From Actinoplanes oblitus (GTDB taxonomy: Bacteria > Actinomycetota > Actinomycetes > Mycobacteriales > Micromonosporaceae), in assembly GCF_030252345.1 (NCBI RefSeq), contig NZ_CP126980.1, positions 1,015,501-1,079,500 of the forward strand: 64,000 nt of DNA. The letters run 5' to 3'. Shown here one piece after another: positions 1 through 64,000 of the stretch. The notes below the pieces were generated by a model that was not told where the DNA came from, searched no databases, and saw nothing but the letters and a program-made list of their open reading frames with translations. Made by a program: the position numbers and the translations under genes. The number at the start of each line of letters is the position of its first letter. Positions within the stretch are counted from its first letter, which is position 1.

Positions 1-578
1 GGCGCGACGTCTACCAGCTCGTCCTGTCCCGGCGGTCGGCGCTCAGCGCGGCGAACGCCCAGCGGGCCACCGTCCTGGCGGAGTACCGGTCGGCGCTCGC
101 CGCCGAACGCCGGGTCCGCTCCAGCATGCGCGGCTGGGAGGCCCACTCCGGTTACACCGGCCGGTACCACGGGCGGCTGCTGATGCCGGTGCATGGCTGG
201 AAGAGCAGCGATTTCGGCAACCGCTACGACCCGTACTACCGGGTCTGGCAGCTGCACGCCGGCACCGACTTCGCCGCCGGTTCGGGCACCCCGATCCGGG
301 CCGCGGCGGCCGGCCGGGTGATCCAGGCCGGCTGGAACGGCGGATACGGCAACTACACCTGCATCAGCCACGGCCGGGTCATGGGTACCGGGTTCTCCAC
401 CTGTTACGGCCACCAATCGCGGATCTACGTGCACGTCGGCGAGTACGTCAGGCAGGGCGAGGTGATCGGGCGGGTCGGTTCCACCGGCGCGTCCACCGGC
501 GCGCACCTGCACTTCGAGACCAGGTTCGGCGGAGCGCCCCGGAATCCGCTGAACTACCTGCCGTCCTGCCTTTGTTAG
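1..578 (+). CDS. M23 family metallopeptidase, C-terminal part (5' end outside the window)
   Basis: The reading frame is open from the first bases, so this is the 3' part of a gene that starts upstream. The visible protein has an Ala/Arg-rich helical stretch (about 40 residues) and then a complete LytM-type M23 peptidase domain. The zinc-site signatures are LHAGTDF (the H and D of the HxxxD site) and HLHFE (the HxH site). M23 enzymes cleave peptide cross-links of peptidoglycan or act as amidase activators outside the membrane, so an upstream signal peptide is expected but cannot be seen. The protein ends NPLNYLPSCLC with two late cysteines, compatible with an exported fold. smpB starts 38 bases downstream on the same strand. 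An ATG at 126 exists, but the frame stays open with normal codon use before it, so it is probably internal. Confidence 0.85.
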   Translation, partial: RDVYQLVLSRRSALSAANAQRATVLAEYRSALAAERRVRSSMRGWEAHSGYTGRYHGRLLMPVHGWKSSDFGNRYDPYYRVWQLHAGTDFAAGSGTPIRAAAAGRVIQAGWNGGYGNYTCISHGRVMGTGFSTCYGHQSRIYVHVGEYVRQGEVIGRVGSTGASTGAHLHFETRFGGAPRNPLNYLPSCLC

Positions 579-616
579 ACTTCCTGGTCGATCGATAAAT
601 CCGGGGGTCTGCTGGT

Positions 617-1093
617 ATGCCACGCGAACAGGGGCGCAAGCTCGTCGCCTCCAACCGCAAGGCGTACCACGACTACGCCATCCTCGACACCTACGAGGCG
701 GGCATGGTGCTGACCGGCACCGAGGTGAAATCGCTGCGCGCCGGGCGCTCCTCGCTGGTCGACGCGTTCGGCCACGAGAACCAGGGCGAGATCTTCCTGC
801 ACGGCATGCACATCCCGGAGTACACCCAGGGCACCTGGACCAACCACGAGCCCCGCCGGGTCCGCAAGCTGCTGCTGAAGCGCGACGAGATCCACAAGAT
901 CATGGGCAAGCTCCGGGACGACGGCGTCACGCTGGTCCCGCTCTCGGTCTACTTCCAGAACGGGTACGCGAAGGTCGAGCTCGGCGTCGCCAAGGGCAAG
1001 AAGAGTTACGACAAGCGCCAGGACATGGCGGAACGGGACGCCAAGCGCGAGATCAACCGCGCCATGGGCCGCCGTGCCAAGGGCATGAGCTGA
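617..1093 (+). CDS. smpB: SsrA-binding protein SmpB
   Basis: The 158-residue product has the normal family length. SmpB binds the tRNA-like domain of tmRNA and takes the place of the missing anticodon arm, letting tmRNA enter stalled ribosomes. The sequence shows the typical N-terminal barrel with the [18 protein letters not shown] segment and [20 protein letters not shown] near residues 117-136. It ends with the basic tail ([19 protein letters not shown]) that enters the decoding centre. The ATG at 617 follows a G-rich stretch. Its RNA partner ssrA lies 0.8 kb downstream on the same strand with one gene between them, a common actinobacterial arrangement. Confidence 0.96.
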
Positions 1094-1165
1094 CGGGGTA
1101 TCCTGCCCCGCCAGGCTTGTTGATCACTCGCCCCTTGCTCGACTCTTCACCGGGGAGACCGGCCG

Positions 1166-1852
1166 TTGTCCAAGCACAGAGACCGCCAGTTCTTCATCGC
1201 CCGCTCGGTGTTCGGCCTGGCCGCCGCCTTCCTGGTCGGCCTGGTGGTATGGATCGCGGTGCGGGCCGGTGGCCCGGCCGAGGCCGATGACACCCCGGTG
1301 ATCGTCCAGCCCTCGGCCGACCTGCGGGCCGCCGAGTCGACGACCGCGCCGCTGCTCTCCGCGCCGCCGTCGGCCGCCACGCCGGCGCGCCACGCATCGC
1401 CGTCCGCCTCGGTGTCCCCGTCGGTCTCGCCGTCCGCCTCCGCGTCGCCGTCCGCCTCGCCGTCGAAGAGCTCCGCGTCACCGAGCCCGTCCAAGAGCCC
1501 GAAGCCGTCGCCGTCGAAGACCACCGTCTCGCCGCCGGCCCCGCAGGACCTGAGCGCGACGTACTCCACGGTCAGCTCCTGGGACCGGGCGTTCGTCGCC
1601 AGCGTGCAGATCACCAACCGGGGATCCCAGGCACACGACCTCTCGCTGACCCTTACCTACCCGGCCGGCGTCAGCCTCGGCGGCACCTGGAACGCCCGGG
1701 GCAGCAGCAGCGGCAGCACGATCACCCTCGGCGGCGTGTCGGTCCCGCCCGGCCGCACCATCACCGTCGGATTCCAGAGCTCCAAGACGACGACCAGCAA
1801 GATCACGCCGACCGGGTGCACGGTTGTCGGCGGGAGTTGTTCGGTGAGCTAA
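1166..1852 (+). CDS. Membrane-anchored or secreted protein with CBM2-like cellulose-binding domain
   Basis: The 228-residue protein starts at a TTG preceded by GGGGAGA at suitable spacing. Residues 1-35 form a short basic segment followed by a hydrophobic helix (signal peptide or anchor). Residues 60-125 are a Ser/Pro/Lys-rich linker with short SASPS-type repeats. Residues 130-228 look like a small CBM2-type beta-sandwich: there is an ITNRGSQAHDLSLTLTYP-like strand pair and a terminal TGCTVVGGSCSVS with two cysteines at the usual place. The surface tryptophans that bind cellulose in true CBM2 domains are mostly absent, so binding of cellulose is not assured. No catalytic domain is present. 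The stop codon lies 24 bases before the mature 5' end of tmRNA. Confidence 0.7.
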   Translation: MSKHRDRQFFIARSVFGLAAAFLVGLVVWIAVRAGGPAEADDTPVIVQPSADLRAAESTTAPLLSAPPSAATPARHASPSASVSPSVSPSASASPSASPSKSSASPSPSKSPKPSPSKTTVSPPAPQDLSATYSTVSSWDRAFVASVQITNRGSQAHDLSLTLTYPAGVSLGGTWNARGSSSGSTITLGGVSVPPGRTITVGFQSSKTTTSKITPTGCTVVGGSCSVS

Positions 1853-1875
1853 GATTGGCGAGCTGTACCAATCCA

Positions 1876-2257
1876 GGGGGTGACTGGTTTCGACTTCGTA
1901 CGTGGAGACAGGGGAAGCGAGCCGAGGAAGCCGACGTCGTCTCGAGAATCGGTCGTCGGAAACTTATAAGCGCCAACTCTAAGTTTGACGCTGACCAGTA
2001 CGCTCTCGCCGCCTGAGGCAAGTAGCGTGGTCTGTCGGTCTGGGAGCGCCTCCGTCCCAGCTGCCGGCATCAGCTAGGAGGCTGGCCAACCGGTCCCGGT
2101 CACGGGGACCGCGCGGCGAGATCAATCAGTGACTGGGCCCGTCGTCCGAACTTGCTCACGTGAGTCGGAGGGCCGAGTAGGGACATAGTGAGCTGCGCTC
2201 GGAGAAGCCCTGACAAAACAACGAAGGACCCGGGTTCGATTCCCGGCACCTCCACCA
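1876..2257 (+). ncRNA. ssrA: tmRNA (ssrA), one-piece
   Basis: The transcript is 382 nt. The 5' end GGGGGUGACUGGUUUCGACU and 3' end CACCUCCACCA form a 7-bp acceptor stem (one G-U pair) with an encoded CCA. The T-arm reads GGGUUCGAUUCCC. The resume codon is GCC at 1972. The tag frame runs 1972-2016 and encodes ANSKFDADQYALAA followed by TGA, ending in the ALAA degron recognised by ClpXP-type proteases. tmRNA with SmpB releases ribosomes stalled on broken mRNAs and marks the products for proteolysis. The 3' end of ssrA is a known integration hotspot, and the region just downstream contains gene debris. Confidence 0.96.
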
Positions 2258-2302
2258 GTGGAGGACTACTTGAACCCGCGAGAGCGGGGGACGGTTCACC
2301 CG

Positions 2303-2338
2303 CAGCGGCGGCGCCCACGGCGCCGCCGCTGTCGTTTC
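2303..2338 (+). terminator. Intrinsic-terminator-like hairpin after ssrA
   Basis: A perfect 13-bp GC-rich stem (2303-2315 with 2319-2331) around a 3-nt loop is followed by TCGTTTCT. It lies 46 nt beyond the tmRNA 3' end and is the likely transcription stop, after which the 3' end would be trimmed. Confidence 0.7.
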
Positions 2339-2611
2339 TGGCCTCCTTGACCAGCGGCAACACGAGATCGCGGGAGCGAGGAGTTGATCTGGAAGCATCG
2401 GAAGGGCAGCCACCGCGCGGTCGTCATGCCCGGCGGAGCATTGCAGCGGACTTTCGTGTCGCCTTCGGGTGCCTCTCGTGCGCTGGCCGGCTATGAGGTC
2501 AACGGCTGGCGCCACTTGGCGCGAGCTCGCGACGGTGTCCGTCTTGCATCGCTTCGAGACCAGATCTAGGTACGCGGTGGCTCGCGACAGGAGTCTGCAA
2601 GCCGCATCGCA
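2339..2611. other. Intergenic debris, no supported gene
   Basis: No convincing gene is seen. A 61-codon open frame (2384-2569, plus strand) starts with WKHRKGSHRAVV, which faintly recalls the KGSH segment of HicA-type toxins, but the rest shows nothing familiar and there is no good ribosome site. It may be remnant DNA from elements that inserted next to ssrA. Confidence 0.4.
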
Positions 2612-2826
2612 GTAGCTGCTGGATTCGGCTGTGGTCAGGCCTGCCTGGCGGAGGATCGAGGCTGACGTCCCTCGTTTGACCGCGGGGTGCTGGTGGACCA
2701 CCGCGATCCGCCCGTTCGGATGCTGGAAGACGGCGTGGCTGCCTTTGGTGCGGACGTGGACGAAACCTGCCTGTTCAGAGCGTCTACTACCTTGCGGAGA
2801 GGGAGGTCGGCTAGAGCCGGACTCAT
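2612..2826 (-). pseudogene. hicA: hicA toxin pseudogene (frameshift)
   Basis: HicA is a small double-stranded-RNA-binding-fold mRNA interferase. The start (2826) overlaps the hicB stop by ATGA. The first 19 residues (MSPALADLPLRKVVDALNR) are HicA-like, but the frame is then lost. The continuation AGFVHVRTKGSHAVFQHP, then AVVHQHPAVKRGTSASILRQAGL, is perfect HicA sequence in another frame, including the catalytic-type GSH histidine. Restoring one G within AACAGGCAGG (about 2766-2775) would give LNRAGF and rejoin the two parts. The C-terminus near 2620 also lacks the normal stop, so a second lesion is possible. The gene is probably inactive unless the shift is a sequencing error. Confidence 0.8.
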
Positions 2827-3035
2827 GCGGCCGAGGCGATCTGGAACGCGGTTACGAACGGCGTCGCCTCGATCTGGGGCGGAGAAACCTGTTCCAGGTA
2901 AAGTTCCACCGCTTCGCGGAGATTCGCGAGAGCGTCATCCAGGGTCTCGCCCTGGCTAGCCACGTCGAGCTCAAGGCACCGAGCGACGAACCAGTCGTCC
3001 TCCTGGTGAACCGCGGCGGTCAGCGTTCGAGTCAT
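2823..3035 (-). CDS. hicB: HicB-family antitoxin
   Basis: The 70-residue protein has the short HicB fold: MTRTLTAAVHQEDDWFVARC, then CLELDVASQGETLDDALANL and a C-terminal helix, as in partial RNase-H-fold antitoxins that bind and block HicA. The ATG at 3035 follows GAGAGAAACCC; an in-frame start upstream at 3071 has no better signal. The gene comes first in the pair (hicB-hicA order), and its TGA overlaps the hicA ATG. No DNA-binding extension is visible. With hicA broken, this is probably an orphan antitoxin. Confidence 0.85.
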   Translation of the reverse strand: MTRTLTAAVHQEDDWFVARCLELDVASQGETLDDALANLREAVELYLEQVSPPQIEATPFVTAFQIASAA

Positions 3036-3331
3036 GGGTTTCTCTCGCAGGGTGCGCTCAGGGATCCTCATTCTTAGCGGTCGCCGAGGATGTCTGGCTG
3101 CCCGAGAGTGTCTCGTAGGGCCGCAGACGCTCGATTTGGCTCAAGTAAGCGGTGAGCACCTCGGTCGAATTGTCAGGGCAACACTGGCGGCTGGCACGCT
3201 CGGACGAAGCAGCGACGGAGGCACTTGGGACTCCCGCGCCGATTCGACTAGTGGTGTGCTGTCGCGTTGACGAAACACAAAGCCCAGCCGGGACAGCGCG
3301 GTGGATCGTCTGCACCAGGCGGCTGGATTCG
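3036..3331. other. Region without a supported gene
   Basis: Several open frames cross this stretch on both strands, including a 105-codon minus-strand frame ending 22 bases before hicB. None has a recognisable domain, convincing codon use or ribosome site. It lies between a broken toxin-antitoxin pair and a broken Rhs gene and is probably decayed sequence. Confidence 0.4.
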
Positions 3332-3659
3332 GCCCGGCTGCTCACCGACCCCACCGGCTCGGTCATCGGCTCCACCTACGGTCCGTACGGCAACCGGTCG
3401 GCGCCCACCGGCACGGCGGACAGCCGCATCGGTCGCACCGGCAAACTGGACGGCCCCCGCCACCGGACAGTTCCTCAGCCTGGGATTCGCTGGTGGACAT
3501 CGCCCGGTCAGCCGTGACGACCGCGACAACGAGTTCGTCAAATGGGTCCACCGAGTTGGCAAGAAGTTCGAGAATGGCGGCGACGACATCGGCACCATCG
3601 AAGACATGAGGCGGATCCTCGATCGTTGGGTTCAGCTGGGAAAGCCGAAGGTGACATGA
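3332..3659 (+). pseudogene. Rhs/YD-repeat polymorphic toxin, 3' remnant
   Basis: In one frame (3338 on) the translation reads LLTDPTGSVIGSTYGPYGNR then GRTGKL, the typical end of an Rhs core. The expected continuation is found only in another frame as PATGQFLSLGF, matching the core-closing GRFLSxDP motif. The intervening core residues are missing, so there is a deletion plus a frameshift. That second frame then encodes a short variable C-terminus ending WVHRVGKKFENGGDDIGTIE and MRRILDRWVQLGKPKVT. Rhs proteins carry interchangeable C-terminal toxins for contact-dependent competition. The final TGA overlaps the ATG of the next gene, the usual link between toxin tip and immunity gene. No nuclease or other known motif was recognised in the tip. 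Confidence 0.65.
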
Positions 3660-4165
3660 GGACGATCGAGGATCTGACGGTTCCCGAGCTGATCGAGCGG
3701 CTGGCCGCTGAGGACACGGACACCGTCGTGGAGGCCGCCGACGAGATCGGCCGCAGGCGCGCCACCGAAGCCGCGCCCCGCCTGCTGGAGCTGCTCCGGC
3801 TCACGCCGGAGGCGACGATTCGCAACGCCACCGCGCTGGCACTCTCCGACATGGAGATGCCTGAGGCGTTCGACTCCATCGCCGAACTGCTGCGCGACCC
3901 GAGCACCGAGGGACACCGGGGAACCCTGCTCTACGCCCTCGACCCCTACGACTGCCTGCCGATCCTGGAGCTGCTCATCGATCTGGCCTTGACCGGCGGA
4001 TACGAGGTCCGAATGTCCGCGCTGGGTCTGATCAGCGGCATCGAGGGCGACATCGACGAGGAGATCTGGGACCGGGTGCGGGCGCGTTTGGAGGCCGCGG
4101 CCGCCACCGCGGGCAAGGAGCGGCGGACCGAGGTGATCGACCCGCTGCTGGAGATGTTCAGCTGA
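3656..4165 (+). CDS. HEAT-repeat protein, probable immunity protein for the Rhs toxin tip
   Basis: The 169-residue protein begins MRTIEDLTVPELIERLAAED and consists of paired amphipathic helices (for example TVVEAADEIGRRRATEAAPRLLELL) typical of HEAT-like repeats. HEAT-repeat proteins are a common immunity type next to Rhs and other polymorphic toxins; they act in the cytoplasm by binding the toxin. The start at 3656 is supported by GAAGG eight bases upstream and an ATGA overlap with the preceding toxin frame. A longer in-frame extension upstream would run through the toxin sequence and is rejected. With the toxin core broken, the gene may be kept as an orphan immunity gene. Confidence 0.7.
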   Translation: MRTIEDLTVPELIERLAAEDTDTVVEAADEIGRRRATEAAPRLLELLRLTPEATIRNATALALSDMEMPEAFDSIAELLRDPSTEGHRGTLLYALDPYDCLPILELLIDLALTGGYEVRMSALGLISGIEGDIDEEIWDRVRARLEAAAATAGKERRTEVIDPLLEMFS

Positions 4166-4393
4166 GCGACCTGACCGCCCGGATCCGGCTGTTTCATCTA
4201 CTCACCTCGCTTCGAACGCCCCTGAAAGCGACTGTGCCCATGCGAGCCGGATCGTCGGCTCGTCCGAAGGGGCCCGTCCGGACCCGAGCCGGCGGGGAGA
4301 ACGAAACGCTGAAAGTTTTCGGGGGTCGTAGGTAACCCGGTGGCCTGGACCGGTGTGTATTCAGGTGTGCGGGTGCCGACGGAAGCGGGGGAC

Positions 4394-4912
4394 ATGGCGG
4401 GGGACGACGGCGCTGACTTCGATGCCTTCTATACGGCGGCGGTACGTCGTGTGGTGCTCTACCTCTATGCCGTCAGCGGGGATCGGGCGGAGGCGCAGGA
4501 CGTCGCGCAGGAGGCGTTCGCGCGAGCCTGGCAGCACTGGGCGCGGGTCGCCCGGTACGACGACCCCGAGGCGTGGGTGCGGATGGTCGCGGCGCGGCTG
4601 CTGATCAATCGCTGGCGGGGGTTGCGGCGGTGGGTCGCGGCGCGGTCCCGGATGGGGCCGCCCGACGAGGTGACCGGGAGCCCGTCGCCGGACCGGGTGG
4701 CGGTGGTCAACGCGCTGCAGCGGCTGCCGAAACCGCAACGGCAGGTCATCACCCTGCACTACCTCCTCGACATGCCGGTCCGCGACATCGCCGGGGACCT
4801 CGGCGTCCCGGAGGGGACGGTCAAGGTGCGGCTCTCCCGGGCCCGGACCGCCCTCGCCCGGCTGCTCGACGACAACGACCAGGAGATCAGTGATGTCACG
4901 TCCCGTGCCTGA
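4394..4912 (+). CDS. ECF sigma factor, SigE-like family
   Basis: The 172-residue protein has region 2 (DRAEAQDVAQEAFARAWQHW near residues 30-50) and region 4 (LPKPQRQVITLHYLLDMP, then helix-turn-helix VPEGTVKVRLSRARTAL). It would direct RNA polymerase to a small set of promoters. The ATG at 4394 follows GGAAGCGGGGG; an in-frame GTG at 4340 lacks a good site. The next gene starts inside its 3' end, so the pair is coupled. Family members in actinomycetes are often paired with a membrane regulator, which fits the neighbour. Confidence 0.88.
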   Translation: MAGDDGADFDAFYTAAVRRVVLYLYAVSGDRAEAQDVAQEAFARAWQHWARVARYDDPEAWVRMVAARLLINRWRGLRRWVAARSRMGPPDEVTGSPSPDRVAVVNALQRLPKPQRQVITLHYLLDMPVRDIAGDLGVPEGTVKVRLSRARTALARLLDDNDQEISDVTSRA

Positions 4913-5552
4913 CCGTCTGCGGGATCTGGAGGCCGACGTCCGCGACCTCCGGGTCCTGCCGGCTGCCGCGATCCGTGCCCGCGGCCGGCGTCGGAGGCGC
5001 CGTCAGCTGGCCGCCGTGACGACGGCCGGCGTGGTGCTGGCGGCCGGTGCCGGCGTCGCGTTGGCCTGGCCGCGGCAACCGGCCACGACGGCCGGCGACC
5101 TGCCGAGCGGCGACGCGCCGGTCGTCGAGGTGCCGGCCGACCGCGAGGTGCGCTGCGTGCTCATGTTGCCGGACGATCCGGCCAAGGTGCGGATCCGGGT
5201 GCTGGACGGCGGAGCGCCGGCCGCACTGATCGACGCCACCGCCGATCAACTGCGGAAACGTCGCTTCAGGGTGCTCAACGGCGCGACCGGGTCCCCCCTG
5301 TCGGGTGCGGCTTCGGTGAGCTACGGACCGGCCGCGATCGGGGCGGCCGTCCTGGTGCGGGCGGAGCTGCACGACGCGGCGACCATGCTGTTCGACCCGA
5401 GCCTTCCGGACGCGACCGTCGAGGTGACGCTCGGCGCGGGCTTCACGCGTCTCGCCACCACCACCGAGACCAATCGGAACCTGGTGGCCATCGGCGAGCC
5501 GGTGGCGCCGCCGGAGTGCTCGATCGTCGTGACGCCCTCGCCGGGCGGCTGA
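4893..5552 (+). CDS. Single-pass membrane protein, possible anti-sigma partner
   Basis: The 219-residue protein has an N-terminal cytoplasmic part (about 45 residues, with RARGRRRRRRQLA just before the membrane), one hydrophobic helix (about 36-58) and an extracytoplasmic domain of about 155 residues with two cysteines. It overlaps the sigma gene by 20 bases. AGGAG at 4881-4885 fits the ATG at 4893 better than the GTG at 4890. The zinc-binding HxxxCxxC motif of ZAS anti-sigma factors is absent, so the role as sigma regulator rests on position and topology only. Confidence 0.6.
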   Translation: MSRPVPDRLRDLEADVRDLRVLPAAAIRARGRRRRRRQLAAVTTAGVVLAAGAGVALAWPRQPATTAGDLPSGDAPVVEVPADREVRCVLMLPDDPAKVRIRVLDGGAPAALIDATADQLRKRRFRVLNGATGSPLSGAASVSYGPAAIGAAVLVRAELHDAATMLFDPSLPDATVEVTLGAGFTRLATTTETNRNLVAIGEPVAPPECSIVVTPSPGG

Positions 5553-5572
5553 ACGGAGACGCCCGATTCACC

Positions 5573-5606
5573 GGCCCCGGTTCGCGGATGTCCGCGAACC
5601 GGGGCC
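5573..5606 (+). terminator. Perfect 16-bp hairpin after the sigma/membrane operon
   Basis: Positions 5573-5588 pair exactly with 5591-5606 around a 2-base centre, 20 bases after the stop codon, followed by TTCG. It is a probable terminator; the near-perfect palindrome would also work on the other strand. Confidence 0.7.
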
Positions 5607-5703
5607 TTCGTGCATGGATGTCTGGTGCCCACGAGTGGCTTGAGGTCACTGAGAGTGATGTGATGAGTTGTAGTGTGACAGCGGTCATGCGAGGGCGTTA
5701 AGC

Positions 5704-5715
5704 TACTCGCGAGTA
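5704..5715. promoter_or_regulatory. 12-bp palindrome upstream of pntA, candidate operator
   Basis: TACTCGCGAGTA is a perfect palindrome 110 bases before the pntA start, in a relatively AT-rich leader. Its size and symmetry fit a dimeric repressor site, such as a TetR-type regulator. No regulator gene lies next to it, so the binder is unknown. Confidence 0.4.
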
Positions 5716-5825
5716 ACAAGCTCATTCCTTGAACGCGTTCATGGTCGGCATACGTGGAGACACTCACCTTCACGTTTTCCGCCGTAGGTCCGGCAACGTC
5801 GCTAGAACTGCACGGGAGTCGATTA

Positions 5826-7358
5826 ATGATCATTGGTGTTCTCGGGGAGTCCAGCCCCGGTGAGACGCGGGTGGCGGCGACGCCCGCGACCGTGGGCCAG
5901 TTGCTCAAGCTGGGATACGAGGTCGTGGTGGAGCCCGGAGCGGGGCGGCGGTCGTCCTACTCCGACGAGGCCTACGCGGAGGCGGGTGCCACGCTCGGCG
6001 ATCCGTACCGGGCGGACATCCTCTTCGCGATCAACGCGCCGGAACTGGCCCGGCTGGACCGGCTGCGGGCCGGGGCGACGCTGATCGGCGTCTTCAGCCC
6101 GCGGCTCAACGAGGAGTTGGTCCAGGAGTTCGCGCGACGGCCGATCACGGTGCTGTCGATGGACGCGGTGCCGCGGATCTCGCGGGCGCAGTCGCTGGAC
6201 GTGCTCTCGTCGATGGCGAACATCGCCGGTTATCGAGCGGTAGTGGAGGCGGCGCACGCGTTCGGCAGGTTCTTCACCGGGCAGGTGACCGCGGCCGGCA
6301 AGGTGCCACCGGCGAAGGTGCTGGTGGCCGGGGTCGGGGTGGCCGGGCTCGCGGCGATCGGCGCGGCCGGCAGCCTGGGCGCGATAGTCCGGGCCACCGA
6401 CCCCCGGCCCGAGGTGGCCGACCAGGTCAAGTCGCTCGGCGGGGAGTACCTCGCGGTGCAGGCGGCGGACGTCGAGGTGTCCGCGACCGGGTACGCCAAG
6501 GAGATGTCCGACGACTACAACGAACGGGCCGCCCGGCTCTACGCCGAGCAGTGCACCGACGTGGACATCATCATCACCACCGCGCTGATCCCCGGCCGGC
6601 CGGCGCCGCGGCTGATCACCGAGCGGATGGTGGCCAGCATGAAACCGGGCAGCGTGATCGTCGACATGGCGGCCGCCAACGGCGGGAACGTCGAGGGCAC
6701 GGTCGCCGGCGAGGTGATCACCACGGCGAACGGCGTGACCATCATCGGCTACACCGACCTGGCCGGCCGGCTGCCCGCCCAGGCGTCCCAGCTCTACGGC
6801 ACCAATCTGGTGAACCTGATGAAGCTGATGACCCCGGAACGGGACGGCTGCCTGGTACTCGACTTCGACGACGTCGTGCAGCGCTCGATCACCGTCGTAC
6901 GCGAAGGCGAACTGACCTGGCCGCCGCCTCCCGTGTCGGTCTCGGCGACCCCGGCCCCGGTGGCTCCCGCGGTGATCGCCGAGCCGAAGGCGAAGGCGCA
7001 GCCGGCCACCGCCGGACCGCGCCGCGACCTGCTGCTCGTCGGCGCCGGCGCGGCGGTGCTGTTCCTGCTGACGGCGTTCGCGCCGGATGCCCTGCGCGTG
7101 CACCTCACGGTCTTCGCGCTGGCCATCGTGATCGGCTACTACGTCATCGGGCACGTGCACCACGCGCTGCACACGCCGCTCATGTCGGTGACCAACGCGA
7201 TCTCCGGGATCATCGTGGTGGGCGCCCTGCTGCAGCTCGGGCACGGTGGGCCGGTGGTGACCGCGCTGTCGTTCATCGCCATCCTGCTGGCCAGCATCAA
7301 CGTCTTCGGTGGCTTCGCGGTGACCCGCCGCATGCTCGCCATGTTCACCAGGAGCTGA
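5826..7358 (+). CDS. pntA: NAD(P) transhydrogenase subunit alpha
   Basis: The 510-residue protein matches the length of fused-type PntA. Residues 1-380 form the NAD(H)-binding domain I ([20 protein letters not shown] start; dinucleotide motif [19 protein letters not shown] near 165; [17 protein letters not shown]). After a Pro/Ala linker there are about four membrane helices from residue 400 on ([19 protein letters not shown] onward). With PntB it couples hydride transfer from NADH to NADP+ to proton inflow and so supplies NADPH. ATG 5826 is preceded by GGGAG; a longer frame from 5754 would add residues with no homology. pntB starts 4 bases after the stop. Confidence 0.95.
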
Positions 7359-7362
7359 CGAG

Positions 7363-8781
7363 ATGACCATCGAAACCGCGGCCCAGGCGGCGTATCTCGT
7401 CGCGGCCCTGCTCTTCATCCTGGCGCTGGCCGGCCTGTCCCGGCACGAGAGCGCCAAGTTCGGCAACCTCTTCGGCATCCTCGGGATGGCGCTGGCCCTG
7501 GTCGCGACGGTGGCGCTGGCGGTGGTCGGCGACCTGAGCGGCACCGGCCTGGCCCTGCTGCTGGTGGCGATGGGCATCGGCGCCACGATCGGCCTGTACC
7601 GGGCCGGCAAGGTCGAGATGACCGGGATGCCGGAGCTGATCGCCTTGCTGCACAGCTTCGTCGGCCTGGCCGCCGTGCTGGTCGGCTGGAACGGATACCT
7701 GCACGTCGAGGCCGATCCGGCCGGCGCCGAGGCGGCCGCGCTCGGGGCTCAGCACCTGCTCGGGATCCACAGTGCCGAGGTGTTCATCGGCGTCTTCATC
7801 GGCGCTGTCACCTTCACCGGGTCGATCGTCGCCTTCCTCAAGCTGTCCGCCCGGATGAAGTCGCGGCCGCTCATGCTGCCCGGCAAGAACCTGCTCAACG
7901 TGGGCGCGCTGATCGCCTTCGTGGCGCTGACCGTCTGGTTCGTGATCGACCCGCGGCTCGGGGCGCTGATCGCGGTGACAGCCATCGCGCTGCTGCTCGG
8001 CTGGCACCTGGTCGCCTCGATCGGCGGCGGCGACATGCCGGTCGTGGTGTCCATGCTGAACAGCTACTCCGGATGGGCCGCCGCGGCCTCCGGGTTCCTG
8101 CTCTCCAACGACCTGCTGATCGTGACCGGGGCGCTGGTCGGGTCGTCCGGCGCCTACCTGTCGTACATCATGTGCAAGGCGATGAACCGGTCGTTCCTGT
8201 CGGTGATCGCCGGTGGCTTCGGCATCGAGGCCGGGCCGTCCGACGACACCGACTACGGCGAACACCGGGAGATCCAGGCGGACGCCGTCGCCAAGCTGCT
8301 CAGCTCGGCCGATTCGGTGATCATCACGCCGGGGTACGGGATGGCGGTGGCCCAGGCGCAGTACGGCGTCGCCGAGCTCACCCGCAAACTCCGGGAGAAG
8401 GGGGTGGACGTCCGGTTCGGCATCCACCCGGTCGCCGGTCGCCTGCCCGGGCACATGAACGTGCTGCTCGCCGAGGCGAAGGTGCCGTACGACGTGGTGC
8501 TGGAGATGGACGAGATCAACGACGACTTCGCCCGGACCTCGGTGGTGCTGGTGATCGGCGCCAACGACACGGTGAACCCGGCGGCCACCGAGGACCCGGC
8601 GAGCCCGATCGCGGGCATGCCGGTGCTGAAGGTGTGGGAGGCCGGCGAGGTGATCATCTTCAAGCGGTCGATGGCGTCCGGGTACGCGGGCGTACAGAAC
8701 CCGCTCTTCTTCCGGGAGAACAGCGCGATGCTCTTCGGCGACGCCAAGGAGCGGGTGAACGACATCCTGCGCGCCTTCTGA
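7363..8781 (+). CDS. pntB: NAD(P) transhydrogenase subunit beta
   Basis: The 472-residue protein has about eight to nine membrane helices in the first 270 residues and the NADP(H)-binding domain III at the C-terminus. Visible signatures are [50 protein letters not shown] and the closing [17 protein letters not shown]. It forms the proton channel and NADP site of the membrane-bound transhydrogenase. It lies 4 bases after pntA in an obvious two-gene operon and is followed by a strong hairpin. Confidence 0.95.
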
Positions 8782-8789
8782 CCGCCGCC

Positions 8790-8822
8790 GCCGGGGTCCC
8801 GGGTGTCCGCCCGGGCCCCGGC
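8790..8822 (+). terminator. Hairpin after pntAB
   Basis: A 13-bp GC stem (8790-8803 with 8810-8822, one bulged T at 8797) with a 6-nt loop starts 9 bases after the pntB stop. There is no U-tract, so it is terminator-like rather than classical. Confidence 0.55.
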
Positions 8823-8863
8823 GGGATAGATAACGATCACTCGGGTCGGACAGAATCGCGGCT

Positions 8864-10081
8864 ATGAGCGACCATGCCGCGACAGTACGGGACTACGACC
8901 TGTTCACCACCGAGGCGATGACCGACCCGGACGTCTTCCTGCACCGGGTCCGCGCCGAGAGTCCGCTCGCCTGGCTGCCCCAGTTCGACGCCTACCTGCT
9001 GACCCGGTACGCCGACGTGCACGCCGCGCTGCGCGACAAGCGGCTGGACAGCGCCAACATGGCCCGCGTCCTGCAGCGCCTGACCCCCGCGGAGCAGGAG
9101 GAGCTGGCCCCGGTCCGGCGCTCCATCGAGATGTGGATGGGGCACACCGTCCCGGCCGACCACGTGCGCTTCCAGCAGCTGCTCAAGCGGTACTTCACCC
9201 CGGCGATGGTGGACCGGTTGCGGCCGCGGGTGCGGGAGTTCACCCACGAGCTGATCGACGCCGTCGCCCCGAAGGGGAAGATGGACGTGGTCCGCGACCT
9301 GGCCTATCCGCTGCCGGCGAACGTAATCGCCGAGCTGCTCGGGATGCCGGTCAGCGACCGCGAGCAGTTGCAGGCGTGGTCCCGCGACATCGTGCCGATC
9401 TTCGGCAACGGTGACGTCCAGCAGCTGCGGGTGGCCCAGCGCAGCATGCTGGAGATGCACGACTACCTGCGGGTCATCGCGGCCGAGCGCCGCCGGGAGC
9501 CCCGCGAGGACGTGCTGAGCACGTTCATGGCGGCCGAGGCCGAGGGCGTCGTCACCGAGGACGAGGCGGTCGCCAACTGCGTGCTGCTGCTCTTCGCCGG
9601 TCACGAGACCACCGCCAACCTGATCGCCAACGGGCTGGTGCTGCTCTTCGACAACCCCGGCCAGCTGGCCAAGCTCCGGGCCGATCCGGACCTCATGCCG
9701 CTCGCCGTCGAGGAGATGCTGCGCTGCGACGGCCCGGCCGGGGTGATCGGCCGGGACGCCACCGAGCCGGTCGAGCTGGCCGGGCATGCGATACCGGCCG
9801 GGAAACACATCTACCTGGCGCTGATGGCGGCGAACCGGGACCCGGAGGTCTTCGCCGACCCGGACGTCTTCGACATCACCCGCAAACCCAACCGCCATCT
9901 CAGCTTCGGCATGGGCACCTATTACTGCCTGGGCGCGGCGCTGGCCCGGATGGAGACGGACGAGTGCATGCGGATCCTGCTGGATCGGTGCCCCGAGTTG
10001 CGGCCGGCTTACGAGACGCCGGACTGGCAGCCGAGCATGCCGATCGGTCACCGGCTCGGCTCGCTGCCGGTGACCTTCTGA
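8864..10081 (+). CDS. Cytochrome P450
   Basis: The 405-residue length is typical of soluble bacterial P450s. The I-helix oxygen-activation motif AGHETTANL lies near residue 245, the K-helix ExxR sits within EEMLRCDGP, and the heme-binding loop FGMGTYYCLGAALAR has its cysteine ligand near 354. The usual histidine two residues before the cysteine (FGxGxHxC) is replaced by tyrosine. It is a heme monooxygenase needing separate ferredoxin and reductase partners; none is next to it, and the substrate cannot be predicted. It starts 82 bases after pntB but is separated from it by the hairpin. Confidence 0.92.
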   Translation: MSDHAATVRDYDLFTTEAMTDPDVFLHRVRAESPLAWLPQFDAYLLTRYADVHAALRDKRLDSANMARVLQRLTPAEQEELAPVRRSIEMWMGHTVPADHVRFQQLLKRYFTPAMVDRLRPRVREFTHELIDAVAPKGKMDVVRDLAYPLPANVIAELLGMPVSDREQLQAWSRDIVPIFGNGDVQQLRVAQRSMLEMHDYLRVIAAERRREPREDVLSTFMAAEAEGVVTEDEAVANCVLLLFAGHETTANLIANGLVLLFDNPGQLAKLRADPDLMPLAVEEMLRCDGPAGVIGRDATEPVELAGHAIPAGKHIYLALMAANRDPEVFADPDVFDITRKPNRHLSFGMGTYYCLGAALARMETDECMRILLDRCPELRPAYETPDWQPSMPIGHRLGSLPVTF

Positions 10082-10110
10082 CGGCGTACCGAAAAGGGTG
10101 GGAAAAGCAG

Positions 10111-10139
10111 AACGCCCGGACCGAGGTCCGGGCGTTTCG
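10111..10139. terminator. Bidirectional-type terminator between P450 and the duplicated tRNA end
   Basis: AACGCCCGGAC pairs with GTCCGGGCGTT (11 bp, short loop) followed by TCGC on the plus strand. It serves P450 and was probably also the original terminator of tRNA-Ala before the element inserted. Confidence 0.65.
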
Positions 10140-10142
10140 CAA

Positions 10143-10190
10143 GGGTGGAGCTGAGGGACTCGAACCCCTGACCCCCACACTGCCAGTGTG
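10143..10190 (-). repeat. Distal attachment site: duplicated 3' part of tRNA-Ala(GGC)
   Basis: This 48-base stretch repeats positions 14051-14099, differing by one missing G in the T-stem. It covers the tRNA from the anticodon loop to the 3' end and diverges abruptly at AAGATG. Such a partial copy in the same orientation as the intact tRNA is the signature of site-specific integration. The element lies between this copy and the tRNA. Confidence 0.85.
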
Positions 10191-10396
10191 AAGATGTCAG
10201 TTGCAGTGATCGGCAGGAGTCGGGTTTCGGCAGCTCACACGGGGGCTAGTCACACGCCTAACGGTATCTCGCAGCGCGTGTGAGATGACGACGTGTGATA
10301 CGTGTGTGATATCGGAAAGGATGCAATTCCCCTGGTCAGGAGGGCTCAGATGTTGACACCGAGCCCATCAGTGGTCCCGTTGCGGGCGCAGTGACC
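10191..10396. other. Element end region with repeated CACACG/TGTGAG motifs
   Basis: There is no gene here. Short motifs CTCACACG (10234), TCACACG (10250), CGTGTGAG (10277), ACGTGTGAT (10291) and CGTGTGTGAT (10301) occur within 80 bases. Related words recur upstream of and just after the recombinase pseudogene, so they are candidate recombinase arm sites. Confidence 0.4.
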
Positions 10397-11212
10397 TTAG
10401 GAGCTTCTTGCACGGGGATTCCCGCCCGCAGCATCCGAATATTCCGTCACGCCCGCGATAACTGCAATATCTTCGTCGCCTAGACCCGCCGATTCAGCAT
10501 CCTCGGACTCCGAAGTTGTCACGGGTTCCCCCGACGGAGTCTGCGCATCTAGCTGCGACGGACCGACTGCCGCCGCCAATAAAGCCGCGTTCGGAACATT
10601 AAGCGGGCCCTCATCTGTTTCGAGGACTGTGTAGAGAAGTCCGGCCGAAAAAATGGTTCCGATGTGCGGACCGTTGATCGATCCGTTCATTACTCTTATC
10701 CTCTGCCCAGGGACGTACGGGCGCGCGAAGAGTAGAACTAGACCTGCGAATAGGTTGCTCAGTACGGGCTGAGCGGCAAGCCCTAGAACGACGCCAGTTA
10801 TCGCACCGCCGACGAGCAGTTGTCGTAACTCGATTCCGGCGAGATCGCATACGGAGACCGCGACGGTAAAATAGCCGACTAGCAGCACCACGAAGCGCAG
10901 CGGAGTTCCTGCGGCGTCTCCAGCTTTTGCGGATGCCACACGTTGGACCTCTCGCGCCGCTGAGCGAGTCGCGGCAATCCCGAGCAATCCCGTAAGCATC
11001 GCGCACCCGTAGGCAATAAGTCGCATACGAAGCGAGGCGGTGTGTACGCCTCCGACGGCATGTCCGGCGATTAGCGTAGCTAATGCCCCCAGGCCTAATA
11101 CAATTGTTCGCCGTAGATGCAGACGAAGACCAAGCTCTAGCCGGCGCGAAGACTCAGAGTCGGGGCTGGAAGGTGTACTTCCGCCAATACTTTGCCTCGT
11201 TGCTGACCACAT
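10397..11212 (-). CDS. MscS-family mechanosensitive channel-like protein
   Basis: The 271-residue protein has an N-terminal basic tail, three hydrophobic helices (about 34-52, 63-80, 106-126) and then the MscS pore helix and beta-domain entry: GGAITGVVLGLAAQPVLSNL, FAGLVLLFARPYVPGQRIRV. MscS channels open under membrane tension and release solutes during hypo-osmotic shock. The C-terminal domain is shorter than in E. coli MscS and ends in an acidic, probably disordered tail. The gene is lower in GC than the chromosome and lies in the integrative-element remnant. No neighbour suggests a specific role. Confidence 0.8.
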   Translation of the reverse strand: MWSATRQSIGGSTPSSPDSESSRRLELGLRLHLRRTIVLGLGALATLIAGHAVGGVHTASLRMRLIAYGCAMLTGLLGIAATRSAAREVQRVASAKAGDAAGTPLRFVVLLVGYFTVAVSVCDLAGIELRQLLVGGAITGVVLGLAAQPVLSNLFAGLVLLFARPYVPGQRIRVMNGSINGPHIGTIFSAGLLYTVLETDEGPLNVPNAALLAAAVGPSQLDAQTPSGEPVTTSESEDAESAGLGDEDIAVIAGVTEYSDAAGGNPRARSS

Positions 11213-11599
11213 GCTTGCTCTCCCTTCGCGGAAGCGCCAACCTTAGCGAACCCATCCAGGTCGAGTTCGAGGGATCACTCGCCCGAGCATCAAGATGTGA
11301 CCAAGCTTACTTGTCAGATTTGCGGCATTGGTGCGGACCGCTAGGTCGGGTGGCAGCTCACCGTGCCAGGGTTGCTACCTTGCAGCGATAAGTGGGGGCG
11401 GCGCAGCAATCGGCAAGCACCTCGCGACGAGCCCCTGGCGTATTCCATCTTGCTGCGGATACGTCTCCACCGGGAGAGGCTAAGGAGCGCACCAAACGCA
11501 GCGATCTAAGATGTTAAACGCCGAGCGCTCGTCCTTTGATCACACAGGCAGGAGCATGCATCCTGTCGGCATGGTCGGCAGGAGGGATATAATTCAGGC
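11213..11599. other. Intergenic region in the element, no gene seen
   Basis: This AT-richer stretch lies between two divergent genes. Open frames here are short, antisense to the MscS gene or lack a ribosome site. It presumably holds the divergent promoters. Confidence 0.4.
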
Positions 11600-11785
11600 A
11601 TGCGCGCTTTTGCCGGCAAGACGGCCAAGGTTGTTTTCGTCGTCGTGACTGCCAGTCTCGGGTGGTACCTTGGAACGTTGATAGGATCTCAATTCTTCGA
11701 AAGCAAGGCGACCGGCCCCACTCTTGGGTTTGTGCTGGGAGTGGCATTGGGGGTATCTGCAATAACGCTCAGCCCGAGGAAGTGA
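11600..11785 (+). CDS. Small two-helix membrane protein
   Basis: The 61-residue protein has a basic start (MRAFAGKTAK), a hydrophobic helix (about 11-28) and a second Gly-rich helix (TLGFVLGVALGVSAITL) with glycine-zipper spacing. No family was recognised. AGGAGGG lies about 15 bases before the ATG, farther than ideal. It sits inside the element remnant and is followed 200 bases later by a large palindrome that could end its transcript. The coding call rests on this hydrophobic pattern, so it is moderate. Confidence 0.5.
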   Translation: MRAFAGKTAKVVFVVVTASLGWYLGTLIGSQFFESKATGPTLGFVLGVALGVSAITLSPRK

Positions 11786-12001
11786 GGACCATCAAGAACG
11801 CGTTCAGCTGTGACGTAATAAATTTGCCATGTTGGCCGACCGTAACGACATTACGATGCGCTATGCGTCGCGGTCGCCTTAGGCGTCGATATAAAATTGT
11901 CGTCACCTTGGACTATCGCGGCCACTCGGCGCCGGAACGCGGACGTTGCTGCGAACGCCCTCCTGTAATCAGGCACGTCGTTGGCCGCTTGCGCTCGCAT
12001 T

Positions 12002-12037
12002 GCGAAGGCCGTGTCCCAATTGGGACACGGCCTTCGC
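12002..12037. terminator. Perfect 36-bp palindrome
   Basis: Positions 12002-12019 are the exact reverse complement of 12020-12037, centred on AATT. As RNA it forms a hairpin of up to 16 bp with a small loop. It lies between the small membrane gene (plus) and the exported protein gene (minus), so it is probably a bidirectional terminator, though a protein-binding site is possible. Confidence 0.6.
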
Positions 12038-12117
12038 CAAGATCAGCTTACGGTGTGACGCGCATGGCCATCTGTACGAATGGCCTGGCTGTGGGGCATC
12101 GCGTCGTCTGATTCAGT

Positions 12118-12552
12118 TCAGGCAGCCCAACATGCATAGCCGGGGGTGCGGATGGGCGCTTTCGGGATATGAACGATTTCCCAGTGGGCGCAAACCCGCT
12201 GCCCGCTGTCCCAATTTCGCTGAATGTTCTCCATGTTGCCTCGGATTTCGTCTCCCGGCCTTACCTGCGTTATGGGAGAAATCCAACTGCGGCCCCTGTT
12301 GTCTTCAAGGACAATCCGTCCAGTGTGCGAGTATTCCGAGCTTTCATTTTCGTACCCGCCATACATGGCCTCGACGTAATGACCTCGCCGACACATTGTC
12401 AGGCTGATGGTTCCGTTAATTCCGCCCTTTGTCGGCCTGAACTGTTCCATCTTGCAGGCAACTGGTGACGCTGCCGACGCCGCCTGCGGGACGATAGCAA
12501 GTGAGGCGAACAGCCCAGCAGCTACCGCAAGAGCGGCTTTTGTTTTACGCAA
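12118..12552 (-). CDS. Small exported protein of unknown function
   Basis: The 144-residue protein starts at TTG 12552, placed 6 bases after GAAGGG; a longer frame from 12609 has no such site and would put nine hydrophilic residues or more before the signal. It has a clear Sec signal peptide (RKTKAALAVAAGLFASLAIV, cleavage after PQAASA). The mature part of about 117 residues has four cysteines (ACKMEQ, TMCRRG, RVCAHW, YACWAA), probably two disulfides, and beta-rich character (GTISLTMC, RIVLEDNRGRSW). No family was recognised. It is lower in GC than the chromosome and is cargo of the element remnant. Confidence 0.7.
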   Translation of the reverse strand: MRKTKAALAVAAGLFASLAIVPQAASAASPVACKMEQFRPTKGGINGTISLTMCRRGHYVEAMYGGYENESSEYSHTGRIVLEDNRGRSWISPITQVRPGDEIRGNMENIQRNWDSGQRVCAHWEIVHIPKAPIRTPGYACWAA

Positions 12553-12609
12553 AACTAACCCTTCGCCTTTCGTGATGACCATCAGGCGGCCATTGGTCCC
12601 TGGTGGCAA

Positions 12610-13183
12610 CCCGAAATCATTTGATCAAGCTCTGCAATAGAAGCGAGCATTGATCACTTTTGTCGGGCGAAGTCTAGGCGGATCGACCCCGATGCGTCAA
12701 CCTCGATACTGAGCACGATGCGGCTCGGCTGTAAGGTTCAGGAAGGAAACCAGCCCTTGTCTCCTATTACGCAGGGTTGTTGGGCGGATTCATTGCGTGT
12801 TGGCGTAACTGCTACCTCGCCCTGTCCCTAAGGGTGTTACTCAAGGAGCAGGCCAGAAACCGAGAAGTGCTTTCTGATTGGGAAGGCGGGTATTTCTGCA
12901 AGTCCGACAGGTGGCCGTCGGCGAGACCATGCGGCTGGTCGACAATGCCCGACCGGACCAGGGCAAAGTGATGCGGGCCGGCGAGTCGACCCGCCTCAGC
13001 GCCGCAATTGATAGCGGCCGACGGTTCACTGCGGACTTCCAGATGCCGGACAACGGCGCGGACGATCGGGATTAGCAGGTGAAAACAATCGAAGTTGACC
13101 ACATTGGGTGTGTGACGCGCCTGCCCTGACCTGCTTGTATAGGGCCGCGTCACACACCCATCTCACCGGAAGGACGGGTCGCG
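12610..13183. other. Region before the recombinase pseudogene, no supported gene
   Basis: A 65-codon plus-strand frame (12878-13075) has no recognised domain or ribosome site. The most notable structure is the inverted repeat at 13105-13160 directly upstream of the recombinase start, listed separately. Confidence 0.4.
13105..13160. repeat. 15-bp inverted repeat upstream of the recombinase gene
   Basis: TGGGTGTGTGACGCG (13105-13119) and its exact reverse complement (13146-13160) flank a 26-base spacer ending 23 bases before the recombinase ATG. It could be an operator for autoregulation or an arm-type site for recombination proteins. The core word GTGTGTGA also occurs at the far end of the element. 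Confidence 0.6.
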
Positions 13184-13947
13184 ATGCCACGTGGCACGGA
13201 CCCGCTCAAGAAAGTCGAGCTTCCCTCGGGCGAGATCCGCTACCGCTTCACGGTGGACGTCGGGCAGAAGGTGAAGACCGACAAGCAGGGCCGGCCAGCG
13301 CAGACGCAGAAGGAGATGACGATTTGGACCGCCGACCAGGCGGCCGCGTTCCTGGCGGCGACCGCGAACGACTGGGTGGCCATCGCTTGGGAGATGTCGA
13401 TGTACGGCCTGCGCTGGTGCGACGTCGACATGATCAACCGGACCATCACGATCCAGAAGACCCGTTCGATCCTCGACGGCGTGGTGATCGAGGACGAACC
13501 GAAGTCCGAGCGATCGAAGCGCACCCTGCCGCTCGATGACGACATGGTCACTAAGCTGACGGCGCTGCAACTGAGTCAGCGCGGCGAGGCGGAGGAGGCG
13601 GGCGACGCGTACGGCGCTCGTGCCCGGACTGCGGGCAGCTGCACGTGGTCGTCGACGAGATCGGCGCCCCGGTGCACCCGTAGACGTATTCGGACATGTT
13701 CGAGTGGCGGGTGAAGAAGGCCGGCCTGCCGCGGAACCGGCTGCATGACACCCGGCACACCTGCGGCACGCTCATGCACCTGCGTGGCGTGCCGATCGCC
13801 GCGATCTCGGCGTGGCTCGGCCACGCGTCGGCCAGCTTCACGATGAAGACGTACGTGCACAGCCAGGACGACGCGATGCGTGATGCCGGGGCCACCCTGA
13901 CGGGGATGCTCCGGCCCGTGTCGCCTGCCGAGAAGCCTACGGCGTGA
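13184..13947 (+). pseudogene. Tyrosine recombinase (integrase), multiply disrupted
   Basis: The first frame (13184 on) begins like an actinobacterial phage-type integrase, then jumps from KTDKQGRPAQTQ to EMTIWTADQAAAFLAAT without the usual core-binding domain. Box I reads MYGLRWCDVDM, as if the RGE-LGLR segment with the catalytic arginine had been deleted between two GLR words. Near 13600-13625 the frame shifts, and in the new frame a TAG stop (13681) interrupts VHP/TYSDMFEW. The rest is intact: HDTRHTCGTLMHL with the H-x-x-R box, WLGHAS, and the tyrosine in MKTYVHSQ. It cannot make an active recombinase, which explains why the element is fixed. Confidence 0.85.
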
Positions 13948-14010
13948 AATCTCACAGGGCCGCTGAGTTGTTGTGAGATCTCGTGAGATTGTGGATCTCT
14001 GGAGATATGG

Positions 14011-14044
14011 AAAAGGGCCCGATCGGAGATCCGATCAAGCCCTT
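14011..14044 (-). terminator. Terminator of tRNA-Ala supplied by the element
   Basis: Read on the minus strand, AAGGGC and GCCCTT flank an inner 6-bp stem GATCGG/CCGATC with a 4-nt loop, followed by TTTTCC. It sits 10 bases beyond the tRNA 3' end and seems to replace the native terminator now left behind at 10111-10139. Confidence 0.65.
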
Positions 14045-14053
14045 GACCTGGGG

Positions 14054-14126
14054 TGGAGCTGAGGGGACTCGAACCCCTGACCCCCACACTGCCAGTGTGG
14101 TGCGCTACCAGCTGCGCCACAGCCCC
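14054..14126 (-). tRNA. tRNA-Ala (anticodon GGC)
   Basis: The 73-nt gene folds into a full cloverleaf. The acceptor stem is GGGGCTG with CAGCTCC (one G-U), the anticodon arm is CCACA-CTGGCAG-TGTGG giving anticodon GGC, and the T-arm is AGGGG-TTCGAGT-CCCCT, with discriminator A. The 3' CCA is not encoded. It is the integration target of the element on its downstream side; the copy here was restored by the element end and is complete. Confidence 0.95.
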
Positions 14127-14203
14127 TTGCCGTTGTCCCCGGCGTTTCCCCCGGGCACGCTGGAAATATTACACACCCCTCCGGGGCCCCTGCAGCACCC
14201 CCC

Positions 14204-14797
14204 TCAGTTCAGCGAGACGTCCGGGGGGAAGTGCGCGACGGCGGCCAGGATGTCGCCCTGCCGGCGCAGGACCATGGCCCACAGGTCGTCCGGACGCTCG
14301 ACGAACGGGTCGCCGGGGAGGGCGTCGAAGACGAACCAGGAGCCGGCCGCGATCTCCTCCTCCAGCTGGCCCGCGGACCAGCCGGAGTAACCGGCGAACA
14401 CGCGGATGCCCGCCACGTTGTCCCGGAGCCGCTCCGGGTCGGCGGAGAGGTCGAGGGTGCCCAGCGAACCGGCCACCGGATGAAAACCGGTCACCCGCTT
14501 TTTCACCTCGGGGCGGGTGCGAGCCAGGCAGATGGCCGACTCGGGCTGCACCGGGCCGCCCTCGAAGAGCACCGCCGGGTCGCCGGCCAGCTCGCCCCAG
14601 TTGCCGAGCACCTCGGCGACCGGGACCTCGGTGGCCCGGTTGAGCACCACGCCCAGTGCGCCGCCCTGCTCGTGGGCGACCAGCAGCACGACCGTCCGGT
14701 CGAAGTTGGGGTCTTTCAGGGTCGGCGTGGCAACCAGCAGCTGACCGGTCATCGACTCCACCGACCGGCCTCCGATCCGCTGTCCCTCACCGAACAC
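14204..14797 (-). CDS. YqgE/AlgH family protein (UPF0301)
   Basis: The 197-residue protein shows the family hallmarks: GQLLVATPTLKDPNFDRTVV, the GALGVVLNR segment, the FEGGPVQPE segment and VFAGYSGWSAGQLEEEI near residues 135-150. The biochemical role of this cytoplasmic family is not settled. The upstream start adds about 15 residues; MTGQLLVATP at 14752 is an equally good start and agrees better with most relatives. It is divergent from the MTA phosphorylase gene (81 bases between starts), and its stop lies 77 bases from the tRNA. Confidence 0.88.
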   Translation of the reverse strand: MFGEGQRIGGRSVESMTGQLLVATPTLKDPNFDRTVVLLVAHEQGGALGVVLNRATEVPVAEVLGNWGELAGDPAVLFEGGPVQPESAICLARTRPEVKKRVTGFHPVAGSLGTLDLSADPERLRDNVAGIRVFAGYSGWSAGQLEEEIAAGSWFVFDALPGDPFVERPDDLWAMVLRRQGDILAAVAHFPPDVSLN

Positions 14798-14877
14798 GAA
14801 ACACCTGCCGTCCGTTTGACGTCAACGCCATGCTCAGCACATTAGCCCGAGTTTCCGGCCACCGATAAGGTCTGCAC

Positions 14878-15684
14878 ATGAACCCGTCACCCCCGGCAGC
14901 AGAGATCGGCGTCATCGGCGGATCCGGCCTGTACGCACTCCTGGACGGCGCCATTGAACACGAGGTGACGACGCCGTACGGTCCGCCATCCGACAAGATC
15001 ACAGTGGCCACCGTTTCCGGGCGGCGCGTGGCCTTCCTGCCCCGGCACGGGCGTGATCACCGCTTCCCGCCGCACCGGATTCCCTATCGGGCGAACCTGT
15101 GGGCGCTGCGCTCGCTCGGGGTGCGCCAGATCATCGCGCCGTGCGCTGTCGGTGGCCTGCGTCCCGAGCTGGGGCCGGGCACGTTCGTGGTGCCGGACCA
15201 GCTGATCGACCGGACCAGCGGCCGCGAGCAGACGTATTACGACACCGGCGCGGTGCACGTGTCGTTCGCCGACCCCTACTGCCCGGCCGGCCGGGCCACC
15301 GTGCTGGATTCCGCCGCGCGGGTGAACGCCGTCGACGGCGGCACCATGGTCGTCGTCGAGGGCCCGCGCTTCTCCACCCGCGCCGAGTCCCGCTGGTTCA
15401 CCTCGATCGGCGGCACGATCGTGAACATGACCGGTCACCCGGAAGCGGTGCTCGCCCGCGAGCTGGCCCTCTGCTACACCGCCATCGCCCTGGTGACCGA
15501 TCTCGACGCGGGCGTCGAGGGCGATCACGGGGTAACCCAGGAGGAGGTGTTCGGCGTCTTCGCGGAGAACACGGCCCGCCTGCGCGACATCCTGCTGGAC
15601 GCGGTGGCCAAACTGCCGGCCGAGCGGGCCTGCCCCTGCAAGGACGCTCTGCAGGGGATCAAGCTTCCCTTCGACCTTCCCTGA
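14878..15684 (+). CDS. mtnP: S-methyl-5'-thioadenosine phosphorylase
   Basis: The 268-residue length and motifs fit the MTAP/PNP family: IGVIGGSGLYAL, RHGRDHRFPPHRIPYRANLW, EGPRFSTRAES and NMTGHPEAVLARE. It splits methylthioadenosine (a by-product of polyamine and related synthesis) with phosphate into adenine and methylthioribose-1-phosphate for methionine salvage. The active-site loop reads TDLDAGVEGDHGVTQEEVF, as in actinobacterial members; a preference for methylthioinosine cannot be excluded. The ATG at 14878 fits the conserved N-terminus. It stands alone. Confidence 0.88.
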   Translation: MNPSPPAAEIGVIGGSGLYALLDGAIEHEVTTPYGPPSDKITVATVSGRRVAFLPRHGRDHRFPPHRIPYRANLWALRSLGVRQIIAPCAVGGLRPELGPGTFVVPDQLIDRTSGREQTYYDTGAVHVSFADPYCPAGRATVLDSAARVNAVDGGTMVVVEGPRFSTRAESRWFTSIGGTIVNMTGHPEAVLARELALCYTAIALVTDLDAGVEGDHGVTQEEVFGVFAENTARLRDILLDAVAKLPAERACPCKDALQGIKLPFDLP

Positions 15685-15827
15685 GCAAACCCGTTTCGGG
15701 TACGCCGTGAGCGTCCCGGAGCCGGTCAGCCGCCGCTCGACCCGGCCGTGACCGGCCGGCTGCCCGCCGCCCGGCTCGGGAGGCCCGTCCGACCTGGAGC
15801 GACAGCCGGCAGCCGGACGGGTGCACG

Positions 15828-16253
15828 TCACGGTTGCCGGTCGCGGCCGTCCGGGTCGGACTGGCGGCGGCGCAGGTCCTCCTCGCGGCGGCGCAGGTCG
15901 GCTTCCCACTTCTGCAGGAGCTGCTCGTCCTCCTTGCGGGAGGCGGCCAGCGAGCGGAGGAACTCCGGGTCGTCGTCCGGGGCCACCGGGCCGCGGCGGA
16001 CCGGGCGCTCGGACTCGGGGAAACCGGCGCCGGGCCGCCAGGTGGTGCCGTTGCTGAGACGGACCGGGCGGGCCGGGCGGCCGGCGACGAACCAGGCGAT
16101 CGGGCCGACCGGCGAGAAGAGCAGGATCAGCAGCACCCAGACGACCCGGGGGAGGGCGCGGATCGCGAACTCCTCGGTGGCCAGGCAGTCGATCAGGGCG
16201 ATGACGACCAGCGCCAGGTCGAGCAGCGCGAAAAGCGAGTAGAGGCGAATCAC
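15828..16253 (-). CDS. PLDc_N-type small membrane protein
   Basis: The 141-residue protein has two hydrophobic helices (about 6-22 and 36-58, the second reading VVWVLLILLFSPVGPIAWFV) typical of the phospholipase D N-terminal membrane domain. A charged cytoplasmic tail ends in a Glu/Arg-rich coiled-coil-like stretch (EADLRRREEDLRRRQ). No catalytic HKD motif exists, so it is not a phospholipase. Such stand-alone proteins are common in actinomycetes and their role is unknown. Confidence 0.75.
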   Translation of the reverse strand: MIRLYSLFALLDLALVVIALIDCLATEEFAIRALPRVVWVLLILLFSPVGPIAWFVAGRPARPVRLSNGTTWRPGAGFPESERPVRRGPVAPDDDPEFLRSLAASRKEDEQLLQKWEADLRRREEDLRRRQSDPDGRDRQP

Positions 16254-16434
16254 GCGCCAGATGATGCCAAACGAGCGGGGGAAATACTGTCCCCCGCGGT
16301 CACGCTGCCCGGAGCCGCGGCGCGGTTCCGGGGCCGGGACCGGGGTGGCGGGCGGCGAGCGAGCCGGGCGTACCGGAAATCGTCCTTGATCGCGGCGGCC
16401 CGGTCGCCGCCGGATCCGTGCGCGGCGTTGGGTC

Positions 16435-16821
16435 TCAGACGCCCAGGTGGCGGCGGCTGATCAGCGACTGCAGCTCGGTGACCAGCTGCTTCGGCGCGAG
16501 TGGCTTGGGCAGGTAGCCGTCCGCGCCGGAGATCAGACCGGCGTCCACGTCGTAGGCGTGGCTGTTGCCGGAGACCATGAGGATCGCCATGTCGCGGATC
16601 GCCGGGGTGCTGCGGGCCAACTGGCACAGCTCCATACCGTTCATGGCCGGCATCCGGACGTCGGTGATCATGCCGATCGGCTTGGCGACGGTGAGGATGC
16701 GGGCGGCGGTGTGGCCGTCCTTGGCGCCGAGCGCGCGGTAACCGGCCGCCTCCAGGCTGACGGTGAGCATGTCGCGGACGTCGGCGTCGTCGTCGGCGAT
16801 CAGGATCAGGTTCTGGTTCAT
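16435..16821 (-). CDS. Stand-alone response regulator receiver protein
   Basis: The 128-residue protein is a single receiver domain: acidic pocket ADDDADVRD near the start, phospho-acceptor Asp in MITDVRMPAMNG near residue 54, Ser in MVSGNS and Lys in GYLPKPLAPKQL. There is no output domain, so it would act through protein contacts like CheY-type regulators. The start at 16821 is the only one before a normal receiver N-terminus, although the frame is open far upstream. No histidine kinase is adjacent. The next gene diverges. Confidence 0.85.
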   Translation of the reverse strand: MNQNLILIADDDADVRDMLTVSLEAAGYRALGAKDGHTAARILTVAKPIGMITDVRMPAMNGMELCQLARSTPAIRDMAILMVSGNSHAYDVDAGLISGADGYLPKPLAPKQLVTELQSLISRRHLGV

Positions 16822-16962
16822 GGGGTGGCCTCCTCCTCGTGGACCTTCCTGATCGGCAGCCGGGCGGGCGGTGGAAGAAGTCCGCGGTTGCGGTCGGGTA
16901 GCGACCTCTGCTGTCCGCAGAAGAATGCGGCGGTCGCGGTGGCCGCTGGGCAGAATCCGGCG

Positions 16963-17805
16963 ATGGCTACCTTTTCCCTCCAGGCACAGCCCGACCACGC
17001 CGCCGGCTGGCTCGACCTCGCCCGCCGCGCCGAGGCCGCCGGTTTCCACACCCTCTACTGCGCCGACCACCCGGGCAGTTGCGCGTCGCCGTTCGTGTCG
17101 CTGGCCGCGGCCGCCGCGGTCACCAGCACCCTGCGGCTCGGGTCGTACGTGGTGAACGCCGGCATCCGCGAGCCGCTCCTGCTCGCCTCGGACGTCGCCA
17201 CCCTCGACCTGGTCTCCGGTGGCCGGGCCGTCCTCGGCATCGGCGCCGGGCACACGCCCGCCGAGTGGGCGGCGGTCGGGCGGGAGCGGCCGGACGTGCG
17301 CGGGCGGGTGGCGCACTGCATCACGGTGGCCGAGACGACCCTGCGGATGCTGGCCGGTGACGGCCTGGCCAAGCCCCGGCCGGTGCAGGATCGCGTCCCG
17401 CTGCTCTTCGGCGGCGGCAACACCCGGCTGCTGCGCTGGGCCGCGGACCACGCCGACCTGATCGGGCTCACCGGGCTGGGCCGGACCCTGGAGGACGGGC
17501 ACTCGCACACCGTCCGGTGGCGGCCGGCGGACGTGGATGCCCAGGTGGAGCTCTGTGGAGCGGTGCCGGTGGAGGCGCTGGTGCAGCATCTGGAGATCAC
17601 CGAGGACGCGGGCGCCACGTACGCGAAGTGGGCGGCGGAGGCGGAGCTGAGCGAGGCGGAGATGGCGCTCGCGCCGTACGTGCTGGCCGGGACGGTGACG
17701 GAGATCCGGGCCAAGCTGGCGGAGAACGAGCGCCGCTGGGGGCTGACGCGGTACGCGGTCCGTGTTCCCGCTTTCGAGGCGGCCGTCGCGCTGATGGCCG
17801 GATGA
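16963..17805 (+). CDS. LLM-class (F420 or flavin-dependent) oxidoreductase
   Basis: The 280-residue protein has the luciferase-like TIM barrel: FSLQAQPDHAAGWLDLARRA, TLRLGSYVVNAGIREPLLLA and GRAVLGIGAGHTPAEW, then a helical C-terminal part. It resembles the probable F420-dependent class of actinobacteria, which lacks the full length of alkanal monooxygenase. Substrate unknown. The frame is open far upstream, but ATG 16963 is the first start in front of the conserved barrel strand. It is convergent with the pilus operon. Confidence 0.8.
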   Translation: MATFSLQAQPDHAAGWLDLARRAEAAGFHTLYCADHPGSCASPFVSLAAAAAVTSTLRLGSYVVNAGIREPLLLASDVATLDLVSGGRAVLGIGAGHTPAEWAAVGRERPDVRGRVAHCITVAETTLRMLAGDGLAKPRPVQDRVPLLFGGGNTRLLRWAADHADLIGLTGLGRTLEDGHSHTVRWRPADVDAQVELCGAVPVEALVQHLEITEDAGATYAKWAAEAELSEAEMALAPYVLAGTVTEIRAKLAENERRWGLTRYAVRVPAFEAAVALMAG

Positions 17806-17807
17806 GT

Positions 17808-17839
17808 CCGGCCGGGCCGCCGGAGGGCGGCCCGGCCGG
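17808..17839. terminator. Bidirectional hairpin between the LLM gene and pilO
   Basis: A perfect 14-bp GC stem (17808-17821 with 17826-17839) with a GGAG loop lies between two convergent genes. Confidence 0.6.
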
Positions 17840-17846
17840 TGCCGGC

Positions 17847-18428
17847 TCACTGGGTGGTGGTGACCGTCGTGCCGTTCGAGGCGCTGGTGTTGCGGAAGGC
17901 GACGAGGGTCAGCGACAGCTCGGCGGAGTCGAGATCGCCCAGCGTCAGGACCGCCGACCGGATCAGCACCGCCCGCGGCTGGGTGTTCTGCAGCGCGTCG
18001 ACGAACTTGCTGATGTCGGCCACCCGGCCGGTCGCGTTCAGCGAGATCGGCAGCTCCTCGACGGTGCTCACCACCGCCGAGGTGGAGCGGGCGGACGCGG
18101 TGTACGCGCTGACGTCCACCTTGAGCGTCGAGCCGAGGGTCTGCAGCTGGCGCAGGAAAGCCGGGATGCTGTCCGCGGTGGGCAGCGCCTTCTCGTACCG
18201 GGCCTTGTCGGCCTGGTACTCGGGCAGGTTCTCATTGTCCGCCTTCAGGTCGGCCAGGCGCTTGCGCAGCTGGGCGAACTGGGTGGTGGCGTCCTCGACC
18301 TGCCCGCGCATGTCGGAGGCCTCGGCGTACTTCGGCTTGATCATCACGAACCAGCCGGCGACGATCAGCAGGACGACCAGGGCCAGGCCGCCGAAGAGCC
18401 AGATGCGGTCGGAGCGGAGCCCGCTCAT
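17847..18428 (-). CDS. pilO: Type IV pilus assembly protein PilO
   Basis: The 193-residue protein is last in the operon. It has a short cytoplasmic start, one membrane helix (about 10-30), a coiled coil (about 40-85) and a ferredoxin-like alpha/beta domain, the usual PilO plan. With PilN it forms the inner alignment complex that links PilM to the pilus machine. ATG 18428 shares its A with the pilN stop (TGATG), with GGAGG just upstream; a GTG 3 bases earlier is less likely. Confidence 0.85.
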   Translation of the reverse strand: MSGLRSDRIWLFGGLALVVLLIVAGWFVMIKPKYAEASDMRGQVEDATTQFAQLRKRLADLKADNENLPEYQADKARYEKALPTADSIPAFLRQLQTLGSTLKVDVSAYTASARSTSAVVSTVEELPISLNATGRVADISKFVDALQNTQPRAVLIRSAVLTLGDLDSAELSLTLVAFRNTSASNGTTVTTTQ

Positions 18429-19126
18429 CACTTACCTCCGGTCGTGCACTCGGTGGTGCTCCACTGGCCGCAGAACGCCTTGGCGGTGATCGAGACGGTC
18501 AGGCTGAAGGTGACACCCTTGTCGTCGTCGTCGGCACCGGAGACGTTGGTGACGAACGGGTCGGCCAGACCCTTCTTCTCGAGCTTGAGCAGTGCCTCGA
18601 TGTACTTCGCGACGGCCTTCTTGTCCTTCGCGGTGCCACCGATGGTGAGCTGGCCGACGCCGCTCTTGCCGGCCTGCGCACCGGCGTCCTGGGCCAGCGA
18701 TCCGTTGACCTCGGTCACGTTCGCGCCGGCCTCCTCGCCGGTGCTGCGGACCAGGTCGAGCATGGTCTGCCAGGACAGGTCCTTGGCCATCAGCTTGGTC
18801 AGCTCGCCGGAGAGGACCGTGTTGGCGTTCTTGGTCTGGGTCAGCTCGGTGTACGCGGTCTGCTGCTTCTGCACCGCCGACACCTGCCGGGTGACGTCCT
18901 CGAACTCCGCCTCGGCGGTCTGCTTGAGCGAGGCCGCCTGCCAGTACCAGCCGCTGAGCGCGGCCAGCACCAGGACCACGGTGACCAGCACGGCGGTACG
19001 CGTGTGGCGGGCCCGCCGCCCGTCGGTGATGTCCTGCGGCAGCAGGTTGGCGCGGATGCCCAGCACCCGGGTCGCCTGCTGCGGGGAGACCGACGGGTCC
19101 AGCGGCATCAGGGCGGTGGTGCTCAT
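18428..19126 (-). CDS. pilN: Type IV pilus assembly protein PilN
   Basis: The 232-residue protein has a cytoplasmic N-terminus containing the PilM-binding segment (RANLLPQDI near residues 25-33), a membrane helix (about 45-66), a coiled coil and an extracytoplasmic domain. The INLLP-like motif, here RANLLP, is the known docking site for PilM. The start overlaps the pilM stop (ATGA), and the C-terminus carries two cysteines (FCGQWSTTEC). The frame is open upstream, but only this start gives the PilN N-terminus. Confidence 0.87.
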   Translation of the reverse strand: MSTTALMPLDPSVSPQQATRVLGIRANLLPQDITDGRRARHTRTAVLVTVVLVLAALSGWYWQAASLKQTAEAEFEDVTRQVSAVQKQQTAYTELTQTKNANTVLSGELTKLMAKDLSWQTMLDLVRSTGEEAGANVTEVNGSLAQDAGAQAGKSGVGQLTIGGTAKDKKAVAKYIEALLKLEKKGLADPFVTNVSGADDDDKGVTFSLTVSITAKAFCGQWSTTECTTGGK

Positions 19127-20148
19127 CGGCCCGCTCCCAGGGTGAGGCCGATCGACACGGCTGCCGACGGCACGAAACTGTCGAACCCGCGCTCCCGGGC
19201 CCGGCGGGTGTCGCGCAGGCGGGAGGTGCTGTCCGCGTACATCACGGCGATGCCGAGCTGCTCCTGCAGGTGCTCGGCGAGGCCGGGCATCAGCGCGCCG
19301 CCACCGGACAACGCCAGGCGGGTGACCTGCTTCTGCCGTTCGCCGGAGGCCAGGTAGGTGAACGAGCTGCGCAGCTCGCTGGCGAGCGGGCGGACCGCGT
19401 CGGTGAGCGCCGCCACGCTGTCCGGTGTGCCGTCGCCGTGCAGGCCGAACCGGCACTTGAGGCCCTCGGCCTGGATCGCCGGGATGCCCAGCCGGGTGGC
19501 GATGCTGTCGGTGATCTCCGAGCCGCCGCGCGGCAGGGTCCGGACGAACAGCGGCTCGCCGTCGGCGTGCACCACCACGCTGGTGATGTCGGCGCCGATG
19601 TCGACGATCGCCTCGACCTGGGCGTCCAGCCGGGAGGCGGCGCGCAGCAGGGCGAACGAGGCCAGGTCGACGCCGGTCACGTGCAGGCCGGCCTTCTCCA
19701 CCGCCTGTACCAGGTCGACCACGGCGTCCTTGGGCATGGCGATCAGCAGGCCGCGTACGGTCGGGTTGTTGCCGGGCTGCTCCAGCGGGTAGAAGTCCAG
19801 CAGCGCCCGCTCGACGGCGAGCGGCAGCTGGTCCTTGACCTGGAACGGCAGGGCCTGACGCATCTGGCCGGCCGGCAGGTTGGCGATCGACATCTCGCGG
19901 ACCACCAGCTGCGGGTTGGTCACCCCGAGGTGCACCCGCTTGGTGCCGAACCGGGACGCCGCCCAGAGCTGCTTGAGCGAGTTGGTGACGGTCTGCGGGT
20001 CCTGCACCACGCCGCCGTGCACGGTGCCCGGGGCGAGCGGGATCTGCCCGAAGTTGGTGAGCGTGTAGTCGTCCTTGGTGCGACGGACCTCGACGGCCCG
20101 GATCGAGGACGAGCCGACGTCCAGCCCGATCGGTGTTGCGCCAGCCAT
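19123..20148 (-). CDS. pilM: Type IV pilus assembly ATPase-like protein PilM
   Basis: The 341-residue protein has the actin/FtsA-like fold: IGLDVGSSSIRAVEV at the start, IVDIGADITSVVV near 190 and LALSGGGALMPGLAEHL near 285, forming the nucleotide pocket. It is the cytoplasmic platform that binds PilN. It follows pilD by 44 bases, and its stop overlaps the pilN start. Confidence 0.92.
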   Translation of the reverse strand: MAGATPIGLDVGSSSIRAVEVRRTKDDYTLTNFGQIPLAPGTVHGGVVQDPQTVTNSLKQLWAASRFGTKRVHLGVTNPQLVVREMSIANLPAGQMRQALPFQVKDQLPLAVERALLDFYPLEQPGNNPTVRGLLIAMPKDAVVDLVQAVEKAGLHVTGVDLASFALLRAASRLDAQVEAIVDIGADITSVVVHADGEPLFVRTLPRGGSEITDSIATRLGIPAIQAEGLKCRFGLHGDGTPDSVAALTDAVRPLASELRSSFTYLASGERQKQVTRLALSGGGALMPGLAEHLQEQLGIAVMYADSTSRLRDTRRARERGFDSFVPSAAVSIGLTLGAGR

Positions 20149-20192
20149 CGGTCTTCCTTTCTGTCCGGGAACGTCTTCCTACCGGCTATCGG

Positions 20193-20978
20193 TCAGTAGG
20201 AGGCGGAGGTGAGCAGGTTGGCGTACCAGTCGCCGATCGGCGCCGCGGCGAACACCGCGAGGAACGCGCCGGCCAGCATGTACGGGCCGAACGGGACCCG
20301 GGTCTTGCGCCCGGCCGCCCGGGTGAGCAGCAGGACCGCGCCGGCCAGGCCGCCGAGCAGGAAACCGGCGAACGCGCCGATCGCCACCGCGCTCCAGCCG
20401 AGCCAGCCGAGGTAGAAGCCGAGCAGCGGGGCGAGCTTCACGTCGCCGCCGCCCATCCCCCACACGGCGAGGACGCGGTAGAGCAGGTAGAGCAGGGCCG
20501 CGGCGAGCGCACCGCGGAGCAGGGCGGCCGGGTCGCCGGCCAGCAGGGCGGCCGGGGCGAGCAGGGCGGCGGCCACCGCGTACGAGGGGAGGACGATCTT
20601 GTCGGGGAGCCGCATCACGTCCAGGTCGATCAGCGCCAGGGCGATCGCGACGGCGGCCAGGTAGAGGTAGCCGGGCAGGGCCCAGGACCAGCCGAAACGG
20701 GCGGCCACCGCGACGAAGAGGGCTGCCGTCCCGGCCTCGACCAGCGGGTACCGGGCGCTGATCGGGGTGGCGCAGTCGGCGCACCGGCCGCGCAGCAGCA
20801 GCCAGCCGAGGACCGGGACGTTGTGCCGGTTGCGGACCGCGTGGCCGCAGTGCGGGCAGTGCGAACCGGGGTGGACCAGCGACTCGCCGCGGGGGACTCG
20901 GTGGATCACGACGTTCAGGAACGAGCCCACCGCGAGCCCGAGGAGGCCGATGACACAGAACAGTGGGTACTGCGGCAT
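20193..20978 (-). CDS. pilD: Prepilin peptidase PilD
   Basis: The 261-residue polytopic protein has the N-terminal domain with CPHCGHAVRNRHNVPVLGWL and CADC (four-cysteine zinc site) and the aspartic protease residues in DLDVMRLPDKI and GMGGGDVKLAPLLG (the GxGD motif). It cleaves the leader of pilins before the conserved Phe and methylates the new N-terminus at the membrane. It lies between pilA and pilM. Confidence 0.93.
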   Translation of the reverse strand: MPQYPLFCVIGLLGLAVGSFLNVVIHRVPRGESLVHPGSHCPHCGHAVRNRHNVPVLGWLLLRGRCADCATPISARYPLVEAGTAALFVAVAARFGWSWALPGYLYLAAVAIALALIDLDVMRLPDKIVLPSYAVAAALLAPAALLAGDPAALLRGALAAALLYLLYRVLAVWGMGGGDVKLAPLLGFYLGWLGWSAVAIGAFAGFLLGGLAGAVLLLTRAAGRKTRVPFGPYMLAGAFLAVFAAAPIGDWYANLLTSASY

Positions 20979-21018
20979 GGCGTCTCCTCGAGGGCTCGCG
21001 GCGGGCCTTGGCCAGGCG

Positions 21019-21543
21019 TCAGCCGCAGGTGTTGAAGTTGGTGCTGTTGATCGAGCTGGACGCCTTCACCGAGCCACCGAGGCCGCTGTCGTAGACGTAG
21101 TACTTGCCGCTGCCGCCGGTGTTGACCGCGCAGACCCGGTAGCCGGCGGGGGCGGTGGCGGTGGCGGGCACCGGGTAGTACTGCATCTTGGTCTTGTCCG
21201 AGAGGGTGATGGTGGCGTCGCCGTTGCTGCCGGTCAGTTTCATGATCGACGTGGCGGGGGTGCCGGCGGAGTTGTCGACCTGCTGCGCGGTACCCGGGTA
21301 GGCGTTGCCGTTGTTGGTGTAGTACTGCTCGACGGCACTGATCGCGCCACGGACGTCGGACTGCGCCGACTTGTCGGCCGCGCCCTGGCGGTAGTTCAGG
21401 TAGACCGGCACGGCGATCGCGACCAGGACGCCGATGATGACCACCACGACCAGGAGCTCGATCAGGGTGAAGCCCTTGTCGTCGTCCTTCTTGGCGAGGA
21501 TGTCGTCGCGCTTGACGGCCAGGCGGTCGATGACGTTCTGCAT
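21019..21543 (-). CDS. pilA: Type IV major pilin PilA
   Basis: The 174-residue prepilin has a class III signal: the cleavage site KG/FTLIELLVVVVIIGVL has Glu at mature position 5. The leader is 24 residues (MQNVIDRLAVKRDDILAKKD and DDKG), longer than the 6-8 of type IVa pilins of Gram-negative species. The mature pilin of 150 residues has two cysteines near the C-terminus (YRVCAV, NFNTCG) that can form the D-region disulfide. It is the only pilin seen in the operon; minor pilins must be encoded elsewhere or be absent. Confidence 0.92.
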   Translation of the reverse strand: MQNVIDRLAVKRDDILAKKDDDKGFTLIELLVVVVIIGVLVAIAVPVYLNYRQGAADKSAQSDVRGAISAVEQYYTNNGNAYPGTAQQVDNSAGTPATSIMKLTGSNGDATITLSDKTKMQYYPVPATATAPAGYRVCAVNTGGSGKYYVYDSGLGGSVKASSSINSTNFNTCG

Positions 21544-21642
21544 GTGGGGTGCCTTTCATGGCAGGTGGTGGAACGGGGATGGGAGAGCCGGCCCTCGGGA
21601 ATCGACCGGGTATTGCGGCGTGCGGGAGCGCACGCGGGCGAG

Positions 21643-22875
21643 TCAGCTCGACTGGATGTTCTGGTAGATCGTGAACATCGGCAGGTAGAGGCAGACGACC
21701 ATGCCGCCGACCACCGCGCCCATGACGAGCACCATGATCGGTTCGATCGAGGCGGCCAGGGACTCGGCGGCGGAGTCGACCTCCCTGTCGTAGAAGTCGG
21801 CAACCTTGTCGAGCATCTGACTGATCTGACCGCTTTCTTCCCCGACCTCGATCATCTGGTTGACCATCTCGGGAAAGATCTTGTGGTGCCGCATCGCCGA
21901 GGACATCGGCTGGCCGTCGCGGACGGTGCCCTGGATGTCCTTCATGGCGATGTTGATCACCTCGTTGCCGGTGGTCTCGCCGACCACGGCGAGCGCCTGC
22001 ATGACCGGCACGCCGACGTTCAGCAACAGGCCGAGGTTCCGGGAGAACCGGCTCATCGCCAGCTTCTGGAACAGCGAACCGAAGACCGGGAGGCGGATCT
22101 TGAGCTTGTCCACCGCGAGCCGGAACTCGGCGCTGGTCCGCAGCTGATGCTTGTAGGCGACCGTGCTGCCGATGCCGACGGCCAGCGCGAGCGGCCCGAT
22201 CCACCACATGTTGTGGCTGGTGGTGACCAGGAACTGGGTGATCGCCGGCAGCTCGCCGCCGAGGCTCTTGAACATCCCCTCGAAGATCGGGACGATGAAG
22301 ATCAACATTGCCGCGATCAGGACGAAGGTGAAGCCCAGCACGATCGCGGGGTAGGTCAGCGCACTCTTGATCTTGCCGCGGAGCGCGGTGTCCTTCTCCA
22401 GGCTGTCGGCGATCTGCTCGAGAGCCCGGTCGATCATGCCGCCGGTCTCGCCGGCCCGGATCATCGCGACCATCAGGCGCGGGAACACCCGGTCGTGCTT
22501 GGCCATCGACGTCGACAACCCGCCACCGGCCGCCACGTCGGCGCGCACCTCGCCGATCGCCTTCTTCAGCGGCGGCGACGAGGTCTGCTCCTCCATGATC
22601 GAGAGGGAGCGCAGCAGCGACATGCCGGATGAGGTCATGGTGGCGAACTGCCTGGCGAAAACCGCCAGGTCCTTGAGTTTGACCCGGTTGCCCAGCCCGG
22701 GGATCTTCAGCTCCCGCTGCAGACCCTGCCCGGCCTCGGCCAGCCCGAGTGGCACCTCGCCACGCTGTTTGAGCATGTGGGTGGCGGCCGCCTCGTTGGG
22801 GGCCTCGATGGTCCCCTTGGACTTCTTGCCCGAGGGTCCGATCGTGTTGTAGGTGAAGGTCTTGTTGACGCTCAC
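21643..22875 (-). CDS. pilC: Type IV pilus platform protein PilC
   Basis: The 410-residue protein has two T2SSF repeats with membrane helices (one near ALTYPAIVLGFTFVLIAAML, another at the C-terminus AASIEPIMVLVMGAVVGGMV). The N-terminus YNTIGPSGKKSKGTIEA is typical of PilC/GspF. It is the membrane platform that couples the PilB and PilT motors to pilin addition and removal. It begins 2 bases after the pilT stop, so the two are coupled. Confidence 0.93.
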   Translation of the reverse strand: MSVNKTFTYNTIGPSGKKSKGTIEAPNEAAATHMLKQRGEVPLGLAEAGQGLQRELKIPGLGNRVKLKDLAVFARQFATMTSSGMSLLRSLSIMEEQTSSPPLKKAIGEVRADVAAGGGLSTSMAKHDRVFPRLMVAMIRAGETGGMIDRALEQIADSLEKDTALRGKIKSALTYPAIVLGFTFVLIAAMLIFIVPIFEGMFKSLGGELPAITQFLVTTSHNMWWIGPLALAVGIGSTVAYKHQLRTSAEFRLAVDKLKIRLPVFGSLFQKLAMSRFSRNLGLLLNVGVPVMQALAVVGETTGNEVINIAMKDIQGTVRDGQPMSSAMRHHKIFPEMVNQMIEVGEESGQISQMLDKVADFYDREVDSAAESLAASIEPIMVLVMGAVVGGMVVCLYLPMFTIYQNIQSS

Positions 22876-22877
22876 GG

Positions 22878-23999
22878 TCAGCTCCGTCCGACGAGCCGTT
22901 TGAGCTCCTCCGGAGAATGGCTGATCTCCAGAGCGGTCTGCATGGTGATCACGCCTTCCCGCACCTTCTCGGCCAGGTGCTGGTCGAAGGCGAGCATGCC
23001 CTCGTTGCTGCCGGCCTGCATGAAGGACGGGATCTGGTGCGACTTGCCCTCCCGGATCAGGCTTCGGATGGCCGGCGTCGCGCTGAGGATCTCGCAGATC
23101 ACCGTCCGGCCCTTGCCGTCCGCGCGGGGCGCCAGCGCCTGGGTGACCACACCCTGGAGACTGGCCGCCAGCTGCGCGCGGATCTGCAACTGCTGGTGCG
23201 GCGGGAAGATGTCGATGATCCGGTCGATGGTCTGGGTGGCGCTCTGCGTGTGCAGCGTCGCCATCACCAGGTGACCGGTCTCGGCGGCGGTCAGCGCCGT
23301 CGCCGTGGTGGTCAGGTCGCGCAGCTCACCGACCAGGATGATGTCCGGGTCCTGCCGCAGCGCGTGCTTGAGCGCGCTGGCGAAGGTCTCGGTGTCGGCG
23401 CCCACCTCGCGCTGGTTCACGATGCTGCGCTTGTGCGGGTGGAGGAACTCGATCGGGTCCTCGATGGTGATGATGTGGTCGGCGCGGCTGCGGTTGGCCA
23501 GGTCGAGCAGCGAGGCCAGGGTGGTGGTCTTGCCCGACCCGGTCGGGCCGGTGACCAGCACCAGGCCGCGGGGCAGGTGCGCGAACCGGCCCACCGACTC
23601 CGGCATGCCCAGCTCGTCCAGCGGCTTGATCTTGTGGGGGATGGCCCGGAAGACCGCGCCGCACGAGGTGCGCTGCCGGTAGAGGTTGCCGCGGAACCGG
23701 GAGACGCCGACGATGCTGTGCGCGAAGTCCATCTCCTGCTCGCGCTCGAACGTCTCCCACTGCAGCGGGGTGACCGCCGCGCGGGCCAGCAGCTCGGTGT
23801 CCGAGGCGTTCAGCTTGCCGTACCCGGGTACCGGACGGAGCGAGCCGTCGACCCGCATCATCGGCGGGGAGCCGACCGTCAGGTGCAGGTCGGAGCCGCG
23901 CGACTCGACCAGCGTGATCAGCAACTGGTCGAGCACAGCGAGGTCGTCAGCGGTGGCGACCGCCTCCGGCTGCCGCACCTCGTGCTCGATCGTGTTCAC
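22878..23999 (-). CDS. pilT: Type IV pilus retraction ATPase PilT
   Basis: The 373-residue length is typical. Motifs are Walker A GPTGSGKTTTLASLLD, the Asp box ITIEDPIEF, Walker B LRQDPDIILVGELRD and the His box TGHLVMATLHTQSATQTIDR. The C-terminus contains the AIRSLIREGK segment of retraction ATPases. It powers pilus disassembly and twitching. It follows pilB by 81 bases. Confidence 0.92.
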   Translation of the reverse strand: MNTIEHEVRQPEAVATADDLAVLDQLLITLVESRGSDLHLTVGSPPMMRVDGSLRPVPGYGKLNASDTELLARAAVTPLQWETFEREQEMDFAHSIVGVSRFRGNLYRQRTSCGAVFRAIPHKIKPLDELGMPESVGRFAHLPRGLVLVTGPTGSGKTTTLASLLDLANRSRADHIITIEDPIEFLHPHKRSIVNQREVGADTETFASALKHALRQDPDIILVGELRDLTTTATALTAAETGHLVMATLHTQSATQTIDRIIDIFPPHQQLQIRAQLAASLQGVVTQALAPRADGKGRTVICEILSATPAIRSLIREGKSHQIPSFMQAGSNEGMLAFDQHLAEKVREGVITMQTALEISHSPEELKRLVGRS

Positions 24000-24080
24000 C
24001 GTTCTGGCCCTCTCGTTCGGGTTCCGACGCTTGTTGATTCGGCACGGAGGGGACCGGGTTTAGTAGCGACACGGGTGTCG

Positions 24081-25748
24081 TCAGACTGCTACTCGGGACA
24101 CCTCGCGCACCGAGGTCAAACCGCCCGCCGCCTTGGCCAGGCCGTCGGCGCGCAGTTCGTACATGCCCTGGGCGAGCGCGACCTCGCGGATCTCGCCGGC
24201 CGCGGCCCGCTGGATGCACAGCGACTCGATCTCCGGGCTGATCGGCATCACCTCGTGCAGCGCGATCCGGCCCTTGTACCCGGTGTTCGCGCAGTTGCGG
24301 CAGCCCACCGGCCGGTAGAGCACCTGCGGGAACGCCAGGTCCTCCAGCGGCCACCGGGCGCCGAGCACCTCCTCCTCGGTCGGCTGGTACGCCTCCTTGC
24401 ACCAGTCGCAGAGCCGGCGCGCCAGCCGCTGGGCCAGGACGCAGTCCAGCGACGAGCCGACCAGGAACGGCTCGATGCCCATCTCGGTGAGCCGGGTGAC
24501 AGCGCCCGGCGCGTCGTTGGTGTGCAGCGTGGAGAGCAGCAGGTGACCGGTGAGCGCGGCCTCGACGGCGATCTGCGCGGTGGTGCCGTCCCGGATCTCA
24601 CCGATCAGCACCACGTCCGGGTCGGAACGCAGGATGGCCGGCAGCACGGCCGCGAAGGTCAGCCCGGCCTTCGCGTTCACCTGCACCTGGTTGACCCCGC
24701 GCAGGCGGTACTCGACCGGGTCCTCGATGGTGATCACGTTGACCTCCGGCTTGCTGATCCGGCCCAGCGTGGCGTACAGGGTCGTCGACTTGCCGGATCC
24801 GGTCGGGCCGGTGACCAGCACCATCCCGTGCGGCTTGCTGAACGACTCCTCGAACCGGCGCAGGTTGTGCTCGGTGAACCCGAGCTTGCGCAGGTCCAGG
24901 TCGATGCCGCCGGTGTCGAGCACGCGGAGCACCAGCTTCTCGCCCCACACGGTGGGCAGCGTCGCGGTACGCAGGTCCACCGTCCGGTCCCGGATCAGCG
25001 CCGTGATCCGGCCGTTCTGCGGCACCCGCTTCTCGGTGATGTCGACGCCCGACATGATCTTGATGCGTGAGGTCAGCGCCGCCATCACGCCACGCGGCAC
25101 GATGTCCACCTCGTGCAGCACGCCGTCGATCCGGTACCGCACCCGCATGTCGTCCTCGGTCGGCTCCAGGTGCAGGTCCGAGGCGCGGTTCATCACCGCC
25201 TGCTCGATCAGGCTGTTCACGTACCTGACGATCGGGGCGTCGTCGGTGCTGGTCTGCTGCGCGGCCATGCCGGCCGAGTCGCCGCTCTCGGCGTCCACCA
25301 GGTCACCGAGGTCGCTGTCCTCGCGCTGCAGCTTCTCGATGATCCGCCGGACCTCGCTGCGGGCCACCACCACCGGGCGGACCGTCATGCCGGTCGCGGC
25401 CCGTACGTCGTCCAGCGCCACCACGTCGGCCGGGTCGGTCACGCCGACCACCAGCTCGCCGTCGCTGATCGCCAGGCCGAGCACCCGGTGCCGCAGGACC
25501 ACCGGCAGCGGGATCCGCTTGAGCGCTGTCGGGTCCGGCGTGAAGCCGACCAGATCGAGGGTGTTGATCCCGAACGCCGCGGCGGCCGCCTGGGTCAGCT
25601 GCTCCTCGGTGACCACCTGATCGTTGATCAGGACCGCGCGCACCGGCCGCCCGCTGCGCTGCGCCTCCTCGGCGGCGGCGTCGACCGCGTGCGGGTCGAT
25701 GCCGATCTGCTTCAGGGCATCGAGCAGAGGCCGGAAGGTCTGGTCCAT
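24081..25748 (-). CDS. pilB: Type IV pilus extension ATPase PilB
   Basis: The 555-residue protein has an N-terminal MshE/GspE-N domain (about 1-150) and the motor domain with Walker A GPTGSGKSTTLYATLG, Asp box ITIEDPVEYRL, Walker B LRSDPDVVLIGEIRD and His box TGHLLLSTLHTNDA. The zinc-binding cysteines CDWC and CRNC near residue 460-500 mark the GspE/PilB branch. The frame is open upstream, but ATG 25748 follows GAGGACTT and gives the expected N-terminus. It is first in the operon; only 62 bases separate it from the same-strand regulator gene upstream. Confidence 0.93.
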   Translation of the reverse strand: MDQTFRPLLDALKQIGIDPHAVDAAAEEAQRSGRPVRAVLINDQVVTEEQLTQAAAAAFGINTLDLVGFTPDPTALKRIPLPVVLRHRVLGLAISDGELVVGVTDPADVVALDDVRAATGMTVRPVVVARSEVRRIIEKLQREDSDLGDLVDAESGDSAGMAAQQTSTDDAPIVRYVNSLIEQAVMNRASDLHLEPTEDDMRVRYRIDGVLHEVDIVPRGVMAALTSRIKIMSGVDITEKRVPQNGRITALIRDRTVDLRTATLPTVWGEKLVLRVLDTGGIDLDLRKLGFTEHNLRRFEESFSKPHGMVLVTGPTGSGKSTTLYATLGRISKPEVNVITIEDPVEYRLRGVNQVQVNAKAGLTFAAVLPAILRSDPDVVLIGEIRDGTTAQIAVEAALTGHLLLSTLHTNDAPGAVTRLTEMGIEPFLVGSSLDCVLAQRLARRLCDWCKEAYQPTEEEVLGARWPLEDLAFPQVLYRPVGCRNCANTGYKGRIALHEVMPISPEIESLCIQRAAAGEIREVALAQGMYELRADGLAKAAGGLTSVREVSRVAV

Positions 25749-25810
25749 GAAGTCCTCAAGCGCGGCGGCACAGGGTATACACCCCTCCATCGGACATCCC
25801 GGCCGAAAAC

Positions 25811-26764
25811 TTAGTGGCGAAAGGTCCGGCGATAAGCCGACGGCGCCACCCCGATAGTGGCGTGCAGGTGCTGCCGCAGGGCGGTGGCGCTGCCCAGCCC
25901 GGACCGCCGGGCTACCACGTCCACGCCCAGATCGGTGGACTCCAGCAGCAGCCGGGCGTGCTCCACCCGCTGCCGCAGCAGCCACTGCCGCGGGCTCGAC
26001 CCGGTCTCGTCGCGGAACCGGCGGGTGAAGGTGCGCACGCTCATCCGGGCGTGCCCGGCCATCTCCTCCAGGGTGATCGGCTCGCTCAGCCGGTCGAGGA
26101 CCCAGGCCCGGGTCGGCTCGGTGCCGGCGCCGGCCGCGGCCGGGATCGGGCGCTCGATGTACTGCGCCTGGCCGCCGTCCCGGAACGGTGGCACCACGCA
26201 CCGGCGGGCGGCCCGGTTGGCCACCTCGGCGCCGTGGTCGGAGCGGACGATGTGCAGGCAGAGGTCCACCCCGGCACCGACCCCGGCGGAGGTCAGCACG
26301 TCGCCGTCGTCGACGAAGAGCACGTCGAAGTCCCAGTCGACCCGCGGATAGAGGCCACCGATCCGCTTCGCCCAGGCCCAGTGGGTGGCCGCCGGGCGGC
26401 CGTCCAGCAGACCGGCCGCGGCGAGCACCGAGGCGCCCGTGCAGATCGACACGATCCGGGCGCCGCGGGCGGCCGCGGCGAGCAGGGCGGCGCGGACCGG
26501 CTCCGGAAGCGTGCCGTCGGTGACCGGGCCGCCGGTATGGATGCCGGGAACCAGCACGGTGTCGGCCCGGTCCACCGCCGAGAGGCCGAACTCCGGCGTC
26601 ACCGTGAAGCCGGCTTCGGTCGACGCCGGTCCCTCGCCGCAGAAGAGCAGCTGGTAGAGGCGATTCCGGTCCGCGTCGCGGGACGCGCCGAAAACCTGGG
26701 CCGGCACTCCGAGGTCGAACGGGACGACGCCCTCCAGGACGAGCACGGCGATCGTGTGAACCAT
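25811..26764 (-). CDS. GlxA-type transcriptional regulator (DJ-1/PfpI plus AraC domains)
   Basis: The 317-residue protein has an N-terminal amidotransferase-like domain (TIAVLVLEGVVPFDLGVPAQ, the nucleophile-elbow segment ARIVSICTGASVLAAAGLLDG) and a C-terminal AraC double helix-turn-helix (EEMAGHARMSVRTFTRRFRD, then GLGSATALRQHLHATIGVAPSAYRRTF). Such proteins regulate nearby transport or catabolic genes in response to small molecules. The divergent MFS gene starts 72 bases away, so it is the likely target. Start chosen at ATG 26764, as the upstream extension has no family similarity. Confidence 0.87.
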   Translation of the reverse strand: MVHTIAVLVLEGVVPFDLGVPAQVFGASRDADRNRLYQLLFCGEGPASTEAGFTVTPEFGLSAVDRADTVLVPGIHTGGPVTDGTLPEPVRAALLAAAARGARIVSICTGASVLAAAGLLDGRPAATHWAWAKRIGGLYPRVDWDFDVLFVDDGDVLTSAGVGAGVDLCLHIVRSDHGAEVANRAARRCVVPPFRDGGQAQYIERPIPAAAGAGTEPTRAWVLDRLSEPITLEEMAGHARMSVRTFTRRFRDETGSSPRQWLLRQRVEHARLLLESTDLGVDVVARRSGLGSATALRQHLHATIGVAPSAYRRTFRH

Positions 26765-26835
26765 GGCTCGATTCTTACGCATGATGGCCTTCGGGCCACT
26801 CGCCCGAACCGGCCGGACTCCCGAGAATCGATCAC

Positions 26836-28119
26836 GTGAAGATGCGCATCCACCCCGCCTGGACGGTCGCCGCCGTCGCGTTCGTCGCGCTGATCGGTGC
26901 GGCCGGCTTCCGGTCCACCCCATCGGTGATGTTGCAGCCGCTGCACGCCGAGTTCGGCTGGTCGCTCGGCACCATCTCCGCCGCCGTCTCGGTGAACCTG
27001 CTGCTCTACGGCCTGACCGCGCCGTTCGCCGCGGCGCTGATGGCGAAGTTCGGCATCCGCCGGGTGGCCGCCGCCGCGCTGCTGCTGGTCGCGCTCGGCT
27101 CCGGGCTGACCGTGTGGATGCACCAGAGCTGGCAGCTGATGCTCTGCTGGGGCGTGCTGGTCGGGCTCGGCACCGGTTCGCTCGCGCTGGGCTTCGTGGC
27201 CACCATCACCGGCCGGTGGTTCGTCAAGCACCGGGGCCTGGTCACCGGGGTGCTCACGGCCGGTGGTGCGACCGGCAACCTGATCTTCCTGCCGGCGCTG
27301 TCGACCATCACCGAGTCGCACGGCTGGCGGACCGCGGCGCTCACCGTCTCGGCGGTCGCGCTGCTGGTCGTACCGTTGATCCTCTGGCGCCTCCGGGACC
27401 ACCCGCGGGACCTCGGGGTGACGGCTCTCGGCGGGCTCACCGAGCCGCCGGCGCAGCCGGTGGGCAACGCCGCCAAGGCCGCGCTGACAGCTCTCCGCGA
27501 CGCCGCCAGGACCCGGGCCTTCTGGCTGCTCGCCGGCGGTTTCGCGATCTGCGGGGCGACCACCAACGGCCTGGTCGGCACGCACTTCATCCCGGCCGCG
27601 CACGACCACGGCATGCCGAACACCACGGCGGCGAGCCTGCTCGCCCTGGTCGGCCTCTTCGACATCGTCGGCACGATCGCCTCCGGCTGGCTCACCGACC
27701 GCGTCGACAGCCGCGTCCTGCTCGGCGCCTACTACGCGCTGCGCGGTCTGTCCCTGCTGGTGCTGCCGTCGATCCTGGCCGCCACCGCACACCCGAGCAT
27801 GCTGGTCTTCATCCTCTTCTACGGCCTCGACTGGGTCGCCACCGTGCCGCCCACCGTCACCCTGTGCCGCGAATACTTCGGCGCCGCCGGGCCTGTCGTC
27901 TTCGGCTGGGTCTTCGCCGCCCACCAGTTCGGCGCCGCGATCGCCGCCACCTCCGCCGGGCTGGTCCGCGATCAGCTGGGCGCCTACACCTGGGCCTGGT
28001 ACGGCGCCGGCGCCCTGGCCCTGCTGGCCTCGATCCTGAGCCTGATGCTCTTCGCCGGCAAACACCTCAAGCCGATCGCGCCCGGCCTCGGCCTCGCGGT
28101 CCCGGCCGCCAAGGCCTGA
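26836..28119 (+). CDS. MFS transporter
   Basis: The 427-residue protein has twelve predicted membrane helices and major-facilitator features, including the loop 2-3 segment AALMAKFGIRRVAAAAL and a central loop near residues 190-225. It resembles the monocarboxylate/oxalate-formate antiporter branch (AGFRSTPSVMLQPLHAEFGWS start). GTG 26836 or ATG 26842 may be the start. The gene is divergent from the GlxA-type regulator, and substrate may be the effector of that regulator. No enzyme gene nearby suggests the substrate. Confidence 0.85.
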   Translation: MKMRIHPAWTVAAVAFVALIGAAGFRSTPSVMLQPLHAEFGWSLGTISAAVSVNLLLYGLTAPFAAALMAKFGIRRVAAAALLLVALGSGLTVWMHQSWQLMLCWGVLVGLGTGSLALGFVATITGRWFVKHRGLVTGVLTAGGATGNLIFLPALSTITESHGWRTAALTVSAVALLVVPLILWRLRDHPRDLGVTALGGLTEPPAQPVGNAAKAALTALRDAARTRAFWLLAGGFAICGATTNGLVGTHFIPAAHDHGMPNTTAASLLALVGLFDIVGTIASGWLTDRVDSRVLLGAYYALRGLSLLVLPSILAATAHPSMLVFILFYGLDWVATVPPTVTLCREYFGAAGPVVFGWVFAAHQFGAAIAATSAGLVRDQLGAYTWAWYGAGALALLASILSLMLFAGKHLKPIAPGLGLAVPAAKA

Positions 28120-28173
28120 GGCGCGCGGTCCGCCCGGGTCGTGACACCCCTTTCCGGTACGCCTACCAGCACC

Positions 28174-28353
28174 GTGGCTGGTCCTGGTGGTGGTGTCCGT
28201 GGCGCCGAGACCACCGTGAGTGCCAGCCGCAGTCGGTGGCTGGTCGTGGTGGTGGTGTCGGGAGCGTTGAGGCCACCGTGAGTGCCAGCCGCGATCCGTG
28301 GCTGGTGGTGGTGTCGGGGGTGTTGAGGCCACCGTGAGTGCCAGCCGCGACCC
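28174..28353. repeat. Three tandem repeats of about 60 bp
   Basis: Units start at 28174, 28236 and 28298 (62, 62 and 56 bp; the third lacks one GGTCGT-like hexamer), with a degenerate fourth start near 28354. Each begins GTGGCTGGT and ends CACCGTGAGTGCCAGCCGC, so each unit also holds CCAGCC/GGCTGG inverted arms. The rest of the 395-base gap (28120-28514) shows no gene. Open frames on both strands run through the repeats but look like by-products of the GC-rich pattern. Confidence 0.85.
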
Positions 28354-28514
28354 CCGGCTGGCGCTGGGCGGGACCGGCAGCGCCCCAGGCACCACGAACC
28401 ACGACCCGCGCCGCGGTCAGGCAGACCGGATCGCCTCGCGCGGGCGGGCGCCGCCACGGGACACCGGGTACGCACGGATGCTCCGGTCGTACCGAAAAGC
28501 GGTCGGGAAAAAGG

Positions 28515-28829
28515 CTAGGGTGTGACCTGGACCACTTCGAGGAGGCCGCTGAGGACCAGGATCTGGCGGACGTTGTCGCTCGGGCGGGCCAGGACGAACG
28601 GGATCTCCTGGTCGCGCGCCCGCTGGAAACCCGAGATCAGCGCACCCAGCCCGGTGGAGTCGATGAACGCCACGTCCGCCATGTTCACCACGATCTGGCC
28701 CGGTCGCCCGGCCACCGCCTCACCGAGGGCCACCCGAACCTGCTCGACGGTCAGCACGTCGATCTCCCCGTGCAGCGAGACGGTGGTGGTGCCGCCGGCG
28801 GTATCCAGCGTTGTCACTTCTTCGATCAC
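28515..28829 (-). CDS. STAS-domain anti-sigma factor antagonist
   Basis: The 104-residue protein is a single STAS domain: VSLHGEIDVLTVEQVRVAL, then VVNMADVAFIDSTGLGALIS with the serine that is phosphorylated in SpoIIAA/RsbV proteins. It would release a sigma factor by binding its anti-sigma kinase when dephosphorylated. GTG 28829 follows GGAAGG at good spacing; an upstream GTG at 28886 has no site. The SpoIIE-type phosphatase at 39582-41450 could act on such a protein. It is divergent from the NB-ARC/TPR gene. Confidence 0.85.
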   Translation of the reverse strand: MIEEVTTLDTAGGTTTVSLHGEIDVLTVEQVRVALGEAVAGRPGQIVVNMADVAFIDSTGLGALISGFQRARDQEIPFVLARPSDNVRQILVLSGLLEVVQVTP

Positions 28830-28925
28830 CGGGGGGCCTTCCGTCTCACCGGGCGTGTGCCCGCTTTGCTGTGGCGGGGGTTCCACGTACGGTAATCGGC
28901 ATCACCAAGACGTGAGGAGCACGGT

Positions 28926-31346
28926 GTGCCGATCCGTGGCGGTCTGCCGCCGCGCAACCCCCGCTTCGTGGGCCGTGAAGAGCTACTGTCCCGCGTGCGC
29001 GGCCTGCTCGGCAATGGTCCAGTGGTGTTGCTGCCGAGTCCGGACCATCAACTCGGCGGAACTGGACGTACCCAGTTGGCGGTGGAGTATGCCTACCGGC
29101 ACGCCGACGCCTACGACCTGGTCTGGTGGATCCCGGCGGAGCAGAACGCGGGGATGCGGGCGGCGCTCGCCGGCCTGGCACAGAAACTCGGGCTGCCCGA
29201 GGCCCGTGATCTGAACCGCACCCTCGGGGCGGTGCGCGACGCGCTGAGCCGGGGCGAGCCCTACCGGCACTGGCTGGTCGTCTTCGAGAACGCGAACCGG
29301 CCCGAGGACATCATGCCGTACCTGCCGTCCGGGGCCGGGCACGTGCTGGTGACCAGCCGCAACCCGCGCTGGACCGCCGAGGTGGCGCAGGCCCTGCCGG
29401 TGCCGGTGTTCGACCGGGCGGACGCTGTCGACATGCTGCGCGGCCGGGCTCCGGAGCTGTCCGCGCAGGAAGCCGACCGGCTCGCCGATCGCCTGGGCGA
29501 CGTGCCGATCGCGCTCGACCTGGCCGCCGCGGTCCGGTCCGCCACCGGCTGGCCGGTCCCGGAATACCTGGACCGCTACGACCGGCGGGCCGCCGAGCTG
29601 GCCTTCCCCACTCCGCTCCGGGTCACCTGGGGGCTGGCCGCCGACGCGCTCGCCGAGGCCGGCCCGGCCGACCGGATGCTGCTCGAACTCTGCACGTTCC
29701 TGGCCAGCGCCCCGATCTCCTGGCAGCTGCTCTGGGCGGCGCGCACCCTGCCGCTGGACCCGCAGGTGGCCCGGACGGTCCGGGTGGAGCGCCGGCTGCG
29801 GGCCGCGATGCGCCGTATCGCCCGGTACGGCCTGGCCGGCCTGGACCCGTCCGGCGAGCGGCTCACCGTGCACCCGCTGATCCGCGGCATGTTCGCCCAG
29901 GAGCTCAGCTCGGAGCGGCACGCGGAGCTGCTGCGGACGGTTCGCGGCATGCTGTCGGCGGCCGATCCGGGTGACCCGGACAACCCGGCCGGCTGGTACC
30001 GGTACGCCGAACTGGCCCCGCACCTGATCCACTCGGACCTGCTCGGCGGTGACGCCGAGGAGGTCCGCCAGCTGGTGATCAACTGCATCCGGTTCCACTA
30101 CGCCCGCGGCGACTACGACTCCAGCCGCGAGCTGGCCGGCGCCGCGGTGGCCCGCTGGCGCGACGCGCTGGGCGAGTCCGCCGAGCAGACCCTGCTCGCC
30201 TCGTTCCACCTGGCGAACGCGCTGCGGGCGGTGGGCCGGACGACCGACGCCCGGACCCTCAACCTGCAGACCCTGCGCACCCAGCGGGAGGTGTTCGGCG
30301 CCGACGACGAGGCCACCCTGGCCACCGCCAACAGCGTCGGCGGCGACCTGCGGATGCAGGGCCACTTCGGCCAGGCCCGGCAGCTCGACGCGGACAACCT
30401 GGTGCGCTACCGCCGGCTGTTCGGGGACAGCTTCCCGACCGCGCTGCGCTGTGCCAACAACCTCGGCATCGACCTGCGACTGATCGGCGACTTCCGGGGC
30501 GCCCGGGCACTCGACGAGCAGACCCTGCGGCACCGGCAGGCGATCAACGCGCCCGGCCACCCGGAGACGCTGGCGTCCCGGGCCGCGCTGGCCTACGACC
30601 TGTTCGGGCTGGGCGACTACGCCGGGGTGGCGACGGTGCTGGGCGGGCACGCCGAGCAGGTGGCCGAGGACCACCCGTTCGCGCTCTGGGCCGGCCGGCT
30701 GACCGCGATGGCCGCGCACCGGCGGGGCCGGCCGGAGGCACGTGAGCTGGCCACCGCCAACTTCGCCGCGTGCCGGCAGCGCTTCGGCGACCTGAACGTG
30801 GACACCCTGTCCACCGCGGTCTCGCTGGCCAACTGCGTGCGCGCCGCCGGTGACCTGACCGGCGCGCACGAGCTGCTGGAGCGGGCGGTGATCCGGTTCC
30901 ACGCGGTGCTCGGCGACGAGCACCCGTTCACCCTGGCCGCCTCGGCCGGGCTGGCCGGGGTGGTCCGCGCGGCCGGGCGGCACCACGAGGCCCGGACCAT
31001 CGACGAGGAGGTGCTCGGCGGGCTGCGGCGCAGTGTCGGCGCCGATCACCCGTTCACGCTGAGCTGTGCGAACGGGCTGGCCGCCGACCTGTTCGCGGCC
31101 GGTGAGGCGCAGCCGGGGCGGGAGCTGGCCGCTGACACACTGCGCCGGTCCCGGGTGGTGCGCGGCGCCGACCATCCGGACACGGTGGCCTGCGCCTGGA
31201 ACCTGGCGCTCGCCGACCAGGACGAGGCGGGGCAGCAGCAGGCACTGGCGGCGCTGACGAAGGCGTACGGCGACGGCCACCCGATCTTTCAGGTGACCGC
31301 CGCCGGCAAACGTCTGGAGACGGACATCGACCTGCCGCCGTTGTGA
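28926..31346 (+). CDS. FxsT-like NB-ARC/TPR protein with degenerate P-loop
   Basis: The 806-residue protein starts GGLPPRNPRFVGREELLSRV and continues LAVEYAYRHADAYDLVWWIP, the pattern of tetratricopeptide proteins of FxSxx-COOH systems (FxsT). Residues 15-330 are NB-ARC-like. Residues 400-790 are kinesin-light-chain-type TPRs with recurring HPxTLxxxxxLA-like words (DEATLATANS, HPFTLAASAGLA). The usual P-loop GGVGKTQLA is here GGTGRTQLA with Arg for the catalytic Lys, and the Walker B region reads LVVFENAN instead of LLVLDNAD, so ATP hydrolysis is doubtful. The FxSxx-COOH peptide and HExxH gene lie 3.4 kb downstream on the opposite strand, across a c-di-GMP gene. Confidence 0.75.
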   Translation: MPIRGGLPPRNPRFVGREELLSRVRGLLGNGPVVLLPSPDHQLGGTGRTQLAVEYAYRHADAYDLVWWIPAEQNAGMRAALAGLAQKLGLPEARDLNRTLGAVRDALSRGEPYRHWLVVFENANRPEDIMPYLPSGAGHVLVTSRNPRWTAEVAQALPVPVFDRADAVDMLRGRAPELSAQEADRLADRLGDVPIALDLAAAVRSATGWPVPEYLDRYDRRAAELAFPTPLRVTWGLAADALAEAGPADRMLLELCTFLASAPISWQLLWAARTLPLDPQVARTVRVERRLRAAMRRIARYGLAGLDPSGERLTVHPLIRGMFAQELSSERHAELLRTVRGMLSAADPGDPDNPAGWYRYAELAPHLIHSDLLGGDAEEVRQLVINCIRFHYARGDYDSSRELAGAAVARWRDALGESAEQTLLASFHLANALRAVGRTTDARTLNLQTLRTQREVFGADDEATLATANSVGGDLRMQGHFGQARQLDADNLVRYRRLFGDSFPTALRCANNLGIDLRLIGDFRGARALDEQTLRHRQAINAPGHPETLASRAALAYDLFGLGDYAGVATVLGGHAEQVAEDHPFALWAGRLTAMAAHRRGRPEARELATANFAACRQRFGDLNVDTLSTAVSLANCVRAAGDLTGAHELLERAVIRFHAVLGDEHPFTLAASAGLAGVVRAAGRHHEARTIDEEVLGGLRRSVGADHPFTLSCANGLAADLFAAGEAQPGRELAADTLRRSRVVRGADHPDTVACAWNLALADQDEAGQQQALAALTKAYGDGHPIFQVTAAGKRLETDIDLPPL

Positions 31347-31349
31347 GGC

Positions 31350-33035
31350 TCAGCCGGCCAGCGGGATGTCCCTCTCGCTGTCGGCCTGCTTGTCGAGGAG
31401 CTCGGTGACGCCCAGGGCGGGCATCGGCTTGGCGAAGTGGTAACCCTGCGCCCGGCTGCACGCCAGCTCCCGCAGCCACTCGGCCTGCGCCGCGTCCTCC
31501 ACGCCCTCGGCCACCGGCGCCAGGTTGAAGGTCCGGGCGATGTGCAGCACCGCCTCGGCCACCGACGCCCCGCCGCTCTCCGGCATCGCCTGCACGAACG
31601 AGCGGTCGATCTTGACCACGTCCACCGGCAGCGCGCTCAGGTGGCTGAGCGAGGAGAACCCGGTGCCGAAGTCGTCCAGCGCGATCCGTACGCCGAGCTC
31701 CTTCAGCTCGCTGAGGATCCGCGCCGACTCGACCAGGTCGACCAGCGCCACCGACTCGGTCAGCTCCAGGACCAGGTGCTCCGGGTCCAGGCCGGTACGC
31801 TCCAGCACCGCGCGGACCTCGGCCACCAGGTTCGGGTTGCTCAGCTGTGAGGCGGACAGGTTGACGTTCATCTCGAAGCCGGGGAACTGGCGCTGCCAGT
31901 GCACCGCCTGCCGGCACGCCTCCTCGAGCACCCAGCCGCCGAGCCGGGGGAGCAGGCCGAGCTGCTCGGCCAGCTCCAGGAAGAGGCCGGGCGGGACCAG
32001 GCCCTTCTCCGGGTGCTGCCAGCGGATCAGCGCCTCGACGCCGACGGTGTGCTCGCCGTCCAGGTCGACGATCGGCTGGTAGTGCACCTCGAACTCGCCC
32101 AGGTCCAGGGCCCGGATGATGTCGCCCTCGGCCTTGCGGCGCTGCTCCTCCAGGGCGAACAGCTCGGGGTCGAACCGGCGGACCGCGCCGCCGCCGTCCA
32201 GCTTGGCCCGGTGCAGGGCCTGGTCGGCCTCGCGCAGCACGTGGTCGATGCCGTCGCCGCCGTCGGTCAGCGCGACACCCGCGCTGGCCCGGATGGTCAT
32301 CCTGACGCCGTCCACCTCGATCGGCCGGTGCAGCTCGGTGAGCACCCGCTCGGCCACCGCGACGGCTGCCTGCTCGTCCTCCAGGCCGGGCAGCAGCACC
32401 ACGAACTCGTCGCCATCGAGGCGGGCCACCACGTCGTTGGCGCGCACGTTGGCGGCCAGCCGGTCGGCGGCGGCGCGCAGCAGGCCGTCGCCGATCTCGT
32501 GACCGTGCGTGTCGTTGAGCTCGCGGAAGCCGTCCAGGTCGACCACGATCACCGCGGTCATCGTCCGGCTCGCCTCGGCCAGCTCGTGCTCGGCCCGCTC
32601 CAGGAACATCGTGCGGTTGCCGACGCCGGTCAGCGGGTCCCGGTAGGCCTGCCGGACCAGCAGCGCCCGCTGCGTCGTCATCTCCCGGATCAGGGCCTTG
32701 TCCGAACCGGCGCCGATCCAGCGACGCGCCAGCACCGTCACGGCCATCGCCAGCAGCAGCCAGATCGCTCCCCGGGCGAGTTCGCCCTGCAGGTGCCGGA
32801 TGCCGCTGACGGCGAGGGCCGCCGCTGTCGGCGCGAACCGCAGGATCGGCCGCTCCGGCGCGACCAGCAGCATCGCCAGGCCGAGACAGAGGGCCGCGGC
32901 CACCGGAACCAGCCGGGTCGTCCAGGTGCCGCCGGCAGCGTCCGCCGCAGGCCACACCAGCAGTACCAGTGAAGCCAGAACGATGCCGTCGTCGACGACG
33001 CGCCGCATCCGGTCCAACAGTGCTTTCCGAGCCAC
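31350..33035 (-). CDS. Membrane GGDEF/EAL protein (c-di-GMP turnover)
   Basis: The 561-residue protein has about five hydrophobic helices in the first 125 residues. A GGDEF domain (about 135-300) follows, with active-site loop RLDGDEFVVLLPG (first Gly replaced by Asp), then an EAL domain (about 310-545) with GVEALIRW, the NVNLSASQ, ELTESVAL and DDFGTGFSSL signatures and AEGVED. Catalytic residues of the EAL phosphodiesterase appear complete; the cyclase loop is slightly altered. It would set c-di-GMP levels at the membrane. It ends 3 bases from the convergent FxsT-like gene. Confidence 0.88.
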   Translation of the reverse strand: MARKALLDRMRRVVDDGIVLASLVLLVWPAADAAGGTWTTRLVPVAAALCLGLAMLLVAPERPILRFAPTAAALAVSGIRHLQGELARGAIWLLLAMAVTVLARRWIGAGSDKALIREMTTQRALLVRQAYRDPLTGVGNRTMFLERAEHELAEASRTMTAVIVVDLDGFRELNDTHGHEIGDGLLRAAADRLAANVRANDVVARLDGDEFVVLLPGLEDEQAAVAVAERVLTELHRPIEVDGVRMTIRASAGVALTDGGDGIDHVLREADQALHRAKLDGGGAVRRFDPELFALEEQRRKAEGDIIRALDLGEFEVHYQPIVDLDGEHTVGVEALIRWQHPEKGLVPPGLFLELAEQLGLLPRLGGWVLEEACRQAVHWQRQFPGFEMNVNLSASQLSNPNLVAEVRAVLERTGLDPEHLVLELTESVALVDLVESARILSELKELGVRIALDDFGTGFSSLSHLSALPVDVVKIDRSFVQAMPESGGASVAEAVLHIARTFNLAPVAEGVEDAAQAEWLRELACSRAQGYHFAKPMPALGVTELLDKQADSERDIPLAG

Positions 33036-33192
33036 GATCCACCTCCGGTCGCTCAGATCGGTCCACCGGCGGTCGGGTTAAGTGATCCAGGTCGCCTTTC
33101 GGGCTCTGCTACCGAGTACAAAACCGCAGGTCAACCGAGCTGCAACCGACAGTTCGGCGGTACTGTCGGCTGCACGTGCAGAAGCCGGTGCG

Positions 33193-34749
33193 TCAGCCCG
33201 AGAGCCAGGCCGCCAGGTCCGCGATGTCCGCTTCCGGAGCGGCGAGTGCCGCAGCGCGGACGATCTCCGGCCGGTCGCGCAGCGCGCGATGCGGCGAGAC
33301 CAGGGCCAGCCCGCTCCAGGCCGCCTCGCGCGAGCGGTCCGTCAGAAGAGCTTTCCGGTACGCCCGGAGCGCCGCCCCGTGGCTGCCCCGCAGACACGCG
33401 TCGTCGCCGTCCAGCGCCGCCCGCTCCGGCTCGTCCCGCAGCAGCGCCCGGATCAGCCGCAACCGCGGGCTCGACTCCACGACCCGTTCGGTGCGGGCCA
33501 CCGTGGCCTCGACCGCGGGCGGCGGCTGCCCGGCCCGCCACGCCGCGGCCAGCGCCGCCGCGTCGCCGGGCGGCACGGTCAGGTTCCGCAGCCGCCAGCG
33601 CGCCCGGTGATCGGCCCGGGCCAGTCCGGCCAGCCGGTCCACCTCGGGATCCACCGGCTCGGCCAGCCACGGCGCCACCTCGTCGCGCAGCGCGGCCACC
33701 ACCCGGGCCCCGGCCGGGGTCAGCGCGCCGCCGCCGAGCAGCCGCCCGGCCGTCTCGTGCACCGCCACCCGCCAGCGGGCGAACTCGAACTCGGCCTCGC
33801 TGACGCCCGGCGCGGCCGGTCCGCCGTCGCGGGCGTCGAACTCGGCCTGCCCTTGTTCGCCGGCGTCGTACGCGGCCTGCCCTTGTTCGCCGGCGTCGCG
33901 CGTGGCCGGTCCGGCTTCGCCGATGCCTCGCGCCGCGCCGGCGGCCCGCAGCTCGGCACGCCAGAAGCGGGTCACGGCCAGGAAGGCGTAGATGCCGTGC
34001 AGGATGCCGAAGACCGGCCGCGGGTCCTCCCGCCACGGCGAATAACTCCGGTCCGCCCCCGGTGCGACCAGGGGGAAGAGCCCGTGCGCCGCGTTCAGCA
34101 CGCTGTGCTGGGTCTCGTGCAGCAGCGCGACCGCCAGCCCGGTCCCGGAGGCCGGCGCCGACATCGCCACCGCCCCGAACGCCTCCGCCGAGGTGGCGCT
34201 CACGCCCTCGGCGAGCGGGTCCGGGCGGGCCGGCACGATCACCCGCAGCACACCGCCGAGGATGCCGGCCGCCGCCGGATGCCTGTCGACCAGGATCCGC
34301 CACGCCGCGTCGAGGCAGCGCCGCCAGTGCGCCAGCCCGGCCGGGTCGAGCGGCTCGGCCGGCGGCAGCCCGATCAGGTGGCGCAGCGGACCCCGGTCGT
34401 CCAGCCGCACTCGCAGGGTGCGCCCGGCGTGCGTGGTGACCAGCAGATGCCCGGCCGGCTCGGGTAGCTCACCGACAGTGGGCGGCACCCCGGCGCGGCG
34501 CGCGGCCAGCAGCCGGGCCGCCCACAGGCCGGTCATCGGGTCGGCGGCGCGCTGCCGGGACTGATCGGCCGGCAACGCGCGCAGGTGGGCGTACCAGAAG
34601 GGGTCTTCGGGAACCGCGCGCCGAGCCTCCCGCAGGAGGAGCAGATGGCGGCTGAGGCGGGCCCGGCGCAGCAGGGCGAGGGTGTCGGCCGAAGGCCGGC
34701 CGGCACCCAGGGCGGCGAGGTCGGCGTCGGCGAGCCGGAACTGGCGCAA
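33193..34749 (-). CDS. HExxH-type peptide modification enzyme of an FxSxx-COOH system
   Basis: The 518-residue protein contains LLHETQHSVLNAAHGLF near residues 209-225, the HExxH motif of a family known from FxSxx-COOH loci, often fused behind a radical SAM domain. From memory, current naming is aKG-HExxH-type peptide beta-hydroxylase. Other family-like segments are RHLLLLREARR near 33 and GILHGIYAFLAVTRFW near 250. No CxxxCxxC radical SAM motif occurs in the protein. Residues about 280-305 hold a twofold DAGEQGQA repeat. It probably starts at TTG 34749, 17 bases after the precursor stop, so both form an operon. Confidence 0.78.
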   Translation of the reverse strand: MRQFRLADADLAALGAGRPSADTLALLRRARLSRHLLLLREARRAVPEDPFWYAHLRALPADQSRQRAADPMTGLWAARLLAARRAGVPPTVGELPEPAGHLLVTTHAGRTLRVRLDDRGPLRHLIGLPPAEPLDPAGLAHWRRCLDAAWRILVDRHPAAAGILGGVLRVIVPARPDPLAEGVSATSAEAFGAVAMSAPASGTGLAVALLHETQHSVLNAAHGLFPLVAPGADRSYSPWREDPRPVFGILHGIYAFLAVTRFWRAELRAAGAARGIGEAGPATRDAGEQGQAAYDAGEQGQAEFDARDGGPAAPGVSEAEFEFARWRVAVHETAGRLLGGGALTPAGARVVAALRDEVAPWLAEPVDPEVDRLAGLARADHRARWRLRNLTVPPGDAAALAAAWRAGQPPPAVEATVARTERVVESSPRLRLIRALLRDEPERAALDGDDACLRGSHGAALRAYRKALLTDRSREAAWSGLALVSPHRALRDRPEIVRAAALAAPEADIADLAAWLSG

Positions 34750-34766
34750 ACCGCAGATCCCGCCGG

Positions 34767-34955
34767 TCAGAGCGCCGAGTTGAAGCCGGCGATCTGCTCG
34801 CTGGGTCCGGCCAGGTCGTCGGCGAACCGGCGCAGGCAGTGGTCCAGGGCGGAGTCCTCCCGGGCGACCAACTCGTCCAGGGTGGACTCGGAGACGTCGA
34901 TCATGGCGGACCGCCAGTCCGGCGCGTGTGCGTCGTGCGGCTGACCCGTCTCCAC
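34767..34955 (-). CDS. FxSxx-COOH precursor peptide
   Basis: The 62-residue peptide ends GFNSAL, matching the C-terminal F-x-S-x-x signature. Its leader is acidic and helical (STLDELVAREDSALDHCLRR and FADDLAGPSEQIA), as expected for a ribosomally made peptide recognised by modification enzymes. GTG 34955 is preceded by GAGGGGG. The HExxH gene follows after 17 bases. A single cysteine lies mid-peptide. The modified product and function of such systems are not known. Confidence 0.78.
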   Translation of the reverse strand: METGQPHDAHAPDWRSAMIDVSESTLDELVAREDSALDHCLRRFADDLAGPSEQIAGFNSAL

Positions 34956-35115
34956 GGCACCCCCTCGATCGTGGCGGTCGATGCGTTGTCTGAAGGTTAC
35001 GGCGGTCGCCGGGTCGGGTGAGCGCCGGGAGTCGCTACGGTGGGTGCTCGCAGGGATGGCGCGGTCGTGATCTCATGGGACTTCACCACCGCGAGTCGGT
35101 AACGGAGGGCGAAAC

Positions 35116-35589
35116 GTGCTGGGTGGAGATCTGGGCGCCGCTGGCGGCGCGCCCCGGCCGCGGGGTGCGGCCGCGGCGCTGGCCGATCGGGTGGCGGCGT
35201 TGCAGGCGTCGGCCGCCGGTGCTGACGGGGCGATCCTGGTCACCGTGGCGAGTTCCGGCAACGTGACCGGGCTGGAGCTGGACGAGCGGTCGCTGGGTCT
35301 GGGCGCGCCCGGGCTGGCGACCGAGATCCTGCGGACCATCCGGCGGGCCCAGTCGGCGCTCGCCGATCGGGTGGCCGACGCGGTCGAGGCCACCGTGGGC
35401 ATCGAGACCGAGACCGGCAAGGCGGTGCTGGACAGCTTCGCCCAGCGGTTCCCGGTGCAGCCGGACGAGCCGGCCGCCCCGGTGATGCCGGCGCGGGCGC
35501 CGTTCCCCAGCTTCTCGACCACGCCCACGCTGCCGCACCAGGCTCCGGGCGGCGGTTACGAGGGCGGGCGGGACAGCCGTGCACGCTGA
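35116..35589 (+). CDS. YbaB/EbfC-like DNA-binding family protein
   Basis: The 157-residue protein has a core (about 20-110) of the YbaB/EbfC type: ALADRVAALQASAAGADGAI, then VTVASSGNVTGLELDERSLG and a helix with ALADRVADAVEATVGI. A Pro-rich tail follows. Such proteins are small dimers that may bind DNA; in actinomycetes the divergent versions are of unknown role. GTG start at 35116. The next gene overlaps its end by 11 bases, forming a pair. Confidence 0.6.
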   Translation: MLGGDLGAAGGAPRPRGAAAALADRVAALQASAAGADGAILVTVASSGNVTGLELDERSLGLGAPGLATEILRTIRRAQSALADRVADAVEATVGIETETGKAVLDSFAQRFPVQPDEPAAPVMPARAPFPSFSTTPTLPHQAPGGGYEGGRDSRAR

Positions 35590-35971
35590 ACCGAACCCGC
35601 GGCTGCCCCGGCGCGGCCCGGCCCCGGCGGTCGACCAGATGAGCAACGCCGAGCTGGCCCGGATGGTCGAGGCCGAGCACCCGTACCGGGGGAAGGCGCT
35701 CTTCGAACTCTGCGACCGGCTGCCGCACGACGACGACGCGGTGACCAAGGTGGCGATGCTGACCCGGCTCACCTCGCTGCGCCGCGCCCGGCTCTTCGAC
35801 CGGGTGTCGCTGGCCTGGTCGGCGATCATCGCGCTGCTGGCCGCGGAGACGGCGAACGCCCGGGACGAGGCGTATGCCGCCTTCCGGGCGCTGGATCCCG
35901 CCGAGCAGCGGGACATGCTGGACTATCTGGAGGTCACCGCGATCGAGGAGGCCCACCCGCGCATCGCGTGA
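35579..35971 (+). CDS. Hypothetical helical protein
   Basis: The 130-residue protein is not assigned to a family. It is acidic and mostly helical (SNAELARMVEAEHPYRGKAL, RARLFDRVSLAWSAIIALLA). It starts at GTG 35579 inside the end of the YbaB-like gene, so co-translation is likely and a joint function plausible. No membrane helix, signal peptide or catalytic motif was recognised. Confidence 0.6.
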   Translation: MHAEPNPRLPRRGPAPAVDQMSNAELARMVEAEHPYRGKALFELCDRLPHDDDAVTKVAMLTRLTSLRRARLFDRVSLAWSAIIALLAAETANARDEAYAAFRALDPAEQRDMLDYLEVTAIEEAHPRIA

Positions 35972-35994
35972 GCGGGCCCCCGGTTACCTGTGGA

Positions 35995-36279
35995 CTACAT
36001 CTCCACCTTCACGTCCTTGCGGAAGGCCACCCGATCCCGGACCGCTGACGCGTCCGGTTTCGGGTCCGGGTAATACCAGGCGGCGTCCGCGGCGGTCTGC
36101 CCGTCGGCCCGTAGTGAGTAGTAGGAGGCCTTGCCCTTCCACGGGCAGACGGTGTGCGTGTCGGAGGGGATGAGCACGTCCTCACGGACCGAGGTGAGCG
36201 GGAAGTAGTAATTCCCCTCGAGCACCACGGTGTCGTCGCTCTCCGCGATCACTTCGTCGTTCCAGATGGCCTTCGGCAT
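35995..36279 (-). CDS. DUF427 domain protein
   Basis: The 94-residue protein is a complete DUF427 domain: IWNDEVIAESDDTVVLEGNYYFP near the start and TVCPWKGKASYYSL in the middle, followed by AAWYYPDPKP. Function is unknown; the fold is a small beta-barrel-like domain in the cytoplasm. ATG 36279 gives the standard start (MPKAIWNDE); the longer open frame upstream is not conserved-looking. It stands alone on the minus strand. Confidence 0.85.
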   Translation of the reverse strand: MPKAIWNDEVIAESDDTVVLEGNYYFPLTSVREDVLIPSDTHTVCPWKGKASYYSLRADGQTAADAAWYYPDPKPDASAVRDRVAFRKDVKVEM

Positions 36280-36409
36280 GCCTCGAACGTAGCGCGTCGT
36301 CGGTTTTGTGACTGATATGCGCGTTTTATTCACCTCTCGCGGGTGAAAGGCGGCGAGATTGCCGCCGTACCGTAGAATTCCCCTGATTTGTCGATCAAGA
36401 AGGGCTCTG

Positions 36410-37720
36410 ATGACCCGGCTTGACGAGCTACGCGGCTCCGGTAAGGCCAAACGGCACAACGCGCGCACCATCGCCGCGCTGACCGGGAACCCGGGCTGCA
36501 ACCGGCGTGCCGTCCTCGACGCGGCCGGCGTCGACAAGCTGAAGCTCGCCGAGACAGTGGGCTTTCCCGGCAGCTTCGGCCAGTCCCGGTTCGCGCTCTC
36601 CCGCGGCAACGCGTTCGAGGCGATGCTCAAGGCTGACGACTGCGCGCTGCTGCGCACGGTCCTCGACGCCGACGGGCCCGCGCCGTACCAGGACCTCGGC
36701 GCCGACACCGACGACACGCTGGGGGACCGGCACGCGCGGACCGTCGACCTGCTCGCCTCCGCGTCCGCCGCGCTGATCGACCACCCGCTGCTCACCCTCG
36801 AGATCGCCGGGCAGACCGTCTACCTCGAACCCGACCTGGTCGCCTACGCACACGCGGGCCGGTTGCAGGTCGTCGAGATCAAGTCGTTCGCTATCGTCGA
36901 CGGGCAGGCGGAGAGCGCCAAGGTGTCGGCGGCCGCCACCCAGGCCGCTGTCTACGTGCTGGCCCTGCGCGAGCTGCTCGGCCGGCTCGGCATGGACCCG
37001 CTGCTGGTCGACCACGAGGTGGTGCTGGTCTGCCCGGAGAACTTCGCGATGCGCCCGGTCGCGGTCCGGCTCGACGTCCGCAAACAGCTCGCCACCCTGC
37101 GCCGGCAGCTGTCCCGGCTCGCCACGGTCGGCGAGATCATCGACGCGCTGCCCGCCGGGCTCACCTTCGACCTGAGCCGGCCGGCCGAGGAGCTCACCGC
37201 GGCGCTCGGCCAGGTGACCCCGCGCTACGCCCCGGAGTGCCTGTCCACCTGCGAACTCTCCACGTTCTGCCGGCACGAGGCGGCCGGGACCACCGGGGCG
37301 CTGGGCCGGCCGGTGCGGGAGGCGCTCGGCGGGATCGAGACGGTGGCGGAGGTGCTGGCGCTCGCCTCCGGCGTGCAGGCGCCCGCGGCGGATCAGGAGG
37401 AGGCGGCGGCGTTGTTGCGGGCCGCTCTGCGGCTGCGGACCGAGGCGCTTTCCTCGGGGTACGCGGATCCGCTCGCTCCGCTCGTCGAGTCGCCCGCTCC
37501 GCCCACCGGGTCCGTTCCGCCCACCGAGCCCGTTCCGCCCACCGGGTCCGTTCCGCCCACCGAGCCCGCTCCGCCCACCGAGCCCGTTGCGCCCACCGAG
37601 CCCGTTCCGCCCACCGGGTCCGTTCCGCCCACCGAGCCGGCTCCGCTCGTCGGGCCGGCTCCGCTCGTCGGGCCGGCTCCGCTCGTCGGGCCCGCTCCGC
37701 TCGCCGGGCCCGCTTCGTGA
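36410..37720 (+). CDS. Fe-S-type PD-(D/E)XK nuclease with Pro-rich repeat tail
   Basis: The 436-residue protein has a RecB/Cas4-like nuclease core: YLEPDLVAYAHAGRLQVVEI (PD and ExK, the latter in VEIKSFAIVDG) and AAVYVLALREL near residues 140-190. A lone cysteine near the start (GNPGCNRRAVLDAAG) and the C-terminal set CLSTCELSTFC repeat the 1+3 arrangement that holds a 4Fe-4S cluster in Cas4, AddB and Dna2. Residues 363-436 are twelve 6-residue repeats (PPTGSV, PPTEPV, APLVGP types). ATG 36410 follows AAGAAGGG. Its TGA overlaps the GTG of the next gene, so both are coupled. Confidence 0.75.
   Translation: MTRLDELRGSGKAKRHNARTIAALTGNPGCNRRAVLDAAGVDKLKLAETVGFPGSFGQSRFALSRGNAFEAMLKADDCALLRTVLDADGPAPYQDLGADTDDTLGDRHARTVDLLASASAALIDHPLLTLEIAGQTVYLEPDLVAYAHAGRLQVVEIKSFAIVDGQAESAKVSAAATQAAVYVLALRELLGRLGMDPLLVDHEVVLVCPENFAMRPVAVRLDVRKQLATLRRQLSRLATVGEIIDALPAGLTFDLSRPAEELTAALGQVTPRYAPECLSTCELSTFCRHEAAGTTGALGRPVREALGGIETVAEVLALASGVQAPAADQEEAAALLRAALRLRTEALSSGYADPLAPLVESPAPPTGSVPPTEPVPPTGSVPPTEPAPPTEPVAPTEPVPPTGSVPPTEPAPLVGPAPLVGPAPLVGPAPLAGPAS
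37497..37719 (+). repeat. 18-bp coding tandem repeat in the nuclease tail
   Basis: About twelve units of 18 bp in two blocks: first CCGCCCACCGGGTCCGTT/CCGCCCACCGAGCCCGTT types alternating, then CCGCTCGTCGGGCCGGCT types. They encode hexapeptides PPTGSV/PPTEPV and PLVGPA. Confidence 0.85.
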
Positions 37721-39249
37721 GTGTGCTCACCGCTCTCGCTCGTGCGCAGGCCGTCGCGTCCGGGCGGGCGCAGCCCATCGCCACCGTGCGCCACCTGCAC
37801 GTGCACGACCACCCGCTGGTGCTGATCCCGCTGGCCATGGCCGGCGAGGCGAACGCCCCGCTGGCCGCGCTCGCCGGCACCGACCCGGCGAAACCGGAAC
37901 TGCTGGTGGTCACCCAGCCGCGGGACCGTGACGAGCGGTTCCGGTTCGCCGACCGGCTCGGCCAGATCCTGGTCGCGTACGCCGACTCGTTCACCGACCA
38001 GACCGAGGACGTGCCGGTCGAGCGGGGCAAGGACGTCCGGACCCGGTACGCCGACGCCCCGCAGCTCTGGGTGCCGAACCCGGCCGGCGTCGACTTCCTG
38101 CGCCTGTTCGGCCGGTCCACCCGGTTCCGCACCGTCGACGGCGAGCACCCGGTGCCGGTCTCGGTGCCGCTGCTCGGCCGGTGGCTGACGTTCTTCGCCA
38201 ACAGCGCCGAGGTACCCGGCTCGTCCCTGCTGCTCACCGCGGTGCAGGCGCTCGGGCTGCACTGGACCACCGGGCAGAGCGGTGCCGAGGACGCCCAGCT
38301 GGGTGTGCTGCTCGCCTGGATCGAGGAGGGTGCCGAGGCGGCCCGCGCGGTGGAGAACGGCCCGGTCGCCGGCCCGGCCACCGACCCGGATTTCGACAAC
38401 AAGGTGCTCGCCCCGCTGATCGAGCGCGCCGCCCCGGAACTGTCCGAGGTGCTCCGCTCGCTGCTGATGCCCACCTGGGACCGGATGTGGCGGACCCTGA
38501 ACCTGCTGCGCCGGCTGCCGGCAGGGGAGCGGGTGGGCCGGCGCTGGGAGGGCGACAAGGACGCGTACACGGCGTTCAGCCAGTACGTCGCGGAGGGCGG
38601 CGCCCCGCAGCCCCGCCGGGACGGCGCGGTCGCCGCCGCCGCCCGGTTGCAGCGGCTGGAGAGCGCCGCCTCCCGCTACGCGGTGCAGCGCGCCTTCGAC
38701 GACCCGCTGGTGCTGGCGGAGTACCGGCTGTCCGGCGCCGCCTTCGCCGGGACTGTCACGCTGGCCGCCCCGGACCGCGTCGACGACAGCGGCAAGCGTC
38801 CGGTCCTCCGCCCGCGCATCATGGTCCGCACCACCGAACAGGTGCGGGTCGAGCCCGGCACCTCCCTGACCTCGCCCACGCGCCCGTCCCAGAAGGCCCG
38901 AGTGGTCTCGGTGACCAGGGTCGACCCGGCCGCCGGACGCCCGGCGCCGGCGGCGATCCCGCCCTCCACCGAACCGGACGCCACCCCGGCTTCAGCCTCC
39001 GTGACGCTCACCGCCGCCCCCGTCTCCTCGTCGGCGTCCGGCGTTGTCGAGTTCGATGTGCTGCTGGAGCTGTCCGGGGGGATGGGCCGCAAGCTCGTCG
39101 CCGAGCCGGGCAGCGTCCCCGCGGTGGGCGAGCGCCTGATCTTCACCACGCTGAGTGAGGAGTTCCGCCGCGGCGGTGCTCTCCCGGATCCGTCGGAGAC
39201 CCCATGGACCCACGGCGGCCCACCGGTCTACGAGGAATCACCGGCCTGA
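37717..39249 (+). CDS. Protein of unknown family coupled to the nuclease, probable beta-barrel/stem partner
   Basis: The 510-residue protein was not assigned to a family. It has an alpha/beta N-terminal part (HLHVHDHPLVLIPLAMAGEA), a helical middle (TWDRMWRTLNLLRRLPAGER) and, from about 335, a beta-rich part (SGAAFAGTVTLAAPDRVDDS, KRPVLRPRIMVRTTEQVRVE, DVLLELSGGMGRKLVAEPGS). That part looks like the barrel that precedes the helicase core in Dna2/UPF1-like SF1B proteins. No Walker motif is present. GTG 37717 overlaps the nuclease stop (GTGA), so co-translation and complex formation are likely. The role as a linker to the helicase at 42850-44145 is inference. Confidence 0.6.
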   Translation: MSVLTALARAQAVASGRAQPIATVRHLHVHDHPLVLIPLAMAGEANAPLAALAGTDPAKPELLVVTQPRDRDERFRFADRLGQILVAYADSFTDQTEDVPVERGKDVRTRYADAPQLWVPNPAGVDFLRLFGRSTRFRTVDGEHPVPVSVPLLGRWLTFFANSAEVPGSSLLLTAVQALGLHWTTGQSGAEDAQLGVLLAWIEEGAEAARAVENGPVAGPATDPDFDNKVLAPLIERAAPELSEVLRSLLMPTWDRMWRTLNLLRRLPAGERVGRRWEGDKDAYTAFSQYVAEGGAPQPRRDGAVAAAARLQRLESAASRYAVQRAFDDPLVLAEYRLSGAAFAGTVTLAAPDRVDDSGKRPVLRPRIMVRTTEQVRVEPGTSLTSPTRPSQKARVVSVTRVDPAAGRPAPAAIPPSTEPDATPASASVTLTAAPVSSSASGVVEFDVLLELSGGMGRKLVAEPGSVPAVGERLIFTTLSEEFRRGGALPDPSETPWTHGGPPVYEESPA

Positions 39250-39581
39250 CCACGAGCAACCAGGCCGGGCCGAGTCGGTCCTGTCCGATACCAGCCTGGA
39301 CCGCCTCGACCGCACCGAGTCGGTCCTGACCGATACCAACCAGGGCTGCCCGCACCGGACCCGGTTTGTCCTGACCGGACCGCTCGGGCCCGTCGCCACT
39401 GAGCGAAGACGACCGATGAGGCGCCCGATCTCATGGGCGGACCACCGCGACCACCGGATCCAGCCCGGATGCCCGCTGGACGGCCCGGAGTGGGCCGCAG
39501 CCTCGCGTGACGCCCAGGGACTGCTGGCAAAGGCGTAGAAAATAGGTTTTATCGGGTATCTGAGCCAGGAGCGAACCGGGA
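39250..39581. other. Intergenic region with two imperfect 30-bp direct repeats
   Basis: No gene seen between two convergent genes. The word CCGAGTCGGTCCTG(A/T)CCGA, continuing TACCA, occurs at 39270 and 39315 (45 bp apart), and a decayed third copy may follow near 39363. Confidence 0.5.
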
Positions 39582-41450
39582 TCAGGATCCGGTGAGGCGG
39601 ACCAGGAGCAGGGCGATGTCGTCGCTGCGGCGCGGGGCGACCTCGAGCAGGCGGGCGCAGAGTTCGTCGCCGGGGTAGACGGCGCAGTGGCGGAGCACCT
39701 CGGCGAGGCGGGCGACGCCGTCGTCCAGCAGCTGGTCGCGGTCCTCGACCAGGCCGTCGGTGTAGAGAACCAGTGTCGACCCGGGTGGGACGTAACGGAT
39801 CGTGGTGGTGCGGGGCTCCTGCGGGGGCAGGCCCAGCAGCGGCTCCGGGGGCACCCACCACACCTGCACGCGGCCGTCCGGGAGGAGGAGCAGCGGGGGC
39901 GGGTGGCCCGCGTTCGCGAAGCTGAGCTGGTATCCGGACCAGGACTGGCGGACCCGGGCCAGCACCGCGGTCGCGGCGGCCGGGACGCGCAGGCCGTGCA
40001 GGGCGCTGTCGAGCTGGGTGAGCAGGGCGCCGGGCTCGTCGTCGCGGCCGTAGGCGTTGCCGCGGACCAGGTTGCGCAGCTGGCCCATGGTGGCGGCGGC
40101 CTCGATGTCGTGACCGGCCACGTCGCCGACAGCGACCAGGACGCTGCCGTCCGGCTGGGCGAAGGCGTCGTACCAGTCGCCGCCGACCGCGGCGCCGTCC
40201 TGGGCCGGCAGGTAGCGGGCGTGCAGCTCGACGCCGGGCAGTGCGGGCAGCTCGGTGAGCAGGCTGCGCTGCAGCACCTCGGCGACGTGCCGCTGCTCGC
40301 GGTAGAGGCGGCTGTTCTCCACGGCCAGCCCGGCGCGGCGGCCGATCTCGGCGGCGATCCGCTCCTGCGCGGCGCTGAACGGCGCCCGGTCCGGCCCGTT
40401 GACCAGCAGGACCGCGCCCAGCACCCGGTGGTGCACCGGGGAGATGATCGGCGCGACCATCGACGAGCCGAGGCCGGCCGAGGTGGCGATCGCGGCGATC
40501 TCCGCGTCGCTGAGCCGGCCGCGCAGTTTCGCCGGGCTGTCGGCGCGGCGCATCGGGCGGCCGTGCCGGCGGGCGGCCAGCACGATGGCCCGCAGGTCGG
40601 TGCGGGAGCGGGCGGCCAGGTCGGCCAGCCGGGCCATGTCGCCGGCCCGGGCCGGGTCCCGGTGGGCCGCGCTGACGTGCGGCTCGGCGCCGGGCTCGTC
40701 GGCATAGGTGACCACGCACCAGTCGGCGAGCCGGGCCGTGACGATCCGGCCGAGCCGGCGCATCGCCTCGTCCACGTCCATCGTGGCGGCCAGCGACTCG
40801 GTCAGGTCGGTGAGCAGCTCCAGCTGGTGGTGGGCGGACTCGGCGGCCAGCCGGGCCTCCTCGGCGGTGGCCCGGGCGATCCGCAGGCCCACCTCCGACG
40901 AGCAGAGCGCGGCCAGCTCGGTGAGCAGCCCGATCTCGCTCGGCGTCCAGTCCCGTGGCTCGTGGTCGACGGCGCACAGCGCGCCCACCACCAGGCCGTC
41001 CGGATCGGTGATCGGGGCGCCGGCGTAGGCGATCGCGTTGAGCTGCTCGATCGACGGGTTGCCGCGCATCCGCGGGTCGGCCCGCACGTCCGGGATCACC
41101 AGCATCTCGCCGGCGACCACCACGTGCCGGCTGTACGAGTGGGTCAGCGGCATGGCCCGTTCACTGGCGAACGGCTCCGGCATGCCGACCTGCCCGGCCA
41201 GGAACTGCTGCTCGGCGTCGACCAGGCAGACCACCCCGAGCGGCGCGTCCACCAGCTGGCGGACCAGCATCGCCACCCGGTCGAACGCCTCGTCCGGCCC
41301 GGGCTGCCCCAGCTGCCGGACCGAACGCAGGCGCACCGGATCAGCGAGCACACTCTGCTCGGCGTCGCCGATGACGTCCCACTGCAGCACCCTCGCCCCC
41401 CGGCCGGTTGCCTGCCAGGTTACCGGCGTCGTGGGCCGGTCGGCGCGCAC
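39582..41450 (-). CDS. GAF-GAF-SpoIIE (RsbU-type) protein phosphatase
   Basis: The 622-residue protein has two GAF sensor domains (about 45-190, with GVVCLVDAEQQFLAGQVG, and about 215-375) and a PP2C-like SpoIIE domain (about 390-620). Metal-binding motifs are AAVGGDWYDAF, VGDVAGHDIEAAATM and the C-terminal RRSDDIALLLVRL. It would dephosphorylate a STAS protein in a partner-switching sigma cascade; a candidate substrate is encoded at 28515-28829. A start slightly downstream of 41450 is possible. It lies between the nuclease pair and the prim-pol on the opposite strand to the nuclease. Confidence 0.88.
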   Translation of the reverse strand: MRADRPTTPVTWQATGRGARVLQWDVIGDAEQSVLADPVRLRSVRQLGQPGPDEAFDRVAMLVRQLVDAPLGVVCLVDAEQQFLAGQVGMPEPFASERAMPLTHSYSRHVVVAGEMLVIPDVRADPRMRGNPSIEQLNAIAYAGAPITDPDGLVVGALCAVDHEPRDWTPSEIGLLTELAALCSSEVGLRIARATAEEARLAAESAHHQLELLTDLTESLAATMDVDEAMRRLGRIVTARLADWCVVTYADEPGAEPHVSAAHRDPARAGDMARLADLAARSRTDLRAIVLAARRHGRPMRRADSPAKLRGRLSDAEIAAIATSAGLGSSMVAPIISPVHHRVLGAVLLVNGPDRAPFSAAQERIAAEIGRRAGLAVENSRLYREQRHVAEVLQRSLLTELPALPGVELHARYLPAQDGAAVGGDWYDAFAQPDGSVLVAVGDVAGHDIEAAATMGQLRNLVRGNAYGRDDEPGALLTQLDSALHGLRVPAAATAVLARVRQSWSGYQLSFANAGHPPPLLLLPDGRVQVWWVPPEPLLGLPPQEPRTTTIRYVPPGSTLVLYTDGLVEDRDQLLDDGVARLAEVLRHCAVYPGDELCARLLEVAPRRSDDIALLLVRLTGS

Positions 41451-41489
41451 GCTCCCGACCCGATCATCCGTTTCCGGAGGTCCAATCGG

Positions 41490-42386
41490 TCAGGCCGGAC
41501 CCCTCATCCGTGCCGTCTCCCCAGGCCGGCGCACCGATCGCGATCCACTCCCGTCGAGTGACCCAGCCCACATCGGTTGGCGGCGGCCCGCGTGCAGCCC
41601 GGACTCGATGGTGCCGCGGATCTCCTGCCGGCCCAGCCCGGCCGATCGGGCCGCCGCCGCCAGCTCACGGCGGACCGTGTCCGCGTCGAGCAGGCCCGCC
41701 CCGACGAACCGGCCCAGCGCGAACGCCGCCCGGTTCAGCGTGTCGTTACGGCAGCCCACCGCGGCGCCCGCCACCCGGTCGACGGCCGACTCCAGTGCCG
41801 TCTCGGCGTAGCGATCCGGGTGCGCGACCGGGTGCAGCGGCGCCGGCGGCGGCCCGGCGATCAGGTCACGCAGCGCCGGCGGGCTGACCGGCAGGCCGGC
41901 GCCGGGGCGGTGGATCCAGGTGTAACCGGCGCCGCCGGCGTGCCGGGAGGGCGGGGCCAGCACGTAGCCCCCGGCGCCGCGCCAGTCCAGGCCGGGGATC
42001 AGACGCACCCGGTTGCCGTAACCGGTGGGGTGGAACCACAGGTGACGGCCGCCCCCGCCGGTGCGCACCTGCGGGCCCGGCGGGATCTCGTTGCCGAGCA
42101 GGTGGCGCAGCCCGTGCCAGCCCTCCGCCGAGTCGACGTCCGCGACATCCATTACCACGCCGGTGCGCAGGCCGACGTTGGCCCGGGGCCAGTGCGCCCA
42201 CCAGAGCCGGATCCGGTGCGGGTCGGTGCTCGCCTCGGTCACGCCGTGCCGCAGCAGCGGATGCTTGCCGGGACTGTCGCAGCGCGCTCCTCGATGGCAG
42301 GAACAGACACCGCTCCGGTCAGGCGTGTGCACCGGCAGGACGGGGATGCCGTGCCGGGCGTAGGCCAGGGCAGCCGTGAGCGACAT
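41490..42386 (-). CDS. Bifunctional DNA primase/polymerase-domain protein
   Basis: The 298-residue protein has an N-terminal prim-pol domain: ARHGIPVLPVHTP, a CxC...CDSPGKHP zinc-like segment, WWAHWPRANVGLRTG, catalytic DVD in MDVADVDSAEGW, GGGGRHLWFHP and GGYVLAPPSRH. A C-terminal helical region (RNDTLNRAAFALGRFVGAG) follows. Prim-pols make primers and short DNA and are often in mobile elements, but single chromosomal copies are common in actinomycetes. ATG 42386 is overlapped by 68 bases of the preceding gene on the same strand. Confidence 0.85.
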   Translation of the reverse strand: MSLTAALAYARHGIPVLPVHTPDRSGVCSCHRGARCDSPGKHPLLRHGVTEASTDPHRIRLWWAHWPRANVGLRTGVVMDVADVDSAEGWHGLRHLLGNEIPPGPQVRTGGGGRHLWFHPTGYGNRVRLIPGLDWRGAGGYVLAPPSRHAGGAGYTWIHRPGAGLPVSPPALRDLIAGPPPAPLHPVAHPDRYAETALESAVDRVAGAAVGCRNDTLNRAAFALGRFVGAGLLDADTVRRELAAAARSAGLGRQEIRGTIESGLHAGRRQPMWAGSLDGSGSRSVRRPGETARMRGPA

Positions 42387-42813
42387 TAGAACAAGCGTAC
42401 GACGATTTCACCGGGCCGGCAGCGTCCGGATTCCCCGCGTCGGCGTGCGGCTGAAGCCGCGGGATCGCCCGCTTGCGGTGCATCCGCGCGGCCAGGCCGT
42501 GGGCCACCAGGCGGCTACCGCTTTCGTACGGCCGGAGCACCGGCACCATCGTCACGCCGAGCCGGGCCAGCCGATCCGCCAGGGACAGCGGCTGCTGCAC
42601 CGGGCCGGGCGGCTCCGGCACATGGCCGAAGTCCAGCGCCAGCATCTCGGTGCGCGGCGGCAGCTCGCGGAGCAGCGCGAGCACGCTGATCGCCGGGTTC
42701 AGCTCGACGATCGGCAGGACCCGGCCGGCCTCGTCGGCGGAGAGGTGGGCGAGCGCCGCGAACTCCCCGCGCCGTGGTCGAAGAATCGGTCGATAAGCCC
42801 CGTCGGGCGTCAT
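42319..42813 (-). pseudogene. Beta-family (T4-beta-protein-like) gene, truncated
   Basis: The first 110 residues match the start of Beta-family proteins: AYRPILRPRRGEFAALAHLS, then RVLPIVELNP and a later VPVLRPYESG strand. Complete members have about 350 residues; this frame ends after 164, and the last 50 residues are unrelated and run into the prim-pol start. A 3' deletion is likely. Beta-family proteins sometimes accompany restriction or abortive-infection genes, but function is not settled. It lies 36 bases after the helicase stop on the same strand. Confidence 0.55.
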
Positions 42814-42849
42814 AGCCCCACGGTAACCGGATTGCCGGTTGCCGGTGAG

Positions 42850-44145
42850 TTACACGCTGTATAAATGCGCGAGCATCGATTGGTTCGCCTCCCAGCCGTC
42901 CGGGAACTTGACCGGGACGTTCAGGTGCACGGGCTCGGTGGACGGGTGCGCGTCGAGCAGCTCGGGGATGCCGGAACGGGCCACCACCACGCAGGCGTGC
43001 CGGTGCCGCGAGGTGAGCACGCAGAGCCGCCCGGACTCCAGGTGGAACGCTGTCGCGTCGCGCCGGCCGGAGAGCGGGTGCAGGACGACGGTCAGGTCGT
43101 ACTCCCGGCCCTGGAGACGGTTGGCGGTGTCGACGGTGACGCCGGCCGCCTCCGGCGGGAGCAGCGCGCGGATCGCCGCCGCCTGGTCGCGGTGCGCGGC
43201 GCCGATGGCGATGCGGGTGGTGGTCAGCGAGCCGATGCCGGCCTCCGACTCGGTCACCCCGCCACGAGCCAGCGCCCGGGCGGCGAGCCGGGCACAGGCC
43301 GCGGCCGCCTCGGCGTCGGTGCGCACGGTGAACCGGGCGGGCAGCTCGTGCAGGCCCCAGCCGGTCGCCGCGGCGGTGTCCAGCACCTCGTCGAGCGGGG
43401 TCTCGGCGGGCCGCTCGAAGCGCAGCGCGCGGTCGCCCGGGCCGGTGCCGGAGCGGAAGCCGGTGAACGGGTAGAACGCCTCGGCGACCACCGGCGCGGC
43501 CGAGGCCGGCAGCCGCCAGGAGACCGGCAGCCGGTGCACCGGCAGCTCCGGGTTGTGCCGCAGCAGGACCGCCACGGCGCTCTGCATCGGATCCCAGGAC
43601 AGGCCGGTCCAGCGGTCCACCTCGACGGTGGAGAACGGGTCGAGCTGGCCGGGATCGCCGACGAACAGCGCCCGCTCGAACCGTGGCGCGACCCGCAGCA
43701 GCGCGTCCGACCGCATCTGATAAGCCTCGTCGACGATCGCCCACGGCCAGCTGCCCTCGGCCACGGTGGCCCATTTCGCCGCCGTGCCGATGGTGATCGC
43801 CGGAGACGCCAGATCGGGCACCTTGGCCGCGACCCGGCAGTTGGGGTGCTCCTTGACCCGGTCGGTGCGCTGATAGTCCACAGCGGAGAGGCGGCCGACG
43901 GTCACCTCGGGCGAACGCGTGCCGAGCCGCTCGATCAGGTCGTCGACCTGCTCGTTGGTCTGCGCCACGATCATCAGGGGCGCGCCCGTCGCGGCCAGCT
44001 CGCCGGCCGCGCGGACCACCAGCGTCGACTTGCCGGCGCCGGGCGGCGAGTCGACGACGACGCCCCGGTGCCGGCCGGAGCGGAGGTCGCCGAGCACCGC
44101 GGCGATCACGGTGGCGGCCTCCTCGGCCGGGCTGATCGAACTCAC
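42850..44145 (-). CDS. SF1 helicase (UPF1/Dna2-like core)
   Basis: The 431-residue protein is almost only a helicase core. Motif I is DSPPGAGKSTLVV (about residue 36), Ia VAQTNEQVDDLIERL, II AIVDEAYQM, III LFVGDPGQLDPF, IV/V IAIGAAHRDQAAAI and VDTANRLQGREYDLTVVLHP, and VI LCVLTSRHRHACVVVA. The N-terminal nuclease and barrel of Dna2-type enzymes are absent, while separate genes with those features lie at 36410-39249. GTG 44145 is the start with a weak ribosome site. It is divergent from a small hypothetical gene. Confidence 0.82.
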   Translation of the reverse strand: MSSISPAEEAATVIAAVLGDLRSGRHRGVVVDSPPGAGKSTLVVRAAGELAATGAPLMIVAQTNEQVDDLIERLGTRSPEVTVGRLSAVDYQRTDRVKEHPNCRVAAKVPDLASPAITIGTAAKWATVAEGSWPWAIVDEAYQMRSDALLRVAPRFERALFVGDPGQLDPFSTVEVDRWTGLSWDPMQSAVAVLLRHNPELPVHRLPVSWRLPASAAPVVAEAFYPFTGFRSGTGPGDRALRFERPAETPLDEVLDTAAATGWGLHELPARFTVRTDAEAAAACARLAARALARGGVTESEAGIGSLTTTRIAIGAAHRDQAAAIRALLPPEAAGVTVDTANRLQGREYDLTVVLHPLSGRRDATAFHLESGRLCVLTSRHRHACVVVARSGIPELLDAHPSTEPVHLNVPVKFPDGWEANQSMLAHLYSV

Positions 44146-44279
44146 CCCGGCACGGTAGCGCGGCCCACCGACAGAACCCGTCCGGCGGGGTCGTGCCCGG
44201 TGTCGCCGGACGCCGCCGGCCTTCGCCGGACAGCTCGTGCTCCCGGCCGGGTGTTTCGCTCGGTACGCTGCGTCCTGTC

Positions 44280-44651
44280 ATGGATCATCCGGACTGGACC
44301 TGGCCGATTGCCAAGCTGGCGGCGCTGCGGCTCGGCCGGCGGCTGGCGGTGCTGGTTCCGGCGTCCCAGCCGCACCGCTGGTCGTTCGTGCACATCGTGC
44401 CCAGTGGCGGGCCGGCCGACGAGGCCGCGCTCCGGGACGGCGCGGCGCGCAGCGACGCCGGTCGCAGCTTCCTGATCACCCAGTGGGAGTACGAAGCGGA
44501 CCGCCTGGAGGGCTACGACGAGGATCTCGGCGTGATCCGGCTGCGGCGCGCCGAGGCCGCCGACGAGTCGGAGCTGCTCGCGGTGCTGCGCGAGTGGCGG
44601 CTCCCGCCGGACGGTTTCGCCTATTCCTGGGACACCGTCGACCCCGGCTGA
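44280..44651 (+). CDS. Hypothetical protein
   Basis: The 123-residue protein was not recognised. It has alternating strand-like segments (RRLAVLVPASQPHRWSFVHI, RSFLITQWEYEADRLEGYDE) and ends SWDTVDPG. It is acidic and has no signal or membrane helix. ATG 44280 fits the typical N-terminus better than the open frame before it. It diverges from the helicase gene with 134 bases between starts. Confidence 0.6.
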   Translation: MDHPDWTWPIAKLAALRLGRRLAVLVPASQPHRWSFVHIVPSGGPADEAALRDGAARSDAGRSFLITQWEYEADRLEGYDEDLGVIRLRRAEAADESELLAVLREWRLPPDGFAYSWDTVDPG

Positions 44652-45740
44652 CCTGGGAACGGTATTCCGGGGCCGTTAGGCGCGACGATTGTCCGGACTG
44701 GTCGATCGGTGTGTGCCGGCCGTCTGATCGGCGGAGCCGTTGGTGCCGGAACGGGCGGTGCGCGCAGCCTCTCGGTGTCGCCGCCAATGCGGATCTTCCA
44801 GCCCTTTGCCGGACCGCCGATGAACGGACAGTCACCGGGTTATCGAGCTGGGGCAATCCGGACGGATGGTGCACGCCGAGGAGTATCGGTGCAGGCTGCG
44901 TGCCTGCGGGGTGCAGGGAGCGATTCCGCGCTTATTCGGTTCAGCCGCCAGCTTCGCCCGGGCGCGGTCCCGGATCGGGAATCGACGGGTCACGGTCCGT
45001 TTCCATTATGCTTTTCCCGGCCCTTTGTTCCGGCTCGGTTCTCCGCTGCTCTCCCATTCTTCCGGGCGTGTCCCCGCGGGCTTTTTCGTGGGCCGCGCCG
45101 AGGTTTCCCGCCGGCGTTCTCGTTCCTTTCCCGCGGCGGGCGGCGTCCGGGTGAGCCGGGCGTCGCGGTCGCGGGGAGGCGCCGAGATCGCAGAGGCCGT
45201 CCGGCGGCTTTTTGATCTCCGAACAGGTGTTCTGACGGGTATCCGACAGTTGGCTGTCTCGAGTTGCGCGGAGGTCGGGGGTTTGCCGGGTTGCGCGCCG
45301 CGCCGACCGGGTGTGTGGATCTAGCTGCAAGGCGGAGGCGATCCCTGGAACGGGCTTGCAGCCCGGTGCTCCTCGGCGGAGCCCGCGACCCGTTGGCCGT
45401 CGATCCGGCGGGGCCGCAGGTCGTGAAGTGTTTGATCATGCGGATGCGGAAGTGTTCGCCGCTTTGTCACGGATCGGAAATAAGCCCGAGGTTCAATATC
45501 GGGTACGGAGGAATAGGGAAACCGTCTTGCAACTTGCGCGTGCGGTTCGCCGCGCAAGTTGCAGGTTTCGCCCCCTCTCGGCTCGATGCCCCGGCGCGGT
45601 GGCCGACCTTTGATCGATGCGCGCGATTTCATTCATGTTGATTTTTATTGATCTCGTTGCGGCCCCTTCCAGTCGATCATCGGAAGTGCAACTCTTCTAG
45701 CCAGCAGTGACGTCGACATCACGGACGGTGGTGGTGGGGA
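44652..45740. other. 1.1-kb stretch without a supported gene
   Basis: Open frames occur on both strands, but none has a known domain, a ribosome site and consistent third-position GC bias; base composition is lower in GC than the neighbours from about 45.4 kb on. Two structures stand out: a 12-bp perfect inverted repeat at 45529-45562 and a possibly folded GC-rich segment at 45349-45394. It may contain RNA genes, control regions or decayed DNA. Confidence 0.45.
45529..45562. repeat. 12-bp perfect inverted repeat (hairpin)
   Basis: GCAACTTGCGCG (45529-45540) pairs with CGCGCAAGTTGC (45551-45562) over a 10-nt loop; with flanking bases the stem extends to about 15 bp. It has no long T-run after it. 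It may be a terminator, an operator or part of an RNA. Confidence 0.65.
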
Positions 45741-46409
45741 ATGCGTCCAGACGTTCTCGTCGGTCCGAGCGATTGGCTGGTCGACCAGTTCGGCGACAGG
45801 ATCGCCGACGAGCTGTGGACTCGGGTGCCAGAGGCCCTGAGCACGGCTATCGACCGTGAGGTGCACGCACGCCCGGCCATGACCCAGACCGTGGAGCGCG
45901 TGCTGGGTAATCCGCGTTGGGCGTTGCCCTATGAGGAACTCGTGCTCTTCCTCGGTACCTTGCCGGGTGCCGAGATCATCAGCGTCCCCAAGTCGGTCTA
46001 CCAGCTGGTCCTCATCAACGGGCACGTCGTGGTCCCGTGGTGCTACGGCCAGTCGGCGCGGCTCTCGATGGCCGATGCCGAGGTGGGCCGCTCGTTCGGC
46101 CGGCTCGCCCGTGAGCTGCTCGGCCGGTTCGGGCCGCCGTGGCGGCGCTCGCCGGTCGAGGCACCCCTCCCGCTGGACTCGGTCGACGAGCGGGAGGTCG
46201 CCAAGATCTGCGCGGCCATCGCCCGGATCGAGCCCAAACCGGAAGTGGTGATCGCGGGCTACGCGGGTGCGCCCAACCTGGGCCTGCTCCGCGCCTGCCT
46301 GGGCGAGGTCAAGTCCACCGACAACGGGACGCTGAACTGGAGCCACCTCGACGACTTGCCGCTGCCGCCTCCGGTCATCCCGCGACCTCGGCGCATGCAG
46401 TTCCCCTGA
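45741..46409 (+). CDS. Hypothetical protein
   Basis: The 222-residue protein has no recognised family. It starts MRPDVLVGPSDWLVDQFGDR after GGTGGGG and has a central LINGHVVVPWCYG strand pair, followed by AEVGRSFGRLARELLGRFGP and a Pro-rich basic end (PLPPPVIPRPRRMQF). Codon use is normal for the genome, supporting a real gene. No membrane helix or signal is seen. It stands alone after a 1.1-kb gene-free stretch. Confidence 0.65.
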   Translation: MRPDVLVGPSDWLVDQFGDRIADELWTRVPEALSTAIDREVHARPAMTQTVERVLGNPRWALPYEELVLFLGTLPGAEIISVPKSVYQLVLINGHVVVPWCYGQSARLSMADAEVGRSFGRLARELLGRFGPPWRRSPVEAPLPLDSVDEREVAKICAAIARIEPKPEVVIAGYAGAPNLGLLRACLGEVKSTDNGTLNWSHLDDLPLPPPVIPRPRRMQFP

Positions 46410-46629
46410 GCGAGCCGGGCGCCGCCGATCGGGCGTCGCTCGCGCGGGGTGCCGTTCGCTCTGAGCTTCCGCCAGCGGCGGGCCGGAGCCGCCCGGTGGA
46501 TGCCGCCCGCCCGCCCTGGGCGGCGTCCACCGGTTCCGTCTCGTGCGTGGTCTCCTCTCGCCCAGCGGCCGGCCGTGCCACCCCCTAGGTTGGCGGAGGT
46601 ACGAGCCGACGACTCGGGGGCGATGGTCG

Positions 46630-47409
46630 ATGACAGCGGTCTCTTCGTTCGTGGTCACCGGCGGTGGCGGTGGCATCGGCCGGGCGGTCGCCGACCGTCT
46701 GCTCGGCGACCGCGACCTGGTGGTCGTCCTGGATCGCGACCCGGCGGCCCTGGGCTGGATCGACGGGCACCCGAGCGGCTCGCGAATCATCCCGGTGCTG
46801 GGGGACGCCACCGACCAGGCCGTCGCCGAGCGCGCCGCCCGGACCGCGGCCTCGGCCGCCCCGCTGCGCGGCTGGGTCAACAACGCCGCGGTCTTCCCGG
46901 TGGCCTGGTTGCACGAGACCCCGGCCGTCGAGGTGAGCCGGCTGATCCGGCGCAACCTCGACCTGACGCTCACCGGCTGCGCCGCGGCGCTGGGCACCTT
47001 CCTGTCCGCCGGCACCGGTGGCGCCATCGTCAACATCTCCTCGCACCAGGCGCAGCGGGCGGTGCGCGGCGCCCTGCCCTACGCCACGGCGAAGGCCGCC
47101 ATCGAGGGCTTGACCAGGGCGCTGGCCGTCGACTACGGGCAGTTCGGGGTACGGGTGAACGCCCTGGCACTGGGGTCGATCGCCACCGAGCGGTCCGCGG
47201 CGTACCTCGGGAATCTGCCGGAGGCGGACCGCCTCGCCTTTCACCGGGAGATCGGCCGGCTGCAGCCGCTCGGGCGGATGGGGCGGCCGGACGAGGTGGC
47301 CGAGGTGGTCGCCTTCCTGGTCTCCGAGGCGGCCGGGTTCGTCAACGGCGCGATCATTCCGCTGGACGGCGGCCGGTCGGCGGTCGGCCGCGATCCGGAG
47401 GAGGCCTGA
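46630..47409 (+). CDS. Short-chain dehydrogenase/reductase
   Basis: The 259-residue protein has the SDR fold: cofactor motif FVVTGGGGGIGRAVADRLL, the LDRD acidic end of strand 2 (suggesting NAD), NNAAVF, catalytic Ser in NISSHQA and YATAK. The C-terminus ends with the normal FVNGAIIPLDGG. It is an NAD(P)-dependent oxidoreductase of unknown substrate. ATG 46630 precedes the Rossmann strand by the usual distance. Confidence 0.88.
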   Translation: MTAVSSFVVTGGGGGIGRAVADRLLGDRDLVVVLDRDPAALGWIDGHPSGSRIIPVLGDATDQAVAERAARTAASAAPLRGWVNNAAVFPVAWLHETPAVEVSRLIRRNLDLTLTGCAAALGTFLSAGTGGAIVNISSHQAQRAVRGALPYATAKAAIEGLTRALAVDYGQFGVRVNALALGSIATERSAAYLGNLPEADRLAFHREIGRLQPLGRMGRPDEVAEVVAFLVSEAAGFVNGAIIPLDGGRSAVGRDPEEA

Positions 47410-47414
47410 CCGGC

Positions 47415-47488
47415 GGCTCCGGGATGCCGGTGACCGGGAGGGCTCCGGGATGCCGGTGACCGGCGGGGCTCCGGGATGCCGTGACCGG
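47415..47488. repeat. Three 26-bp tandem repeats
   Basis: GGCTCCGGGATGCCGGTGAC followed by CGG occurs at 47415, 47441 and 47467 (the third lacks one G), with 3-nt linkers. They lie just after the SDR stop and before the helicase gene promoter region. Confidence 0.8.
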
Positions 47489-47550
47489 CGGCGAAAAGGC
47501 GCGGCGAACCGTACTCACCGGTTGGCGGTGGCGGCTCTAGACTTCACGGG

Positions 47551-50500
47551 ATGGAGTCGCCCACGACGATCCGGGACCGGGCTGTCGCGGTCGCCGACTA
47601 CCTGCTCGCGGTGCGCGCGCAGCTGGACCGCCCGCCCCGCACCGTGCCCGCCGACGCGCACTGGCTCGACGCGCTGCCGGCGCATCCGGACTGCCGGCTC
47701 GGTCCGGGCGCGGACGGCACGTCCTGGCTGCGCGTCGGCCGTCCCGAGCTACCGCCTCCGGTGACCGTCCCGGCCGCCCTCCGCCGCCGCCTGCGTGGCG
47801 AGATCACCGCCACCGCCGAACCGGCCACCGAGAGCGGCCCGCCCCGGCGGAGCGCCGTCGGCGACCTCGACAGGAGCGGCTCCGGCGAGGCCGGGACCGG
47901 GCCGGCCGGTGCCGGACGCGTCGGTGGACCGAGCGCACCCGGCAGGGACGGGACCGGGCCGGCCGGTGCCGGGGCCGGCGCGACCGGGGCCGGGACCGGC
48001 GAGGCCGGGGACGGGGCCGGCGCGGCCGGGGACAACGGGCGGGCGAGCGTGGACGGGGCGGCGCCGGACGACTTCACGGTCTGGCGGGATCAGACCTGGC
48101 GTCCCTGGTCGCTGCTCACCGCCGCCGCCGAGCAGACCCGTGACCTGCACCGCAAGCTCTTCGACCGGATGCATCAGCTGGACATGGCCGCCGCCACCGA
48201 GTTGGTCTGGGGACACGGCATCCTGGAGACCACCGTCGACGGCACCCGGGTCCGTTACCCGTTGGTCGCCACCCCGGTCCTGATCGAGTACGACCCGGAT
48301 CGCGCGCTGATCGCTGTCTCCCCGGCCGGCCCGTCCCGGCTGCAGACCGACGCGCTGCACGGTCTCGACGAGCGGCACCTGGCCCAGCTCCAGGGGCTGG
48401 CCGGCCCGGGCGGGGTGGTCGAGGTCGACCTGTGGAACGAGTTCGAGCGCCGGGAGTTCTTCGAGCGCGCGCTGACCCGTCTCGGTCACGACCGCGTGGT
48501 GGTGGCTGCCGGCGACGACCGGCCCGCGACCGCTTTCGTCCGGGACACCGCTGTGCTTTTCGCCCGTCCGCGCCAGCGCCAGCTGCGTGGCTTCCTGGAG
48601 AACCTGCGCAACCGGCTCACCGCCGGCCGGGCCACCGAGGGGGTCGGCGCGCTCGCCGCGATCCTGGCTCACGAGCCGAGCCGGCTCGCCATGCCCGACG
48701 ACCACCCGGAGACCTGGCACCGGGTCGGCGAGCGGCTGCTCATGCCACTGCCCACCAACGCGGCACAGGAGTCGATCGCCCGCCGCCTGGCCCAGCACCG
48801 CAACGTCGTCGTGCAGGGCCCGCCGGGCACCGGCAAGACGCATACCATCCGCAACCTGATCTGCCACCTGATGGCGAACGGCAAGCGGGTCCTGGTCGTG
48901 GCGCAGAAGGAGGAGCCGCTCCGGGTGCTGCGGGACGGCCTGCCGGAGGAGGTGCGGGCGCTCTGCCTCGCGGTTCTCGGGCGCAGCACCGACCAGCTGG
49001 TCCAGTTGCAGCTCGCCGCCCGGGAGCTCTCCGACCGGGCCGCCACGCTGGACTCCGACGCCGAGGCGCGCCGGGTGGACCGGCTCACCCGCAACCTGGA
49101 GGAGGCCGAGCGTGAGCTGGCCGCCGCGCTGGCCGGGCTGCGGCTGATCGCCGAGAGCGAGGCGGCGACCTATCAGATCGGCGGGGTCAGCCTGTTGCCG
49201 GCCGAGGTCGGCGCCTGGTTGCGGGAGCGGGCGGCCGCGCACGGCGGCATCCCGGACCCGGTCGCCGGTCCGCCGCCGCTGACCATCGAGGACTTCGGCA
49301 CGCTGCTGAAACTCGCGGCCCGGCTGACGCCGGAGGATCGGGCGGCCGCGATGCGGCCGCTGCCGGAGATCATGGACCTGCCGGACGCCGCCACGGTGGC
49401 GGCCCATCGGGCCGAGATCGCCGCGGCGCGGGAGCGTCTGTCCCGGTTGGCCGACCAGGGCGTCGATCTTTCTTCGGTACGCCGTGAGCAGCGCCCGTCA
49501 CACGTCGAGCTGATGAGCGACCTGGCGGAGGCGGTGTCCTGGCTGCGCCGCCGCGAGGGCACCTGGACCGACCGGCTCGGCCGGCTGATGGACGACCAGC
49601 ACTGGCGCACCATGTGGGCCGATCACGTGGCCACCGTCGCCGGGCTGCTCGACGAGCTGGCGGCCGGCGCCAAGCAGCAGGCCGGGCACCGGGTGGTCAT
49701 CGGCGAGTCCCTGCTGGCCGAGCCGAAACTGCTGCTCACCAGGCTGGCCGAGATCCGGCTCCGGTTCGCCGCGGGCAAGGGGCTGAGCCGGCTGTTGCAG
49801 GCCGGGCTGTTCCGGATCGCCGAGGAGATCCGGGTGGACGGCGAGCCGATGCGCACCGTCGAGGACGTCGACCTGGTGGCCGCCCGGGTTCGCCGGGCCC
49901 AGGCGCACCGCCGGCTCGGCGACGTGTGGGCGGACTGGGTGGAGCGGCTGCGGATCGACGAGCCGACCGGCGGCTGGACCGATCCGGAGGTGTGGGCCGG
50001 CGCGTTGCTCGCCGAGGCCGCCCAGTCGCTCGAGTTCGACCTGCGGCGCTGGCCCACGCTGGTGGAGCGGGTGACGGCGCGCGTACCCCAAATCGATCTT
50101 GAATTGGACGGCGGGCGACTGGCGGCGGTGGCCGGGCTGCTGGACGGCGCCGCCGAGGTCTTCGTCGTGGATCAGGGACTCGCCGAGGAGCGGGCGGTCG
50201 CCGAGCGGCTGGCCCGGTGGCCGGAGCTGGCTGAGGCGTGGGCGAGTCTGGACGGGTGGGACGAGGCGGTCGCCGAGGTCCGCCGGGTGGCCCTGTTGCA
50301 GCCGGATGTGCTGCGCTTCCACGCCTTGCACGACCGGCTGGCGGGTGCCGCCCCGGAGTGGGCCGCCAAGATCGCCACGGGGGAGCACCCGGTCGTCTCC
50401 GGGCAGGCCTGTCTGGACGCCTGGGAGTGGCGGCGGGCGCAGACCTGGTTCGACAAGATGGTCGGCGACGTGGATCCGGCGCTGCTGAGCCGGCGGGTGG

Positions 50501-51960
50501 AGCGGGCCCGCACCCGGATCCGCCGGTTGACCGGTGAGCTGGTGGTGGCCTCCGCCTGGCTGGAGGTGGCCCGGGCGCTGGACGACCGGCGGCGGGCCGC
50601 GCTCGCCGACTGGACCACCGCGCTCCGGAAGATCGGCAAGGGCACCGGGCGCAGCGCCGCGATGTGGCAGGCGCACGCCCAGCGGGCGATGGAGTCGGCG
50701 GTGGCCGCCGTGCCGGTCTGGGTCATGTCGGTGGACCGGGCGATCGAGCAGTTCGCCGGCGGGGCGACGTTCGACGTGGTGATCGTCGACGAGGCCTCCC
50801 AGGCCGACCTGTTCGCGCTGCCGGTGCTGTCGCTGGCCGAACGGGCCGTGGTGGTCGGTGACGACCAGCAGATCGGCCCGCAGCTGAGCTTCGTCGGCTC
50901 GGTGCGGGGTCTGATCCAGCGGCACCTCACCGACGTGCCGTCGGCCGAGCACTTCGACCCGGAGTCGTCCCTTTACGATCACGCGGTACGCCGCTCGCCG
51001 GAGCGCATCCTGCTCACCGAGCACTTCCGGTGCGTGCCGCAGATCATCGAGTTCTCCTCGCGGCACTACTACGACGGCAAGATCATGCCGCTGCGCGCGG
51101 ACCGGCCGGCGCTGCTGCCGATCCGGAACGTGTACTGCCCCGACGGGGTGCGGCAGAGCCTGGCCGGCTTCGGTGACGTCAACCTCGACGAGGCGGACGC
51201 GCTGGTCGGCCGCGTTACCAAGATCGTGGCGGATCCCCGGTACGACGGGAAGACGCTCGGCGTGATCAGCCTGCTCAGCAGCGGCGGGCAGGCGAACTAC
51301 CTGCTCACCAAGATCCGTGAGGCGATCGGCGAGGACGAGATCCAGGCGCGGCGGCTGCGGGTCGGTGACGCGTACACGTTCCAGGGCGACGAGCGGGACG
51401 TGGTACTGGTGTCAATGGTGGTGTCTGAGAACGATCAGCGCATCGCGGCCTTCACCAAACGCGACTACCACCGGCGGATCAACGTGGCCGCGTCCCGGGC
51501 CCGCGATCAGTTGTGGATCTACCATTCGGTGCGGCCGAGCGCGCTGCTCGCCGACGACGCGCGGGCGCTGCTCCTGTCGTACGCGATGGATCTGCCCACC
51601 GAGACCGCCGCGACCGACCTGGCGGCCCGGTGTGAGAGCGACTTCGAACGCGATGTCCTGCGCCGGCTGGCGATTCGCGGCTACCGGCCGATCCCGCAGT
51701 TCCGGATCGGCGGCTACCGGATCGACTTCGTGCTGAACGCGCCGGACGGCCGGCGGCTGGCTGTCGAGTGCGACGGCGACGCCTACCACGGTCCGGAGCG
51801 GTGGGAGAGCGACATGCGCCGGCAGGCGGTGCTGGAACGGGTCGGCAACTGCGTGTTCGTCCGGATCCGGGGCAGTGTCTTCGCCCGCGAGCCGGAGGCG
51901 GCGATGCGCCCGGTCTGGCAGCGGATCGCGGAGCTGGAGATCAGCCCGGTCGGTGACTGA
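47551..51960 (+). CDS. Large SF1 helicase with C-terminal Vsr-like nuclease domain
   Basis: The 1469-residue protein starts with a unique region and a Gly/Ala/Thr-rich linker (about 95-170). A UPF1-like SF1 helicase follows: Walker A VQGPPGTGKTHTIRNL (about 424), motif II IVDEASQAD (about 1080), III VVGDDQQIGPQ, V VGDAYTFQGDERDVVLVSMV (about 1271) and VI NVAASRARDQLWI. Between motifs I and II lies a long helical insertion (about 480-1050). Residues 1360-1465 form a Vsr/MTES_1575-type endonuclease domain (FERDVLRRLAIRGY, YRIDFVL, AVECDGDAYHG). Such helicase-nuclease fusions are found in defence systems, but no known system was identified. It stands alone. Confidence 0.82.
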   Translation: MESPTTIRDRAVAVADYLLAVRAQLDRPPRTVPADAHWLDALPAHPDCRLGPGADGTSWLRVGRPELPPPVTVPAALRRRLRGEITATAEPATESGPPRRSAVGDLDRSGSGEAGTGPAGAGRVGGPSAPGRDGTGPAGAGAGATGAGTGEAGDGAGAAGDNGRASVDGAAPDDFTVWRDQTWRPWSLLTAAAEQTRDLHRKLFDRMHQLDMAAATELVWGHGILETTVDGTRVRYPLVATPVLIEYDPDRALIAVSPAGPSRLQTDALHGLDERHLAQLQGLAGPGGVVEVDLWNEFERREFFERALTRLGHDRVVVAAGDDRPATAFVRDTAVLFARPRQRQLRGFLENLRNRLTAGRATEGVGALAAILAHEPSRLAMPDDHPETWHRVGERLLMPLPTNAAQESIARRLAQHRNVVVQGPPGTGKTHTIRNLICHLMANGKRVLVVAQKEEPLRVLRDGLPEEVRALCLAVLGRSTDQLVQLQLAARELSDRAATLDSDAEARRVDRLTRNLEEAERELAAALAGLRLIAESEAATYQIGGVSLLPAEVGAWLRERAAAHGGIPDPVAGPPPLTIEDFGTLLKLAARLTPEDRAAAMRPLPEIMDLPDAATVAAHRAEIAAARERLSRLADQGVDLSSVRREQRPSHVELMSDLAEAVSWLRRREGTWTDRLGRLMDDQHWRTMWADHVATVAGLLDELAAGAKQQAGHRVVIGESLLAEPKLLLTRLAEIRLRFAAGKGLSRLLQAGLFRIAEEIRVDGEPMRTVEDVDLVAARVRRAQAHRRLGDVWADWVERLRIDEPTGGWTDPEVWAGALLAEAAQSLEFDLRRWPTLVERVTARVPQIDLELDGGRLAAVAGLLDGAAEVFVVDQGLAEERAVAERLARWPELAEAWASLDGWDEAVAEVRRVALLQPDVLRFHALHDRLAGAAPEWAAKIATGEHPVVSGQACLDAWEWRRAQTWFDKMVGDVDPALLSRRVERARTRIRRLTGELVVASAWLEVARALDDRRRAALADWTTALRKIGKGTGRSAAMWQAHAQRAMESAVAAVPVWVMSVDRAIEQFAGGATFDVVIVDEASQADLFALPVLSLAERAVVVGDDQQIGPQLSFVGSVRGLIQRHLTDVPSAEHFDPESSLYDHAVRRSPERILLTEHFRCVPQIIEFSSRHYYDGKIMPLRADRPALLPIRNVYCPDGVRQSLAGFGDVNLDEADALVGRVTKIVADPRYDGKTLGVISLLSSGGQANYLLTKIREAIGEDEIQARRLRVGDAYTFQGDERDVVLVSMVVSENDQRIAAFTKRDYHRRINVAASRARDQLWIYHSVRPSALLADDARALLLSYAMDLPTETAATDLAARCESDFERDVLRRLAIRGYRPIPQFRIGGYRIDFVLNAPDGRRLAVECDGDAYHGPERWESDMRRQAVLERVGNCVFVRIRGSVFAREPEAAMRPVWQRIAELEISPVGD

Positions 51961-52288
51961 AAGCTAGGTTGTCGGAACGTGGTGTGCATGTGGACGGTGG
52001 CACCCGGGTAAGAAATCGCAGAAGGTTTTAATACGGATACTGGCAGTGACTGTCCGTCATGGAGTCGACGACGCTTTTTCGGTGGAATTGAGCGGGTAAG
52101 CGGTCCGCCGTTCGGTTGTTTCGTTACTCTGGATGGGCGATAATTCCCTGCTCCTGGCCTTGCTCGCGGATACGTCAAAACTTTGACTGTGACGTCCACT
52201 GTTACTACGGCCCGGTGACAGGTCGTAATAGGTGAGGGGTCTGGTTGGCGGGGGGAGCTGCCGTGTGCAAGGGGGGAGGTGCCGTCGG
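51961..52288. other. Intergenic region before the PAS-GGDEF-EAL gene
   Basis: No gene seen. It is AT-richer than its surroundings and probably holds the promoter of the next gene. A small inverted repeat GTCAAA-AC-TTTGAC (52174-52187) lies about 100 bases before the start. Confidence 0.4.
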
Positions 52289-53941
52289 ATGACCGTGCCC
52301 GAGGAACGGGAGCGCTGGTCGCCGCCGGTGACCCCGTTGCCCGAGCCGCGCCCGCCGGCCGAGGACCGGGCCGCCTGGTTCTCGTACACCACCGCCAGCG
52401 ACCAGATCGTCTGGTCGGCGGCGCTCTCCGCGATGCTCGGCCGCCCACCCGCCCAGCACGAGATGACCCGCCAGGTGCTGGCCCGCTACGTGCACCGCGA
52501 CGACCTGGCCGGCGCACTCGGCGCGATCACCGAGGCGTGGACCAGCCGGACCACGGTGCGGATCACCGTCCGGCTGATGCGCGCCGACGGCGGCTGGTTC
52601 GATGTGGACTGCCGGCTGGAGCCGATGATGAGCCCGGACGGCACGGTCCGCGGCATCCGGGGCACGGTCCGCGACGTCACCGCCCGGGAGCGGGCCCGCC
52701 GGGAGGACGCCCGGCTCACCCGCCGCGGCGAGACGGTGCAGGCGTCGCTGGTCGAGCCGGACCCGGTCACCGGCCTGCTGACCCGGGCCCGGTTCGCCGA
52801 CGAGATCGACAGGGCGTTGCGCCGGGCGGCCGGCGCGCTGCTGGTGCTGCGGGTGCAGGCCGAGGAGGCCGGCGAGGGGCTGCTGCACCGCACCGCCCGG
52901 ATGCTGGAGTCGCTGGCCGGCCCGGACCGGTTGCTGGGCCGGGTCGGCACCAACGAGATCGCGGTGCTGCTCGCCGCCACCGACTGGGCGACCGCCCGCG
53001 AGCAGGCGGCCGAGCTGGTCGACGCGGTCCGCGCCGAGTCCGCGGCCCGGGTCTGGTGCGGTCTGGTCCGGTTCCGGCCGGACGCCGAGGCGGGCAGCCA
53101 CGACCTGCTGATCGACGCCGAGCAGGCCTGGCGGCAGTCGCGGGAGGCGGACCGGCCGCTGACCCTCGTCGCGCATCCGGTGCCGGCCCGGGACCGGCAG
53201 GGGTCGTACCGCAACCGGGTGGCCGACGCGCTCGGCACCGACCGGTTCACCCTCTACTCCCAGCCGATCCTGGAGCTGCAGACCAACCAGGTGACCCGGC
53301 ACGAGCTGCTGCTGCGGGTCCTCGACGAGGCGGACGGCCCGCAGTCGCCGATCCAGGTGCTGGACGCCGCGGAACGCCTCGACGCGGTCTTCGACATCGA
53401 CCTGTGGGTGGTGGAGCGGGCCATGCGGCTCGCCGTCGAGCAGCCCGGGATGTGCCTGCAGATCAACCTGTCCGGCCGTTCGGTCGGCGACCCGCGGCTG
53501 ACCGACGAGGTGGAGCGCCTGCTCACGCGGTACCAGGTGAACCCGCAGCAGCTCACCTTCGAGATCACCGAGACCGCGCTGATCGGGAACCTGAGCGAGG
53601 CCCGCCGGTTCGCCGACCGGATCCGCGACCTGGGCTGCTCGCTGGCCCTGGACGACTTCGGCTCCGGGTACGCGTCGTTCCGCTACCTGCGGCTGTTCCC
53701 GATCGACCTAGTGAAGATCGACGGGGAGTACGTGGTGGACCTGGTGGACAACCCGCAGGATCAGGTGCTGGTCCGCGCCCTGGTGCAGGTCTGCCAGGCG
53801 TACGGCATCCACACCGTCGCGGAGTTCGTCCAGGACGAGGCGACGCTGCGGATGCTGCGCGAACTCGGCGTGGATTACGTGCAGGGATATCTGATCGGTC
53901 GCCCGTCGCCGGTGGTCCCCGGGCGGTTGCGCAGCGCCTGA
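52289..53941 (+). CDS. PAS-GGDEF-EAL protein with degenerate GGDEF
   Basis: The 550-residue protein has a PAS domain (about 30-145, ending RGIRGTVRDVTARERAR), a GGDEF-like domain (about 155-290) whose active loop reads GRVGTNEIAVLL instead of GGDEF, and an EAL domain (about 305-545). The EAL domain keeps the catalytic set: Glu in RHELLLRVLD, LQINLSGRS, FEITETALI, LDDFGSGYASF, LVKIDGEYV, AEFVQDEA and VQGYLIGRP. It is probably a c-di-GMP phosphodiesterase with a regulatory GGDEF relic. ATG 52289 follows GGGGGGAGG; the frame before it is not part of the PAS domain. No membrane helix is seen. Confidence 0.87.
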   Translation: MTVPEERERWSPPVTPLPEPRPPAEDRAAWFSYTTASDQIVWSAALSAMLGRPPAQHEMTRQVLARYVHRDDLAGALGAITEAWTSRTTVRITVRLMRADGGWFDVDCRLEPMMSPDGTVRGIRGTVRDVTARERARREDARLTRRGETVQASLVEPDPVTGLLTRARFADEIDRALRRAAGALLVLRVQAEEAGEGLLHRTARMLESLAGPDRLLGRVGTNEIAVLLAATDWATAREQAAELVDAVRAESAARVWCGLVRFRPDAEAGSHDLLIDAEQAWRQSREADRPLTLVAHPVPARDRQGSYRNRVADALGTDRFTLYSQPILELQTNQVTRHELLLRVLDEADGPQSPIQVLDAAERLDAVFDIDLWVVERAMRLAVEQPGMCLQINLSGRSVGDPRLTDEVERLLTRYQVNPQQLTFEITETALIGNLSEARRFADRIRDLGCSLALDDFGSGYASFRYLRLFPIDLVKIDGEYVVDLVDNPQDQVLVRALVQVCQAYGIHTVAEFVQDEATLRMLRELGVDYVQGYLIGRPSPVVPGRLRSA

Positions 53942-53969
53942 GCACCTGCGCCCAAGCCGAGGCACACGA

Positions 53970-54011
53970 CGCCGGAACCGGCCGAGGCCCCCCAGCCAGC
54001 CGGTTCCGGCG
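53970..54011. terminator. Hairpin after the EAL gene
   Basis: CGCCGGAACCGGC (53970-53982) pairs with GCCGGTTCCGGCG (53999-54011), a 13-bp stem with a 16-nt loop, 29 bases after the stop codon. Confidence 0.55.
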
Positions 54012-54144
54012 CCGTGGCGGGGTAGAAAGTCCTCGGACAGAGTACTCGCTGAGGTTCACGTAAGTCGATCGATTCGGTGACGCGCCGTGGAATGCTGTCC
54101 ACCCGGCCTATATCCGACTGTCCGAACGCCACTAGCCTGCCACC

Positions 54145-54594
54145 ATGGACGAGCCCCGCTGGTTGACCGATGAGCAGCAGGCGATCTGGCGACGGCTGGT
54201 CGAAGTGCTGGTCAAGGTGCCCGCGGCGATGGAGGCGCAGCTGCAGCGGGATGCCGGCCTCACCCACATGGGCTACCTGGTGATGATGACCCTCTCCGAG
54301 CATCCGGACCGCCGCCTGCCGATGAGCCATCTGGCCAAACGCGCCTGCGCGTCGCTGTCCCGGCTCTCCCACGTGGTGGCCCGGCTGGAGCAGCAGGGCT
54401 GGCTGCGCCGGGAGCGCGACCAACTGGACGGCCGGGTGCAGATCGCGGTGCTCACCGACGCGGGGTACGCCAAGGTGGTGGCGAGCGCGCCGGGCCACGC
54501 CGAGGCGGTCCAGCAGCTGATCTTCGACCGGCTGACCGCGGCGCAGGCCCGTCAGCTCGGCAGGCTGGCGGAGGCGCTGCTGAGAAATCCGTAG
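54145..54594 (+). CDS. MarR-family transcriptional regulator
   Basis: The 149-residue protein has the MarR winged helix-turn-helix: [37 protein letters not shown] (recognition helix), [20 protein letters not shown] and the wing with [13 protein letters not shown]. It would act as a dimeric repressor sensing small molecules. It precedes the mycothiol-dependent dehydrogenase by 37 bases on the same strand and may regulate it or its own promoter. Confidence 0.9.
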
Positions 54595-54631
54595 GCTCGA
54601 GCTACCGGTCAATGGCGAAAGGTGCGTGCGT

Positions 54632-55717
54632 ATGAGTCAGCGGGTACGAGGCGTGATCGCCCGGGAGAAGGGCAAGCCGGTCGAGGTGGCCACCATCGTG
54701 GTGCCCGACCCGGGTCCCGGCGAGGCGGTGGTGCGGGTCCAGTCGTGCGGGGTGTGCCACACCGACCTGCACTATCGGGAGGGCGGCATCAACGACGACT
54801 TCCCGTTCCTGCTCGGGCACGAGGCGGCCGGCGTGGTGGAGGCGGTCGGCGACGGGGTGACCGACGTGGCACCCGGCGACTTCGTGGTGCTCAACTGGCG
54901 GGCCGTCTGCGGCACCTGCCGGGCCTGCGCCAAGGGCAAGCCGTGGTACTGCTTCGACACCCACAACGCGAAGCAGCGGATGACCCTGGAGGACGGCACC
55001 GAGCTCGCCCCGGCGCTGGGCATCGGCGCGTTCGTGGAGAAGACGCTGGTGCACGCCGGCCAGTGCACCAAGGTCGACCCGCAGGCCCGGCCGGCCGCGG
55101 TCGGCCTGCTCGGCTGCGGCGTGATGGCCGGTCTCGGCGCGGCCATCAACACCGGCGGGGTGACCCGCGGCGACGCGGTGGCGGTGATCGGGTGCGGCGG
55201 GGTCGGCGACGGCGCGGTGGCCGGCGCGGCGCTGGCCGGGGCCACCACGATCATCGCGGTCGACACCGACGACCGGAAACTGGAGTGGGCGCGCGGTTTC
55301 GGCGCCACCCACACGGTCAACGCCCGCGAGCACGACGTGGTGGCCCGGGTCCGTGAGCTGACCGGTGGCTTCGGCGCCGACGTGGTGATCGAGGCGGTGG
55401 GCCGGCCGGAGACCTACGAGCAGGCCTTCTACGCCCGTGACCTGGCCGGCACCGTGGTGCTGGTCGGCGTGCCGACCCCGGAGATGCGGATCGAGCTGCC
55501 GCTGCTCGAGATCTTCGGCCGGGGCGGCGCGCTCAAGTCCAGTTGGTACGGCGACTGCCTGCCCAGCCGGGACTTCCCGATGCTCACCGAGTTGTACCGG
55601 CAGGGACGGCTCGACCTGGACGCGTTCGTCACCGAGGAGATCCCGCTGGACGGGGTGGAGCAGGCGTTCGCCAAGATGCACACCGGCGACGTGCTGCGCT
55701 CGGTCGTCGTTCTCTGA
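54632..55717 (+). CDS. S-(hydroxymethyl)mycothiol dehydrogenase
   Basis: The 361-residue zinc alcohol dehydrogenase matches the mycothiol-dependent formaldehyde dehydrogenase branch: [20 protein letters not shown], catalytic zinc ligands in [17 protein letters not shown] and GHEAAGVVE, and the structural zinc loop [15 protein letters not shown]. The NAD-binding motif is [15 protein letters not shown]. It oxidises the formaldehyde-mycothiol adduct, detoxifying formaldehyde; mycothiol is limited to actinobacteria, which supports the taxonomic reading. ATG 54632 follows GAAAGG. It is probably co-transcribed with the MarR gene. Confidence 0.9.
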
Positions 55718-55736
55718 GGCCGAGCGGTTACCGGTC

Positions 55737-57107
55737 TCATCGCGCGTAGGCGGGCGCCGACCGGTCGGCGAGCAGGTCGAGGCACAACGCCGCGGTCCAG
55801 CTGAAGGCCGGCGCCCCCAGCCCCTGCCCGGTCTCCGGGTGGAAGTACTCGTAATGCCCGTGCTCGTGCACCAGCCGCAGCATCGCCCGGCGCAGCTGCT
55901 CCGCCTCGCCGTGGTGCCCGTGCACCTGCATCCCGCGGCGCAGCAGCCAGTTCACGTTGATCCAGACCGGCCCGCGCCAGTACCGGCCGGCGTCGAAGGA
56001 CGGTGCGGTCCGGTCCGCGCTCGGCGCCGGCAGCCCGAACCGCTCCGACCGGATCTCCGCCATGATCGCGTCGGCCCGGTCGGCCGGCAGGTCCGGCAGC
56101 ATCAGCGGGAGCAGGCCGCTGACGCAGCGGGCCGGGCTGAGCCGGCCGGTGCGGGCGTCACGGGCGCGGAACGACCGGGTGGCCGGGTCCCACAGCCGCC
56201 GGGCGAGCGCCGCGGTGATCTCCCGCGCCCGGTCCCGGTGCCGGCCGGCGTCGCCGGTCCGCCCGAGCACGCCGGCGATCTGCGCCAGCGCCAGCTCGGC
56301 GGTGGCCAGGATGCTGTTGAACGCCGGGCACTCCACCACGAACGGGTGTCGCAGCACCAGCTCGGTGTCCGAGTACCCGCCGTCGCGGTAGCCCAGCACC
56401 AGCCCGAGGTAGCGGGCGAAGTCCAGATCGGTGGGCAGCTGGGTGGCGTCCGCCACCGGCAGGTCGCGGCGCGGGTGCCGGTCCAGCAGCGTCAGGTCGG
56501 CCGGCACCGCGTCCAGCACGGTGTCCCAGGCCGGGCTGTCGTCCAGGCCGGACTCCCACGGGTGCACTATCGAGGCGAGCCCGGTGCCGCCCGCGTCCCG
56601 CCGTTCGGTCAGATAGTCCTGCTGGGCCACCAGCCGGGGATAGAGCCAGGCCAGCTCGGTTCGGGCCTCGCTGACGCAGGCCGCCCCGTGCGCCGACGCG
56701 TGCCGGTAGACCTCCCACGCGGCCAGCGCGTGCAGCGGCGGCTGGACCAGCCCGGTGCTGCCGCGGGCCCGGCGGCCGGCGTAGGCCGGGACGTTCCAGA
56801 TCCCCGGCCCGGGGAAGTAGTCCTCCTCGGCGGTGTCCGGGTCGAAGACGATGTGCGGCACCCGGCCGTCCGGCCACTGCGCCTCGAACAGGCTGCGCAG
56901 GTCACGCCAGGCCCGGCTGGGGTTGACGTAGGCCAGCCCGACCGCGATGAACGCGGCGTCCCAGCTCCACTGGTGCGGATAGAGACGACGGGACGGGACG
57001 GTGTGGTCGCCGGACCAGTTGGTGTCCAGCACGCGTGCCGCGGACTGCCACAGTTCGGCGGACGGGTCGGCGACGGCGACCGGGGACGCGGGCGGGTGTG
57101 GCTGCAT
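55737..57107 (-). CDS. GH63/MGH-like glycoside hydrolase
   Basis: The 456-residue protein has the (alpha/alpha)6-barrel pattern of GH63-type hydrolases, including mannosylglycerate hydrolases: RRLYPHQWSWDAAFIAVGLA, PDGRVPHIVFDP, HPWESGLDDSPAWD (catalytic-type Asp/Glu loop), FDAGRYWRGPVWINVNWLL and EYFHPETGQGLGAPAFSWTA near the C-terminus. No signal peptide is seen, so it acts inside the cell, perhaps on a compatible solute or a glucosyl/mannosyl glycerate. Substrate is not certain. It is convergent with the dehydrogenase (19 bases between stops). Confidence 0.8.
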   Translation of the reverse strand: MQPHPPASPVAVADPSAELWQSAARVLDTNWSGDHTVPSRRLYPHQWSWDAAFIAVGLAYVNPSRAWRDLRSLFEAQWPDGRVPHIVFDPDTAEEDYFPGPGIWNVPAYAGRRARGSTGLVQPPLHALAAWEVYRHASAHGAACVSEARTELAWLYPRLVAQQDYLTERRDAGGTGLASIVHPWESGLDDSPAWDTVLDAVPADLTLLDRHPRRDLPVADATQLPTDLDFARYLGLVLGYRDGGYSDTELVLRHPFVVECPAFNSILATAELALAQIAGVLGRTGDAGRHRDRAREITAALARRLWDPATRSFRARDARTGRLSPARCVSGLLPLMLPDLPADRADAIMAEIRSERFGLPAPSADRTAPSFDAGRYWRGPVWINVNWLLRRGMQVHGHHGEAEQLRRAMLRLVHEHGHYEYFHPETGQGLGAPAFSWTAALCLDLLADRSAPAYAR

Positions 57108-57238
57108 CTGTGACTCGAGGCCCTTTCCACTGCGGTCGCCGGTTGAACCCCCGCCATCGGGCGCGCCACGGTGTTTCTGAACGAACTGCCGGTTGCATCT
57201 TCGGTAGCACCGCGCCGGACGCCGAAACCGGGGTTACC

Positions 57239-58324
57239 TCAGTTCACGTCGATCTCCCGCCACCAGCGACTGGTCCGGCCGGGCAGGTAGGGCGAATCCA
57301 ACCGCTTCGCCATCACGCCGGACAAGCCCTGCGAACGTGCCGCGCCCCGGGCGAACCGTCCGCCGCCCGGGAAGAACGGCGGGGTCTGCCAGTGCTCGCC
57401 GGCCAGCGCCAGGCCGTCCAGCAGCTCGCGGCGCTCGGCGTACCGGAGCCGTTCGGTGGTGCGGTGCCCGTCCAGCCAGAGCAGGTCGTAGAGGAGGAAC
57501 TGCACCGGATCGCGGCCGGCCGCCCGTTTCGGGTTGCGCGCCCCGCCGCGCCGGGCCAGCCGATCCGGGTCGGGCCGGGCGCCGTCGAGGACCACCAGCT
57601 CGCCGTCGAGGATCGCCTCGACCGGCGCGAGGTCCGGCCCCAGGGCCCGGACCTCGGGAAACACCGAGATCAGCGGTTCGCCGCCGGGTCCGCTGAGGCT
57701 CACGCGTCCGCCATTGACGTACGCGAGAGCGCGCTGCCCGTTCCAGCGCATCTCGTACCCCCACGCCGCGTCGTCGGCGGGTAACGCGGTGGCCGGGGTG
57801 GCCAGCATCGGCCGCAGGTCGCCGGGCATCGACTCCCAGCCGGGCTCCGGCGGGTCCATCCGGCGGACCATCCAATCCGCACCGTCGGTCTGGAAGAAAA
57901 CGTATCGCCCCTTCGTGCGTTCGCCGTGAAAGGTGACGCTGATCTCGTCGGAGCGCCACTTGCCGGTCTCGTAGGTGCCCCGGTCGAAGACCGTCATCCG
58001 GCCGCCGCCGTACTCGCCGGCCGGGATCTCGCCGGCGAAGGTGAGGTACTCCAGTGGGTGGTCCTCGGTGTGTTTGGCCAGGTGGTTGCGGGCCTGGTCA
58101 CGGGGGAGGCCACGCGGGACGGCGAACGAGACGAGCACGCCGTCGCGTTCCAGGCGGACGTCCCAGTGCAGGCTGCGGGCGTGGTGCTGCTGGATGACGA
58201 AGCGGTGCCGGGCCGGATTCTCCTCCTCCGGCTGCCGCTCCGGTCCTCCCCTCTCGGGCGGGACCGGCTCGGGGGTGCGGGCGGCATCCCGCTTGCGGCG
58301 GTATTCGTGCAGGCGGTCCGGCAT
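57239..58324 (-). CDS. LigD-type 3'-phosphoesterase fused to a catalytically degenerate ligase domain
   Basis: The 361-residue protein has a LigD-PE domain (about 35-155: RHRFVIQQHHARSLHWDVRL, VSFAVPRGLP, EDHPLEYLTFAGEIPAGEYG) and then an ATP-dependent ligase adenylation fold (about 170-355). In the ligase part motif I, normally KxDGxR, reads RWNGQR, so the Lys that carries AMP is absent. Motif IV reads SGVMAKRLDSPY (Glu replaced by Ser), and motif V reads WWREIDVN without the KxK lysines. The C-terminal OB-fold is missing. Motif III LDGELVVLDG is intact. It likely trims 3' ends with the PE domain and uses the ligase fold for DNA binding or structure only. Confidence 0.85.
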   Translation of the reverse strand: MPDRLHEYRRKRDAARTPEPVPPERGGPERQPEEENPARHRFVIQQHHARSLHWDVRLERDGVLVSFAVPRGLPRDQARNHLAKHTEDHPLEYLTFAGEIPAGEYGGGRMTVFDRGTYETGKWRSDEISVTFHGERTKGRYVFFQTDGADWMVRRMDPPEPGWESMPGDLRPMLATPATALPADDAAWGYEMRWNGQRALAYVNGGRVSLSGPGGEPLISVFPEVRALGPDLAPVEAILDGELVVLDGARPDPDRLARRGGARNPKRAAGRDPVQFLLYDLLWLDGHRTTERLRYAERRELLDGLALAGEHWQTPPFFPGGGRFARGAARSQGLSGVMAKRLDSPYLPGRTSRWWREIDVN

Positions 58325-58631
58325 GTGCCGATTCTGCCGCCGCGGCGCCGGGAATTGTCATACCCCGATGGTTGGGTTCGGCCATGACGGGGATCACTGT
58401 TCCGCCGCGGCTCGCGCGCCGCGTGATCCGGGCCCGCCGGGCCGTCGCGCTCGCCCGGGCCGGTCGCGCGTTCGCCACTGTGGATTCACTCGCCGGGGTG
58501 ATGCCAAAGGCGACGGAAACGCCGAGTGCAGTGCAAATCGGATTCGATGTTGATCGTGGGTTTCCCGCCACGGTGGCGCGCGGTAGTGTTCTGGCTCCGA
58601 CGCGTATCCATCGACAGGAAGGCGTTGGCCG

Positions 58632-59738
58632 ATGACCTTGCGCATCCTGGTGGTGGGCGCCGGCATCGCCGGTCTGGCAGCGGCCCGGGGGCTGCGAGTC
58701 GCGGGCTTCCGCCCGGATGTGGTGGAGGCTCTGCCCGCCAGCATGAATCCCAGCGCCGGCATCTATCTGCCCGGCAACGCCTCCCGCGCGCTGCGCCTGC
58801 TCGGCCTCGACGTCCCGCTGCGCCCGCTCGGTGACCTGATCTTCCGGCAGGTCTTCCTGGACATGCGCGGCCGCGAACTGTTCGAGATGGACGTGGCCGG
58901 TCTCTGGGCCGGCGTCGGCGAGTCCCGCGCGCTGTCCCGCACCGATCTCCAGCAGGTGCTGCTCACCGGCGTCGGCGGCGAGGTGCGTTACGACACCGGG
59001 GTGCGTGATCTGCAGATCGTCGAGGGCGGCGCCAAGGTCGAGTTCGCCTCCGGCGCGATGGCGGAGTATGACCTGGTGGTCGGCGCCGACGGCCGCCGCT
59101 CGACGATCCGCGACCGGATCGGGCTGGGCGGGCCGCCCACCCCGACCGGGCAGATCGTCTATCGCGCCGTGGTCTCCGGCGGCCCGCCGCTCACCGACTG
59201 GACCGCGGTGCTGGGCCGGCGGGCGCAGTTCGTCGCGATGCCGATGGGCGGTCGCCGGATCTACTGCTATGCCGACGAGACCGCGCCCGACGCCCCGGAC
59301 CCGGCCGACCCGCGTGCCCGGCTGCAGGAGGTGTTCGGTTCGTTCGGCGGGCCGGTCCCGGCCATCCTCGACCGGATCGAGAAGGTGTCGGTCGCCCGCA
59401 CCGACGAGGTGGTCCTGCCGTCCTGGTCGAGCGGTCCGGTGGTGCTGGTCGGTGACGCCGCGCACGCCACCGCGCCGACCCTGGCCCAGGGCGCGGCGAT
59501 GTCCTTCGAGGACGGGTACGTGCTGGGGCAGGAGCTGCGCCGGGCGGAGGCCGACATCGCGGGCGCGCTGCGGGCCTTCGAGGAGCGGCGGCGGCCGCGC
59601 TGCGCCGAGGTGCGCGATCGCACCCGCGAGCGGGACCGGACCAGGGACGTGCCGCCGGCGCTGCGTGACCCGATGCTGCGCCGCCGCGGCCTTCGCATCT
59701 TCACCGATCACTACAAGGCTCTGACCGCCCCCGTTTAA
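58632..59738 (+). CDS. FAD-dependent monooxygenase (PHBH-like)
   Basis: The 368-residue protein has all three FAD signatures of group A aromatic hydroxylases: VVGAGIAGLAAARGLRVAGF at the N-terminus, YDLVVGADGRRSTIRD near 140 and VVLVGDAAHATAPTLAQGAA near 273. It would use NAD(P)H and oxygen to hydroxylate or epoxidise a small molecule. ATG 58632 follows GAAGG. It is divergent from the PE-ligase gene, and ctaD follows on the same strand after 136 bases. Confidence 0.88.
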   Translation: MTLRILVVGAGIAGLAAARGLRVAGFRPDVVEALPASMNPSAGIYLPGNASRALRLLGLDVPLRPLGDLIFRQVFLDMRGRELFEMDVAGLWAGVGESRALSRTDLQQVLLTGVGGEVRYDTGVRDLQIVEGGAKVEFASGAMAEYDLVVGADGRRSTIRDRIGLGGPPTPTGQIVYRAVVSGGPPLTDWTAVLGRRAQFVAMPMGGRRIYCYADETAPDAPDPADPRARLQEVFGSFGGPVPAILDRIEKVSVARTDEVVLPSWSSGPVVLVGDAAHATAPTLAQGAAMSFEDGYVLGQELRRAEADIAGALRAFEERRRPRCAEVRDRTRERDRTRDVPPALRDPMLRRRGLRIFTDHYKALTAPV

Positions 59739-59874
59739 CACACCGAGTTCGTCCTAGGTGGCCCTTTGGTCACCCCGCGATGGCCTGAGGTCGTCGGGGG
59801 ACTATTCTGCCAGCGAGGTACGCCCGATCTTCAGGGTGTGCCGAGTGGGACGAACGAGACAACGGAGGCATTTC

Positions 59875-61635
59875 GTGACGACCGTTGCGCCGTCGCCGAT
59901 CGCGACCCGTCCATATCCGGTCAGGCGGCAGGTCAAGGGTTCGGCATTGGCCCGAATCCTGCGCACGACGGACGCGAAGCAGATCGGGATCATGTACATG
60001 GTCACCGCCTTCGTGTTCTTCCTGCTGGGCGGCCTCATGGCCCTGCTGATGCGGGCCGAGCTGGCGCGGCCGGGGATGCAGATCCTGTCGCCGGAGCAGT
60101 TCAACCAGCTGTTCACCATGCACGGCACGATCATGCTGCTGTTCTTCGCCACCCCGATCGTGTTCGCCTTCGGCAACTACGTGGTGCCGATCCAGATCGG
60201 CGCGCCCGACGTGTCGTTCCCCCGGCTGAACGCGTTCGCGTACTGGCTCTACCTGTTCGGCGGCCTGATCACCATCGGCGGGTTCCTCACCCCCGGTGGC
60301 GCGGCCGACTTCGGCTGGTTCGCCTACACCCCGCTGAGCAACTCGCTGCACTCGCCGGGCGTCGGCGGCAACATGTGGGTGGTCGGCCTGGCGATCTCGG
60401 GTCTGGGCACGATCCTCGGCTCGGTGAACCTGATCACCACGATCCTGACCCTGCGCGCGCCCGGCATGACCATGTTCCGGATGCCGATCATGACCTGGAA
60501 CATGCTGGTCACGGCGCTGCTCGCGGTGATGGTCTTCCCGTTCCTGGCGGCCGCCCTGTTCGCTCTCGCCGCCGACCGGGTCCTCGGCGCGCACGTCTTC
60601 GACGTGCAGACCGGCGGTCCGATGCTCTGGCAGCACCTCTTCTGGTTCTTCGGCCACCCCGAGGTGTACATCATCGCCCTGCCGTTCTTCGGCATCATCA
60701 CCGAGGTCATCCCGGTGTTCAGCCGCAAGCCGGTGTTCGGCTACAAGGGCCTGGTCGCCGCGACCCTGCTGATCGGCGCGCTGTCGATGTCGGTGTGGGC
60801 GCACCACATGTTCGTCACCGGCCAGGTGCTGCTGCCGTTCTTCAGCTTCCTGAGCTTCCTGATCGCCGTGCCGACCGGCATGAAGTTCTTCGTCTGGATC
60901 GGCACCATGTGGCGCGGCCAGATCAGCTTCGAGCCGCCGATGCTGTTCGCGATCGGCTTCATGGTCACGTTCCTCTTCGGTGGTCTCTCCGGCGTGCTGC
61001 TGGCCGCCCCGCCGATCGACTTCCACGTGTCGGACTCGTACTTCGTGATCGCGCACTTCCACTACGTGCTCTTCGGCACCATCGTGTTCGCGGTCTTCTC
61101 CGGCATCTACTTCTGGTTCCCGAAGATGTTCGGCCGGTACCTGGACGACCGCCTCGCCAAGGTGCACTTCTGGCTGACCTTCGTCGGCTTCCACACCACC
61201 TTCCTGGTGCAGCACTGGCTGGGCACCAAGGGCATGCCCCGGCGTTACGCCGACTACCTGCCCACCGACGGCTTCACCACGCTGAACACGGTCTCCACGA
61301 TCGGCTCGTTCATCCTGGGCCTGGCCACGCTGCCGTTCCTCTACAACATCTGGAAGTCCTACAAGGTCGGCAAGGTCGCCACGGCCGACGACCCGTGGGG
61401 CCACGGCAACTCGCTGGAGTGGGCGACCACCACCCCGCCGCCGCTGCGCAACTTCGACCGGATGCCGCGGATCCGCTCCGAGCGGCCCGCCTTCGACCTG
61501 AAGTTCCCGGAGCTCGCGGCCGGCGACAACCAGTCGATCGCGGGTCCGCCGGAGGGCGGCGCCCGGGTGCTGACCCACGAGTCCGACGGTGGGGCGACCT
61601 ACCGGGAGGACGTCGCGAGCAACAAGGACAACTGA
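59875..61635 (+). CDS. ctaD: Cytochrome c oxidase subunit I (aa3 type)
   Basis: The 586-residue protein has twelve membrane helices and the heme-copper ligands: [13 protein letters not shown] (low-spin heme His), [16 protein letters not shown] (CuB His and the cross-linked Tyr), WAHHMFVTG (CuB His pair) and HFHYVLFGT (heme a3/a His). It is the catalytic subunit of the terminal oxidase that reduces oxygen and pumps protons. GTG 59875 follows GGAGG at 59864-59868; an upstream extension from 59758 has no hydrophobic or conserved character. Other subunits are not in the window, so the oxidase operon is split. Confidence 0.96.
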
Positions 61636-61648
61636 GCCCGTCGCAAAC

Positions 61649-61685
61649 GGCCCGCATCCCCTCGGGGGTGCGGGCCGCTTCGTTT
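61649..61685 (+). terminator. Intrinsic terminator after ctaD
   Basis: GGCCCGCATCCC pairs with GGGGTGCGGGCC (12 bp, 4-nt loop) followed by GCTTCGTTTTCC, 13 bases after the stop codon. Confidence 0.85.
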
Positions 61686-61882
61686 TCCGGAGGTGGCGCC
61701 GCTCGCCGGATTGTCGTCACTGCTACCGGTCGCGTCGTCGGTGGCCGGTTTTTCCGGTCGTTCCGTCGCCTGGCGCCTCGTCGCCGGTCGTTCTGTCGCC
61801 GGTCGCTGACGTGAGCTGTACTAAAGCCGTTGGTTTCTGTCGTACCCCTGCGGGAGGATCGGCGGCGGAGGTCAGGATCGTC

Positions 61883-63181
61883 ATGTTGCTCAAGCCTTAC
61901 CGGGAAACCCTCGCGCTGCCCAAAATCCCGTCGTTGCTGGTGGTCGCCACGCTGGCCCGCATCCCGATCGCGGCCGCCGCCGTGGTGCTCACCCTGCACG
62001 TGGTCACCGACCTGGATCGGGGTTATGGCGCGGCCGGCCTGGTGGGCGCTGCGGCGACCATCGGCGGCTCGCTCGGCGCCCCGCTGATGGGCCGGCTCAT
62101 CGACCGGCGCGGGCTGCGCCCGGTGCTGGTGCTGACCACCGTGGCCGAGGTGATCTATTGGCTGGTGGCGCAGGCCCTGCCCTATTGGGCGCTGCTGCCG
62201 GTCGCCGTGGTCGGCGGCTTCCTGGCGCTGCCCGCGTTCTCGGTGGCCCGGCAGTCGATCGCCGCGCTCACCCCGGAGTCGCATCGGCTGCCCGCGTTCG
62301 CCCTCGACTCGATGACCACCGAGCTGTCGTTCATGGCCGGTCCCGCCCTCGGCGTGCTGATCGCGACCAGTCCGGCCGGCCCGCGCGTCGCCATGCTCAC
62401 CCTGGCCGGCGGCATCCTGCTGGCCGGTCTCGGCCTCTGGCTGCTCAACCCGCCGACTCGCGCCGAGCACGAGGCCCCGGTCTCGGCCGGTGAGCGGGTC
62501 GCCCGGCGCGAGTGGCTCAAGCCGCGGTTCGTCGCCGTCCTGGCCGTCACGATGGCCGCGACGCTGGTGCTCTCCGGCACCGACGTGTCGGTGGTCGCGG
62601 TGCTCCGGGAGTCCGGCGAGCTCGGCTGGAGCGGCCTGGTGATGTCGCTCTGGGCGCTGTTCTCCCTGATCGGCGGCTTCGCCTATGGCACTGTCCGGCG
62701 CGGCCTGCCGGTCCTGGCGCTGTTCGCCCCGATGGCGATGCTGACCATCCCGGTCGGCCTGGGCGGCTCACACTGGTGGCTGCTGGCCCTGCTGCTGATC
62801 CCGGCCGGCGCGCTCTGCGCCCCGACCATCACCGCCAGCTCCTCCGCGATCAGCCGGATGATCCCGGCCGCGGCCCGCGGCGAGGCGATGGGCCTGCACA
62901 ATTCGGCCCTCACCGTCGGCGTCGCCCTCGGCGGCCCCCTGGCCGGCCTGGCCATCGACTCCCTCGGGCCGGCCTGGGGCTTCACCGCCGTCGGCGCCGT
63001 CGGCGTCCTGGTCGCCCTACTGGTCCTCCCCGCCGAGCTGCGCCGCCGCCGCGACACCCCTGCGGTCCCGGACGGCCCGGACGCGGTGCCCGCCGGCGTC
63101 CCGTCGCCGCCGGAGACCGCTCGCGATGTCGAGCTCGCCTCGGCCCAGCCCGCCTCGGGCGCGGCCTCTGGGGCGCACTGA
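61883..63181 (+). CDS. MFS transporter
   Basis: The 432-residue protein has twelve hydrophobic helices with the MFS loop GAPLMGRLIDRRGLRPVLVL after helix 2 and a charged central loop (about 190-212). A charged C-terminal tail of about 45 residues is rich in Pro, Ala and Asp. It is probably an efflux-type carrier of unknown substrate. ATG 61883 starts directly before MLLKPYRETLALPKIPSLLV; the frame is open upstream through the ctaD terminator, which cannot be coding. Confidence 0.82.
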   Translation: MLLKPYRETLALPKIPSLLVVATLARIPIAAAAVVLTLHVVTDLDRGYGAAGLVGAAATIGGSLGAPLMGRLIDRRGLRPVLVLTTVAEVIYWLVAQALPYWALLPVAVVGGFLALPAFSVARQSIAALTPESHRLPAFALDSMTTELSFMAGPALGVLIATSPAGPRVAMLTLAGGILLAGLGLWLLNPPTRAEHEAPVSAGERVARREWLKPRFVAVLAVTMAATLVLSGTDVSVVAVLRESGELGWSGLVMSLWALFSLIGGFAYGTVRRGLPVLALFAPMAMLTIPVGLGGSHWWLLALLLIPAGALCAPTITASSSAISRMIPAAARGEAMGLHNSALTVGVALGGPLAGLAIDSLGPAWGFTAVGAVGVLVALLVLPAELRRRRDTPAVPDGPDAVPAGVPSPPETARDVELASAQPASGAASGAH

Positions 63182-63817
63182 CCGTTCCTCACCTCGGCCA
63201 GGTCGAGCGCTTCTTGACTTGACCTGACCGAGGTGGGCCGCTCGGCTGCCCCGGATCTCCGGCCAGCCCCTGCTTGGCTGCTGCCTGCTGCCCGCCGCCT
63301 GCCCCGGGCTGCTTGCCGTCTGCCGTCTGCTGTCCTGGCTGCCCGCTGTCCCGGCTGTCCCAGCTGTCCCGGCGGTCCCAGCTGCCGGCTGTCCCGGCTG
63401 CCCCCGGGCTGCCGCCTGCGCCCGGGCTGCTTGGCGCCTGCCGTCTGCCGCTCGGCCGTCCGGATCTCCGGCCGGCCCTGCTCGACCGCGCCGACTGCCC
63501 GCAGCGCACTGCTCGGCTGCTGGGGCGGCTCGGTGGTGCCGCCGCTGCGGTGCTGCGTTTTCTCCTCGCCGGGTCTTTCGCGGTCTGCGCCGCTTTGTGT
63601 CGGGCCGGCTGCTGCGGTCGATTTCTGGAGGCGGGCTGGTCCGGAGAGTGGCTGGCATAAATCGTTTGGTGGCGGTGGGCTCGGCGGGTAGCTTCTGTGC
63701 GGAACTCCGAATTTCCGGGCCTTGGATACGTGTCGCAGACGGGCCTGGGGACCTCGCCGTGAGCGGGGAGGAGGTGGCGACGTCAGTTGTTGCTGCCTGT
63801 CTTTCGAGGAGACGTTC
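63182..63817. other. 636-base region without gene, rich in short CTGTCCCGG-type repeats
   Basis: From about 63240 to 63500 the sequence is full of GCTGTCCCGGCTG, GGCTGCC and GCCCGGGCTGC words in irregular tandem order. Open frames on both strands reflect this pattern (Leu/Pro/Cys/Arg-rich translations). From about 63650 the base composition becomes more ordinary and probably contains the promoter of the last gene. Confidence 0.5.
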
Positions 63818-64000
63818 ATGGAAATCGGCCTTGGGCTGCCCGTCAGTGATCCGGTTCGGTTGCTGGAGTGGGCTCGGCTCGCCGAAGAACATCAGTTCGC
63901 CACGGTCGCGCTGCTGGACCGCCTGGCCTACGACAACCCGGAACCGCTGACCGCGCTCGCCGTGCTGGCCGGCGCGACAAGCCGGATCCGGCTGCAGACG
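63818..64000 (+). CDS. LLM-class flavin-dependent oxidoreductase, N-terminal part (3' end outside the window)
   Basis: The frame starts at ATG 63818, with CGAGGAG 5 bases upstream, and stays open to the end of the window (61 codons). MEIGLGLPVSDPVRLLEWAR and then VLAGATSRIRLQT are the first strand and helix and a later strand of the luciferase-like TIM barrel. It is likely an F420 or FMN-dependent monooxygenase or reductase; its length and substrate are not visible. Confidence 0.8.
   Translation, partial: MEIGLGLPVSDPVRLLEWARLAEEHQFATVALLDRLAYDNPEPLTALAVLAGATSRIRLQT

Follow-up and report, generated by a model that had tools for sequence, protein, structure and literature searches.

Locus layout and gene content

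Can an HExxH enzyme by itself modify a FxSxx-COOH peptide when no gene for the radical SAM protein FxsB stands beside it? The question is raised by a locus of Actinoplanes oblitus that lies within a 64,000-nucleotide stretch of DNA (here called the window; C1:1,015,501-1,079,500 of the one 9.81-Mb contig that makes up the source genome). A preliminary description of this DNA had put forward the idea of a peptide modified by HExxH chemistry alone. We consider a different reading moderately probable, namely, that of a split FxSxx-COOH (triceptide-like) system to which FxsB is supplied in trans; the modification is then probably the work of two enzymes encoded at separate places in the genome, not of a single one. 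A search of mainly open-access literature showed no paper on the locus.

That the window holds a FxSxx-COOH locus was borne out by profile searches (Table 1). The precursor, scanned over residues 2 to 62, exceeded the TIGR04268 cutoff and ends in F-N-S-A-L, and an FxsT matching NF040586 is present. As had also been described, an HExxH-type modifier adjoins the peptide: 17 bases separate the precursor stop codon from the start of a gene matching TIGR04267. The encoded enzyme is intact, with HETQH at residues 211 to 215, the predicted fold of the family (in a comparison that covered Foldseek's top chains), and a C-terminal TPR-like part; its nearest named relative is a protein of Actinoplanes ianthinogenes with 80% identity. 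The description of FxsT as an NB-ARC/TPR protein stood in part, with the NF040586 match and Pfam TPRs supporting it but no Pfam NB-ARC match at E 0.01. FxsB is missing from the window, as previously stated. Elsewhere on the contig, an 866-amino-acid open frame that contains a pair of radical SAM domains is presumably the FO synthase of the F420 pathway and unrelated to the FxSxx locus.

Table 1. Features of the locus and of other places in the source genome
Feature	Position	Strand	Description
FxsT	window 28926..31346	+	806 aa; STAND-type NTPase-like plus TPR; NF040586 790 bits (cutoff 300)
GGDEF-EAL protein	window 31350..33035	-	561 aa; Pfam EAL and GGDEF
aKG-HExxH-type peptide beta-hydroxylase (predicted)	window 33193..34749	-	518 aa; TIGR04267 144 bits (cutoff 40)
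FxSxx-COOH precursor (FxsA-like)	window 34767..34955	-	62 aa; TIGR04268 34.5 bits (cutoff 28)
Orphan FxsB	C1:583,684-585,015		frame whole; CxxxCxxC intact
Two-radical-SAM open frame	C1 977,028-978,893		866 aa
FxsB-less locus (L012)	C1 ~1,549,700-1,554,500		precursor, HExxH, convergent FxsT
FxsB-less locus (L013)	C1 ~3,322,300-3,327,000		precursor, HExxH, convergent FxsT
Complete Fxs locus (L014, locus D)	C1 5,690,366-5,699,528		precursor ending LFGSSI, FxsB fused to HExxH, FxsC, FxsT

The window-type HExxH gene (defined by a best E value of 1e-50 or lower; weakest accepted match in the genus 3.6e-53, strongest rejected match 1.2e-33) was found in 49 of 67 genus genomes and in one genome outside the genus (G343). 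The gene neighborhood is conserved as well. About 20 kb surrounding the locus is largely syntenic among the 26 named loci, FxsT is convergent with the HExxH gene in 25 of them (on the same strand in L070), and none has an FxsB in the 5 to 10 kb fetched on each side (flanks of about 10 kb, except 5.4 kb on one side of L055 and 8.4 kb for L061). The FxsB-less arrangement is thus kept genus-wide. Locus records L016 to L019, L197, L198, and L199 stand outside the counts.

A GGDEF-EAL gene lies between the HExxH and FxsT genes in 24 of the 26 named loci; in L058 and L065 it is absent and the two genes are direct neighbors. The earlier hint of regulation by c-di-GMP is therefore weak: judged from gene order, GGDEF-EAL is probably a syntenic neighbor within the 20-kb stretch rather than part of the system, and a specific c-di-GMP coupling of the peptide system was rejected as unsupported. 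By eye, the GGDEF motif of this protein reads DGDEF, which makes cyclase activity uncertain, and the EAL domain matches Pfam well.

A genus-wide invariant core

The precursor consists of a leader of about residues 1 to 54 and a C-terminal core, IAGFNSAL, with a predicted crosslink between Phe58 and Ser60. It is present in all 57 locus records (30 genus-survey loci, 26 named loci, and the window; the window locus enters two times, and the two sets overlap in some species), which yield 42 distinct sequences. AGFNSA is invariant in all 42, encoded by synonymously differing codons, and in 40 of them it follows an Ile. The C-terminal residue is Leu in 33, Val in 4, Ile in 4, and Phe in 1. A degenerate DNA pattern for IAGFNSA matched 47 of the 49 window-type genus genomes (not G025 or G062), none of the other 18, and 5 of 287 genomes outside the genus, including G343; the reversed control pattern matched none of 354 genomes. 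A spurious open reading frame was ruled out by the presence of the precursor in every record, by the invariant AGFNSA with its synonymous codons, and by the control of the DNA pattern.

If the HExxH enzyme acted alone, it would hydroxylate the linear IAGFNSAL without a crosslink, and FNS would be kept for recognition by the HExxH enzyme or by FxsT. We regard this as unlikely. The absence of FxsB from the flanks of all 26 named loci favors it, whereas the invariance of the FxS residues Phe and Ser in all 42 precursors speaks against it.

FxsB genes elsewhere in the genome

A search of the whole genome with TIGR04269 returned matches above the cutoff at two places outside the window, at 583,894 and 5,690,759. 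The first stands by itself as an orphan, since a search within 6 kb of it found neither FxsA nor HExxH nor FxsT. At the same spot, the close relative G043 carries FxsB and HExxH together with two FxsT genes and two precursors, whose cores are LAAFDNFA and LAAFGNFA. Compared with this G043 locus (L138), the source genome (G000) lacks positions 2089-5902 and 7141-12057, on either side of the retained whole FxsB. As read from this comparison, the orphan is an FxsB whose former partners, the precursors, HExxH, and FxsT, have been lost. Its dN/dS is 0.15 against G033 and 0.19 against G043, with 0.17 between two copies in complete loci; the low value may be partly older than the deletions. The ancestral substrates of the orphan, with LAAFxNF cores, are unlike AGFNSAL, which counts against the split reading.

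The second FxsB belongs to a complete locus and is fused to an HExxH domain. As the other FxsB that the genome encodes, and one that carries an HExxH domain, this fused protein might itself serve the window peptide in trans; we judge this improbable, since its adjacent precursor has another kind of leader and since no fused-length FxsB was among the matches in several window-type genomes (G010, G011, G012, G016, and G043).

The leaders were compared by using a profile of 31 FxsB-adjacent leaders from the genus. This profile has no window-type row, and its rows were chosen by score in a precursor HMM with 3 window-type sequences among its 16 seeds, which leaves a trace of circularity (the window's own score in that HMM is circular). 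The window leader scored 43.9 bits and three other window-type leaders scored 38 to 51, against -1.1 for the precursor of the fused-FxsB locus, 13 and 19 for two further loci of the genome (B and C), and 4.8 for the best of 200 shuffles. By these scores the window leader is of the same class as FxsB-adjacent leaders. A 14-row precursor alignment, in which the window precursor is one row and three more rows are window-type, was also searched against the source genome; it returned the window precursor at E 8.5e-25, locus C at 0.0011, and two others at 0.18 and 1.07. The searches for other FxSxx-COOH peptides of the genome, which the preliminary description had suggested looking for, scored 150 of 733 first-look candidates for TIGR04268 and 150 of 238 for the alignment. 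Neither the TIGR04268 search nor the precursor HMM recovered the LFGSSI precursor of locus D. From the leader-profile and own-genome matches, the orphan FxsB has one good known substrate candidate, the window peptide.

FxsB across the genus

FxsB occurs in 64 of the 67 genus genomes, and the three without it are also without a window-type locus. A standalone FxsB is retained in 49 of 49 window-type genomes, which argues against an HExxH enzyme acting alone, and in 12 of the 18 others (11 if a below-cutoff copy in G046 is excluded). Orphan copies occur in 35 of the 49 and 1 of the 18. Counted by copy, window-type genomes, including G343, hold 85 of the 104 standalone copies classified (fused ones and a few weak matches are left out), and 37 of these 85 are orphans; of the 19 copies in other genomes, 1 is an orphan. 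Three of the orphan loci (L184, L238, and L243) lie near the end of the fetched stretch. That most of the classified copies belong to window-type genomes counts against the split reading. Fisher tests on the standalone and orphan co-occurrence counts ignore relatedness. An rpoB tree of 60 of the 67 genomes shows no more than two losses of the window-type locus, giving 2 independent pairs. Because there are only two losses, the co-occurrence of the window locus and FxsB is inseparable from shared ancestry and cannot reach significance.

Orphan status requires 16 changes on a tree of the 104 FxsB rows, with at least 12 changes forced by supported branches (L196, of G343, was dropped for its wrong frame). 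From this tree it seems that complete Fxs loci have broken down several times over and that FxsB is what remained of them. By the rule used, 14 of the 49 window-type genomes are without an orphan FxsB; G033 is among them, scored "full" owing to a truncated precursor remnant, and in G010, G017, and G043, for example, the single FxsB is inside a complete locus with other precursors. Six further loci (L187, L188, L211, L220, L244, and L247) share a conserved double arrangement of two FxsT genes and two FxsB genes, the latter separated by about 7 kb; no HExxH was detected in these six.

Kinship of the HExxH enzyme

In a tree of 106 HExxH domains (L055 left out), the 26 window-type rows fall together in a single clade (SH-aLRT 99). 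The half of the tree that holds this clade has 27 of the 28 FxsB-adjacent rows, and 51 of the 52 other FxsB-less rows fall in the other half, with deep support of 80 to 86 SH-aLRT. The window enzyme therefore nests with FxsB-adjacent HExxH enzymes, apart from nearly all other FxsB-less ones, a position that weighs against its acting alone. The nearest FxsB-adjacent loci have the cores VAGWNSAM, VAGFNAAL, VAGFTSAI, and VAGFEAVI. FxsB-less loci elsewhere mostly have cores such as SGYNPQRLD and GGSGPPGRVD, which look, by their sequence, like the RxD type in the accessible text of PMC7159879; the window precursor has no C-terminal RxD.

Several observations do favor action by an HExxH enzyme alone. 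The exception in the tree, the FxsB-less and long-branched L101, is the sister lineage of the window-type clade (SH-aLRT 95). No FxsB was found in the fetched stretch for 44 of the 54 other HExxH loci. PflC and PosC, which are aKG-HExxH enzymes, act on cyclophane-free peptides, according to the available portion of PMC12636437. Against the split reading stand the window-type genomes that lack an orphan FxsB and also L101 and L118, the last two without a change in the probability that we give it. The FxsB-less locus L118 has a precursor candidate ending in AGWQSC, so that the window type is not the only case of a FxS-like core with no FxsB close by. Modification by the HExxH enzyme alone is nonetheless lowered as the main reading by the two FxsB genes elsewhere, the HExxH tree, and the leader scores, and the proposal made in the preliminary description also gives way before the core and the standalone FxsB of every window-type genome. 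As to whether an FxsB encoded elsewhere is needed for the modification, the genes are there, and a need for one of them is probable.

Two other interpretations concern the enzyme and the motif. The HExxH protein might be a zincin protease that cuts the peptide and frees its C-terminal part, which would not be oxidized, a reading of the accessible part of PMC7159879. The HExxH motif agrees with this, as does the hydrolysis of truncated substrates by PflC reported in the portion available of PMC12636437, and we nevertheless hold it to be most improbable. The FxSxx ending might also be accidental and the true motif the GYN of loci B and C; this was rejected, since FxsB-adjacent FxSxx cores match the window better, the leaders of B and C reach 13 and 19 bits where the window leader reaches 44, and their HExxH enzymes belong to the half of the tree opposite to that of the window enzyme.

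Two FxsB-less loci of the source genome (L012 and L013; Table 1) combine a precursor with an ISGYNGKF or ISGYNPSF core, an HExxH gene, and a convergent FxsT. L113 is a third locus of this kind, and in the HExxH tree these loci group with other FxsB-less loci.

An altered FxsT

The window FxsT has GGTGRT as Walker A and FENA as Walker B. In the FxsT of the window and of L050 to L075, Arg thus takes the place of the Walker A Lys, and Glu that of the Walker B Asp. Among the 25 readable of 26 window-type FxsT scored, GGTGRT occurs in 24 and GGVGRT in 1, and FENA or FEDA occurs in all 25. In 136 other FxsT stretches, Glu is absent from all 90 readable Walker B motifs, and the readable Walker A motifs mostly have Lys and sometimes Arg. 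The substitutions suggest an altered nucleotide use, and by its fixed core the peptide looks like a conserved internal signal for FxsT. A natural peptide of constant sequence beside its FxsT makes the question of the FxsT ligand testable.

The same features would suit a signal that is made without any radical SAM step: AGFNSA would be fixed genus-wide, the HExxH enzyme would hydroxylate the linear core, the altered-site FxsT would read the product, and FxsB would serve other peptides. We think this distinctly unlikely.

A probable split system with FxsB in trans

In the split system that we favor, the window would supply the precursor, the aKG-HExxH hydroxylase, and FxsT as a TPR receiver, and FxsB would come in trans, in the source genome most likely from the orphan gene. 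FxsB would recognize the leader and crosslink Phe58 to the Cbeta of Ser60, forming a Phe-x-Ser cyclophane. The HExxH enzyme would next beta-hydroxylate one residue of the crosslinked tail, which would then act on FxsT as a conserved internal signal and not as a diversifying antibiotic. The bond has a precedent in the C4(Phe)-Cbeta(Ser) bond made by MscB (accessible text of PMC11002830), and hydroxylation by ChlH depends on a preinstalled cyclophane (PMC12636437, in the part available). The genes, their genus-wide conservation, the lack of an adjacent FxsB, the intact orphan, and the leader class are observed, as is the family fold in the predicted HExxH structure; the action in trans, the reactions and their order, and the role of FxsT as receiver are what we infer from them.

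If FxsB does act in trans, mining that demands an adjacent radical SAM gene misses the peptide of 49 of the 67 genus genomes, and the repeated orphaning of FxsB becomes explicable.

Comparison with known systems

The window locus has the precursor family, the C-terminal FxSxx, the HExxH enzyme, FxsT, and the leader class in common with FxsB-adjacent FxSxx-COOH systems, or triceptides (TIGR04268, TIGR04269, TIGR04267, and NF040586). Unlike them, it has no FxsB, a single core that is invariant throughout the genus, and an FxsT with Walker A Arg and Walker B Glu. The RxD or acidic FxsB-less systems, as far as described in the accessible portion of PMC7159879, likewise combine a precursor, an HExxH gene, and an NTPase/TPR gene without a radical SAM gene; however, the window core is FxSxx rather than RxD and its HExxH enzyme belongs to the other half of the tree. 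With the HExxH enzymes ChlBH and SjiH (PDB 8s5f and 22ob/22nu), the window enzyme shares active-site motifs and, in its predicted model, the fold, but it stands as a protein of its own, extended by a TPR-like part at the C terminus and lacking a fused radical SAM domain. PflC and PosC are aKG-HEXXH enzymes that also stand alone in RiPP loci for which the available text of PMC12636437 lists no radical SAM gene; they differ in their cores, a Gln run and ARMD, and in having an MNIO-nitroreductase partner.
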